Assembly (NCBI GenBank): GCA_037833965.1
Contig: AP031354.1
Span: 30,234,001 to 30,298,000 of the forward strand
Direction of reading: 5' to 3'
From: Marchantia polymorpha subsp. ruderalis
Taxonomy: Eukaryota > Streptophyta > Marchantiopsida > Marchantiales > Marchantiaceae
DNA: 64,000 nucleotides
The translations under genes were made by a program, and so were the position numbers. Positions 1-64,000 of this stretch are shown here, in pieces; position 1 is the stretch's first letter; each line of letters opens with the position of its first letter. The notes under the pieces were generated by a model. That model had not been told where the DNA came from. It was given only the letters and a program-made list of their open reading frames with translations, and did not search any database.

Positions 1-200
1 AGAAAATTCATTCTCTTGATACGGATGTCGAGCTTTACACACACGAGGTTTCTGATATAGGGATCGGAAAATAGATGCTGGCTTTCACGATGTTGTCAGT
101 TCAGTACATCATGCAAAACCTCTTTAGACGTTAAGGATAGCGTATTAAGTGTACATTGTCGTCACACCAACAGAGTTTGATTTTGACCGCTCGAACAAAT

Positions 201-738
201 TTATGTAAAGTTCTCCATGAACATGTGATTCGAGTCAATCCTCTCAAATGGAAACAAGTGCATTGAAATTGTTTCTGAAGTCACATTAAACATCACTAAA
301 TTCCAGATTGTTACGTCAGCATGATAAAATACGACTGAAAGGTAGGTGTCCTTCAAGTTCGGGTGAAACCAGAAGTGGAGGTCATGCTTGGGATTCATCT
401 GTTAATGAAAATTCAACAGTTGAGGAGACTGCATGATCCGCCATGTAGTGCCAGTCAGTGTAGCCGTCAAGATGTGACTTCGATCTCAGCTGCCATGTCC
501 GGCTGCATGACCTTGTCACTTTAAAGAACATGGAATGTTCTTTAAGCAATGATCGTAGTACTACGTCAGTGCTTTGATGACCTCTGTCCTGCACGTCAGC
601 GATTCGAATCATCGCCTCCTTAACTCCCCACGAACAGTCATATAGATACTCGGGATAATCGAGGCCAGAGGATGAGCGCATGCAGTCTTTATTGTCTGTT
701 GATAATGCCATGTAATGGATGTATTCATGCATGTCCAT
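201..738 (-). CDS. Unrecognised coding-like pair of ORFs (possible two-exon gene or fragment)
   Basis: Two adjacent minus-strand open frames lie at 382-738 (118 residues) and 201-398 (65 residues). Both begin with a true ATG. The residue mix looks like protein rather than low-complexity translation, with stretches such as WGVKEAMIRIADVQDRGH in the first and HADVTIWNLVMFNVTSET in the second. A T-rich acceptor-like sequence ending in CAG sits directly before the ATG of the second frame at 398, so the two could be exons of one gene with the donor somewhere near 500-540. I did not find a junction that clearly preserves frame. I recognise no family. It could equally be a decayed gene, as the surroundings are AT-rich and repeat-like. 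Confidence 0.22.
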
Positions 739-2595
739 TTCCTTTCATGCAGTTGTATGTTGCTTTTTTTTTCTAAGTAATAATTCAATGTTTTTCGTCT
801 TGTAACAATCAAAGACTAGACATCAATTAATTAATATTTAAATTAATATTATTATTAAAATTTAAGAGTATTAAGTAAATACTTAATATGATATTGGGAT
901 GCAATAATAATTTTCCGTTAAAAAATTTTGTAAGTTGTACTTTGATGTTTTCATAATGTAATGAAATAATGATAGCATTTTATCGCTCTGAACAATTTAT
1001 CGTTGATCACACTTGAGATCAGCCAGGAGACAATATTTTGAATTGAGTTTTGGAGTTACTGGATTGCGTTCCGAGTTTTTCATGATACTGTATGTCACAA
1101 TGAATTTACATTACACTAATTTAAACCATCGTCAAAATTGGAATTATCGTATTTCTGGATCTTTAAAAAAATTGATAGAATATGATTGCCATTATAATTT
1201 ATGTGCCATACAATTCTAATGTTGTGCATGTCTTTTATTGAAGAACCTCAGTTTTGATGTTTTTATACTATATACGGATTCACAAGTATTCAATATCGTC
1301 GAAAATTGTTTGGGGTCAAAATACAGGTATGGTAGAGATTTACTAACTAAGGAGGACCATCCAAAATAAAAAAAGAGTAATAATATCGACGCGAGTAAAT
1401 GCTGCAAGGTGAAAAACAAGTCATCATACAATGATAACAAATATATTAAAAGTGTGTATCATATATAAATACTTTTCTCAAAATCTAAAATTAGTCTTAG
1501 ATAATTTGATTGTTTCTTCTAATAAAATTTCATTTACGTTAATTACTACTAAATTATAATATACATTTTAGTTTGAATATGCATTAAGGTTTTGAATATT
1601 CATTAAATTTCTTTTAACAATAAATCGATGCCTTGGTTTATTTATCTAAATCTTTTCTATTCGTATATGTTGGTAATATTTCTTTGCTTATAGCAAGTGT
1701 TTACATAATTAGTTCTCATTTGAAGTTAGACCTTGACTTTAAGTGCATGGAGTTTTTCAGGATAAAACTCTCACATAAAAAAAGTCTTCATAGCATTAAA
1801 ATAATATAAAATTCATGAATATCCGTACACTATTTGTTTTATGTGTAAGTTTCCTTGTTGTGAATGCGGGAAATACCTATCATTTACGTAATTTTCACTA
1901 GTAACTATGTCTTTTTTATACAATTTATCTATGTATGTAAAATCTTTATTCTTTCTACATGTTAGTTGACAAAACATTAATGTGTACATTTTTCCCGTTT
2001 ACAAGATTTGATTGGTGTAAATTTTGACCCATTGATTAGAGTAATCTACACAGGTGCAAAATTTTCTTACACTTCAAAACCGAGAATTGTTACATGAAAT
2101 ATTTATTTTGTAATTTTTGGATAGAAATTTAAAAACAGTAGTAATGGGAAAGGAAAGCGGAAAACTAACTACAGCTTCCAAAGTCCAAGTGAAGGTTGTA
2201 CAAAACACAATCAATTTTCATTTACTCATGTGTAATACATGTTCTTCAACATCATATTCAGAAATTTTTTCAAACCATGTTCAATAAAAATAACATGTTT
2301 ATTTCATATCTCACCAAGAAAGAAAAAGAATTTAGTTCTACAAAAATGTAAAATTAAGGAGCAAAATATGTTGACTTCAAGAAGTAAAGAAAAAACCATA
2401 TCACTTTGAACGCTATGGTTACTATTTATCAATTCCATAGAAACAACCGGATTTAAAAAGGAAATTTTCAGATAGAAGCTAATTGCGTTGATTCCTGTCC
2501 GACGCGCCATCCATAAGATCAATCTATTTCAGTGTTTTCATTTCCTATTCGCTACATGTTATGTTGAGATAGAAAAATAATATTAACCACTGTTC
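739..2595. other. AT-rich intergenic DNA
   Basis: This stretch is strongly AT-rich with many short A/T runs. All open frames are short and lack coding character. I see no gene, RNA gene or clear repeat in it. Confidence 0.6.
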
Positions 2596-2599
2596 TTGT

Positions 2600-3060
2600 T
2601 CTCTGTTTCCCTTTTGGGGACACTGCTTGGGTCCGACCGTTGGGGGTCAGTAAAGGCTAACATGTCCCGGCTCCGTCCAGACAAACACTTTTTCGTGCGA
2701 CAAGAAAGTGACCCTACGGGAGCCTCGCGGAAAAGGGTTTCTATTTCAGGCTGGGTCGACAATCTCGGGGCAATAGGGACATCGGAGCATCCAAGGGTCG
2801 GGAAGTTCCTCGCTAGCTTGCCTCCCGCTGTGCTGCTGAAACCCTACCGTTTGCGGGGTCGAGCGAATATTCCCTCCGGACTCAGTCCTTGCAGGGCCTG
2901 CAAGGACTGCATTGTCCTACAGGCGTTACGTGCCCGACGAGGGAGGGACTGTGTACTCCTTGCACATGTGAGGAAATCCCTGCCAGGGAGAAAGAATCTG
3001 GGACAGAAGGCAAGTACCCCAAGTACTGGCCGGTAAGTCCGCCACTGTGACCTGCTATAC
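2600..3060. other. GC-rich segment inside AT-rich DNA, probable repeat or insertion
   Basis: Composition changes abruptly near 2600 from AT-rich to GC-rich and returns to AT-rich by about 3300. A plus-strand open frame of 146 codons (2596-3036) covers it, but the frame opens at TTG rather than ATG and its translation matches nothing I know. A short imperfect inverted repeat (CTTGCAGGGCCTGCAAG) lies at about 2888-2904. The sharp boundary suggests an inserted repeat or a piece of transferred DNA; I cannot assign a family. Confidence 0.3.
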
Positions 3061-6000
3061 TCCGTGCGATCGTATACTCATCGGAGAGCACTATATGGTC
3101 TCGATTTATGGTGCAGAAGTAGAACTGATCGACGCGCCACTTCAATGCATCGAAGAGTACCACCAGCACTAGTTCTGCTTGGGGTTGTTGCTACATGGCA
3201 CATCGAAACTGAATTGCCCAAATGCAACTGGTTGGAAACCCTTTCCATTATATGAATGCTATTCAAAGAATGTAATCCAGAAGTTCCAGGAATTGCGAAG
3301 AAATTGGCATATTAAAAATGGAATATGCACAATTTTAGTGCGGATGAAATCCTAATTTCTTAATGACACTTTTGGATTTAAAAATTTTCACCAGGAAATG
3401 TCAGAAATATTCCAAGAGCACGATGAATTCAGTCTCCTGAAATACACTTTAGTAAGCCGGCCCCTCCTCTTTCAAGTATGATCCAAATGCTAGAGATGAA
3501 TGATGTGTGCGTGACGTGTAGTAACATCAGAATCATTGCGGGGGAGGACTGTGTCAATGTGACCTCTAAATGAATAAACAAAGAAATAAATTCTGTGTTG
3601 AGTGCAGAAACAACTTCAAACAGCATAAAGAAAGTGGCAAGCAGGCTGACCGGATCTACTGCTGTTATCAACACTGACGAGTGCACAGGGTGTATACTTT
3701 CGTCAGCAAGGCGACGGGTGTGAATTCCAATGTTGTGATGAGAACGTGTGCGTTTTCCAGTCCGATGCAGATGCTGTATTTCAAGTAGTCTGGCGGCCCT
3801 CATAAGCCAAATGGCCTCCGCCGTTGAGACCTCGTAGATCAGCAAGCGAGCGATGGGTTCAGAATTTTACCGTATTGTCAGTGGACCTTGTAGATTGTCA
3901 GACCTGCATCAATACCGCCAATTACCTACTAGATCCCCAGCTTTGTCCCACGCAATGGAACGCTCGTCATGCTATTCGGTTATTACCGGCTCAAGAGCCT
4001 AGACGATCCTGATTGCACAATTTACTTTTTCTTTCTCAGGCATAGTTACAGCAGGTTGAAAAAGGTGATCTGCTGCGCTTTGGAAATCTTGCAAGCAATC
4101 TAATCATCTACATCTGCATATGGGGCATTATATAAGTATACATGCCGTAGGATAAGGAGCCAGGAAAGACGTACAATTCTATCCCTGTGCGGTGACGCAA
4201 AATTTTATAAGAAGAGCTGAATATATTATAAGCGTGGCGTACAGTAATTTGGGTTTGCAACCGTGACTTTTGTCTGCGTTGGAGTTTGATCTCCTAGATC
4301 GTGGGCTACTTTTCTCGAACAATCTCGAAATCTTAGATTGAGGTCGAGGGTGTGAACAGTACTGGACATTAAACTCATGATTCATACTCCAGTTTCGTAC
4401 CACGTAAACTCGAAGTTGTGCCTACCGATGCAGATTCAGGATCTCATGGTATTTTGTACATCAACTTCTGAGACAAAAGCTACAGGCACTTTTCAACATG
4501 CCCTTTGGTCCTTTTCCTGCATCAGATTAAATGGTAAATGGTAAATAGACAAAGCACGTGGGACCCAAAAGGTTAAAAGTCTGAAAAACACAGTACAAGC
4601 CAAAATCGATTAGTTGTTTTTGATATACAGCAACAATTATTGTGCCTCTAAGAGTTCTACTTTGGTGGAGCTAATGAAAATAGTATTCAGGATCGTGGAC
4701 GCTTTTGAGCTGAAGTAGCTGAATAGAGTGAAGCAGTCAATTAGAGCAATTCGAGCGTTCCCATTCGATGAGCAGAACCGGTTAGTCAATGATCTTTCGC
4801 AGCACTGATGGAGTATTACAGCCTGCAACAGTATCCACTGCTGGGATGCATCGACAGTGTAGCCATTCTTCAAAATGCTCTCCACCAACTTGCGAGCCTA
4901 CTGGTCACCGGATCTCTGTTCCATGCGTGACTGAAATTCGATAGGTTTAGTTCTTTTCCATTTCCTCGATCCATGCTGTATAACTAACACTTCACCTGTG
5001 TGATCCGTTCGTTACTTTTGATTTAGGACTTGAGCCTGGGTCATTTCTCCTGTAGGTACAACACTGTATGCGTTGTGAATGCATAAAACATGGATGACTT
5101 GACAAGCTGCATGTCTTACTTCCACTTGTCTATAGCTACGCCCCTGATTCAGTTGGAAGTTCATCATCAGAAGGTTTTTCCTTCAATAATTGGAAATTGC
5201 CATTTTAGACAGCAATCCCTTAAATCTCTACAAAATTATATTATGGTCCTATCACGTGCATGAAATCCAGAATACGAAAGAAACAGTAGGTCAGCTGGAT
5301 TTCGATTCGCCATTTCATTGCACGTTCTAAGACCGAAGAGCTATCACAAGGACCGACCATGGTAACAACTTGCAGACATATCCATTGCAGAGCGTTTGCG
5401 AATATGACTATAAAAACTTCCACATGATATCCTGCGAATTCAACTCTGCGAGGATTCTAATCTGATATGATACTGCGAGCACATGTTATGAACATTTTAC
5501 GATAATGGACATTAGTATCCTTGCAGAAAAGCTGCTTCGTACGTTAATCCGGATGTTTATGTTGAAGCATGTTACATTGTTATGTTCCTTGAACTGTTGT
5601 ACTTGGCGTAACATGACGTACTGCATTCATAGAAAGTAGCATCAGTTCTACAACATATATGTCGCCTATCATGTTGCGTGAGAAGCTCAAGTGGATGATA
5701 CGCTGATACCAAAGTGGGGAGCACTTCGAGTGCTCATACTTGGGTATAGTGATCGGACATGTGAGAAAAGCGAGATTCTTTAGCGGGTTGTCTGTCGATC
5801 TGCAAAACGCACGCATGCTCCCAATCCGTTGATCTGTTTATTTACACACATTCTGAACCTCAATCAAATGACCAACTACACCATTTGCCTCGGTTCAAAT
5901 GGAGCCTACCGATCAGAGTGAAGGGAGTATGTTACAAAACTGAAAGCACGAGCATTCATCCCCATTGCGTTCGAGTGATCCAACTTTACAAACTTTGAGA

Positions 6001-6331
6001 CGGAACTCTGGAGGTTAACAAGAGCCCTCTGTAACGAGGTAAAAGACTCTTCGCAGTGTGCATTTCATTTACATTATAATCGTCAATAACTTGATCATGA
6101 CAATGACATTGGATCCTCCAAAATCCGACGGACTGGACGAGATCTCTCGTAGTGTAAATGCTTGATTTTTAGGCATGGGTACTGGTCACAGATCAGAGAT
6201 AGTATGTCCCCTAGCCCAATTCACAGCGCTTTTCTGGCTTTGAATATCGTCAAGAGTCCACACATGTAACGAAGACAAATAAGATCAAGATGAGGCTTAG
6301 CTTCCAAGTTTGCTGGAAGTATTGCAAGTCA

Positions 6332-6357
6332 AAATTCTACAGCTGACTGTAGAATTT
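6332..6357. repeat. Inverted repeat (11-bp arms, 4-bp loop)
   Basis: The arms AAATTCTACAG (6332-6342) and CTGTAGAATTT (6347-6357) are perfectly complementary. No gene context is evident. Confidence 0.85.
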
Positions 6358-6611
6358 ATGTAAGAACCGGACATTAGTATCTTATTAATATTAGTATCTA
6401 TAATTTCGTAAGATGGTGATAAGTGTTCTAGGTCTGACAGACGGATTGCATTGCATGCTTCGTGACTCACGATGTCTTTGGTCAGGTCACATCTGATATG
6501 GTCTCATTCTCCAGGTCCATGCCACCGACTAATCATACATCAGTCGGAGACTTAATTACGATGAGTTTACATACCTTCCCACCACACGATCATGGACAAC
6601 TTACCCTCAAT

Positions 6612-6639
6612 TACAAGCTGAACTGCAGTTCAGCTTGTA
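6612..6639. repeat. 28-bp perfect palindrome
   Basis: The half-site TACAAGCTGAACTG is followed immediately by its exact reverse complement with no spacer. It lies inside a 66-codon plus-strand frame (6462-6662) that has no recognisable function. Confidence 0.9.
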
Positions 6640-8199
6640 GTGGCCGGACACCTAGACTTTAGAACCCATTGGCTCATGAAGAAGTTTCGTCCCGTGCAGA
6701 TGCTGCTTCATCATAAAGACTTTATTGAAACGAGAATCATGTCGAGAAGTATGAAACTCTGTAATACACGGTGATTTGGCTTTCAAGCTTTCGGCCGTCT
6801 AAAATCTACTAGCCCCTGCAGGACGGTAGCTTCTACAGTAGGATGGATACATGCTGGTTGGATCTTTATATGGGTCGGTTGCAGTTTTATGAGGTTTTTG
6901 TTGAAGAGAAAACAAAATGAAGTATTTGGGCAGAAGCTGTTATGGTTGTAGGCTTCCCCCACTGTTTCGTGGAAGAGAGGTTAAAGTGCCTTCACTAGAT
7001 ACCTCCTTTTTATTCATGGATTTTTCGGAATGAAATTTGACTTTATTTATCTTCTTGCAGACAGTAGTGAATCTTCAGTGCTTGGAATGACTGAAGTTCG
7101 TATCTGAGATGAACATAGGAGAAATCAATTCAACCTATATTCAAATATGAACAAGGTTGCATCGATTCTAGAACTGAAGAACATCTACTTCGCTGTAGAA
7201 CTTTGACTTAGTCTGCATGAACTTGATGAATCATTTATATGCACGGTTCTGTCCGAATTGGAGAGTGATTGTTGGATCGGATCGCGTGGCTGTGATGAAT
7301 CGGATCTTCTCAATTCAAGAGATCCCAATTCAACCCGTAGTTATAGCCAGATCTGTATCAGGTTATAACTACAGGTTGCTGACTGGAGCTGCTGCTATTG
7401 TGTGCTCGTTTGATTGTTCCTTTGCATATGATGTCAATGTCTCCTGAGTGTAAATACAATATTGATTATTTGTCATAAGCTTTGCCAAAGTTGCAGTTGA
7501 TGCCAACAACATGCGTCTAATCTCAGATATTATCATAAATACTTTACTGTGTGTCTGGACTCTATTCCAGCCTTCTTGAAACCAAAGCCTGTAGGAAGGA
7601 TATCTATCTGTGACAGTTCTGAATCTGAATATCTTTCTGAATTCTTCACATATGAACATCAGTGGACACTTCTATCCGAACAACTCTTGAAATGTGAACA
7701 CTAAGGTCAATACGTGAATGTGAAAGAAGCTATTAAGTAAACTAAATAAATAGTAAATTGAACCATTTTGTAAACAAAGAAAAGATAACACGTAACTAGT
7801 GAATTAAATCGTTTTCTTCATTAAACTTATACGCAGATGTCCATATGAAAATATTTAATTATTCCAATTGCAATGCAATGCAAGAATCTTAATACAATTT
7901 TATTACATCAAAAATTATTCATGATATTATCATGAAAAGCAATGGACTAAAATTAATGAATTAAGAGTAAAATTTGTTGTTGTCAGCGTGAAGATATTAG
8001 AATCTGACGAAGAGCATTATAATGTATTGTAAATTTTATTAATTATCATGATATTAATATCTTCTTTGAGTTGGGAGATTTTTTGTAAACTTTGCAACTT
8101 TGATCCAGATTCAATTTGTATATCTATATGAGAAATTTGTAAAGTACTGGGTGACGTATCCAATGTCTTTATCCATCCCCATCTCTCGTTCTTATGCGT

Positions 8200-9314
8200 A
8201 GTGTCACGATCAGAAATAAGAACTGGAGTTGGAACTTGGAGTCTTGGAAACGGTCGTTGCAAGCAAAGCCGCGTTGACCGGTTTGTATTGACTCTTCGGG
8301 ACGGAGCAAGATAACCATGGTCGCGCGGCCACCGGCGAGACCGGTTAGATGAGTAAAACTCGAGCAATCCTGGACTCTACGATACCGAATCGGACGGTTG
8401 TAGGAGCTCGCAGCGGTGACCACATTCACGGGTTACCACAGTCATCCAAAGCTCCGACAGTGATGACAGCCCGACGTAGGCAAGTACCGGTCTCCCGAGG
8501 CACAATCCTGCGGACACCGAATCGTTGGACCGCAGTTGCCCACTGCTTGTCCGCGGGAAAGTCCCGGGAATCGCGGTGGGTCGGAGTTTGCGGCTTCTGG
8601 ACGCGTAACTTTTCCGGCGCCTGTTGAATCACTGGCCCTAACAGGCGTTCAGATTGTGTCGCGAGGAGAATCCGGCGACGACGTGTGCCAGCGAGGGGAG
8701 CCCGGGCACGGGACGGGAACGTGTATTCTTCGGGACGAGCGAGCGAGCGAGGTCTCAGAGCGAGGAGGAGGAGGCGACAGGAGCGATAGAGATGGGGCGC
8801 ACGGACAGGAGACAGTGGCTCGGACCATCGGCGGTCAGTTGTTGCGCCTCCGCAGTCGTTGTGTTGTCACATGAATTTTGCAGTGCAGCAATCTCTCGCG
8901 TGGTTTGATGCAGATCTGTCGATGTATTGAGATTGAGGATCGCAACAGCGAGAAGAGCGAAGAAGTGGAGGCTGCCTTTTCTATATGGTTCCTGTCAAAG
9001 TCTGATCGTGTCACCCTCCCACAGAATGAAGTGATGTCGATCTCGGACTCTCAGCATTCGCGCATGCGCTCTGACAGCGAGCTTACGTACGTTTTTCGGG
9101 CACTCGGATCAATCAAACATTACGGTACTTCAGCGTTAGCTTATGTGAACATGACAGGGAATCGGATACCACGTGCTGTGTCTGAGAGCTGACTGAATTC
9201 CCATCGAGAGAGCGATCGGATCTACGGAGTGACCGTGTACAGAACTGCGATCAAGTCTGCCGTAGACACAACTGGACTCTGGACAAATCTGATTCGAGTG
9301 GAAAGTGAGCGAAG
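8200..9314 (+). promoter_or_regulatory. GC-rich putative promoter and 5' leader of the 9.3-kb gene
   Basis: GC content rises sharply from about 8200, and the region is dense in CG dinucleotides up to the ATG at 9315. Overlapping open frames on both strands (for example 8349-8627, 8536-8874 and 8654-8908) follow from the GC-richness and show no family signal. This placement is typical of a plant gene's promoter plus transcribed leader. No specific transcription start or TATA box could be fixed. Confidence 0.35.
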
Positions 9315-11910
9315 ATGGAAGTAGCAGTGGCGGCCGTGACCATTATCGGACAACTGGAGACTATCTACATGATTATTGACAAAATAGTTCAATATCAGCA
9401 GATGGTCTGCAGATACAAAGATACGTGTCGAGATTTTGTCAACTTCGTCAAGGAAATTGGTGAGATACGAGTGGTGTGTCTAATTGTTGATCATTGTACT
9501 TAGATTAAATTGTGACAGCTCCATCTCCAGCTCGTGGCGAGTCTAACCTCCATTCATAGAGCTGAAGGCGTAGTGTACGTCTGGAACCTCAGAACTCCCT
9601 TTCTTTCCATCCTGTACTTGAGGTAGATTAGAGCTGTGTCTCTCTCCTTCGCAACTGACTCACTGACGAACTGCGACGTCGGTAGTAAGACAATCCTGGC
9701 AAATCATCTTTCAGCACGTCTTTGCATAGCTCGTTAGTCAGTCTTGCTCTCAGAAAATTGATTGTTGTTTTGTCACCTCTGAAACAATTGACTGTCTGTG
9801 ACTTCCATTCAGTTATAGCCATTTCAGTTGCCTATATTCACCAGGTCGATGATAATGCAGACTTAAAAATAAAATGCGAGACCTAGTCCTATTCCACGAA
9901 TTTCTTCTATCTGTAAAGAATGTAGCACATGCCGATCTGGGTAGCCACTCAGTAAGGATTGTTAGGTTGGCGGGAACGTCATTGCCCACAATAATCTTTG
10001 CTTAACATAGCTTTTTTAAGTCACCTAACCTCCGGCTGACATTGCAAACCCGCCATAATCTGCAGAAACTGTTTTGAGAAACAAAGCGTCCAATTTGAAA
10101 CTGGATCAGGAGAGAAAGTTTAGTAATGACGTGAAGAGGCAGCTGGACAACCTGGAGGAGCACCTGCGATGTGCGGCGGCCTTATTAAGCGATCTGGAGT
10201 CCCCTCTCAGAATAGCAGCTTACACAGGAGTGGCTGCAAATAAAATAAGTGAACTCCGAGGACAACTCATGGAGGCGGTCACGCTCTTAACATTCCACAT
10301 CGTGTGCTCTCCTTCTGAGAAACAGGTAATTTTGTGTGCCGAAGTTTGTGTAAGCATGTATTTCAGTCCAGATCGACTTCGTGGACAAAGATTATTCTGG
10401 ATTCGAGACTTTGCCCTCTCTTTTCACTGCTCGCTGTAATTTGACTTTGTGTTAGATTTTCGTTGTAGCGATAAAGCCCCTCAGATTGGTTTCAAATTCC
10501 TCTTTCGGAGACAAGATGTGTGACATATACAACGACGCTGAAAGTAATTTAATAATTGCTCGATGACCTGTGCAGCCGGAGCATCTTCAGTGTCCTCCTG
10601 ACGACACGCATCCACTTTCTCAAGTCCATCACATTCCGAGAATTTTCAAGCAGGAGATTCATCACCATGTGGAGCCACGCGTCGAAGCCAGGACTTCATA
10701 CCAAAAACCCTCACACCAAGAGGTCCACGTTTCCTACCACCACATTGCCCCTCATGACAGTCCTCATGCTCACGACCGTCCGAAAGGTCGCGTGAGAGGC
10801 AGCCGTGAATGTCACTGTCCTCATTGTGAAACTCACCACTCCGCAGGCATTGCTGAATCTGCTTCTCCCAGGCTTCACGGGAACGAGCATGCTCCTGGCC
10901 ATAGCCAACAGCATTGTGTTCACTCCCCTCCTCAGCGTTCGAAAAGCCTTTCCAAGCTTCCTTCAGCTGCTCCACCTCTTTATGCCAAACGCCACTCACA
11001 TATCGTCGCTCATCCCCATATTCTGGATTTCCACCATGCTCTGGAATTCCACCATGCTGAAAATGGTGCTAAAATCTCCTCAGGTCCTCATGCTGATTCC
11101 CATCCTCCGTCTCGGGGTTCCACTTCCCGTTCTAGAAGCAGTTCTAAAATGGGTTCCCCCAGTCATTCTGACAGTCACCACTCTCGAAGTCCCACTCACC
11201 ATCATCAATTTGAGCTTCTGAATTCCAGAGGCAGTTTCAATGCGTCTTCTTCCCCAAGTGCTGCTGCTGCTGCTGCTGAATGTCGTAACTCTTCGAGCCC
11301 TGCCCACCACCGTCACCACCATCATTCTGATAGGCAGCTTTCCAGAAGCAGTTCCAAGATGGACTCTCCATTCCATCCTGACAGTCACCACCATCAACCT
11401 GATGCTGCTCTGCATCCACGAAGCAGTTCCAGGAAGACTTCCCCAAGTCATCCTGATGCCCACACTGATTCCAGACGCATTTCGAAGTTGGCGTCCTTTA
11501 GCCATGCCGAGAATCAGCCGCATCAGCATGATTCTCATCCTCGAGGAATCAGCTCTAAGGTGGCGGAAAATATTCACTCCTCGATCGATCCTCTCTTGAC
11601 TGAGAAAATTCTTCACCGACCTCTCTGTCCTCACCACAATCTTGCCGAAGAGTGTGCTCAGAAGAGCAGCAGCCATTTGAAGAGCGCTCCGATTCCTGCG
11701 GCTGCAATCGACCATCTCCATCATTCTTCCGCTTCTTCTCACCAACACCAACACCACCAACGGAAAGCTCTTCCCCATCAACATCAACGTCAACATCAAC
11801 ACCAACACCAACACCAACATCAGCAGTTCTCGCCTTCGCCATCTCAATCGACGAGCGTGGGCAGGTCTGAGTCGCAGGCCTTTCTGTTCGCCATCGGTCC
11901 CTATGGCTAA
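9315..11910 (+). CDS. Helical-bundle N-terminal domain protein with long His/Ser-rich tail (paralog 1)
   Basis: Three exons: 9315-9459, 10066-10325 and 10576-11910. Introns are phase 1 and phase 0, every junction is GT-AG, and the sum is 579 residues in frame. Residues 1-135 are mainly helical and heptad-like (QLETIYMIIDKIVQYQQMV in exon 1, LEEHLRCAAALLSDLESPL in exon 2). The tail from about residue 136 is rich in His, Ser, Pro and Gln. It holds three copies of a unit RSSSKMxSPxHxDSHH, an Ala run, and a final HQ/HQR tract. The bundle resembles N-terminal four-helix bundles of MLKL, MCA and RPW8 type proteins, known for membrane or cell-death roles. That link is inferred by eye. No kinase, NB-ARC or LRR follows. 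A second gene with the same exon 1-2 design lies at 14.6 kb. The 3' end could be spliced differently, since a possible donor occurs at about 11861. Confidence 0.72.
11134..11466 (+). repeat. Three diverged copies of a Ser/His coding unit
   Basis: Units begin near 11134, 11344 and 11419 and each encodes a version of RSSSKMxSPxHxD(S/A)H. The first two copies differ partly at silent third positions (TCT/TCC, AAA/AAG) while the encoded motif is kept. This supports the reading frame chosen for the His/Ser-rich exon. Confidence 0.7.
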
Positions 11911-11920
11911 GAGCTCTCAC

Positions 11921-13890
11921 TGACAGAGGGGAGTTGCCATGGTCTGTCCCTCGGTTGCCAACTCTGTCGAGGCAGAGAAGGACGATTCAGACGCCTCCGA
12001 TGAGGACTTTCGTCTCGGAAGTGGCAGCACGAGGAAGGTTGCGGGCGACTTGAGGAAAGCAGGCTCCCATAGCTCGAAATCATCATGGTCCTGGATCGGA
12101 TCAATCAATCCTCTCTGCTGCCGCGCTTGTGTTGAACGATTATTACAAGCTACTGTTGGTCAAATCTGCTGCATATCCTATCCTCGTGCAACATGGTTCT
12201 TGGAAACCATGCGCATCCTCTTGCACGTATCAGCTGTTTCCATCGTCATCATGGAGATTGAAAGAGAGAGAGAGACTTGCAGAGCAGAAGAGGGTCGTCC
12301 TTGTTCCCAGTGCTTTCTTTGGAGTCCCACCAAATCGAAGCAGCCCCGAGAGCAGAAAGTTTAAGCCCTCTTAATCTGAGCTGCCCTGCAGCCATCTCTT
12401 AATGGAAGAGTCCCGGCCGCCATCGTTACATATTTTACAATAGCACGAGGGCTCATGAACGGAACACTGAGCCCCAGTTTACATTCTACACCTCTTCCTC
12501 AGGTAGAGTCTTCTTAGTGCAGGCACCGATTCCGACTTCGATCCGATTTCCGGCTCTGAGTTGGTTCTCGGTCCACCATGTTTGTCGTGTCGCTGAGCAG
12601 CAGCACACCTGCTGTGAATTTCGACTAGTTAAATCTGGACCCCCTCGGTCCACCATTTAGTATCGTGTCCTCGGCCAGAAGAGTCATGTGATCACGCTCT
12701 GAAATTCTGAAACTGAAATCAATAGAAAATGTTCTCCAAATCGTCTGCATGTCCTCCCTTTAGAAGAATCGTAATGCATGCTCAGAGTTCGATTTTGGCA
12801 ACGCAATGATCGATCGATCGATACCATTTGCTTCTATTTCACGTGTGCTTGTTACCGATTAAGTTCAGCTGCGATTAACAGCTATGGGACTCCGATTGAC
12901 TGAAAGTGATTTGGAGAACTCAGGCTTGCAGTTTCAGCATATGTGGACGTGGTATTGAGATGTCACAGTCACAAGTCTTTGGAGGAATGGTCGAGCACAA
13001 GTTGCACACACTCATCTTCGTCGCTTCCTATTTTGATTCGGGGATTATGTTTTCTTCCTTCAGTTCGAGAATTTCATGTTCTCGACTTCTTCATTCTCAT
13101 TATCTGAAAAATTTAATTGACTCGTCATTCATCGACGAAAACGATGAATGACGAGCTCTAAAGCTCATTTCTCCATCCGACCTGGGGCTTGCTCCAAACC
13201 TCACGCTATGATGCCATAAGGACAAGGCGAGTGACAGATCAAAGGGTGGGAGTCCGAGCACAGCCTCGGTGATGGGCCACACCTGGCAGATACAGATACA
13301 GCTAGAGGATGAATGATCGATCGTTCCCGAGCATCGAATCCTTCAAGCTACATCAGCAAGTACAGCAATTCTCGAATCAACAAAACTACCGTGTTCAAAA
13401 CGCGATTCAGTCTGACTGACCCTCTGTACAGCAATTCGGCAGAGCATAGAAGAGAACCGTCGAATGGACCTCGTTAAAAAAGCAGAAAGCATGCGTTTGA
13501 CTTTCTTCCCAATACTGAAATCAAGAGAACGAGAGCTTGATGACTGCTTGAGAGAAGTTGATGACAGAGTCGAGATGAGAATGTAAATTCAGTCGATCAA
13601 GATCATGAATTTTGGGGCATCAGTAAATTCCGATTGCTCGAAGAACAACCTGGTGCTCCAACGCCGACCCGTGCAAACTCTGCAGCACGAAATGACGAAG
13701 CGATGACATCCAGATTTATGGTTCCATGGCCGGAGATGTTGCCTTGAGCATCCGATCTGACCTCCTCAGAGCACAGCGTTCGATCAGGAGAGAGAGAGGT
13801 GAGAGGGCACACCTGACAGCAGATGCTTCAATGAATGAACATCTGTCCAGATAACCTGACACAACTGGAAGCTTGCTTGGTGGTCAAGCT
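11921..13890. other. Intergenic region between the two paralogs
   Basis: A plus-strand frame at 11939-12364 (141 codons, ATG start) begins with an acidic Ser-rich stretch (AEKDDSDASDEDF) and could be a small gene or a 3' exon of the upstream gene. Which of its frames is used cannot be settled from sequence alone. A (GATC)n microsatellite lies at about 12808-12822. The rest shows no convincing gene. Confidence 0.35.
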
Positions 13891-14644
13891 GGGCCGCGAT
13901 GGATGGATCGAGGGCAGAGCTGTGCGAAAGCAGGGCGAAGCTGAGAATAGTGCATTGTGCTGCGCATTGGGCGTGGATGACGGACAGTGAACACGATGTA
14001 CGCAATCCATCGGTCATGGGGTTGGAGCCGGGCTATATATGCCACAGGGCCAGCGATGGATGCTCACATTTGATGGATGGATTTGATCGATTCGATTTGG
14101 ATCCGGGCGACGAGCGAATTTGGATCCACGACCTCTTCTCGCCGGGACAGCAGGGGAGGGGGAGGGCTCCGATGAGTGATGAAGAAGGGTTGCCGGCCCG
14201 TGCTACACGCGGGGCACCTTGTTCTCCCCCCCTCCGACATTGCGAACCGCGCAGGGCAGCGAGAAAAGGATGATGGCCTGTAATAATCTGCCACTGTTGT
14301 GTCGGATTTCGATCTCCTGGAAGTTCTTGATTCCTCTCGAGATGTCTCTCGTCGGTCTTGAAAAGCACGCAGCGTGCCCTCGGACACAGGTGTGGTGATG
14401 AGGAGCGACGAGGGCACCACCTTCTGGCTCCCTGAAACAGATTGTAGAGGAATGGAGTCCTGAACAAGTTCCTGTGCGTGTGTTGTAGGCTCAGCCGGAA
14501 CCTAAAAATCACAAGAATCTTCGTCGACATCGATAGGGTTTGACGTCTTTCGATTTCTTGATCGAGTGAGTTTTCTTGATCGATCGGTGGCGGCGCGTGG
14601 CGAATTTGCTTCCGGCCGAGAAGTTAGTGAGTGCAGCAAGCAAG
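13890..14644 (+). promoter_or_regulatory. Putative promoter and leader of the 14.6-kb paralog
   Basis: GC-richer DNA with long overlapping open frames on both strands (13899-14273 plus, 14033-14530 minus), none with a recognisable product. It stands in the same place relative to paralog 2 as the GC-rich block does to paralog 1. The assignment is positional only. Confidence 0.25.
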
Positions 14645-16605
14645 ATGTCGTCGAGAAACGACGGTGTGGAGCCTCTGATGGTGATGACTGACCTGCGCAG
14701 GATCTATAATCTCATCGACATCATGGTCTACTCGCAGCAGTTGGTTCGCAGGCACAAAGCCGAGGCTCAGGCATTCGTTGAATATCTCAAAGATCTCGGT
14801 GAGTTCATCATGCTCCACGTTCCAGTCCAGTCCACTCGGCAACTCATCGACACATTCCTTCGTGGATTGTTTCCATTCCACCGTTAGCTAATCTTCAAGC
14901 TCCTCGATTGGTATTCATCTGCCTACACACCGCTCTTCTTAATACCTCTCCAGCTTCACTGGGATCCCAATCCCAATCCCATTCCCAAGTAAATGAAGAC
15001 CTCTCGTTCTTCAAGCACCCCATCACCATATCTGAATTGTGATTTCCAACGATACTCTTGACATCGTGTCGACTAGTTTCCATAAATTCTACCCGCTCCT
15101 GTATCAAGGTTCCATGGATGAACATCAGATTCTAACCAAAGTTTAGACGTCACGCATTATGTGTGAGGATTATACTGTAGCCAAATTGTAAATGGAAATT
15201 AGGAGCCATGAGTAAGACCGAGGAAAGGGCTATCTATTGCATCGATGACTGTCGAGCCTTTGAGGATTTGATTGATAGCCAGCACTTTGATGTTTGGACA
15301 CGATGATGCATCCTGCAGATTGCACGTTGCATGAAAAGGCGGCAATTTTGTACCCAGACAGCTACGGACTTCTCAGCCGAGGTTGGCACAAACAATTGCA
15401 CGAGCTGGAAGAACTTCTTCGAAGTGCTCAGGAGCTGCTGAAGGATTTGGCTGAACCCCTGCATCTATTCACGCATGCAACTGAGAGATTCAAGGAGCTC
15501 CGTGCGAAGATGACTGAGTGCTTAAATTTGATGACCATTCTTCTACTATTTGTTCCTCCCGATCACATGGTTTTTATACTCGGCCTACCCTTCATACATA
15601 TGGCGCATTGTCCTTTTCAAAATGCTTTATGATTCTATGATACATGTCTTCCAATATGAATTATATGCCTGGATAGAATATACACAGCAAACAAAATGCT
15701 GAGCATTTTGTTTTAGCTCAGCAGTGCAAGAGCTTGAAACTGGCCACTGGTGAAATTTGACCGTCGTTTGGTAGGGAGGAGTAAGAAACTACCGCTTGCT
15801 ACAAATTGTAATCAATTTGTAGCAATCAGTAAGTAGGATGGTAGATCACAATAGAATTGCGATCTAGCATCCTACTTACTGAACCGGAATTGCAATGAAC
15901 ACTGGTTAGCTAAAATTCAGTACTTTGAAACTCCACAAAGTTGGCCAGGCTTTTTTTTCAGCTTCTCTTTAAGTAGAGAACACGAGGTGAGAAACAAAGC
16001 TTTCAGGTGAAGCTCCATTCTTTTTCATATATTGTTTTTAGCTGGCTTCATATGCTTCACACTTATTCAGTAATGATAACGAAATCTGCAGGGCCGTCAA
16101 GCAGAGCCTCTCTATACCCTATCAATGCTAGACCCGCCTCCAGCGGAATGGTATCAACCTCCACCTCCTCAAGATGTGCTTCTCGAGACCAGGACGGCTA
16201 GCCTCAGCTCCAGGTATGGTTACCTTCTGTGTTACAAGTCATTCTTCTGGTCGTTAATCTCAGAGAACAGCAAACATTTCTGCTCTCGCTAATCGAACGA
16301 ACCTCTGTCTTGTGCCCTTGTTCCCGATTTGTGATTGCAGAGGAGTAGAAGGAGGACAACGCAAGTTGACGAGGACAATGACCTACAAAAAATGGAGAAG
16401 ATTGAATGAAATGAAACAATCGCATCAACATTTCAGTGATCTTTTCAGCTATGTCGACAACAGCGAGCAGGCTGTTCTTCTCAACACTTGCTTTGAAAAT
16501 TGGCACACCAGCAGAGAGCGCGCTCACCCTGCTCCTTCCCCGTACTTCACGAGTATGTTGAGTGATCCACACCGAGCACAGCACGATAGTTCTGAACATC
16601 AGTGA
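14645..16605 (+). CDS. Helical-bundle N-terminal domain protein with short Pro-rich/basic tail (paralog 2)
   Basis: Exons are 14645-14798, 15319-15569, 16092-16213 and 16341-16605, giving 263 residues. Introns 1 and 2 have phases 1 and 0, exactly as in the gene at 9.3 kb, and exons 1 and 2 align with that gene's. Shared features include IYxxID, a QQ pair, and FVxxxK in exon 1. Exon 2 shares QLxxLEExLRxAxxLLxDL, a conserved PL pair, and ELRxxMxE. Exon 3 encodes a Pro-rich segment (LDPPPAEWYQPPPPQDVLLE) and exon 4 a basic Lys/Arg-rich tail. A second possible acceptor two bases later (after 16342) would end the protein at 16409 with 197 residues. The donor of exon 2 (ATG|GTTTTT) is weaker than the others. 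Function is unknown; the bundle is likely the same domain as in paralog 1, with an independently acquired tail. Confidence 0.65.
15689..15881. repeat. Cluster of three hairpins in intron 2 of paralog 2
   Basis: Three inverted repeats lie in a row. The first is 15689-15713 (12-bp arms, 1-bp centre, core ACAAAATGCT). The second is 15796-15825 (13-bp arms TTGCTACAAATTG and complement, 4-bp loop). The third is 15827-15881 (21-bp arms with one mismatch, 13-bp loop). The second and third are separated by a single base. Confidence 0.85.
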
Positions 16606-18117
16606 CTTCGATTTCTATCCTGACGAGCTACAGTTGGAATCATTTGCAGTACACTCGAAAGAGGGTTTTGTTCTTGTGCAGTAGCAAGATTTGGACCACT
16701 AGGCTCACTTGTGATTTACTCATGTTCACGATTCTTGCTTGTGTAAATTAATTGTAATATACTTGTTCCCTGATCTACTTATCCATGGACCTGGCAGTCA
16801 TAAGATGTAAAGAGCAAATCGACCATGAGCCCATGAGATTTTTCAAGTATCAGAATGTTATCATATCAATGTGCAGTAAGTTCGTCAGTGCTGAATATAT
16901 GCTACCTTCAAATCACAGCTTTTTATTGAATGAGCAGTCAGGTAGAAAACAAGTTCCGATATTGTTCCTCTTGACGCTCAGTCTCCCTCAAGTCGCTGAC
17001 GATGTCGTAATCTTCGAGAATGGTCGTACACTTTCAGGCTTTTTGTACTCGTGCTTAGAATCTGAATGTCGAGTGTCTTGAGGATTAAGTAGACATACTT
17101 CAATGTTGCAACGACGTCCTCTTTCTTCCTGCTTTGTGGATGTGGAATGGCCTGTGTCGTTGCCTTGGACCTCAAGCTGGCGGATTCTTCGCAATCTTGT
17201 TACAAATTCTTCGCGAAGAGGTACCAGAAAGAAATCGGATTCTAGGACTGTCAATGGTAACTTGATGATAGAGCCTTGTATAAACTTGACTGCTCCCTCG
17301 TCCACACATCCAGTTTAACTTCAGTTCAGTTCAGTCCAAAGATGCTTCTCGTCGCGTTCTCCAACCGACGTGATGGATGTAGTGCGCGGATTGTTCTACA
17401 TCATTTTTCTTTCCGTTGAAGTTAATCCTCAACAACAATTATTCATGTGATAAGAACTGGCGGAATCAGGACAGCAATTGATGGCCAGAAACTTCGAAGC
17501 CGTCTCAGAAGCACATCTCTACGATAGCCGTTCCTGGAAACCCCGAGGGCCGAATCGTCGGCTGCAACATATTTGCCAATGTTGGTCTGCTGCTGACTGA
17601 CTGCTCGAGTTGCAGGTCAGATGCTCGATTGCTGTGCTGGGTGGGCCTCTCACTGTGTCCTGACTGATCATCACCCACAGTGCCTGATGACTCTTGCAGC
17701 CCGGGACGGGCGGTGCTATATCTGCTGAGTGCACCTCCATCATCTACAACTCTCGTGATGCTGGGTGTTTGGAAATCGTGGGACCCGGCGATGGCGCTTG
17801 CAACAAACGTACCTCTGGCGAACGAGATCTTGGTATCACCTGCAACTCTGAATCTGCCTGGCCTCACTTCGCAATCTGTCTGGTCATTCCCGAGGGAGTG
17901 AGCTGATTCGAGGTAAGACAATACAGATGACGCAATAGGGGATTCATAGGATTCATCCTCGAAGAGGAGGAGAATGCAAAGCAGCAGGAGCAGGAGCAGA
18001 TTAGTCAGATGAAGAATGAGTTCTGGAGTGCAGCTTTTTACTTCTATCCATCTGGAGTTGATACAGGATTGAAGATTTAGCACCTGACGAGAGACGACTA
18101 CAAATGACTAATCTAAT
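16606..18117. other. Intergenic region, no confirmed gene
   Basis: Open frames occur on both strands: 16785-17081 plus, 16988-17305 minus, and 17505-18083 minus (192 codons, but opening with GTG rather than ATG). None matches a family I know. The stretch just below 18118 is probably the 3' untranslated region of the minus-strand membrane-protein gene. Confidence 0.4.
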
Positions 18118-19695
18118 CTACAGATCGAGAATGCGATCCTCGGGTTTGGATGAGGATTCCTGCTGGCTGGCCTGGCTGTTGGACTTGGGCAGCTGCTGGT
18201 AGCCGAACCAACGTTGCGGGAGAAAACATCGGCCTCCATAGCTCTGCTGCACGAGGCAGTAAACGAGGAAGAACAGAACGGTGGCGGTGATCCCCAAAAA
18301 CCAGCCCCAAGGAAAATCACTGAATTCATCGTAGCCATAAATGGTGGGCCGCAGAGAGTCGTAGCCTATGGAAGCGATTCTCAGCAATGAAACTCCCACG
18401 GTGTAAACAGGATGCAAGGGCTTGGTCCTCAGGTCCCAAAACACATTCGCCACCACTTGAGGCAGCAGAAACCAGCACCGGACCACCTGCAGATACGTCC
18501 TGAAATTCTGCAGCGACCACAGAACTGCACCGATGGCCGCATAGAGAACGATGCACACGGATGCCAGTCGAATCTCATGGGGTCTGTCAGGGATGTTGCT
18601 TCTCTTGGCCATGCGCCGCTTTCTCAGGATCAACGAGAGGAAGAGGAAATTGAGCACGATCAGCAGCAGGATCAGGAAGCTGGGAATGAGAAACAAGTTG
18701 GTGAACAGGTGCTTGAGGTGCCTGTAATTCAGCAGGCGAATTGGAATGTACAGCATTCCAGCTGCACTGAAGCTCATCACCACAATCTGCACTAAAATTG
18801 CCAGCACCGACACGAAGTAGCCCGAGGGAGACCTGACGCTGTAAATAATCTGCCAGACGAGGATTGCAGCCTCGATGGCATACAATCCAGCCCCGATGAA
18901 AACCTCGTGCCTGTACAAGGCCATATGGTCGACATTGTTGAACACTTTGCCGCTGAGAGAAATCGGAGCGAACCATTGAGGGTCCGATGAGTTGCGAGCG
19001 CTTTCCATGGTGCCTGTCACTGTGAGATCGTTCGGGCCCTGGTTTGCGACGAACTCCATGCTCCCTCGAAGGCTGCAATCGCGCTGCTCGCCTTGCCAGA
19101 GATCGTCGGGAATTTCTCCGGCTGTGCTGCTGTCAGCAGTGATCATGGCGGTGCCTTTGCTGTCGTCGTCGTCGTCGGGAGAGGTGAATGTCGGGCTCGT
19201 GAAAGGCTTGGCAGCGCAGCCCACGAGACATGCCTCCCACGTGCCGACATTCAGCAGGCCCGATGCTTCGATTATGGGACCGATGGGAGTTTGCTTGCTG
19301 TCGAGAATGAAAATCGAGGCGGTGACATTGTGAATTCCTCCCCTGGACGCGTTGATTCTCGACGATAAGAAGTCGAATTTCCCGTCGCTGGCTTGGAAGA
19401 ATTCCGAAGCCGACGACGATGCTTTGCGCCTCGTCTCCTCCTGCCTCCACCACCTGCCCCTCATAAAAACACCCGACGACGAATAGGGCGAAAACATCGA
19501 GCTCGATTCAAGCTGCTGCTGCTGCTGCTGCTGGGAGCTCCATGCTTGCAGCTTGTCCCGACAACCCTCCAAAACGAGACCATAGAGGTCGCTAGAGAAC
19601 CCGCCTTCTGAAATTGCCACCGCACTCTGAATCACGAGCACTGCGCTCACCCACAAGAGCTTCAGCCCCAGCCTGATGCTCCACGGTTGCTTCAT
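18118..19695 (-). CDS. Seven-transmembrane protein, DUF2921/TUL1-like
   Basis: One uninterrupted frame of 525 residues with a true ATG at 19695. An N-terminal signal peptide (hydrophobic core LKLLWVSAVLVIQSAVA) is followed by a polar, probably lumenal region of about 220 residues. This includes a Gln run encoded by a CTG/CAG microsatellite, and segments such as GTWEACLVGC that recall the repeated VGCR motifs of plant DUF2921 proteins. Seven hydrophobic segments follow. The fifth to seventh carry FLLPQVVANVFWD, KPLHPVYTVGVSLLRIA and a final QQSYGGRCFLPQRWF, which match the pattern of DUF2921/TUL1-type membrane proteins. Yeast TUL1 is a Golgi RING E3 ligase, but no RING is visible here, so ligase activity is not implied. 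The gene has no introns in its coding part. The C-terminal tail is Ser/Gln-rich. Confidence 0.68.
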   Translation of the reverse strand: MKQPWSIRLGLKLLWVSAVLVIQSAVAISEGGFSSDLYGLVLEGCRDKLQAWSSQQQQQQQLESSSMFSPYSSSGVFMRGRWWRQEETRRKASSSASEFFQASDGKFDFLSSRINASRGGIHNVTASIFILDSKQTPIGPIIEASGLLNVGTWEACLVGCAAKPFTSPTFTSPDDDDDSKGTAMITADSSTAGEIPDDLWQGEQRDCSLRGSMEFVANQGPNDLTVTGTMESARNSSDPQWFAPISLSGKVFNNVDHMALYRHEVFIGAGLYAIEAAILVWQIIYSVRSPSGYFVSVLAILVQIVVMSFSAAGMLYIPIRLLNYRHLKHLFTNLFLIPSFLILLLIVLNFLFLSLILRKRRMAKRSNIPDRPHEIRLASVCIVLYAAIGAVLWSLQNFRTYLQVVRCWFLLPQVVANVFWDLRTKPLHPVYTVGVSLLRIASIGYDSLRPTIYGYDEFSDFPWGWFLGITATVLFFLVYCLVQQSYGGRCFLPQRWFGYQQLPKSNSQASQQESSSKPEDRILDL

Positions 19696-22089
19696 GATGA
19701 TTCTGCTCGATGATACGAAGCTTTTCTGCTGGCCTCATGAACTTGCCAAGGGATCGATCGATTTTCAGCTGGAGGAGGTGCTCGCTCTGCCTCCGAGCTC
19801 CGCCATCGTCTTCATCATCGAGGAGCTGCGAGCTTCACCGCCGCTTCATAGCTAGTTGTGCAGCGAGGGAGGGAAGGAGCGAGCGATGGATGAACTCACT
19901 CCGAATTAAAAACTCGAGAAGTCAGAAGTCTTGGGACTTGGCGACCATCGAGGACCAATGGCTGAGCTTCAGCTCGAAAGATTCTAGAGGTCCAAGTCTA
20001 CGGGAGAGACATCAAGACCAGTGGCCAGCTCAAGGGTGCTCAATGCTCTTCCAGCAATCAATGGCAGCAGAGGGCTAATGGAAGGAAGGCGAATGCTCTG
20101 GCTTCACTCCTCCGCCTCCATGCTCGTGCATCCCTGCGAAGAGTCGATGTCGCGAATGGAGGAATGGGTTAGAGAGCTGAAGCTGAAATCCCTCCGATGG
20201 TGATAGGAAGGAGCTCGTGCCCTCGACACCTCAAACTCAACAGGAGCTCGAAGCTCGACAAACGCATCTACACAAACGTCCAACGAACGCACCTCCGCAG
20301 CTCGAGCTCGGTTCCCGACACACTAAGAAGACGACGACGATGACGACGATGATGACGACGACGATGACTAACGGTGGCATCGTTCATCGGCCCAATCTTC
20401 CCTCTTTGGCGAACGCCATTCTCCGCGTACATTCGACTTCGAATGCCTCCATCGCTTGTGATTCGACCAGGGGCACCTTCTTCTTCTTCCTCCTCTTCTG
20501 CGGTGACAGTGACATCAGTGACATCGTCCGACCTCGTTCTGCAATTATTCTCAGTCCTGATCTCGACGATCGAGGATTAGGCCCGCAGTATTCATCGACA
20601 ATGCTGGAGCCACATCCTGTTGCAGAGAGCGATGGATGGAAGGAAGAAAGAAGGAATCTCAGCTGGAACTCACGTTGTCCTCGTTGACAGCAGTACGGCC
20701 CACGGGCCTGTGTCCGTCATAAAAACTGCAGAAAAATTGCAGCATCGTTTCAGAGCTCGAGGACCGTTTCAAGGCAGGTCTCCACATGTCAGTCCTTCAG
20801 TGATTGTTGTCGTCCCACGGCGTCTCGTCTTGCACCATGTGAGCACGCAACCGCAACAGCCATTCAGAACTCATTCTCAAGTGCATCGAGATGTCGAGAT
20901 TGGCAGCCTTTTGGCTCGATTCATGCAACGTCGCATTCCTCCTGAACTGTTTGTTTCCCGTGATTGATGACTCGCTCCAGAATCTCTCGTCTCTTTTTGT
21001 GGTTGCAGAAAGAGGGCTCAATTCTGTGACTACTACTGATCAAGCTCGGAATTGTATGGAATGTGCGAGCATGACATTGAAATTTTCTCAATTTTAAAGA
21101 TTGAGTGCGTGCAGTGTACACTGCCTTGCCTCGTGATTCAGTCCTGGAGTATTCTCATTTTCTTCTTCTCATACTCTTCAAAGTCATGAAGCTTTTTGCT
21201 CCGTATATTCATTCATAGATGTACATGCCTGAGGCAAGATTTCATGCTTTGCTTCTGTGGATCTAGGAAGGATTTTTGTACACAACGTTTGCTGCCAATA
21301 CAAGTCGCTTTGGAAGGAGCTTCCTTCGCAAATTCGATGTGTTACGATGGTTGCCTCGTCCAACATAAACATCGTATGGCAAGAGCTTTCTTCAATTTGG
21401 GCATGGTGGGTTCATCTCGACGAATCTATAGATCCTCTGCTATTGTGCATCAAATCAGATCAACAGAAAAGCAGGATGCTCTTTTATCGAATGTCCCTAA
21501 TTTTTATCTTCTTTTAGTGCAAGAACATCTTCTCTCTAGATTCGAAAGAACGATCACAAATCTGATAGCCAGGCATGTGCTCTAAATGAAGCAGCAAATC
21601 AACTATGGCAAAAGAAGACCAGGTTGCATCTCTGGCCTAACAAAGAGTATTAAACAACATCTGAGCAGAGCTTTGCAAAAAACGCTTACGAAAAGACATG
21701 GATGGACTTTCCCTCACGGACGTATATTCCACTTGGATTACGATTTACCAGAAGAAATTTGATCATTGATAGAATGTATCGATAGTTGAATCGGAGCAAT
21801 CTTCATTCACATGAACATAGTTTCTAGTGAAATCTTTTTAGCTCATCCATCGTCATAGAAACTTCTGATATTCCGTATTTTGCTATATCTTTGACGAACA
21901 TGTTATTCATTCTCCTTGCCACTTGTAATGTCCACCCACACCACATATTCAGCATTTATTTGAAATCGTGTGTTTTTCCACAACCAAGTCGCATGATCAT
22001 ATTATTCAAATTGTCAAAGCTTTTAAGTTCTCTCCCAAGCCACAACCACCATAGTTTAGTTGATCTCAACTTTCTGGACTATTCGTACA
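19696..22089. other. Intergenic region upstream of the membrane-protein gene
   Basis: The first few hundred bases likely hold the promoter and leader of the minus-strand gene ending at 18118. A (GAC/GAT)n microsatellite lies at about 20328-20372. Open frames such as 20217-20687 plus and 21196-21585 plus have no recognisable product. Composition becomes AT-rich toward 22 kb. Confidence 0.4.
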
Positions 22090-22556
22090 TGTAGGGATCT
22101 AAATCCACATAACCAATTGAAAATCACAGTCCACACACAAACACAAGAATTTATTGACAAGGTTCAGCTCAAAAGTCTAATTCCCACTAACTTATCCATG
22201 AAGACAGTTTGAGTATATATCCGAGATCAATGTTGGCTTTGAGCTTTCTGCTGTCATTAAAAGATTTCAGTCCGGTGAAAAATACACACAAATCACTCAT
22301 GTTTTTCGAGCAAGTCTAACCCTTCCTCACATATTATTCAATGTGTTTCCCAATTCTCACTCTCAATTTTTCTTGAAATCCCTTCATTGTCATTTGTATT
22401 TTAATCCGCTTTCTGACTTTATATCATCTTGACTTATAACAGTAAAATATCAAAATGTATCAAAGCTGTCAATTCCTATAAAGCCCATATATATTGACTC
22501 ATAAGTAAGCTATTACTAAACAATAAAAATGACATGTAACTGAAGTTGATATCTCA
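22090..22556 (-). repeat. 3' LTR of the copia element
   Basis: This block of about 467 bp is similar to 26464-26944 in direct orientation. On the minus strand it ends in CTACA. A purine-rich tract (AAGGTGGAGA) sits just beyond its inner edge, as expected of a polypurine tract. Confidence 0.8.
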
Positions 22557-25384
22557 AAATCTCCACCTTAGTCTTCAGTTTTGATCTTGTTCGCTTGTAC
22601 TCGAACTTGGTACTCATACTTCACTGATTTTGCTCAGTCATGGTACATCAACTCTGAGAAGCTTCACACATAATCAAAACTTTCCCACAGTTACCACTTT
22701 CGTGCCCCAGTCTGCCAGGTTGTCAATAGTGCCGATTTTTGCAATGTTGATGTGGTCATCAGTGATGGAGTGGTACTTGATGCCAACATGCTTTGTTCTA
22801 TCCTGGAGTGTTTTCATCTGTCGTGAAACACTGAATTTTTGCACAGATGGGTTGCACTCTGGCTATCGGAGAAAAGTGTTGTTGTAACTTGAAACACATG
22901 TAACTTTGCAGGCTTTGAATCCATATAACTTCCTTCGCTAACTTGGTGGCATCAATAGTTTCTGCTTCTATTATGAATAAAGTCACATCAGGCTGTAACT
23001 TTGACTTCTAGCTCACGCAATTGCCATTGATCAATAATTGATAAGTTGTAGTAGATTCCATGCTATCTTTATTCCTGCGTAGTCAAAGTGAACATATACC
23101 TCCACCAGAACTGAATAAATTCTCTTGCAGTTCACTAAACACACATCAAGAGTGACTTTCAAGTACATTAGTAGATGTTTCATAGCCCACCACTATTCCT
23201 CACCAGAATTTGACATGTATCTGCTAAGTACACTAATGGCATTGACAATATCAAGTCTTGAATACACCATGTATACATGACTGAGCCAACTGCACTTGAA
23301 TATGGAACATCTTTCATGGTTGGCTTTGTTGATGCTGACATAGGACATTAACTTGCAAAATGGCTGAAATGATTTGCAAAAGGTAGAGTCATTGGCTTTG
23401 TATTTCTCATGGCAAATTTCTCAACTTGCTTATCTAAATAGTCATGTTGTGACAATGCCAATGAATCATTTTTCCTGTCTTTGATGATGCTCATTCCAAG
23501 GACTCTTGTAGAATCACCTAAATCAGTCATATCAAACTCTTTGCTCAAAATCTTCTTGAAATCTGATATCTTTGAGGTTGAGCTGCTGATCAATAACATA
23601 TTGTCTACATACATGATAAGATAGATGCTTTTCAATACTTCAAATCCTTTGAAATACAAGCATGCATTATAGAAACTCCTTTTGTATCCTTGTTCAAGCA
23701 TAAATGTGTCAAAACGTTTATATCATTGATGTGGTGATTGCTTCAAGCCATATAGCAATTTCTTTAGTAGACACACCATGTCTTTGACTTTATGCACTTC
23801 ACATCCTGGTGGCTACTCCATGTAAATCACTTCTTCCATGTCGCCGTGAAGAAACGTTATTTTCACATGCATTTGATAGAACTTCAAATTATACTGAACC
23901 ACAAGCGCGAGCATAATACTTATGATTTTTTATTTTACCATAGGTGAGAAAATTTCATTATAGTTGACTCCTTCAACCTGTGCGAAGCCTTTTGCCACTA
24001 GCTTGGTCTTGAACTGAGACTTGTTAGCATTGACTACGTCTACTTTGATCTTGTAAATTCATCAACATGTCACTAGCTTTTGATTTTGAGGTTTTGGAAC
24101 TATGATCCAAGTTTTGTTTCTATGCAGCGATTCCATTTCATCTTTCATGGCTTTCTTGCATTTTTCTAAATTTGATCAAGCAACAGCATCTTGATAGTAG
24201 AGATGATCCTTCATCAGAATCTCTAAGGTTGATGTGAACGTGTAAACAAGAATCTTAGAGCATGCGGAGAAGTCATATCTCTAAGGAGGTCTTGACACTC
24301 TCTTTTCTCTATTCTTAGTCAGAAAGTAATTATTTTGTTGTTGAGATTGCTCTAAGTTGTTGTGGCTTGTCGCCTCTTGTTCGCAATTGCCTTACTCTTG
24401 ATTAGTTTGATTGCTTGGTTCAGTGACATGATCTAGAGCTTGCATGTCCTGATCTTCATGATCACTTGAGTTGCTTAAACCTTGGGCTTGTGAAGGAGTG
24501 ACATGAATAGTTTGCTCCACCTAAATAATATTCTCTAAGGTTTCTGCTTGGTTAGTGGCACTCACAACACTAGAACTTGGATCAGTCCATGATTGACAAG
24601 GAAATACAATCTCATTAAATATCACGTCTCTACTATTGATACTTTGAAACTATTACCTTCCTTTACCCTCAGTCTATACTCCTTGGCACCTTGTTGATAG
24701 TCAACACGCATTTGATGGCTCTTGGCTCCAATTTGCCTTGACTTTGATGAACATATGCACACATAGTGTTGCTTTGCTAAAATGCAATGCTCGCAAAAAT
24801 CAAATTTGCTAACTTTCTACTTTCTTAGCACTTGGTTGTTCATATGCTGTAGACCCTTCTCAGAGATATGACCAAGCCTTTGGTGCCAAAATGTAGCTTT
24901 GCTCTGGTTATAGATAGCGGCAACTGACACAATTTCTCTCTGATGAGATAACAGAGACGGGATATCTTGATACCCTTCAAAAAAATAACATTTTTTGCAA
25001 TATACATAAAGCCTTGCTATATCTTGTTAGTATAACCCAAGTCATTAAGAATGTCTATAGAGATCAGATTACTATACAATTCAGTCACTCATTTAACATT
25101 TTCAAGAATTCTCATAATATCATCAAGCATGTTAATGCGAACATATACTATACTAACAATAAATTAAGAACAATTGTTAACCATTATTAACTTTACTTCT
25201 TTGACTTCTTGGTAGTACAACAACCAATGCGTGTTGTGTGTCCAACTAAAGTCAAGGATCCAATCCAAGGCCTTGAGCTTTACTAATGTCATGAGAACTT
25301 CGCTGTCGTTGTTGTCATCATCAAAGTTTGCTGAATCTTGGTATCCTTGTGACGTGCTAGTGTAACCATCTTTAGTTAGTTAGA

Positions 25385-25815
25385 ACTAAAGTAGAAGTTA
25401 CTCTGAATATTGATGTAGATACTTTAGTGTGCACTAGTCATAGCTGCCACGTCAGCGATCCGCGCACTTGGTAGGTACAGAGTGGATGTGTTAGTTGACA
25501 GTGCCACGTCAGCAATCCGTGTGCTTGTAGGTAAGGATTGAGTGTGTTAGTTAGTGTGTTAGTTGGGTGCGCCACGTCAGCGATCCGTGTGCTTGTTAGG
25601 GTTATCCGCCTCGTCATCCATCCACTAAGAGTGGGATGGATGGTGTGGATTAGATCTTATCACCTTGTACTTGTTGGTGAGAGCTATGTAAGGGAGAGGA
25701 GAACCATTGTTGGGATCGCTCTTTTTCAGAGTTTACGTTTCTATCTTCGAGTGAACTTCTCTCTAAACCCTAGTGTTACAGCTAGCTTGATTCTCCTTGT
25801 TTTTCTTAATCCATG
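25385..25815 (+). mobile_element. Nested insertion, solo-LTR-like
   Basis: This segment interrupts the copia element between its zinc-knuckle part and its protease-like part and matches neither flank. It contains three tandem units of about 60 bp around 25446-25610, each carrying CCACGTCAGC. A promoter/leader-like stretch and CT-rich sequence follow. This looks like one LTR of another retrotransposon in plus orientation. Exact ends and target-site duplication could not be fixed. Confidence 0.5.
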
Positions 25816-26463
25816 AGTAACAATCTTTCTTGATATGATCCATCTTGTTGCATTGAAAGCACTTCTTGTCAGCGTTGGAGCTGGTGCTTTGATTGTTGAT
25901 CTTTGTAGATGTTTTGTGTGATACATCGTGAATTCAAAGAGACTCTCCTTCAAGTAGATCTTGTTGGATTGAGAGCGAGATTGAAACATCTACTGAAGCT
26001 TCTTCCACACCTTTGCTTGTGTGTCTTTCTTGTCAATTATGTGCATAATTGAATCAGACAGGTGAAAGATTATTGTACCCATAGTCGTTTTAAACAATCC
26101 TTCTTGAGTAATGTCTTCATGCCATAACACTAGGTCGGAGATGACACTGAGCAATCTTTGTTGGGCAAGGAGCGTTGAAATTTTGCAGCGCCATATGCGG
26201 AAATCTCCACTGTCATCAAATTTCTTGATGTCGATTCTCATTGATGTCGAAGGGTTCCAAGAACTACAACTCTGTATGCTTCCTTGAGAGGAATTTGTGT
26301 TTGTGCTTTGCTGTGAAAGGTTGTCGCTCCTTTTTGGCTAGTCGGTGCGTCCAGCGAGGCAGGCAACTCGATGCTTTTAAGTCCGCTAGGATGAATTGAG
26401 CGCAGGAGATATATGCAACAAAGCTGTGAAATCAAGATCAATGCTACAATGCTATGATACCAC

Positions 26464-26944
26464 TGTAGGTATCTGAATCCAAATACAAACTGAAAATTAC
26501 AATCCACACACACAAACGAACACAAGAATTGATTTACGAGGTTCAGCTTGAAAGCCTAGTTCCCACTAACTCCTCAATGAAGGCAGTTCGGTCTTGACCT
26601 TTCTACATTCATTACATGATTTAAGTCCGGTGAGAAATAAACGCAGACAATCACTCATGTTTCCCCAACAAAACTAACACTTCCTCACAACTAATTCTCT
26701 CTCAATGTGTATCCCAATTCTCACTCTCAACCTTTCTTGAAATCCACTCACTTTAATGTGTATCTTAATCCGTTGCCTGACTTTATATCATCCTGACTTA
26801 TAATGGTAAAATATCAGAATGAATCAAAGCCGGCAATTCCTTTAAAGCCCATAGTATATTGACTCATCACTAAACTAATACTAAGCAATAAAAACGACAA
26901 AAACTCTAAAAGAAAAAGGACATGCAACTGAAGCCAATATCTCG
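26464..26944 (-). repeat. 5' LTR of the copia element
   Basis: Direct-orientation counterpart of 22090-22556, about 481 bp, adjoining the primer-binding site at its inner edge. It contains a short internal insertion (about 26895-26918) relative to the other LTR. Confidence 0.8.
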
Positions 26945-26978
26945 CAGTCCACTCACAGTGGCTCTGCGAGATATTGGC
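26933..26978. repeat. Long inverted repeat across the outer LTR edge
   Basis: The arms GCCAATATCTCGCAG (26933-26947) and their exact complement (26964-26978) flank a 16-bp centre that holds a further CCAC/GTGG stem. The left arm is the LTR terminus plus three bases; the right arm lies outside the element. Confidence 0.85.
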
Positions 26979-28942
26979 TCTCTCACTCCATGGGGCTGGC
27001 TCTCTAGCACCGAGCTTGAGATTTGGTGATAAAACTGGAAGATGGGGTGAATCTATAGAGGCCTCTGAAGCAACTTCATGCTTTTCATCGATGAAATCTT
27101 TGACGAGCGAGTGGCCAACACCGACGTCAGAAAAGAGATGCTGAGCTTTTAACGCTTCAAAAGCTTCGTTTTGTTGTTATTTCCTTCTTCCTCGGGGATC
27201 GTGGATCTCTGAGACAGAAACAAAAACTTATCTTCATCTTACGCCCATTTGATAGTATTCGATCCGTTTTGCACACGAGTGCACGATGGCTACTGCAGAA
27301 GTGCCTCGGTCATCTACATAGCTGATTCAGAATCCAATTGCACGTACTGCAAAGGCGTCATGGACCTTATTATTTCGCTACCCGAGAGATTAAAATCTGC
27401 AATCGGACTTCAGCATTGAAGTTATCAAATTAAGGCCTTTCGTTCCCGCGTTTGGGCTAGAAGGAGCACTCGAGCTCGCTCACTCCCTCGCCCAGGGAGT
27501 CCATTAAAGTTATTTAAGCATGCAGTCGTGACCAGACAATATGGCATGGGCTCTGGATGCAAACAGAAGCTTGCTTGAAGCATTGTATAGGACTAGGCCT
27601 GGGACCTTGGGGCCCGGGGCAATCTGATTCCAGCATTGTTATTTAAGCAGAGCATGACTTTGTTAGTCCAAGGCAAGGAGTTGGGTAGCAGGACGGTAGC
27701 AGTGCTGGTGAAGCCCAGGCAAAGTTGGGGTTCACAGCACTGCCGCATCGAAGATGGGCGGCCGATTGTCTGCCACACCTGACAGAAATCTCATGAAGGT
27801 CACAGGCAGGCGAGTATGCTTGAGAACCAAACGAACGAGAATCGCCTGACGTGCCTGAGGGGCTCTCCCAAAAACAAACAGAGTCACAGAACGAACGCCG
27901 TGCATCTGGAGATCATGGACTACTGCGAACTATCTCTACACATCAACAGCCACTGTTGCTTCCAGCTTCCGTTCTAAATGACCAATTGACTTTCCTCGTA
28001 AAATCTCCTGTGTCTGTATGGTACTCAAATATATAATATGACTCCATAAGTACTACAGGGATAAATCCGAACAGTTAGCTGGTGCTAGGCCCCAAATGCG
28101 CCACAATTAAACATATGTCTACGGTAAATTATTTCTATACTGCAGAGCTTCCGAGGAAGCATCAGCTAACGTGATTGCTCTGTAAGGGAAGCAGAAACAT
28201 CATCGCTCATTCATTACTTCATTGGTGATCGCGATCGACAAGCTCAGTATTGGTCACAAACACGTCGTGGCGTCAACGACACTGCATCTAATGACACAAG
28301 TGCTCAGAGGAGTATGTATGTGTGACGGAATGGCACAGTACAACTATCCACTGTAGGTCTCTGTGCTCTGGGCTCACTGGGCGGGCTTCAAATCCTGCTC
28401 CTTCCTTCTCACTTACGCCAGAAAGTTCCGTGTTACGTTGACCAGAGCACTCGTTGGTGGGTTGCAAGGGCAGGAGTCACCTTTCTCGGAGTTTGCACTC
28501 CGAGAAAGAGACTTCCTGGCTCACTTTCTCAAGGGAAACTTTGCACTTTAAACATCCAGTTTTCGAAGAGTGCTTTCGGCCTTTAAGGTTTGCATTTGTT
28601 TTTTCCATTTGTTCGACCAGCCGTGTTGACTCACGGAAGATTGAATTTCGGGAACAGACATGAGTGAACAGAGAAATGCACAAGAGTAGGCGGTACTGGC
28701 GAGCTAGCCAGGTACGTAGACAGGTAGTCTGGATCATCATAGCCTTTATTATCATTCTGGGCAACGCGGAAACCCAAAATGTCACAATTATGTCTTTCTA
28801 TGCCTTTCTCTTATAATGAGTTGATTGAATTGCATTGATACTATTGAGCTAAGCGGGAAATATGGTGACATAACTCAAGCTAAGTCTAAATCTGTACATG
28901 AACTATGCACTATAGCTACCATTGTCTACGATACCAGTATTG
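26979..28942. other. Intergenic region, no confirmed gene
   Basis: Only short open frames on both strands, none recognisable. A perfect hairpin lies at 28481-28508. The last part, toward 28943, is probably 3' flank of the P450 gene. Confidence 0.45.
28481..28508. repeat. Perfect hairpin (12-bp arms, 4-bp loop)
   Basis: CTTTCTCGGAGT (28481-28492) pairs exactly with ACTCCGAGAAAG (28497-28508) around a TTGC loop. It lies about 440 bp downstream of the P450 stop codon. Confidence 0.85.
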
Positions 28943-31361
28943 TTAGAAAGCCTTGAACTTGGTGATTCTAATAGGACTTCCTTTGGCAGTGCCAGGGCTG
29001 AAATGGTACACAATCTTCTCGTCGGGATCAGCCAGAGTCCACTGAAGATTTTTCAAAAAATGGTGTAGAAACACGAGCATGGTAACCTTCGCCAATTCGA
29101 TGCCAGGGCAGATGCGCACTCCTCCTCCGAACGGGAAAAACGTGTGGGCTGGTGCGCCTTCTCGTTCGAATCTAGACGGATCGAATTTCTCTGGTTCTTC
29201 ATAAATTTCCGGGTTTTGAAACGATTGCGCCGCTGTGCATAGGAGCTGCATTGCCAACACAAGGTTAACACACTGATCGAGAAACCTCCGACAAAAGCTT
29301 TTGTATTTATGTTCTCGGATTCTTTCACCGGCTTCCTACACGATTTCAGGCTGGACCCATCCATCCTCGAATCGTTTAGAGGTCTGGATCAGCAAGGTTT
29401 GAGTATTTTTCTGAAGAAGAAGGTAGTACTCAAAAACTTTGCTGAACTGGCTTTGGGTTTTTCCAAATCCGTCGGTGGTCCAATTACAACAAAATAACTG
29501 CTCTGAAAACAAATCTGCAAAGAAGCACACTGAGGGAATAATAACATTTCTGAACATTCATTGTGGACGTTCACGAGCTATAAAATCTGCCAAATTCCTT
29601 AAGGCTCCAGAGGTTTCATAAATCTGGACCAAAGGTTCACAGGACGAAGTGAGAGAGAAAATGGAGTGGACATGTCACATATCAAGAGATATCATTACCT
29701 TCCAGCCTTTAGGTATGGTGTAACCGTTGTACTCAAAAGTGGCTGTTGCCTCCCGAAAGATTCCAGGTAAAGCGGGATACAGTCTCATCGTTTCTTCTAT
29801 TACCGTCCAGGTGTACTTCATGTTTTGAACGTCATCGTTCGTCAGAGGTTCGCCCTCTTCTTTTACTTCAGTAATCGACGTATGCTCTGTTCAACCGAAG
29901 CATAATCGTCAGCTCTCCGGAAGAAATCACATTTCCTCCAATCACTCAAAATATCAGAGAAAAGAGAGAACAACTTCTCAGGTCATTACAGGGACTTGAC
30001 TATCTCCCAGCATGCATAGCAGAATCAACTACGAGGTGGTTAATATTGCAAAGTATTTTCTTCTCAGGACTTCTGTTACTACCTCGTGGTCATATATGGA
30101 GGGTCTTGGAACCAAACACCATATTTATCAGTATCTAGACAGCAAGCTCAATTTTGAGAACATCCACTCATCTGGTAGCCATTGAGTGCATGTATATAGC
30201 CAAGTCTTCCAACAGCAGCTGACACACCATGAAGAATTATGCCAGCTTACGCTCGACTAACCGCAGGATGATCATTTGTAAGGAGGAACGAGCTCAATTA
30301 CCTGCAATGAGCTTGTCGTACACTTCGGAATGTTCAGTGATTTTCCTGATGGCCATTGTTAAGGTAGCAGCGACCGTGTTGGCGCCACCATGGATCAGAT
30401 GGAGTATGTTGGTCTTGATCTCCTCATCCGTGTAGAAGTGCCCATTCTCATCAGGTTCTGTCAGCAAGATGGACAAATAATCCTGAGTGGGGGTAGCGGT
30501 TCCATCCTTCAGTTCTTGTTTTCTCCTCTGTACATAAGGCTCGAAGAAGCTGAGAATCTCAGCTCTCGCCTTCATGGCCTGGTAGTAGCCACTTCCGGGC
30601 AAGTTGATGGGCAGGGCCATCAAACCTTTGGCCCAGATCTCAAAAGTGGGTCGCAGTTTTTCAGACTCGTGCTTGTCCGTAAGGGTCAAACACAGATCAG
30701 CAACCAGCTCAAAAGTGAAAATTCTCAACACGTTTTGGGCTTCGAGCACTGATCCATCGATGGTTCCATCCAGCCAGTGATTCTGAATGTGCTCGATGGC
30801 TCGGGTCTCGATTTTGCCCAGGTACCGGTTCACCACATTGTGCCCCAGGAAGTGGCTCATCAAGTGCTGCTTGTGGCACCTGTACACGGCACCATTCTCA
30901 GCCGACAACACATTCGGTCCCACGAGCTTCAGAGTCGATCCAGGCCAGTAGCCTTGGATCAGCTTCTCATCGTTGCCTTTGTTGAACATGAGCTTGGTGC
31001 CATTCGGAGCATCCATGAACACAGTCGTGTGGCCCATGAGCTTGGCTTTGAACACAGGAGACCCGTACTTGGCGATTTTCATGTCGACATAATCCCGAAT
31101 GGTTCTGTTATAATATGCATTCACATACTGGATCGTGTCTCCGAAGAAGGGCAGCCCCAGGTCGCCAGGAGGCACGTGGTAATTTCGCTCGTCCTCCTTC
31201 CTCCCACTGCTGCTCCATACCCAACCCAAAACGATGGCCAGGAACGACAGCAGCAGCACTGCCAGCAGCCCCGCCGTCCCGTAAGATGAGCTCGGCCCGT
31301 TCAGACTCGGCAATTGGCCCACGGTTCCTGCCAGCCATGAGTGCTTTCCGATGCCCTCCAT
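28943..31361 (-). CDS. Cytochrome P450, CYP85 clan (CYP716-like)
   Basis: Three exons, 31361-30302, 29886-29699 and 29245-28943, join in frame to 516 residues, a normal P450 length. The ATG at 31361 is preferred; the frame extends upstream only with non-ATG starts. An N-terminal membrane anchor (about residues 30-52) precedes the hinge [14 protein letters not shown]. The K-helix shows EETMR, the PERF region [10 protein letters not shown], and the haem loop [12 protein letters not shown] with its Cys ligand. The I-helix reads HGGANTVAA, so the usual acidic residue before the Thr is Asn. P450s of this clan oxidise triterpenoids, sterols, brassinosteroid or diterpenoid substrates at the ER, using electrons from P450 reductase. 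The substrate here cannot be told. No other pathway gene is adjacent. Confidence 0.92.
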
Positions 31362-33300
31362 AGGTCTCCAGCTAAAACTCTGCAGTCCACGTGCAAGTTT
31401 CTCCAACAAGTCCACTGGCCCTTCACATCACAACGACCCAAAGCAAGCAGCGTTAGCATGAAATCCCTGCGCACGAGCTCGATCTGCTAGAGTGCACCTG
31501 CTCAAAAATCTTCATCCTTTCTTCAGCTCGAACAACACAAATTCCATAAGTAAATTTCGCTCTCTGGACCAGTAGCCTAAGGAATCTCAGCCTCACCATC
31601 ATTCCACGATCGATAATTTCTTCCATAGACATCCTCGAAGTCTGATCAGCAGATCGTCATCCCACTTTGCTACGACCCAAAGAAAATCTATCTCTCTCAC
31701 TCACTCAGCAAGCGCTGAACTGATTCAATTAGAACCACTCACCCTCTCATCAGCAGTCCGGGCGTACAAAAGGCAAAATCTCCTCCTGGATGCGTGAAGT
31801 GTACCCTACCCCTGCACTACCAGGACATCAATGGAGGGCACGAGTCTGAGGAAGAATTCTCACCGTGAAGGAGACACGTCAGGGACAGATTGCCATCGAG
31901 TTATCTCGCGTGGCTCATCACTCGCGGGCCCGAATGAATCGTCGTCCTCTGCTCACGCCACCGAATTCTGAGACCTGCAGAGACGACGACGAGGTTTATA
32001 GTTAGAGGGAGGTCGTCGTGGGATAATTGTGTCGGAGGATTCCAAAAACTTCAGGTACGAGAGTGACGATGCACGAGGAGGCGCAAGCAGCGAGCCCTGA
32101 GGCAGACGACGAGAGGAGACGTGGGGGCGGGGGGCGGGGGGCGAACCTGAGGGACATAAAATAAGATTGGATCGGATTGGACCGGAGTGCGCTGCACTGG
32201 AATGGACTGGACTGGACTGGACACGACAAGACACGACACGCCACGACACTGTGGGCCGATCGCGCACAAGCGGACGAAGGTGGGCAAATCTGGCGGAACG
32301 GCGCAGCAGAGAAGAGCACGGGGACGAGAGCAGGCTTCGATTTTGGTCGGAAGGCGAGAGAGAGCTCGAGGGAGACACGAAGCAGAGGGAGTTCATGAGA
32401 GCCCGAGAGTTCCGAGAAGCAGTGAGGCGATGACGGAGAGAAGCGATAGCGAGGCTCAAAGCTCGGCCAAACGCGTCCGATGCTCTCTTATACCTTGTCC
32501 GGCTGGTTGTCCTGTACGAGAAGCGGGCTCCCAGAGCTGTCAGAAAACAATTTGAACCGAAGTGATTGCCATGTGATTCATCATTCCCATGTCTGCCTGT
32601 CTGTCCGCAATCGGCTCGCTCTCGCGCAGAATTCGACACGGAGGAGTACTTTTTGGGCTCGAGCCCGAACATATCAAACGTGAACAGTGCCAAAGTCTGC
32701 ACTCCTCATGACGATCGTCTGAACTTTTTCCTGATATTTTGGACCTTCGTGCCCTCTCGTAATGCCTCGGTAATTTTAGTTACCCCCTCCCTCTCGCCCA
32801 ACCCCAAACCCCCGTAGAATCTATGCCCCCTGTCCTTGTCCTCCCTAAACCCTTCGCCCTCCCCCTCCTTCCCTCCTCTGCCCCCAGTCCCACCCTTGCC
32901 CCTCCCCCTGCCCCCTGCCTGGCCCTGGCCCTGCCCCTGCCCCTACCCCTACCCCCTGCCTGCCCCTGCCCCAGCCCCCTGTCGTCTGTCCTTGACTTTG
33001 ATTTGTGGGCTAATCGCAATTGGGGCCTGTCTCCCCGCTCGCAAACACGCTTACGGGCTTAGCAGAGCTCAGCGGATCTGAGATTCCGACCGGGCGCCTC
33101 CGGGCGCTCCCCACCTGCCGTCTGGGGCCTCCTGCTTTGGCCGCATCTGCGCCCTGAGCAGCGCTTGTCGACTTGCGAGTAGGCAGGCACCGCAGATCGT
33201 TGCCATGCATCGGCAACAAACGAGCACCAGCTCCATTCTCCTTCATCCTTCCTCCTTCCTCCGAGCGCTGGACAGGATGTGGCTGTTGTGCCCGGATGCA
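31362..33300. other. P450 upstream region with GC-rich low-complexity tracts
   Basis: Likely promoter and leader of the minus-strand P450 near 31.4-32 kb. It contains a (GGACT)n-like tract at about 32196-32222 and a long C/T-rich tract at about 32820-32990. Long open frames such as 31953-32702 minus (249 codons) and 32187-32555 plus arise from this biased composition and show no domain. Confidence 0.45.
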
Positions 33301-34125
33301 CAAATCGCAGACATCCACTTCAGCAGACGGTGACTAAAACGCATCTGGATTTTGTGGGGGTTAATCTTCGTACATCAGCTTTGGATATGATGGGGTTGGA
33401 TTTGGTAGTGGAAAGAAAAGCCCAGGACTGTATGAGTAAGATATTATTTTGTTTAAAGTTGGAAAAAATTCTTGCTTGCTTTTTCATCTGTTTGATTCGT
33501 ATGGTTTAGTTGTGACATCTGGATGTAGGTCTCTTTTTTTCTATGTTGATACTTTAGAAAAAATAATTAAATATATATAAATATATATTTTTTATAATTT
33601 GATAGTTAAAATTATGAAATCTAAAGTCAGATGGGATGCAGTAGGGTGGTTTTGCATGTGGATGTAAACATCTTATGATTTATCATATGTCATGATAGCT
33701 ATTAGATTATCATGATAGCTATTATAGATTCATTTTACCTCATGATAGCAGTGTTGAACATCATGTTTAGTGTGTAATTTATATATATATATATATCAAC
33801 ATTGGCTTAAGAGATCTACAATACATCAAGATGAATAAAACATTCAAATTGTTTCAACACTTTCTTGATGTATTTGGCTATTTCTTATTATAGGCGAGGT
33901 TATGTATAATTTTATTTTCAAGTCATGAAACTACATTCATTCTCATAAATCACATATTTCATCAGAATATATGTTGTTAGTATTTACAAATTAATAGTAA
34001 ATATAGTATACACTTGCCTAAGTCCCCCATATTAGTTCGCATCTTACCTTCATGTTTTTCATCTTCATATAAGTGTGCACTTTTTAGAAAAAAAATAAAG
34101 TATAAAAATTCTCCAAGTTTATTAT
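33301..34125. other. AT-rich intergenic DNA with short direct repeats
   Basis: AT-rich with (TA)n runs near 33570 and 33780. Short direct repeats of ATCATGATAGCTATTA occur around 33690-33725. No gene is seen. Confidence 0.55.
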
Positions 34126-36000
34126 CAGCAAAAGTCAAACATGTTCAATTGGCAGTTTTTCTCACCTCGTTCGCGGTCAATGTCGCACCGATCGTGTTGT
34201 AGAACACAACAAAATGTAAAAGAAGCTCCCTTAGCCTGATTAATCTGCTCTAAAGACAGATAAGAATAACATCTTAGCTCGTTCATTTCAACCTCAAGTT
34301 TGATAACACTCACCATTGTGTGAGAGATCACATCAAACTGATCCATATCAGGGTCATTGTGGCCACGTTCAAGTTCATTTTCTTCAAATTTGACAATCAG
34401 AATCAAAACAATAGCATTCAGAGTGTTTTTATTTACTCAAGCAAATATTTTTTATATTTCCGCCAATCCTTGTTGTCATCATTCAAACACTCCTCAATCG
34501 CTCCTAACATCAGTTTCACGAGATCCACCAAGAAGTTTATAGTTGCTTAACACTTCAGCAATGTCAAAGAGAATGTCATCATTGTCGCAACGAGTATTAT
34601 TGACGCTGCCGAATCCAATAATAATATCTACTTTTTTAACAATTTTCCAAGCTATTAGTAGAAGTTTTGTTACAAATAACATTTGCAAAGTTTGCAGCAT
34701 CAAACAAATACGTAGAACTTCTGTAAGCAATCCCAATGACACCCCTAATGCAAGTTGATATTTAGATACTTTTGGATTATCATAACATGCAACAATATAC
34801 TTTAGCATGATATACTTGTATCTTTTATTTACGGTTGGGATGATATACATATTCATCGGTTTATTCCAAGAGGTGATATGAGGGGGACAAAAGTAAACAT
34901 GAATGTCATTGCATTTGAAAACAGACTTAAAAGCATTGTCAAGGAGCAATAACACATTGTGTATTGTACGTACTCATACATGAGGCTAAAAATCTCATCA
35001 AATCACTTATTGAATGTTGAATGATTGATCCAAGTGTTCTTTTGATGAAAATAAGAAATGTACTAAGTGTTTTTGGCAATACATGCGAGCTGTTTTGACT
35101 TTTCAATCATTGTGATCGATCTTAATGTTATTCTTATGAAAATAAAGGATGTATCAGCTCTTTCCGGCAATACATGCGAGCTGCTTTGGGTTTTCAACCA
35201 TTGTGATCGTGACTCATCATGTTCCACAAGCGTTGCAACACACCACCAAAGTCATCTTTTTTTTGCCCATTTTTTGCTTCGTATATTGATCATGTCTTCA
35301 TGATGCATCAACACAATAAATTGTGTAGCAACTTGGAAAAACTATACAATGTCATCCATGTTGTAAACGCATTCGAGATCACATTGGCCAATCACGATAG
35401 ACAAGTATTTCAAAGCTTTCAAAGTCTCTAGATTGTTTTTGTCGACCTCGCCATCTTCTTCAAACACATTTACGTCGTTTAAACTATGTCGATGTCAAAA
35501 TCTCGCAAACCAACCTCACGATGCCTTGAAACTATCATCAGCCATCTCTATTGCAATCGCAAACCATTTTGCTTTGTGGCAAATAATACTGGGAGGAAAA
35601 ACAAGCAAAGCTCGTTAACTTGTATCAATCCATTCAATAAGCTTCTTCTCAGCATCAGCAAACATCAACCGAGAAGCACAGATTTTTGACTTCTTAGTGG
35701 CTGATCGACCGTCTATACTCGTTCACAAATTTTATTTTTGCTAGATTTTATATTTTGAATAATTGTTTATCAACACCAAACTTGCATCAATCCATTCAAG
35801 AAGCTTCTTCTCAGCATCAGCAAACATCAACCGAGAAGCACAGATTCTTGACTTCTTAGTGGCTGATCGACCGTCTATGCTCGTTCACAAATTTTATTTT
35901 TGGTAGATTTTATATCAACATCAAACTGTTAAGCAATGTTGAGCATGAACGAGGACTTTGAAGCCTCTAATAAATTGATAATTTTCATATGATGATGGTC
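34125..36000 (-). mobile_element. pogo/Tigger-type DNA transposon, decayed
   Basis: Read on the minus strand, the order fits a pogo-superfamily (Tc1/mariner) transposase. First comes an N-terminal psq-like helix-turn-helix (IINLLEASKSSFMLNIA, about 35930-35985). A CENP-B-type DNA-binding part follows (MFADAEKKLLEWID, about 35795-35850), then FKASRGWFARF near 35520. Next is the first catalytic motif as YNMDDIV (family pattern YNMDETG) near 35350, and LVVCCNACGT near 35240. The last part is LLLLDNAF with CPPHITSWNKPM near 34840-34955. Several stops and frame changes interrupt it, so it is not functional. The DNA-binding part is duplicated (see the tandem repeat at 35619). Terminal inverted repeats were not found. 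The C-terminal limit near 34125 is approximate. Confidence 0.75.
35619..35922. repeat. 162-bp tandem duplication inside the pogo element
   Basis: Copy 1 starts at 35619 and copy 2 at 35781, a period of 162 bp, with few mismatches over about 135 bp. Copy 2 lacks roughly 17 bp at its end. The unit covers the CENP-B-like helix-turn-helix coding part. Confidence 0.85.
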
Positions 36001-36815
36001 ATTTAGACACAAGTTTAAAAGTTAGCCTCACATTCATTGTATAAAATGAAGTAATGAGATACTCACGAGTTATATACTCTTTATTTTATGGTGAAGCCCT
36101 TAATATTACTAAATTTTGCATCCAGATAATTCTAAACCATGGTCAAAGTGCGGCCTTAAGGGAGTGTATAATGTAGATCATCAATCATCACGGGCACATA
36201 TGAAACATAGTTAAATTTCCGATACTCAAGACGTTCATAATAAATATCACTTGAGAAAAACAAAATTTACATTTGGTTAAGAATAAACATATAACTACTA
36301 TAAACATTGTGTTTATATCTACAAAATAGAAATAACTTGCTTAGGAAGAAAATTATTTTCTTTATTTCTCAATGTACAAGAGACTATGATCACTAGATCT
36401 CTATAGATAGAATAAGGTTTCAAAGAGATAAATGCTGATCTTGGAAAAATATGAAATTACGTATTCCGACTAAGATTTAATTTTGAGATACCACATGAGA
36501 TACTATCATATAATGCAAAGATAACAAAAAATGAGTATTTCAGATAACTAATATGCATTTTTCTGCTGAAAGTTTATGCAATTTATGGTATATCAATCAT
36601 ATGGGTGGTGACGATTCTGTGATGACTAATAATATGTAGATCTCATGATTAATAATGTATCATAATAGATGATTATGATATACTATATGTAGAAGGATAT
36701 ACGGTATATCATATACCAGATCGAGGCCTAGTCCCACCGTACCCTTTGGTTCCCTAAATGGCCAACTTGACGAGGTCTCGCCATCCTTTTCAGAAAATAC
36801 TACTATAGACATGTC
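36001..36815. other. AT-rich intergenic DNA
   Basis: Very AT-rich with many short palindromic runs, for example around 36600-36720. No gene or assignable repeat. Confidence 0.55.
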
Positions 36816-37157
36816 ATAAATACGTAAACTCATGACTCCTAGAGTCTACAGGTTCTCTAATTTGCATAATCATTAATAATAATAATTTGCAGTTCATGCA
36901 ACGCAGGTCTATGGCTTCTCGTTTGACTTTTGCCAGCGAAGTAACAACCATTCACTCGGTGGGACTGCGTGTGCAAATGCCAATGCAGATCGAAGTAACC
37001 AAATGCCATCCCGGTAATTCTGGTGATGTCTATCTGAACAGATACGTAAACACTTCGAGAGGAAGTTACCAATTAACTGTCGAAGAGAATGCCCTCTATA
37101 GATTGTGCAAGGAAGAGAAGCCTATGGACTCTAGGAGTCATGAATTTATACATTTAT
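36816..37157. mobile_element. MITE-like element with about 55-bp imperfect terminal inverted repeats
   Basis: The left arm (36816-36871) and right arm (37101-37157) are inverted copies. They share an exact 16-bp core CATGACTCCTAGAGTC (36831-36846; complement at 37127-37142) and flanking similarity. The interior of about 230 bp has a 121-codon plus-strand frame with no recognisable product. Size and structure fit a non-autonomous DNA transposon. Confidence 0.6.
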
Positions 37158-40100
37158 TCTACACGCATCGTCGACTTTTTTATGTCCATCGTCGACTTTT
37201 GTTTATGTCTGTTGCCTGCTCCTGCTTTGAATGGAAGCCGGGAAAGGAATGAATGAGCTTTTCTAGAACGCGAAACGCTGACCCAGAGGATCAAAAGCTC
37301 GAGGCTGGTGGTTCGGGCTGATCCCTCGGCCTGTGGACAAGATCCCGTCGCAGTAAAGGGAGATGGAGGGGAGAGGAGGACATTGCGAGCAGGCGAAGGA
37401 AAAGAGCAGAAGGGCCAAAGGAGATGGGGGAAAGGAGTCCTGCCTGACTGACTGACACTAGGCTATGAGAATAGGCACATGAACTTCACGAAATCCCAGA
37501 ATCCTCGTTCCCGAAAGAGAAAGAGTTCAAACTCTTGCTTTTCCGAATCCTCCAACTACTTGCGAAAGTGGGGCTGGCTGGCCAGTCACCGAAGCCCTTC
37601 GTTGGCCTTTGGAATTGCGCCACTGTGTCGTCGAGCAGTAACGGATGGTCCTTGTGTTCCAAGCCACCACCGTTCTCCTCCCATGTGCGCAGCGATCTGC
37701 CACACTTTGGAAACGGGGTGGTGTGTGCAGGTATCCAGCTCCAGCTCCAGCAAGAGCTCGAGCTCGAGCTTGTCTGAAGAACACTCCCTCTGCTTCACTG
37801 GAATGATGAAGGCTCGAGACGCCAGAGCCGCAAATTTCGTGCACATCCATTTGTCAATTGCTCGAACTTCGACACTTGGGGGCCGATGATGCACCCTCTT
37901 TGAGTGCACGCTGTGTCCGCCCCTGCTTTGGCTAGTTTGTCTTTAACTGCATGCAGGCAATCCGCGGAATGAGCAGCAGCAGCGGCATCTGCACTGCTCT
38001 GCTCTCTTCAATGGCTTTGTCTTCAAGTGCATGCAACAGAAACCGTTTGTTTAAAATCTCAATCCGACCTCCTCCTTCTGCAACCTCACCTCGCTTTATA
38101 TCATTCTCAAATCTCAATAATACCCACCTCGTTTCACTTCGCTCTCCCGTATCAACCCCGATTTTTGTCTTACCGCATCCGTGTTCGCATGCATCAATGA
38201 ATAGAAAACGATCTGCTTTTGCATGCGGCTTCAATCATGACGTCGATTATATCTGTTCTTAAATCTTATACTAACAGTATTCTGCAGCCCGTCCCTAAAT
38301 CCTCTGAAGGGTTCCCTCGCCTATCTGGGCATTTAGTAAAAGCAGAGAGCTCAGAGTCGGAGGCGCCAGCAGCAACTGATGCCATTGGACTCGAACCATC
38401 TCCTCGTGTACGTTTCGGATGCTAGGAGGAGGAAAAGAGGATCAAATTTCCACATGCGAACATCATGGCGGATTTTTTGGAATATAAAAAGTGCGTAATC
38501 AGAACAAGCGATCAGCTCGACCCATACAGTGGAAGTAGGACCTGCACTATCCTCCTGCCGAAGCAACGGAAAGCTCTTGCGCAACATCGATCCTAATCTT
38601 CAAGTCGCCGGCACTGCCAAGCGTAGGCCATGGCAAAAGAAAGTCAGTGCTTAGGTGCTGTACTGCTCAAAGCTTTTTCCTTCCCGTCTCGCGTCAAGCG
38701 GCTGCATTTTATAATATTTCTCGTGCCGTACGATCTGGACGCTTTTGCATCCTCGCTTCTCTGTGTGACCCGTGTCTCGGACCCGGTGAAAAATCTTATC
38801 ATGTACTTCCAAATGATGATCCACGGATTCTGCCACAGCAGCTATGGAATAGATTTCTCATAGAATGTTTTTGCGACATCGGATTCTCTCGGAAAAGTCT
38901 ACACTCTTCCAAATTCCTCTCTCTCTCTCTCTGTCTCTCTCAATCCCTCCCTTTTCACCATGACGAGAAATACGCATAGATACCCATTGATCGAACAGCA
39001 AAGCACAAGGGGGCTCCGACAGTGACACTATGAACGAGTCATATAAGTGAATATACATCATAGTTTATGCATATCGGGAGTTTCTTCACAACTTGCTTTT
39101 CTTTTGCTTCCAAAACTCAATCCACAATTCCTTTGTTCACATTATCCCACATCTCACGTTCGATCGATGAAGAGATGAGATGTCCATAACTTGCGTCGCG
39201 ATCGGTTTTCTGAAGATGCTCAACATCTTTGCAGAAACTTAGTCCTGATTTCGCTCCTCGTGCGGGAGGGGGATGATCGGCCTTAGCAGGGCTTTGGATG
39301 ATCTTGCCATATGGTCAAAAATGGAGCCATGAGCAGGGCAGTCGAACCATCGATCCATCGATCGGCTTCACAACTTCACGACGGCTTTCATATGTGGGCA
39401 GATGGATGGCTGCACCGCCAGACAAGAGTTTCACGTCAGTGGCAGAAAGTGGAAGTCCAAGAGGAGTGAGTTAAACTATCTTGCTCTCGCATGTCTAATG
39501 AACTTTCCTTCCTTCCCTCTAAGTGGTTGAAAAGCTCAAGGGGTGAAAAAGGCACAGAGGTATGGGCCCTGTGTACAAGTAGGTAGGAGCTGGAGATATG
39601 AAGTTAAAATGGGTGGTACCTGAAAATTGGTGCACGCATGCTCGCTCATCTTCGTCCACCGCAACCTTCTTCAGACCTTTCTGTATCACTGCTCCACTAC
39701 ACATGCCCATATCCTCAAATCCCCAGGGAGACAGTGCTAACTCCCGGAACCGCATCGTAGTAAGCTTGGGAGAGGTTTTTCGATGTCGAGGTTCTGTCTA
39801 AGACTTAGTGCTCTGACTGTTGAGTTAGTTTTGTCGATCTCCTTAGTCCATTGGGAAATGTGGGACACTTTCAGGTCAAATTCCAGGTCTATCTAGACCA
39901 TAGTCTCGCGTCAAGGATTTCCAAAGTAACTTCGTTCGTTTCCTGTGCTTCTCCTCCACAGGAAGACATATTTCCTTGCACATCTGCATTTCTGCTTCAG
40001 CCGTTAACTTGCCTTCATGTTCTCAAATCTCTTGTCTAGCTGTGTAATCTTCAACTGACGAAGTCCAGGCGAAAAGCCTAACGACATCTCGACGAAACAC

Positions 40101-40590
40101 TGCTGGCTCGTTGCACTTTTCTCCACGCAGCTTTTTTAACAAACAAGCCTTCAGACTACACAGAAACCCAAGTCGTCTCTCAAGTTGAGCTGACTCTATG
40201 CGGCGGGGCTGACTGCGAAGAGAGCATGTGGAAGTTCGACAACAGAAAACAGAAACCAGTAACAGTGACATAAAACAGTTACATCACGTTGATGGTGACC
40301 ATTACATGGGCTAAGAAGTCTTGTTGGTGTTTTATGGCTCCTGAGTATGTAAGCCCTGCGAGACAGACTGTTAATGACAGGACGTTCGACATTGATGCCA
40401 TGCAAGATGCCGGGAGCCTATTAAGGTTGGCAGAGGTTCTTTCGAATGGGTGGTGAAGTGAAAACGTGTAATACATGCACACACCGATTGACCTAAAACT
40501 CATAAAATAATCTCAACGGTGACAAAGAATGTATTTTCAACTGTGCTTTGTGAATCTTCGGCGAGCCAAAGTACTGTGAAATTGATAACT
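37158..40590. other. Intergenic region, unassigned open frames
   Basis: Frames such as 37479-37889 plus (136 codons, ATG, with a Ser run from AGCTCC repeats) and 37951-38262 plus have no recognisable product. A (CT)n tract lies near 38915-38940. The part near 40280-40450 on the minus strand may contain a 3' exon of the gene described at 40594-41684. Confidence 0.35.
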
Positions 40591-40593
40591 AAC

Positions 40594-41684
40594 CTGAACA
40601 GTTTGAGAAACTTCTTCTCCTACGCTTTGTAAAAGGTCCGGGGAAAGTGGCAAGCATCGGCTCGGACTGTACACTTCGGCCAGAGGATACTCCTTGTTCA
40701 AATTGAGATCCGTAATCGAGATTCCAGCGATTCCACTGTACGTCATTCCCTGTCCACTGTCGCCTGGAATAAAGACCACGATTTCAGCTTCGTCTCACCA
40801 AAACCACTGCAATAAATGGAAGGGAAATGGGTGCTTGTAACAAATAGCTTTTTTGTCTCACATTCAAAGGGCTCTTGCCCCATGAGGTCAAGATAATCTT
40901 CAGGTTCATATACCTTCCCAGAGATGCATCAAAACAGACAAGATTCTGAACAGACTCTTCACCGACAGAGGATAACACTAAATTGATTCCAGACTCTGTG
41001 TTGAGGTGAAGCCAAATTGTTGTTGAGCCGAAGACTGACCTCATTCGACATGCACACTCAAATGCCTGAAAACCCAGGATCTTTTAAAAGTTGATTTTTC
41101 AGATGTTTCCTAAACTATCTGTTCCTCTGTTTAAAAGGCACATACTCACGAGTATTATACGCTCTTCCATCATGTCCGATTCTCTTTGTCCATTTAGACC
41201 ACTTGTCTACATGTCACATGAGTTTGTTGTCTGACCGTTCTACGCTCTGTTTTTGTTCAAGACTGAATGATGCACTGTTTTTCTTTAGGCTTACATATTT
41301 GTAAAACCGTCACATCGTCTGAAGGAATTAAGAAAACTTTCCTTCTGAAGTGAGTTGACTCATTTTGTTCCTCATGTGAATCTTTAGCAACGATTTCAGA
41401 ACGAAGGCCGCTATAAATTTGAGCTTTCAAGTATTACCTGACCAGTGTATCTGAAAAGCACCTCTGAATCCATAGTCCACCGCTTGCGAGCCCAATTTCC
41501 CAGCTTGGTATATGGGTCATAACTTCAGACTCTCTGCTCGTGTTCTCACCACTAACAATCAACATATCATAGTCAATCCTTCTCCCGGCTGCAAACTCAC
41601 TAAGTTGTAGGCCGCAGCCATGCTCCGCCACTGTTCTTCACTTACAAGACGGAAGTTCACATAGCCACATGGGTCTATCACATC
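40594..41684 (-). CDS. Exon cluster of an unidentified multi-exon gene
   Basis: Minus-strand exon-like blocks with good splice sites: 41684-41601 (28 codons, begins DVIDPCGYVNF), a block within about 41530-41440, 41065-40914 and 40763-40594. The 41065 block is open in only one frame (AFECACRMRSVFGSTTIW at its start). It begins in phase 0 and ends in phase 2, and the next block continues in that phase as RQWTGNDVQWNRWNL. The preceding block ends in phase 0 at CAG|GTAATA. The junction between 41601 and the 41.5-kb block could not be made in frame, so an exon may be missing. The 5' and 3' ends are undefined. I do not recognise the protein; no motif points to a family. Confidence 0.42.
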
Positions 41685-42959
41685 CTACCGAAGCAGTGAG
41701 TCAGAGTGTATATGTATATAAAATAAAATAAAAAATCAGCCCGATCTCTCTCATGAAGGTCATGAGTTCTTGACTGCAGGTCATGAATGACTTTACACGG
41801 CAGTTACTCGTGGAGACTACTGCAAGGACACAAAACATGATTCGAGTTAGAACTGATAATAAGAGGCTCAACCCACACTGTTCTAGGAACTTAGCTCAGC
41901 TCGCTGACGTGAATGAACCGTCAGGCTATGATTCAGGGGTGAATTGATGGCCATCACAAAATCTCCTGCCGTGTCGCTTTTCTCGTCTTCAGTTGGAACT
42001 ATAGTTCCTTGTAAACTGAATTCTTTTGTTTGTTCATATAATCTTTCTCCATGTAAACCACTGTTTTTGCTAGCCCCTCCACGTACCTGTGACAGCCCCA
42101 TATCAGTGAACCTCTGGGAACTAACTGAAGACAAAGAAAGAGCAAACCATGAAAATTGTGAAAAAAGAAGTGTGTTCCTGCATTTGAAGCTCTAAATACT
42201 TTTCTTTTGACTTTAGAGGGACAGGGCCCCAAAATACTTTTCAGGATAAAAGTCAGCACAATCTGGGATATTGAGAGCAGTCCCAATCTTTCCGCGTTTC
42301 GGGTCTTAGCCGGGATCAACCTACTGACATGGAGTCCAAATTTTCTTCGCAGCACCATGTTCCTGTGGCAATATAAAGTTACCAAACATTCTGTGCATTC
42401 ATGAGTTGTAGGTTTGTACTAAGTTCTACAGCATCCCATTTTATAACTTGTTTCTCTCCGAATGTACTTGGAAGCACCAATTAACCATAGAACCATAACA
42501 ATAAACCAACCACGATATTTCAGCCTTCACGATAACTACATATAAGATTTGATGATAATATATTTTTTAATATTGGTCTATGATTGGTCTTATATTTCCA
42601 TATCCACATATATTAGAATATACTTTTGAACTCTGAGTTTTATGAGCCTCATTATCTATGTATTCGTTAACTAGTCTTGTGTTTCGATAAAAGCACCATA
42701 TAATAAATAAATTGATGGTTCACAGTACAGAAAAGTAGCAAAATGTTGTCACTTGCTATAAACCTACCAAGGTGGGTGCACTTACGAACTACTGGCCATC
42801 ATGTCAGTGTGTAACGTGTATAAGATTCCTGCCTCGATAAACAGGTTCATACTGGTCTAGACTGCGTTCTACACATGTTTGACAGTATCTTTAGATTCTT
42901 CCACGCTAACATACTGGATTCACTAAGTCCTCCCTCAAGTCCAGAGCACAGTAGTTCAC

Positions 42960-45900
42960 GTTTGCAAGGTTCTCGTTTCAAGTACTTCGACCACAGAGGA
43001 GAATTGGGCAATCTCCACTATTGATAAGAATGTGAGGGAAAGACGTACCGTTTCCTTTGAGTCATCATGAGGAAACAAATACCCCTTCGAGTCTCTTGTA
43101 ATCTAATTTCTCTTCTTTCATAATTCCCTCAATACCGTCAATTCAACGTCTTTGAATGTCGGCTAACCAAGCTGCTGTCTCAGCTCCATTCGTGTCCCCA
43201 ACTTGATGGTCAAAGTCGTCAAACCACTGCATAAGATGAGCTATTATTCTCCCCGTCTGCAATCCAAATAATCAAGACACGCCCATGAAAGAAATCAAAT
43301 ATGGAGAACCAAAGCTACCAAAACTTCGAAAGACAAGATGATTAGCTGTTAAAAAACCCAGTTTAATACGACTGGCAATTTAATCACCTATTAAGAAGAG
43401 TTATATCTATGCTCTATGGACCACCCAGTTTACAAAGACATTCCATTCACGAAATATCACGTATACATAACTCGACACCTCATTAGTAAGGAGGTCAATG
43501 ATGTAACTTCACTTCACAAGACAGTGCAAGAAAAACCTGGAAATTTTCAATTCATCGAGCTTGAATTAATATACGGGAGTTCTATACTTCCCTATCCGAT
43601 GATATGCATATACAACCATCATGATGCAAACTATTTGCTTTTGGGGAAAGAGAATGAGAATCTCATTTCTTATCTTCAAAACCTGCTGATGGCAGTCATT
43701 TTTTAAAAACCTTTTTCCAATGAGCAGATTAAGACGATTGTACCAGAAGAACGATAAATACCTCTGACGCGAGACTCGAGCACCACCACGGACTCGCCAT
43801 TGTCCGGCAAGTTTTAGGCTACACTTATACGAGGTATTCCAGTGCCAACAACCAGATCATCAGCTCTTAAATGATGGTCGAACTTCGGGTACTTCATCCT
43901 TAGCTTATCATGGTCCCAAACATTGTGTCTGAGTCCAGCAAGTTCGAGGTGAGGGCTTCTTCCATAGATATTCATATGTTGTGTCCCCTGCATTCACCAG
44001 AACTCTCGCACGTAAGCATTGGGAAGAACGTTTTGGGAAGAACGTCTGTGTCAGCCTTCCGACCACGCCAATCCAATCAGCCCATGTTAGAGGAATGGGA
44101 AGTGATGAGTGTCAGCAAGAGCTATCGACGCGCTTTACACCAACTTCTATATCTCTGCACTTCCACTCACAGCACGAGCAGCAGACATTCTCGATCTGAA
44201 GCAGACCGAGCAGCTGCCAACTGCAGCAGGAAGAGGTACAGAAGGGGTTGGGCGTGTCCAGAAGTGACTCGAGGAGAAAAATCTCGTCCCCTGAACAACA
44301 AAGCAGAAACCATGAAGAAAGCTCAGCTCTTGGACAACAACGCGACAGGGAAGATGATTAGACTGCAAGAGGCGCAACTGCAGTGAACGCACTTTACGAA
44401 CTGTTTGGAGATGACGAGGTGGGGGTTCAAAACACAAAGCTGCAAGTTGACTGCAGTTCTCCAAAATTGTCCTTCCAGTTCTGAGCATCTCCAGTCCATA
44501 AGGAAAGGGCCCACACAATGGCATGAAGTGAGTGGACTGAAATGGACGGAGATAACACTAGAATTAACTCCCAACATGACATTGTTCAAGACCTCGTATT
44601 ACAACTCTGCATCTCCGCAGCAATTGCCCAAAAAGAAGAACAGCAACAACAACGACAACAATACCAATACCAGCACCCAACAATCTTAAAAAAACTAGTT
44701 CAGTACTAGTCCTGCGCTGATCTGGTCTCTTCTGGTCCGATCTGATCCGATCTGGTCAACTTTTCTAACCTTCGTCTGCATGCATGGCAAGAGGGCGTGG
44801 GGATGGGGAAGTTTCAGTCCAGTCAGTCCAAAGCTCTGAACGCAAACACTCTGAGCTCTAGCACACAGGCGCAAAAGTGCATTTTGCAAGGGCCTTCTCC
44901 ATGTCCTATCCAGACTCCCAGGCTCCCAACACACACACGTTCTGCACACGAAATCCGCCGATGGATGCCATGCGGATGCCACCACAGCACCTGAAGTCCA
45001 GATCCGATGACACGTCGAGCCCGACAAGTGGCTCGGTCTATATCAGAACAAGTAAGCCTGCTCAGTTTGGATTCAGTTGCCATTAATCCCTGAGGCTCTC
45101 TCTTCTCACTCCCTTTCTCTTTCCCTCTTCCTCCGTCCTGCTAGTGTTCGTTTGCCCAGTGCCCAGCATCGTCTCGTCAGACGAGGCGGTGCGTCCCATG
45201 AAAAACGTTGGCGACAGTATGCAGGCTCTACATTATTGGACGACATGTTCTAAACAAATTCACTGCTATGCCAAAGGTTGCAAAATTTCCGTTTCTGCCT
45301 CGATCTTTGCGTCCCTCGGGACACTCTCTTAATATGCAGCGAAAGAAGCTATCCCCTGCACGGAATTAGGCTCCTGATCAAACTTTTGATCGAGTCCCTA
45401 CACGTGCTATTATCGCCATCGACACTCCTCGCCCGCTCAACGCACAGCAAGAAGGTTCCATCGACTATGGTATGGGATCCATTTGTGTCTAGAAACTCTT
45501 AACATGTCAAGGCTTAGTTCTGGTTATTGGAAAATGATGAAGAAGGAAACAATCAACACATAATCCTAAAGGCAGATATATTGGTGCATACGAAAAACGG
45601 ATGAAGTTGCATACTTCCTTTCCTAGGTGTTTCATTATCTTTCTCTCGGAGCAATTGCTATCAGACTTTGAATTCTTGAACGACGTACCCCAAAGAATTT
45701 CTCAATATTCCCAGTGTGCCTAATCGCATCAGATTGTACGAGCATTCAGAAGCTTCAGATTAAGCCAGTACACTCTATCTTTGCGACGAGACATTTATCA
45801 TACTGCCATACTATCATGACCAAATCACCAAGATCAACAACTTCCACTTACTGTCTACAAAAACTGCGTATTTACAATAGTTGACACCGGAACCAGGAGG

Positions 45901-46085
45901 ATGGATATTCATGGAAGTGTTCCACTTTGAAGATTCCGGAATCTACTCGATTCTTCTGTGAACCAAGTCCGGGACTCTGAGACTCTGAGCCTCGAACGGA
46001 CAGCACTTCCCGAAAAGTGTCCAGGACAACATCAGCAGCAGCCGCCGCAAGCACGTCAAACGACCGTGTGGTATTAGGCTTGCTC
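42960..46085 (-). CDS. Further exon-like blocks on the minus strand, unidentified gene
   Basis: Three blocks have acceptor-like starts and protein-like translation. One is about 46085-45895, containing LAAAAADVVLDTFREVLSVR. One is 43987-43831, containing LRMKYPKFDHHLRADDLVVG. One begins at 43256, containing LMQWFDDFDHQVGDTNGAE. They may be 5' exons of the gene at 40.6-41.7 kb, since order and strand agree, or belong to another gene. I could not connect them or name a family. A plus-strand frame of 158 codons (43910-44386) overlaps the second block and is the competing interpretation. Confidence 0.28.
44901..45332 (+). CDS. Possible small two-exon gene, 112 residues, unknown
   Basis: Exon 1 is 44901-45051, starting at an ATG and ending ACA A|GTAAGC. 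Exon 2 is 45145-45332, preceded by a strong pyrimidine tract and CTAG. The 93-bp intron is phase 1, and the joined frame is open to a stop at 45330-45332. The protein is Ser/Pro-rich at first (SDDTSSPTSGSVYIRT), then has several Cys. No family is recognised. It could instead be a spliced leader of another transcript. Confidence 0.3.
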
Positions 46086-48275
46086 CGCCGCGTGGTCTAC
46101 CCGTGGACCCACGCTCCTAAATACATGACACATACGGATTGGACCAAAGTTCGCATCCTCGTTCGACAAGCCATCTCGCACATCGCTGGAGATTAAAATA
46201 TTGTTCGTCGAAAGAGTTTATTAATTGGATCGGTATCCAGCAAACGGGATTTCAAGCGTTCCGTACGTACCGCAACAGTTCACATACTCCTGCCTTAATC
46301 TGACGCTTGCTTTTGAAAGCCACTGATGGACCGAAAGAGGATCCTTGAGCTTGACTTCATTTCCTGAATAATTTAAGCGATCCACAACTTGGCTGCATGT
46401 GATACATATACGTCACCGGCAGTCCAGATTCACTAAAAACAGCACTTTTTATCAAAGGCATAAACGTGAAGCATGAGGAGCAACTCACTCTTCGGACACT
46501 TTTCCTCAGATTTGTCAGTGTTTTGACGAATGTCCTCTCTCGAGTGTACAGTACTTTCTGCAGTACTTTTTCATCACTTGTGAAGAAGTTGAAACGGGCT
46601 GAAAGAGGAGAGCAAATTCCTTCTTAGCTGAATTAAATTCGTTACTAGTAATAATGAGAGTGGGAGGAGTATTAATTAGAGCTCATGTATCTCTCCGGCG
46701 AATTTGTGCGACAGGATATGCTAACCGATCTGTACAATGCATCCATCAGATGTCGAGCTCCAAGGGTGACACTTGGTTACTCTGAGTTTCTGTAGCCCTA
46801 AACCCTAAAGTAAACCCTTCCTTTTCCCGTGCTGACGTACATAGGTTCTAATACCGAAATGGGAAGCACATTCCTTCGCGAATTCAAGGTTGTTGTGTGC
46901 ACGGCAAAGTTGTTGTTAGCATAGTACCGTCGATTTGTTTTGTGAGAAGGGACGTCCGCATCTGCATGCATCTGGCAAGCGTGTACGGAAAGTCCATCGG
47001 TGCCAATACGCAGCACGTGTGGTATCTTCTGCATCTGGAATGTGAACAGATTCGCCAGGCAGGGCATGTAAGCACTTGAAGCATTTAGTGTGTGATTTAG
47101 ATCGGCCTGTGGCATAATGGGAGCCAAGGTTCAGTGATGAAATATATGGTGCTCTTTGTGGCATTTAATTTCTCCGGTGTTCTCGGTGACTCTTGAGTAC
47201 AGCAGCTCAGCTGGAACACCAAAAATGAGAAAGTTCAAGATAAGCAATCGCACATTCGTTGTTCATTCCAATGATGTTTGGTTTTTGGGCAATCACTTCG
47301 AGTACAATGAAGAAGATTGTCGAGCAGAAGAATTTTTTGCAATTTACCTTTCATCTACAACGAATGCTTTTGATGAACGCCGTTCGGTTTGTTATCGTAG
47401 GCAACCAACAGCTAGCACTCTCACACGGTGCCTTAAGATTTCATAGCCGCATTCTCTAACCCACTGCTCTCTGAATACTATGTGAATCCTCTAATACCCG
47501 CAAATCATTAGTTCTCTATTAGACTGTACAGAGAGAAGACGGAAAATCTCTCTAATCTTTCATCCCGATGCGCGTATGTGGACCAACATGAGTTTGAGCA
47601 CTACTCTGAGACCAAATTGTTTGAGCAGTAATCTCAGAAACCATTGTTCGTGTTATGCAAATTGAAGCCAGGGATGAAGTAACAATAGGCTGTGACATCA
47701 GATGCATGTAGTACAGTATAAGTATATCAAGTCGGATTCATCAGCCCCAAAATGATGGGTTTGAGTAGATACAATGTAGGAGTACTTCACCCTCATTCTG
47801 GGTTTCAGTGACAATTCTGCGACTCCCTATGAAATTGTCAAAACTAGCAGCTTCTTTGACTCTATATAACAGTGATGAGTATATCCGACATAAGATGACT
47901 CGAAAGGATCTAAGAAACGAAGCTGCTGTAAGTGGAAAGCAGATGTAAGAGTATATTGACCTAATTTACCGCATTCCATATTTAGTGACGGAGGGGTCTG
48001 TTAAGTTTGTAACCAGCTACTGGGGGTCCTTCTATAGAACAGAGATTGGACCACCGAGCAGGTTGCATTGACTAGCAATGACCCTGTGAGTCTATTATCG
48101 TAAAATCTTGAAGCCAGAATAAGCTCCATCTGTTTCACGACACCGTATCTGATTTAAGATGGGATTGAGAGAGGAGTGAACAGTCTGATTTTGATCCCAC
48201 AGAACGTCCACATAGATTGAGAGGATAGTTACAAGAAGTGGCAAGATCTTGAAACTTTACAAAATGAGAAAGGTC
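45333..48275. other. Mostly unassigned; flank of the ATX gene
   Basis: Apart from the possible exon at about 45895-46085, only short frames are present. A minus-strand frame at 46798-47127 (109 codons) has no recognisable product. The last few hundred bases before 48276 are probably the 3' untranslated region of the ATX gene. Confidence 0.4.
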
Positions 48276-51200
48276 CTAGTTAATATACTGTGAGCACGTG
48301 GGAGCTCCACAAAGACACAGCAACTTCTGGTCCTCCGGGGCAAAGCGGTAGTTGTACCTGAACACAAGAACGAACTCATCAGGGAACTCTGCACTGGGAA
48401 AGCGTTTGCAGACTTACATCACATTCTTTCACCATATCAATCAGGACGGATCGATATTCGTCATGATGTGACAGAGACATATCACTGAGTCTAGTAGGTA
48501 TGTAATTAGAGGTTCATGAATGTGACATGAACGTGAACAAACTTACGTAAGCTCTTCACCCGCTGCGACATCTTTCCGAGCAATAAGCATTATGTGGTGT
48601 GTCTCGCTTCCTTTCTCCCCATCTCGACTTGCTTCCCAAATTTTCGCGAAACAGTTTGGTGCACACTGCATTACACACGACCAACAATTATCATGACTAT
48701 GATAACAAGGTTACTGGAAACTGCAAAACCCGCTCGTTTTTCAAGCGCTCTATCAGATCACACCGGTTGATGCTGTTACTCAACTATCATCATGCATTGA
48801 CTATTTCTTGAAGGCCTTAATGTAGACATAGAAAACGACAGCCTGAAACCCTGAATGAAAGAATGGGCATGGAGAAGTTATTACCGAATGATTGATGAGG
48901 CGTCCTATATTTCCTTTCTCAGTGGCATCAATGACCAGATCATCGTCGTCACTCACTTTGAAGAGCTGACATGATAACAAAACAGTTGTGCATAAGTGAT
49001 GAACCAGTTGTCAAGTTTAAATGGTAGAGATCTGTATTACATGGAAAGATTGCTGATGAACACGTATGACCAAGACCTCTGAAAAGTAGAGAGGCAGTAA
49101 CACCGAGAGATGACAATGAGGAAGATAGAGGTTCAATACGGAAAGATTTGGTTTTCTGATCTCAAATAATCTAAGTGATCACTCGATCATATACAATTTC
49201 CTTAAAACATGCTAAATTTGGCATATAACAGTCTCTTTCAAACAATTACTTCCTATTTGATTTCCACGCTGAATAAAGTTGTGAAGGTCTTGTAATAGCC
49301 ATGAGACATGTAGTGAGGTCTTTGAGTAGTCGTGAGAGCCTAGTCAAACACACAGCCGAGCCTAGTAACAGTAACTTCAAATTCTTAGTCCAATTTTCTG
49401 TGTCGCTACCTCTCTAAATTACCTTAACTCTTGACTTCCCATCAATAATTGAATACTGTTACAAGCAATAATACCATGTGAATAAAATATCTGCGAATCA
49501 ATGAACCTCCTAGGCTGGGAAGGAAAACTCACATAGCAATCCTTGCCTTCCTTGGTGTAACGTTTTTCTCGTTGATCTGCAATAATGCGACGCACTCTTT
49601 CACCACGATACTCTAACACCTGAAACAGCCCAATGACCCCAAACACATCAGATCATTTAGATCACGACATTCGTAAGAAGTTAAATAATCCAATAGTGCT
49701 TCTCATATATGGAGGACTATAATACCCACCGTTTCTCCTTCTCTAATCGCTCGACGAGCAAAGAGTCCCCAACCATGTATTCCGGATTTTCCAAAACACA
49801 CACGCTGCCTCTCCGTTGCCTGCGCGCAAGACATGTGTTAGATAAGAGTCAACTATGCATTCCACTTAAGAGCAGCAGCTCTTTCAACTCGAATGTGTGC
49901 CAAATTTCATCATGCTTAAACGAAACTTGTTGTTCACTTCTTTGTTTACAAAGTATGAACCAGTCCGTTGAAACAATGTTACTGTATCGATTTGCATTTA
50001 AGATTGAGATCTATGACCTAGCGATAGATAAAGAAAATATTGAATCAATTGATTCGCGACGAAAAGCAGTGTAGCATCTTCTTTGCAACAACATACAATT
50101 TGATGTTCACCCTGATGGTAATGAGAAACACAGCGTTCGGTTGTTTGTAATATACAACACACTCTTGAACCTTAGTTGTCGTTCAAGAGGTTCTTGAGCC
50201 TATATAAATTTGATTTTACCACATGCAAACCTCGCCACCATGGGAAATTACTTGTGTCCTGACAAACATATGTTATAAATGCTTCACTCCTCACCAGACC
50301 AAAACACATTCTAGAGAGCATTTAATCAATCTTAAAGGTTCAGTTACGAGTGATGTAGTAGATTCAAACATCAGGAACGTGAAGGACATAAAATCATCAG
50401 TGACCAACCAAGACATGCAGAAGGGAGAAGGGAGAAGAAGAGAGAAGAGAACAAGAGAACAAACCATGCAGAAAAGAACAAACTACTCAATCTGCACATT
50501 ATTTAGTAATGATGTCACAAGCAAAAACCAAATATGCAACTGAAAAAGAGATGGAAGGAAGCGTAACCTAACAACAATGTGGCCATGTGAAATTCATTTG
50601 CTTTGTAAACTCTATGTGGTATAGACACGCGTTTGTATTAGTTGAGAATAATCAACAAGTTAACCGTCTCCCACTTGGAGAATTCGAGAACTAAGAAAAC
50701 TGTGCACATGGTAGAGTAATCCAAGAACCCGCCAGAATACGATAAAGTATGCTCATTGCTATCCCAATTCCTGAACGTATTCCTGATTTCTAAAAGCAGA
50801 TAACAACAGCACGTAAATAGCTCTTCCTATTGTATAGAATCTTGCACCTGAGTTTGAGGGTTACTATCTTAGTAGTTCTAGAGATATGAGAATGAAAGTT
50901 TGGCATTTATTTATTTCAAGGGTTAAAACCGACGCTTCAAACCAGTTATGATTGATAAAAGAGAATATTAAGATGAGAAAATCTTGAATGCAGAGAATAT
51001 ATGAGCAGGGTCGTAGGAAAAAGCTAGATACGAGATTTCATTTAGGGATCTAATAAATGGAATCATCGATAGAACTCCGAGCATGGAGAAGAAGCACGGA
51101 GGATGTTGACCCTGATTATCAAACAATTCACATATAAACTAATTTAAAAGTAGAGAGATAAAACTTTGCAAAGTATGTTGCACAGTTAATATCCACAGTG

Positions 51201-54200
51201 GTGCTTATGTCCTCACCTATAAGTCTAGGTATAGTTTGTCTACAAAGTACTCCAACCCCGGTATAGCATCAGAAGTAGGGCAATGATCGTTGGTGTTCGT
51301 TCACGTCGCGATGAAGAGGATTAGTTTGGTATATCGGAAAATTTTGGCCGCAGATCAAAGCTTCTCTGAATAAGACTTGACATGCAATAATCGTCGGATG
51401 AGATCCATACCTACTCTTCGAGAGGTAAAGAACCTTAGATGAAATAAAGTAATCTCTGATGACTTCGGACAAACTGTAGGATTATTATAAGTCTTATAAA
51501 GCTTAATAATGAGGAGACAGAAGCTGGACCATTGTAATCCATAAGGTTATTCGATCTTAGTTTACTGGTTTTTTACCTCCAAAATCACCGTCAAGTTTCC
51601 AATCATGTAGAGATCTGTGCTAAATTGTTCATCCACGTTCTGGACTCCATTCTAAATTGACTACTCATATATTAAGAAAACTGTGTAAAGCTGTGCTAAG
51701 AAAATCTTCATCAACCACATTTCCGATCTCCAATGGAAAATGATTCATCAAATAAAGAGAGAGTTAGACAACCCTCAAACCGCAACAAAACCACGGAGTT
51801 TTACAACGTAAGACAAAATTACTAAAAATTTGTACGTGTGGATTTTGGACGCAACCAGTTAAAGGAAGTCTAAATAAACTTCCGAATATTACAAGTAGCT
51901 TAGCAGCAAAAACGAGAGACAAAGATGGAGGGATGAAAACTTCACTACATATGGTGAATTTTTTTCCTCCAAATTTATTATTATGAGTGAAATATGTGGT
52001 TGAATTGGTGTTTCTTTCATGATACTCGTCCTACATTTACTCTCTAATGCAAATACCTTGAATTATTCAATACCCACATGGTTCAAAATTTAATGTGGAG
52101 TTAATCATCTGTATTCAACCATGTGTATCTAAAGTTGAATATTCATCACTAAAGTGCTTAAAAACTTTAGTGCTAAACATTTGAATATACAAAACAAAAA
52201 TGACTTTTTTAACACCCAGATGACCCAATTCCCGCTTTGAGTTTCATGAAAAGTATGTTTCACACAACTGTTTTATACAGGTGGATGTGAAATTGTTGAA
52301 AGGGGTTTTAAGATAAACTGATATGCGCTTCTGCAAAGAATGAATTTGGGAAGTGTTAATTGTAGGATATAGAGACTCAGAACTGGTATATTAAAAGAAA
52401 CTGAATCCTTCAAGCTTAAGTTCAAATTAACAGAATGATCAATCCGTGGATGTAGCAAAAATCCTCACACTATTGAACTCCATTAAAAGCGAAGACATCA
52501 CTCTTCACTAAGTTACTATACATACCTGAAGGAAAGCAACACGATCCTCTACCCGTGGTACCTCGACAGTATCTAGTTCAGCAAACTCCTGCAACACAGT
52601 GAAAGTAAAACATTAAGTCCATTTCCAACAGTAAGAATAACGAGTGATGTTTATACTGAACATTTGAATTCTGTCAAATGGTTGGTACAGCAATCTCCCG
52701 CTCGAGTACGCAACTTGAACTTGGAAGGATACTGCGCACTTAGCCGGTAGGTGCGTAATTTAGAACAATCACTTCCTAAATTCTAAACTTCACTGGTTCT
52801 GCTGCAATGTAGAAGAGACCTAACGGGAAACCCCTCAATGATTCCCAACGATGCGATATCATAGAGAACTTGAGGAGGACGGATGCTCTCAGTAAAAGGG
52901 CTCTAGCGAGCGAGTATGATGTTAATGAAGGAGCTATCAAAAAGGTATGGACTGAACGGAAGCAAATCTAAACTAAACATTAAATTAGGCCGGAGATTAC
53001 GAGGCGGTGCTGCTGGAGTTGCATACAGAAATCCAACTCATCTGCTCGATGCTCCGAGTATATCAATGAAGCTTTGGCAATCCATGTCACCAAGCTCTAT
53101 CAAAAATGTATTTGTGAAGGCAAAAATAATGACATTAGAAGTCGGGAAGCACTGAACGAGATGGAGTGTTCAATGACTGAAGTTGCACAAGCTATTGCAA
53201 CTTTAAATCTTTCTGTTTGACAAGAAGAGCTTAAAGAATTTGTTCGTGTCTACGATAAAAACAGTGAAGTATTTGCAGCCGCAATTTTGGAAGACGTTGA
53301 AGAGTTTTTGAAGACGATGAAGATGGTTGAAGAGAATCTGGACAAAGATAATGACATTTTTATCTCTCAAAGAGTCAGATTCGGTTCTAGAAAACACCGC
53401 CGTACTTAAAGTATGAAGTCACTTTATAAGCAGGTTGTTAATATAGAGCATCAGTTGCTCTGCTGCGAAGTTTGAAAAGAGGCTGAAGAAAAATTTGATG
53501 ATCTTAGGAAGTTGTTTGCATCGTTTCAAACGCAAGAATATATCTTCAAAACTTACGCGAAATGACAATCCATGACATGTTGAACTAAATAGATGTGATC
53601 CCTAATTCTTTGGGAAAATAATGCGTACTTAACCGGAGTCCACTTTACTATTTGTAACTATTCATGTTGATACAGAGTTAAACCTCCCAATAGTGTCACC
53701 TCTTATGAGTGACATCCTCTCATTAGTGACGTAAAATTCTAGAACCATTAGTTTCTAACTTGTAAATCTGCTCAATAAGAACGGTACGTCACTATTGCCA
53801 ATAGTGACAGGATACTAATCAATAGTGACAGTTTCAAGTGTAGTTTCGGAGTTAGAATTGTTATCATTATCACAGTGAGAAAGAAGAATGTGGCATACCT
53901 TTACTTAAAGATCTATCTCAACAATTCACTCTTTCAGGGCTTCAGTAAAATACTTCGCTACATATATTATCATCAATTGTTTCACTTAGATTTTTATGTT
54001 TTAATCCAAATTCAAACGCAATTATAGCCTAAGTTAAATGTCGTGAACAATAAAGAATTGCATATGAATGCGATCTTGAAACCTAACAACACATTTTTAG
54101 AATGTCCTAGCACGGAGTCTATGCACTTTCTTTTTATAAATGACACCTCCCAATAGTGACATCCAACCCTAACACCAATGTATGTTACTCTTGCGAGGTT

Positions 54201-57200
54201 ATACTCAAGGTTATGCACCTGCCAGTAATGACATCCAACCCTAACACCCGTGTATATTACTATTGGGAGGTTATATTCAAGGTTAAACACTTTACTCTTA
54301 TGAGTGACACCTCCCAATAGTGTCGTAAAACCCTAGCACCAATGTACGTCACTATTGGGAGGTGTCACTCACGTAAGCACCTCCGTATTGGGTGCTTAAG
54401 CCACATGAAAATCCATGACATGTTGAACCAAATAGATATGATCCCTAATTCTTTGGGAAAATAATGCGTACTTAACCGGGAGGCCACTTTACTATTTATA
54501 ACTATTCATGTTGATAGACCCAAACCCTCCGTATTGGGTGCTTACGCCACATGACAATCCTTGACATGTTGAACTAAATAGATGTGATCCCTAAGTTTTT
54601 GAGAAAATAATACGTACTTAACCGGGAGGCCACTATACTATTTATAACTATTCATGTCGATAGATCCAAACCCTCCGTATTGGGTGCTTACGCCACATGA
54701 CAATCCATGACATGTTGAACTAAATAGATGTGATCCCTAAGTTTTTGAAAAAATAATGCGTACTTAACCGGGAGGCCACTTTACTATTTAGAACTATTCG
54801 TGTTGAAAGATACAAACCCTCCGTATTGGGTGGAGTGTTAGAGAAATATTAGTACATCATCTTCACTACTTCGATAGACAACTGCAACAACGTACATGTC
54901 CCAAACAAATAGCCCATATCAAACAACCCGTAGGTGCTATCTTGAAACTAAAAATCTGTTGACCGGGTCTGATTTCGGCGAATAAAGTATACAATTTTCA
55001 TCGGGCCACGGTCCCGTACGATAAAAAGCACAAGTCCACTTCTGTGATAAAGGCACTGCAAAAACTTCACATTATTTTTTACGCCGTCCAGTTTATGCAA
55101 GTCACCCGACTAGCATCATTGTGTGATTGTTTATGTACATCTTCTTCTACTCTATACAAGATCTGGGTAAAAGGATAATTCCCAATTGATGTCCTATACA
55201 GCATCATTGTGTGATTGTTTATGTACATCTTCTTCTACTCTATACAAGATCTGGGTAAAAGGATAATTCCCAATTGATGTCCTATACAGAATAGATGTTA
55301 TATTTTTTAATACAGCTATCCTCTTTGTAACCACTTTCATCTGACCGAGGAAAAAAAAAGCATTTTTGCAAGATGAACCAAACTTTTAAATGTGTAAAAA
55401 AATAGATCCTGAACTGTTTAAAAATTGTGTAATGAACTCACTCTCAGCTCATGAATACTTTCGGTGGAGTTCCAACTGACGCCCATAATCCTGAATGGAA
55501 CAGGTTCTCTGTTTCTTCTCTGTAAGTAAAACAATCAATCCAAGACGGTGCTTGTACTTAGGCTCTGCAGTCAAGTAACATACACTAGTAAAATTGCATA
55601 AGAGAAACAAATTAAAGAAGAATATTCTTCTCAAACCTACCGTATATTTTAGAGCTCTGTCTTGTGGATTGTACGGCTGGCACCTCGAGGCGGATGAAAC
55701 TTCAACCGTCTCCACGTTCTCCGGAGTAGTGGCATCTGGACTACTTGTGGCATTTCCTGCTGCTAACAAAATGACTACGCTCTCTGTGCCTCTCGCGTTC
55801 ACTTGGTCACTTTTGCCTGTTATCTTTCCCTCCGGTGATCTTAGAAGAAGGAAAGCTTCTGGGTTCGGCGTCCTGTAATTTGATGTAGTTAGTTTCATTT
55901 GCCACAAGCAGATTGGAATGGTGTGAAACAAAAGACATAAAATATTAACAAAAACAAGAATCGTGTACTTCACGACCAGAAATGGAAATGTTATTGAAAG
56001 CACTCACCTGTGAGCGGCGCAGTATGATACCATGCGTGTCATGGGATCCCCACTCTTATTGTTTAAACTTTGTATCTACACAGAAGAGGATGTAACAAAA
56101 AATAGTTTTAAAATATAAATAAAACTCGGAACGAAAATCCTTGTGTATCACAGCTACAATAATGTCAACTTCCTTTTGGTTCCAAACACAATTCACAAAC
56201 ACACAATTCCAAACACAATTCACAATTCACAAAATAAAATTTTTAACAAAGACACGTTGTATACAAAATGTTCCAAGACGAGTTAACTTTGGCTCAATAT
56301 CAACCTCCATGTGATAACCCGCTTTGGCCGCGCAAGTCGTATGATATGGTGTCCGGCACTTTGCACAGTGTGTGCAAGCTCCATGCACCTGTTTACATAA
56401 TGTGCACATCTTTGCACACCAAGCCCACCATCGCAAATTATCAGACTGAATTTAATTCATCTACGTAAACTTTCCTAAAAGTATGCAAAAATGGCTGGTC
56501 AATTTTGAGAATTTCCGCAATGTTTAAATTATAATATCCAGACTCGACATCCCGATGCATTGAAGTCAAGAGTACAGATCTGTCAACTACTTACTGCCTT
56601 CATACACAGTACATCAGAGATAACAGTCATTGACTTCGTAATTCAGAATCTAGCTTTTAGTATGTGACCAGAGATCTTTTCTCAAATTACGCGTACATTC
56701 ATCATGTTCCTCGCGCAAATTCAAATCCACTCCCGATGTAGATTACACCAACCTCTCGAAATCGTGCAAGAGGAATGCTCGTCACGCCGTCTGCTGGCTC
56801 CATACGAGTGGCGTCCTTGAAGGTCATCTCCCTCATGAACCAGGCGCAAATAACATGTACCCAAAGACCATTAGTTGTAGTTGGCTTCAAAGCGCCACCT
56901 GTCACCAAGGTTGAGAAATTTATCAATCTTCCGCACAGAGTATTATAGCGATCAGCATGATGGAGATTTCATACCCACCAACAGATGTCATGTATATTCC
57001 ACCAGAATTCTAAGAACTCACCGCCCGGTTTCAATCACCAAGCTGATTCTACATTCCTCTCTTTTACCTTTGACTGGGCACAAACAACACTGCCGCTCAA
57101 TATCGTGTCTTTCACAAGCTCTACACACCCACGATCCAGGGGTGATCTCAGAGGCCCGAACTCCGTAGCACTCTTCGTGTACACATACTTGGCACCTGGA

Positions 57201-60200
57201 ACAATTACAGATCAGAGAGCTCAGCTATCAATCCTGAGCAATTCGTCGTTCTTCTCTAGTAAGATATTACACATGCATTAGCTTGGATGTAAATTTGGTT
57301 TAGTTACTGAAATTTAATGGATAGAATATGAAACGCATCTTCAAATCTTCATGGTATATTTCAATGACTGCAGTGTCTGGGCCCTCATGTAAATTCTTTA
57401 TTCATCCCAACATGTCTATCGTCAGATTTTGAACACCAATCATCGCAAAAGAATTTGAATATCAGAGGGAGACGGGAAATGAAGAAGATCATACCTATTA
57501 CATACGATCATCTTGTTGTAGTCGTAGTCTTCAACCCATCTACAAACACCGCATCTTTCTGCCGTCCAAGTTTGTATAACAGGCTCATACGGTACTGAAA
57601 GCAAAGTTGACGATTTGTGAGAAGTTCGTAAGATAACCTTACCGGCAATATGGACTAAAATAATAATAAACCAGTTCCTGCATGGCAATACAATTTTACC
57701 TGCCAGACAAGAAGCAAGCTCTTCATGGCGAACTTTTGGAGGTACCCAGTTTTCAGGTCCATTATACGCAAGGCCAACAGCACCCGCAGTTCTCAGTGAC
57801 TGAAGCTGAAATCACAACCCCAGACATCAAAGAAACAACCTTGTACACTGTCAATCCGCGAACTGGAAATAATTTGTAAAAAAAAAAATTCAGGCTGAAT
57901 GTGAATGTCCAGTTGCTGAAACCAGTGTTTTCGTTAAAAAGGGTGCAAATTTAGTCATAATATCAATATCAAGTAAGCCACAAATGCTCGCTACTATGAA
58001 TCTAACCATCAACCTACGATGGTTGAATTGAAAATTAGATAAATTAACAGGTAGAAAACTCCAAGAAATTGAACCCAATTGCATTCACATACATCAAGGA
58101 GTGTACACTATATAATGAGGAACTGACCCAATGCAGGAGGGGTTTTTCCAGACTCTTCACTTTGATGCTTTCCTTCCACTTTTTCTTGCGGCAACCCGTA
58201 TGCTTCTCCCACTCTGACGGACGCATTGACCGCCCACATCCACGGCAATCTTTACACTTGCATTTTATCCTGCCACGTTGATCCAATGTGAACCTATAAT
58301 GTGTTGTCTCGAATAAAACTTCTGAAGCTAACATTTGAGAGCTCACTTGAAATCAGACATTCCTTTTTGGTAATATTGTGGTGTACAAGAGAAAACGTCG
58401 GGCACTGATACTCGAATAATTGTTGACATGTGACTGATGTTTGTACTCTGAATCAAGAAAAGGTCTTTAGTGAGTGGCTGAGCTTGAAGACGGAGGAAAA
58501 CTTACTCATGAAGACTGGGAAGATAATTTCCAAGTACGCCGAAGCAGATTACTTCGAGCGTTTCCGGAACGAAGGACTGAGTCGATGGACCGGCCACTCT
58601 GCAGCAAGAAAGAACACAATTGAAGACAAATGTAATCAAACGCCGAAAGGGAGTAGACGTAGAGATTTCCAAAGGGTAAACGTCGTTTACTCGACGGTAG
58701 CCATGTATGCGAGTACTAAAAGCCTTAATCAAACAACCTCTTGAAAACTTGGAAAATTACAACTCCACGACGATTTGGGAACGTGTAGACTGGTAAGGGA
58801 CATCTATTGCGATATTGTTCTGAACTGAAGCGCTTGCGCATATGATTACATCCAGCTTATACTGAACGTCTCCACATGCATTTGTCAAAATGCGAAAAGG
58901 CACTCTTTATATATCCATTTCAATTCTGGTCATATTGGTCTCACAAGATAACATTTTCTTAACCACTTAGGCAGTTTCAGTCAATTTCGACTACAATCAA
59001 CTGAATCACTTAGCTCTAATTTTTGCGGACTTACCTTCGCTTGCGCGGAGTGTCTTGCTGCTTCCTACATTCGGGGCAATTGTACGCTCTTCCACTGTCT
59101 TCTAACTCCTGTCATCAAAGTCACATCAAATCAGTTTGATAAGCCGCTGATCCAGTATGTCTCATTCAACAACACATCTGATAGTCAGCAACTCGACGCT
59201 TCTGGGGTTTAGCTGGCGACGAACTATTTAACAAAATACCAACAGCATGCAGATCTAAGAGATCACAAACTACCTTGAAAACAGCAATACTCTTCTCGAA
59301 TCCGTAGATGTTTAAAAAAGTGTAGGTAATGCTATTCCCATGCTCAAAATAAGGCTTGCCAGTACAGGATACTGCGGAGATTTGACAGTAGATAAAGCAC
59401 AACAATCTGGAATCCCAACTACGCGCTGACTACTTTCGCGCGTAAGAGACACGTAGGTGCATATAAACCAATTCAAGTATGCTGTGAAGGCGTACCTTCA
59501 AGTTTTTGCTGCTGATTTTATCACAATCTGCATGTATCCAGATATTGCAGATATCGCACGCCACCTGCACAGCAGAGTACCATCGTAACACGAACGTTAA
59601 GCTTCGCAACAATGAATCCTTTGAACAAACTAGAAATTCCTGAAATTGGTCCCGTTCAACACAAGATTCGAAGTCCGGCGTTGAGGCCAGAGGATTATCT
59701 GTTGATTATAATATTAATTATAAAGCGGCATGTAAGCATTCCAGTTGGATGAACGTACCCAGTTGCCCTTCTCGTTGGGAAGCCAAACTTTCTTACAAAC
59801 GCCACAGTACTGTCGTGATTTGTAAAGCTGATAAATGACCACCAAAAGACAGCATCCATCAGGACATAGGAGTACATAGTAAAATGATATAGGTATAGCA
59901 CCCTGTACTGAGGATATACCAATGATAGGTAGATGACCCCACAGACCTACTATCTCGGCTGAAATCACAGAGTCCACGTACCTTGACACAGTGCCTGCAT
60001 AAAGAATTGTCTTCAACTACACTGTTCTTCGGCTTCTTCGCGGGCAACTTGCCTCCACATCCCGTGCAAACCTTTTTGGCTTTGTCATCAGCTACAGTAA
60101 CCTGTGAATAGGCCACGGCTCAGAAAACACAAAGGTAGGCCACTGTCACAAAGACCTTCGAAGCAAGAGATCTTGATGTGGGGCATGTTCATCAGTCCGA

Positions 60201-63200
60201 TCATGTTCAATTAAAAAGATTGCAACTCTAACGTTGCCTTGTACTCCTGTGCGCTAATGAGGCTCTATAAGGGTCACAAAACGCTGACGCTTTTGTAGCA
60301 CGGTCTCGAGTACATGCAAGCATTGCTTAAAAACTGCCTATAGGAATCCGCAGGTAGACACCAACCTCTTTCTTCTTTCCAACTGGAACGTCATCAGTCT
60401 CAATGGAGGTGTACTCCTCGGCTTCCCCAGGAACATCAACCTCGACCTTTCGAGGCTTTGCTGAATAGGTTGAAGGGTGCTTCTTCCCATGTGTGGCATG
60501 GCAGTCCTCAAAACCAGCATCCGCAAGTGTTGCTTCCTCGCAAGCAAGAAAAAAGTCGCTGGGCCGACTCTTGTTGAAGTTCGTTTGGGTTCTGAATCTG
60601 AGCACACCAACATATGATTGAGTATCTGCCACTGCATACAGTGCGCTGTCCTGGCAACTAAAGTGCCCTAGAACTTGCATTCAGAACACCCTTGAAATAT
60701 TGAACCCTTAGTATGTAGATAGATCTATTGAGGTTACAATTGGCTTTCCCAATCTTAAGCGACCCTGCATGCTCTTTGCCATTGTAAGAAAAAAAATGCT
60801 CATAAAGCACCACGATCACAATTCCATCTCATTGCTGTGCACGTAATATTCCATACTTATGTTCGACTCGATTCGGATGTTTCTGGTAGTATCTTTCACA
60901 TGCCTCATGTTTCCTAAAAGGCGTAAATCTCCTGTCTGGTAATCATAACTCACGAGATTCTATAATTAAAAACAAGGGACGAATAACTCAAAACTTTGGA
61001 CAACGCACTTATCCGCATACTCGACGTAGGGGAAAATCATTCCTTGTTTGACCCATGCATAGTCCTGCGAAAGATAATATAGAATGTTTGTAAGTTAGGA
61101 AGACTGAAATGTATCACACATGTACGGGATTTCAACACGTCAAATCTTTCACAATAAAGCACACTTATAACTAAGTCAAAGTTTCCGGCAAAGCTTAATA
61201 TACTCATTGACAAAGATGTAGAAGATCCATACCCGCTCCTTTTTCTTGGCCAAAGAGGGGCCGAAGAACATTACACAAAGTCGACCTGGCACAGTGACTG
61301 CTCGCACTGATTCTGGAGCTTCCTTGATAGGATCTACAACCTTGGCCGGCCACACAGGATCGTTGCGCTTTCCAGACTTAGCCCAGACAATGTCCCCAAG
61401 GTCAAATTCCTCAAGTGGATGTAATCCTCCCACTGATAGATTTGAATTTGAATTTCCTCTGCCCTCAGAATCATGGGGCGACTCCATTTCAAAACCTCCT
61501 TGCCTCTTCTGGCAGAGTACTGGTGATTTTCCTTTAATTACAGCAGATTCTGCGTGAACTTCAGATTTCGTTTTATAATCTGAGCGAACTTTAGCCTTCT
61601 CAGATACATCAGACTTGCATTTCGCACTTGCCGCTTTGGAGTCACCAGAAACGTTGGCTACATTTGCATCGTAACCAGAAAGCTTCGCCTTCTTCTTCAA
61701 CGAGACCGCTCCAGGTGACGTTTCTACTTTCATCGAGACCTCCTGATCGTTGGGAGCTTTCTTCACAATCTTGGCCCCTTTCTTGACTGGTTCAACGACC
61801 GAATCTCGGAGCCATGAGGGTAAGGCTTGAGCCCTTCCTCGTTTGGAACGAATAAGTGGGCCAGCTTCCTTCGATTCTTCTGGGGCAGGACTCTCGGATG
61901 CAGAGCCTGCTATGTTGGATGAAAAAGCCTCATCACGGTCATCTCGTGCTATGTTCCTCCTATCCAGGCGAACAGGAGCTTTAGGAGGACCTACTGATTC
62001 ACCACTGGAAAGCCTTCCTTCTACTGAAATCCGTTTGGTTCTCGCCCGCCTCACGACTTTCAAATCTGAAATCCAGGGGAATGAGCCAACTAATTTCTGT
62101 GAGGTCGACGAAATCTTCGATTTGTCTCCCTGGCCTTTAGTACCAATGGCAGTGCTATGATCAGTAAAGGAATCCCCTGTTGCTGCTTGAACGGCATCCA
62201 CGAGCAGATCAAGGGAAGGGTAGACCATCTTCTGCTTACTAGCTGCAATGTCTTGAGCCAGGGCCGAATCATTTTCCTTCGAAGACGGCATAAACCCGTT
62301 CAGTCCCCTCTCCTTGCACCCATTCCCATTCCTACTTTCAGGCTGCTCCAAAACTGATTCCTTCTCTCCTTTCGACATCAACTTCGCTGCTTTTACGGCT
62401 TTCTTATCTGCAGGCCCTACAATACTCCGACTGGCAGGTTGAGTTGGGTATGACTTAGGTGCAGATACAGTAACCTTGGTTGCTGCACTCGTAGAGGATG
62501 CAGTCAACAAAGCTAATGGCAGAGGCGCATCAAGTTTGCATCCACTTGCCACATTTGCTATCGGTTTCATTCCTGAGGCTTCCTTAGCTAGCGTGTCGAC
62601 TTTTTCCGGAGTGATTGGTGCCGACTTCTTCACAGATCCATCGATTTCTAATTTTCGAAACGCAGTTGGTTTCGTATCCACATCATCCCTGGATATGGAT
62701 TGTTGACGCATTGTGAAGTCCTGACCGTCCGCTTTCAAAAGTCCGGTACTACCCTGTCCATCCTCCACCACTTGGGGACCTGGTATGAAATTGTCCGAGG
62801 TCAAAGTTGATGCCTTGTCTACAGAAGTATCCACTTTCTTCGAGCCCTCCGGTGCAGGTCCGGAAGTATTAACAGCAGCTTTTGAGTCAAAATCCTGAGC
62901 ACAGCCAGTAGTAGTAACTGGAACAGATTTTGCCAATGAGCAAGTTTGGCAAACAGCTGTCCTTCCGTCGCAAGAGCATCCGCTTTTCGATGCTACGGTC
63001 GTCTTGTCCGAACCAGCTTGATCACTTAACTTGCCTTCAACTTGGATGTGTTCTTTTGAAACGGTAACGGGGACATCGAGTGGTGTTTCTAGTGGTGCTT
63101 GTTTGTCACATTTCTGCCCATCAGTACAGACTACACGTACAGATGTAGATGCTATCATATCCCTCAAGTCCCCCGAATTTTCTCTTCGATCTGGTTCCAT

Positions 63201-63983
63201 CACCTCCAAGGTGCACCGTGAACCTGACGGAGGTGGAAGAGGATTCTCAGCAGAGTTCTTCATGTGACAAGCTTGAACATTGCCAGTGGAAGTACTGAAG
63301 ATGGAATAAGCACCACCCGAAATACAAGTCAAGCAAGGTGATTTTCCTCTGCAGGCCGTACAACCACTAGCTGATATCGATGTTCTAAGAATCAGGTCCT
63401 TTCCTCTGCGGCCATCTTGGTCTCTGCTGTCATTATCTGCATGGAGTTGCCCTCTCATAAAAATCTGAGAACTAAGAGGATCGTGTACAGGGGCTTTGAC
63501 CCTTTGCCCGTCAGGAGCAACCCCATGGTTGCTTTGCGCTGCGATCAAGCCCCCTAAGTTCAAGGCTTTGTGCAATAAATTTTCCGGGTGATTCTGTTTC
63601 GATTTTTCCTCTTTGTTCTGTGATGGGTCTGCGGAGTTCCCTTCGCTCACGGCATCAGATGACTGCTGTATTTCAGTGGTGAGTTGACTGCCACTTGACT
63701 TCTCAGGCAGATGTCCGGCGAGCCGTGGATGGGCTTCAAAAGGAATCAACATATCTGTCCCGCTTAGCATCTTCAACATTTGCTGCACTCCCGACACAGG
63801 TGGCCCTGCGTACCCATCATTCACCACTGGGCGACTCCCAACCAAGTTTCTGTCTTCTTGAGCGGGCTGGTTTGGAGGATGATAAGACCCAGGTGGAAAA
63901 TAGACAATATTGTAGTGATTGTCTCTCTTCTGAGTGGTCTCGATGTCTAGTCCGGCACCGCCATAAGATTCTTCTCTGAACAT
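48276..63983 (-). CDS. ATX: ATX3/4/5-type histone-lysine N-methyltransferase
   Basis: Minus-strand exons: 63983-61233, 61064-61009, 60597-60366, 60101-59982, 59827-59759, 59564-59496, 59108-59035, 58598-58506, about 58341-58128, 57805-57700, 57594-57495, 57195-57068, 56898-56753, 56409-56305, 56075-56008, 55872-55641, 52588-52526, 49819-49730, 49619-49533, 48965-48885, 48665-48547, 48357-48276. Nearly all junctions keep frame (about 1694 residues); only the start of exon 9 is uncertain. Order: long disordered N-terminus with two Cys clusters; PWWP (GDIVWAKSGKRNDPVWPAKV, exons 1-3); PHD (QYCGVCKKVW, CDICNIWIHADCDK); PHD and extended PHD (ERCGVCRWVEDYDYNKMIVC to CRTPYHTTCAAKAGYH); SET (CFGKSGIHGWGLFARRAI, GNIGRLINHS, CAPNC); post-SET CLCGAPTC. 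No FYRN/FYRC, unlike ATX1/2. Family role: nuclear H3K4 methylation at active genes. The ATG at 63983 may not be the true start, because the frame stays open to the window edge. Confidence 0.93.
52890..53560 (+). mobile_element. C-terminal remnant of a pogo/Tigger transposase in ATX intron 16
   Basis: On the plus strand, opposite to the host gene, the translation contains HLLDAPSISMKLWQSMSP followed by SSIKNVFVKAKI. This resembles the C-terminal part of Tigger/pogo transposases, where a family pattern like AWxxVxPxTIxNCFxKA is usual. An acidic helical tail follows (ELKEFVRVYDKNSEVFAAAI). Stops interrupt it and the catalytic part is absent, so it is a truncated fossil. Confidence 0.6.
53673..54380. 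repeat. Array of terminal-repeat-like motifs of a pogo element
   Basis: Many forward and reverse copies of a motif near CCTCCCAATAGTGACA occur, for example at 53685, 54145, 54255 (reverse), 54305 and 54350 (reverse). They are embedded in repeats that also share CCCTAACACCAATGTA. The motif resembles the ends of pogo-type transposons. The block follows directly after the transposase remnant, so these are probably multiplied element ends. Confidence 0.6.
54381..54830. repeat. 146-bp tandem array, about three copies
   Basis: Units begin with CTCCGTATTGGGTG at 54381, 54527, 54673 and (partial) 54819. The spacing is exactly 146 bp each time, with few mismatches. A further diverged partial copy lies at about 53558-53672, on the other side of the motif block. 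Confidence 0.92.
55113..55288. repeat. Exact 88-bp tandem duplication
   Basis: 55113-55200 is repeated without visible mismatch at 55201-55288, inside ATX intron 16, about 350 bp from exon 16. Confidence 0.93.
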
Positions 63984-64000
63984 TTGAATTGTACTTCTTT

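Follow-up and report, generated by a model that had tools for sequence, protein, structure and literature searches.

Tandem paralogous genes of Marchantia polymorpha subsp. ruderalis with related N-terminal heads, MCA-like in sequence, and dissimilar predicted tails

Results

Two neighbouring genes, referred to here as A and B, were modelled on the forward strand of the window, the 64,000-nt stretch of DNA analysed in this study. Gene A (9315-11910) consists of three exons that splice cleanly to encode a protein of 579 amino acids. Exon 1 (9315..9459; 145 nt, ending in phase 1) starts the head of the protein and encodes a hydrophobic N-terminal segment (residues 3-21), exon 2 (10066..10325) encodes the remainder of the head and ends in phase 0, and exon 3 (10576..11910) is an open reading frame for a tail of 444 residues, rich in His and Ser, in which a degenerate RxSSKxxSPSHxD-like repeat occurs four times. 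Gene B (14645-16605) was modelled with four exons, likewise splicing cleanly, which yield 263 amino acids. Its exon 1 (14645..14798; 154 nt) starts the head and also ends in phase 1, and exon 2 (15319..15569) completes the head with a phase-0 end homologous in position to that of gene A. Exons 3 (16092..16213; a Pro-rich stretch) and 4 (16341..16605; a basic segment and the end of the protein) are uncertain; both are open frames preceded by a TGCAG acceptor, and the donor upstream of exon 3 is weak. All five acceptors of the two genes end in TGCAG, a motif found 13 times between 9315 and 16605, where AG occurs 494 times. Inverted repeats are present in intron 2 of gene B.

The heads of A and B (135 residues) align with 33% identity. 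None of 2000 shuffled sequences reached their local BLOSUM62 score of 172 (shuffled mean 28.3, standard deviation 5.1, maximum 62), and a tblastn search of the window with the A head recovered gene B exon by exon (E=3.9e-8 for exon 2 and E=2e-4 for exon 1). Exons 1 and 2 add up to 405 nt in either gene, the second junction coincides in both with the end of the head alignment, and the two introns common to the heads match in position and phase. A and B are thus paralogous and their introns homologous. Matching first and second exons and a shared order of intron phases (1 then 0) had been noted in a first-pass annotation of this DNA; the head comparison bears out the former and the spliced models the latter, so that this observation holds for heads and introns but not securely for exons 3 and 4 of gene B. 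The window contained no third copy of the head, the next tblastn matches having E-values of 1.6 (A) and 3.9 (B). Pattern searches gave 344 matches in prokaryote genomes and 117 in viral contigs, none of which was confirmed by tblastn; given their composition, these collections are uninformative on plant orthologues.

Comparison of the two tails with each other produced no match better than E=2.5. In the A tail, the repeat motif recurs at residues 322, 392, 417 and 435 with spacings of 210, 75 and 54 nt, all multiples of three, and half of the differences from the reference copy (24 of 48) fall at codon position 3. Six tandem arrays (periods 18, 18, 3, 9, 6 and 6) lie in the same tail, the repeats of which are in frame. 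The length of 445 residues given earlier for this His/Ser tail counts the stop codon. Pfam searches of the A tail and of B exon 4 returned no match at E up to 0.01; PLAC8 was missing from the A tail, B exon 4 and the full B model, and kinase, NB-ARC and Arm domains were missing from the A tail and the B model. Codon usage, judged against 1000 null draws per exon, favours other frames of the A tail over the claimed one, which scored -0.144 against 0.007 for one forward frame and 0.061 and -0.090 for two reverse frames. These scores are low in power, as secure exons fail the same test: A exon 1 and A exon 2 (each with 0.071 of draws as high) and B exon 2 (0.135) do not clearly exceed the null, and B exon 1 alone stands out (0.001).

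The tail of gene B depends on the donor at 15569, which is weak (ATG/GTTTTT), and is therefore uncertain. Use of another acceptor at 15962 would leave a 4-residue tail on a protein of 139 amino acids, and retention of intron 2 would give 155 amino acids. Together with codon scores that do not clearly exceed the null for exon 3 (0.262 of draws as high) or exon 4 (-0.099 against a null mean of -0.220, standard deviation 0.123), these alternatives lend some weight to the view that B has no real tail, exons 3 and 4 being chance open frames and the protein stopping soon after the head. We regard this as somewhat unlikely, in that the 15569 junction occupies the position homologous to the phase-0 intron of gene A, the acceptors used in the B model end in TGCAG, and codon scores carry little power here. 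Were it correct, the unrelatedness of the tails would be a gene-model artefact on the B side, and our preferred explanation of the heads, set out below, would be compatible with it. The description of the tails as unrelated stands as far as the failed tail-to-tail comparison goes, but its Pro-rich/basic half leans on a weak model. That the tails were swapped is one of two readings, divergence of a disordered tail being equally possible.

The alignment of the two heads was next compared by hhalign with the plant mechanosensitive channels MCA1 and MCA2, in sequence versions not drawn from a database record. This comparison, one of three of its kind, scored 29.0 (E=3.5e-4) with an hhalign probability of 37%, and the score was reached by none of 200 column shuffles and none of 300 hydropathy-preserving shuffles (maximum 23.4 in both cases). 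The alignment starts from the first residue and covers 88 columns, with the similarity lying in the first 94 columns of the paired heads. The A head alone scored 25.6 and exceeded all 114 pieces of window open reading frames, the highest of which (21.9) includes B exon 1 and the best unrelated one of which scored 19.0. The signal was located in exon 1 (20.3 and 19.7, barely above the best unrelated piece), exon 2 alone being at background (11.9 and 11.5), and the whole B head reached 19.8 against the 19.0 of the unrelated piece. At the level of sequence, the A head and the head pair are thus MCA-like.

Pfam matches were listed up to E=10, most of those above about 0.1 being dropped by the tool, and neither head reached any cut-off. 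MCAfunc (PF19584), a model present in the Pfam copy used, was unlisted for both A and B at E up to 10, whereas the MCA1 sequence, used as a control, matched it at 4e-78. The distant relation of the heads to MCA is backed by the profile score and its decoys but not by the family model. The best Pfam match of A was to DUF7792 (E=0.027; profile positions 4-80 of 120; 15 bits against a cut-off of 27), a model for which B was unlisted and which MCA1 matched at 8.8e-5, next to PUB10_N at 2.2e-4. DUF7792 is associated with Arm-repeat proteins such as ARO. A literature search on DUF7792 found nothing, and the portion of PMC4404733 dealing with ARO1 that was available contained nothing on the N-terminal region.

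Two features of MCA proteins were followed onto the heads. Asp21 of MCA, a residue of its first hydrophobic segment, lies opposite a gap in the alignment with the heads, and the Asp shared by the heads (D22 in A, D25 in B) lies opposite Gly27 of MCA. The hydrophobic first segment of A has a mean value of 1.9 (residues 3-21), compared to 1.48 and 1.54 for MCA1 and MCA2 (residues 11-29), the latter window falling inside the putative membrane segment of MCA, residues 11-33 (PMC3903776); the corresponding segment of B, at 0.85, is too low in hydrophobicity for a membrane span. Residues 1-173 of MCA form tetramers and mediate Ca2+ transport on their own (PMC8526687). A search of PDB sequences with the head alignment returned eight entries, neither MCA nor MLKL among them, and the top one, a phosphatidylinositol transfer protein, was rejected (E=0.27). 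MCA1 itself returned two (best E=0.29), and thus has no clear solved relative by sequence in that copy.

AF2 folding was carried out on the exon pieces separately. The exon 1 pair was modelled as a single helix (pLDDT 93.9) and exon 2 as two helices (pLDDT 72.1), amounting to a long helix plus a helical hairpin that lack the interruption a four-helix bundle should show between its first and second helices. Foldseek gave 77 matches to the exon 2 model at E up to 10 (best E=2.1), which were rejected, the best 50 of the 77 being assorted helical proteins. Long helices from isolated exons, an MCA signal limited to exon 1 and Pfam matches that all stay below cut-off are what one would see if the heads were plain coiled-coil dimerisation modules, their likeness to MCA reflecting convergence of amphipathic helices. 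Yet such a reading is rather unlikely in our estimation: none of the 300 hydropathy-preserving decoys reached the MCA score, the alignment runs over 88 columns from the first residue, and DUF7792 independently connects A with MCA1.

Discussion

Proteins consisting of a stand-alone head are not new, since MCAfunc-only proteins are already known in bryophytes according to the available part of PMC8049495. The same excerpt counts one such type II protein in Marchantia polymorpha, two in its subspecies ruderalis and two in Physcomitrella patens, describes an ARO3 type combining MCAfunc and Arm, and gives single-domain members of the group as lacking any reported function as of 2021. As far as that excerpt goes, A and B resemble the type II proteins in having an N-terminal MCA-like region free of U-box, Arm, PLAC8 or kinase; they differ from them in failing the Pfam MCAfunc model and, for A, in a 444-residue His/Ser tail, although the published type II proteins were compared without their tails. 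The listing of a further literature search, headed by PMC8049495, contained nothing on a His-rich tail. With MCA1 and MCA2 the paired heads share profile similarity from the first residue on, and A a hydrophobic segment near the N-terminus, but A and B are without a PLAC8 match, Asp21 faces a gap and B lacks the hydrophobic segment. DUF7792 proteins are linked to A through its best Pfam match, which remains below cut-off, and neither the A tail nor the B model gave an Arm match.

The explanation that we favour, to which we give about an even chance, is that A and B are tandem duplicates that kept a helical head related to the MCAfunc/DUF7792/PUB10_N group while their tails diverged, the head serving for membrane attachment and a disordered tail for regulation. 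One plant gene with an N-terminal head distantly related to that group would have been duplicated in tandem, the head and its two introns being retained and the C-terminal tails diverging past recognition. The tail of A would have grown as a low-complexity His/Ser repeat expanded in frame, and that of B would have changed to a short Pro-rich/basic one, or possibly to almost none. The head may self-associate and attach to membranes, with help in A from its hydrophobic first segment. Partners and regulation would depend on the disordered tail, which in A has many His residues together with RxxS and SP sites that kinases could use, and in B a basic patch. We infer membrane attachment, self-association and regulation from these features, and the products of A and B are possibly membrane-attached adaptors.

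A bolder proposal, which we consider highly improbable, would make A a minimal MCA-like membrane protein with an N-terminal membrane segment, an MCA-like assembling head and, in place of the PLAC8 part, a long phosphorylatable, metal- or pH-sensitive His/Ser tail; B, devoid of a membrane segment, would join or regulate that assembly in soluble form. The pair is a modest variation on already described plant protein types and, as it stands, an ordinary divergent duplicate pair with uncharacterised products. If the favoured explanation is real, an ancestral MCA-like head was kept through tandem duplication as its regulatory tail was remade, and A and B would add to the heads that connect MCA with Arm/U-box proteins and, less tightly, with immune helical bundles.

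A link to such bundles had been part of the earlier interpretation, which compared the heads with those of MLKL, MCA, RPW8 and HeLo proteins. The distant MCA relation is the part of it that was supported. RPW8 (PF05659) and DUF1221, both present as Pfam models, were unlisted for A and B at E up to 10, and hhalign of the heads against two plant MLKLs stayed at background, with 97 of 200 shuffles scoring as high. This absence is weak evidence, because MCA against MLKL detected nothing in the same test. As predicted for A and B, the N-terminal domain of plant MLKLs (DUF1221-kinase; PDB 6LBA and 6KA4) is helical and joined to a C-terminal part of another kind, but a relation in sequence is undetected and A and B have no kinase match. 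That the heads are cell-death effectors of the MLKL/RPW8/HeLo type, the bundle inserting into or permeabilising membranes once inhibition by the tail is lifted, is in our view very unlikely. In its favour, the MLKL_NTD, DUF1221 and CCR domains are called superposable in the available part of PMC10951266, MCA1 weakly matches RPW8 (E=0.027), and A weakly matches Rx_N (E=0.072); the missing RPW8 and DUF1221 matches, the background-level MLKL comparison, within the limits of that test, and the lack of kinase or NB-ARC matches in the A tail and the B model speak against it. Cell-death activity of A and B is unsupported. A literature search for MLKL with a HeLo domain in bryophytes found nothing. 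The MAEPL motif is known in non-flowering CC-NLRs, as stated in the accessible part of PMC11218826; B carries the letters VEPL at residues 8-11, away from the N-terminus, a resemblance seen by eye from which nothing is claimed.

Gene A and gene B are paralogs

Gene A (exons 9315-9459, 10066-10325 and 10576-11910; + strand; 579 residues) and gene B (exons 14645-14798, 15319-15569, 16092-16213 and 16341-16605; + strand; 263 residues) lie 2.7 kb apart on the same strand (11910 to 14645). Their heads (residues 1-135, encoded by exons 1 and 2) were 33% identical in an alignment spanning all 135 residues, with a local score of 172; shuffling B's head 2000 times gave scores averaging 28.3 and never above 62. 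A tblastn search of the window with A's head recovered B exon 2 (E=3.9e-8) and B exon 1 (E=2e-4) and revealed no further head copy, the next match beyond A itself and B standing at E=1.6. In both genes, exon 1 ends in phase 1, and exons 1 and 2 together measure 405 nt and end in phase 0. A and B are a real paralogous pair, and the shared head and common intron phases (1 then 0) read by the first-pass annotation held up.

The intron 1 donors are GTGAGA in A and GTGAGT in B; that of intron 2 is CAG/GTAATT in A and a weak ATG/GTTTTT in B. Every one of the five acceptors ends in TGCAG, a motif occurring 13 times in 9315-16605 versus 494 occurrences of AG. This count backs the gene models but is no clean test, because the exons had been picked by open frame before the tally. 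Within B intron 2, 15790-15882 holds two adjoining tight inverted repeats, one with arms of 27 nt (93%) separated by 3 nt and one with arms of 19 nt (89%) separated by 4 nt, possibly the trace of a small mobile element.

The head is distantly MCA-like

Structure models were made of exons 1 and 2 separately, from their contiguous products. The exon 1 model consisted of a single helix (2-47; pLDDT 93.9) and that of exon 2 of helices 2-49 and 54-80 (mean pLDDT 72.1, pTM 0.50; best Foldseek E=2.1). Of the helical bundle initially proposed, the helical character of the head is retained in the predictions of both exons. The models do not show a four-helix bundle, and the exon 1 model, which is unbroken where a first helix should give way to a second, argues mildly against one.

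Pfam searches of the heads, reported up to E=10, yielded only matches below cut-off: DUF7792 (0.027), OrsD (0.044) and Rx_N (0.072) for A, OSCP (0.071) and Sec2p (0.58) for the head of B, and DUF1932 (0.11) for the full B model. The control, Arabidopsis MCA1, matched MCAfunc (4e-78), DUF7792 (8.8e-5), PUB10_N (2.2e-4), RPW8 (0.027) and TraD (0.15), and a plant MLKL control matched DUF1221 (1.4e-59). Since MCA1 also matches DUF7792, A's top match falls in a group that MCA1 touches.

Profile-profile comparison of the paired heads with MCA1/2 gave a score of 29.0 (E=3.5e-4, probability 37%, 88 columns), a value reached by none of 200 shuffled decoys (maximum 23.4) and none of 300 hydropathy-preserving shuffles (maximum 23.4); reversed MCA scored 11.5. 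Among 114 pieces of window ORFs of at least 100 residues, none reached the 25.6 of A's head alone. The top piece (21.9) includes B exon 1, and B's head alone (19.8) came close to the second highest (19.0; 37452-37887). Exon 1 carries the signal, scoring 20.3 for A and 19.7 for B; exon 2 is at background (11.9 and 11.5). These scores support a distant MCA-like relation at the sequence level for A's head by itself and for the two heads combined, but not for B's by itself. The pair scored 11.7 against two plant MLKLs, with 97 of 200 shuffles equally high; MCA versus MLKL was itself weak in the same comparison (13.4, E=0.19), and the test is therefore blind across that distance. Of the families suggested at the outset (MLKL, MCA, RPW8 and HeLo type), it is thus MCA that gained support, while plant MLKL stayed at background in a test unable to see that far.

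MCA is described as having a single membrane segment (putative extent 11-33), which contains Asp21; its residues 1-173 form tetramers and carry Ca2+ (PMC8526687, PMC3903776). By Kyte-Doolittle hydrophobicity (19 residues), the first segment of A (1.9) is more hydrophobic than that of MCA at the matching end (1.48 and 1.54), whereas that of B (0.85) is not. Asp21 of MCA aligns to a gap in the heads, and a channel function as in MCA is therefore unlikely.

The tails differ

The tail of A (444 residues, exon 3) contains 75 His and 77 Ser, VILMFYW making up 14%, with 11 RxxS and 11 [ST]P motifs; a Pfam search of it up to E=0.01 gave no match. Its open frame alone is a weak sign of coding because further frames are also open there, including one of 278 residues on the - strand. 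A degenerate repeat (protein motif at residues 322, 392, 417 and 435) shows spacings of 210, 75 and 54 nt, each divisible by three; six tandem arrays have periods of 18, 18, 3, 9, 6 and 6; and 24 of 48 differences from the reference copy fall at codon position 3 (7/11, 7/18 and 10/19). All three count in favor of coding. Codon usage, in contrast, does not support the frame, the claimed one scoring -0.144 per codon and being surpassed by another + frame (0.007) and by two - frames (0.061, -0.090); this affects the tail only.

B exons 3-4 encode a Pro-rich, then a basic stretch. Their codon scores were not clearly above null, but the same holds for A1, A2 and B2, exons that are secure. An alternative acceptor at 15962 would yield LLFK then a stop (139 aa), and retention of intron 2 a product of 155 aa; the B tail model is uncertain. 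A translated search within the window found no likeness between the two tails. The tails are different, as the earlier claim had it, that of B being uncertain and that of A lacking codon-usage support.

Relation to known proteins

Paralogy, intron homology, MCA-like sequence and in-frame repeats are what the analysis shows; as a step further, we infer that A and B may be a duplicated adaptor, the head of which would self-associate at a membrane and the tail of which would determine partners. The pair is a variant of an already known protein type. PMC8049495 describes MCAfunc as a streptophyte domain found with U-box+Arm, U-box, PLAC8, kinase or Arm (ARO3), or alone (type II), and counts one type II member in Marchantia polymorpha, two in subspecies ruderalis and two in Physcomitrella patens; for the single-domain members no function had been reported. 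MLKL_NTD, DUF1221 and CCR are stated to superpose (PMC10951266). NLRs and associated RPW8, MLKL, TIR-X and CC-X proteins are described across plant lineages (PMC11218826); CC-X there denotes CC proteins next to a P-loop hydrolase, which sets them apart from A and B. No Pfam match to NLR, kinase or U-box was found among 10 sequences from 10 of the 94 window ORFs.

Other features of the window

A stop-free frame of 538 residues at 18118-19734 (-) matches DUF2921, of the transmembrane E3 ligase type (E=3.3e-23), and two or more pieces (E=5.3e-16 and 1.1e-19) make up a cytochrome P450 gene at 28943-31427 (-). At 23348-23722 (-) lies a fragment of a Copia-type reverse transcriptase (RVT_2, E=1e-19); 22114-22489 and 26493-26853, mutually similar by translated search (mostly 55-76% in pieces), are perhaps repeat copies around it. 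The DUF2921 and P450 genes and the Copia fragment are in keeping with land-plant DNA. A weak match to TDBD (Tify-domain binding domain; E=0.00037, below cut-off) occurs at 58044-58352 (-), and similar direct repeats cluster at 53553-55304 (e.g. 54382-54684 versus 54528-54830, 86% by translated search).
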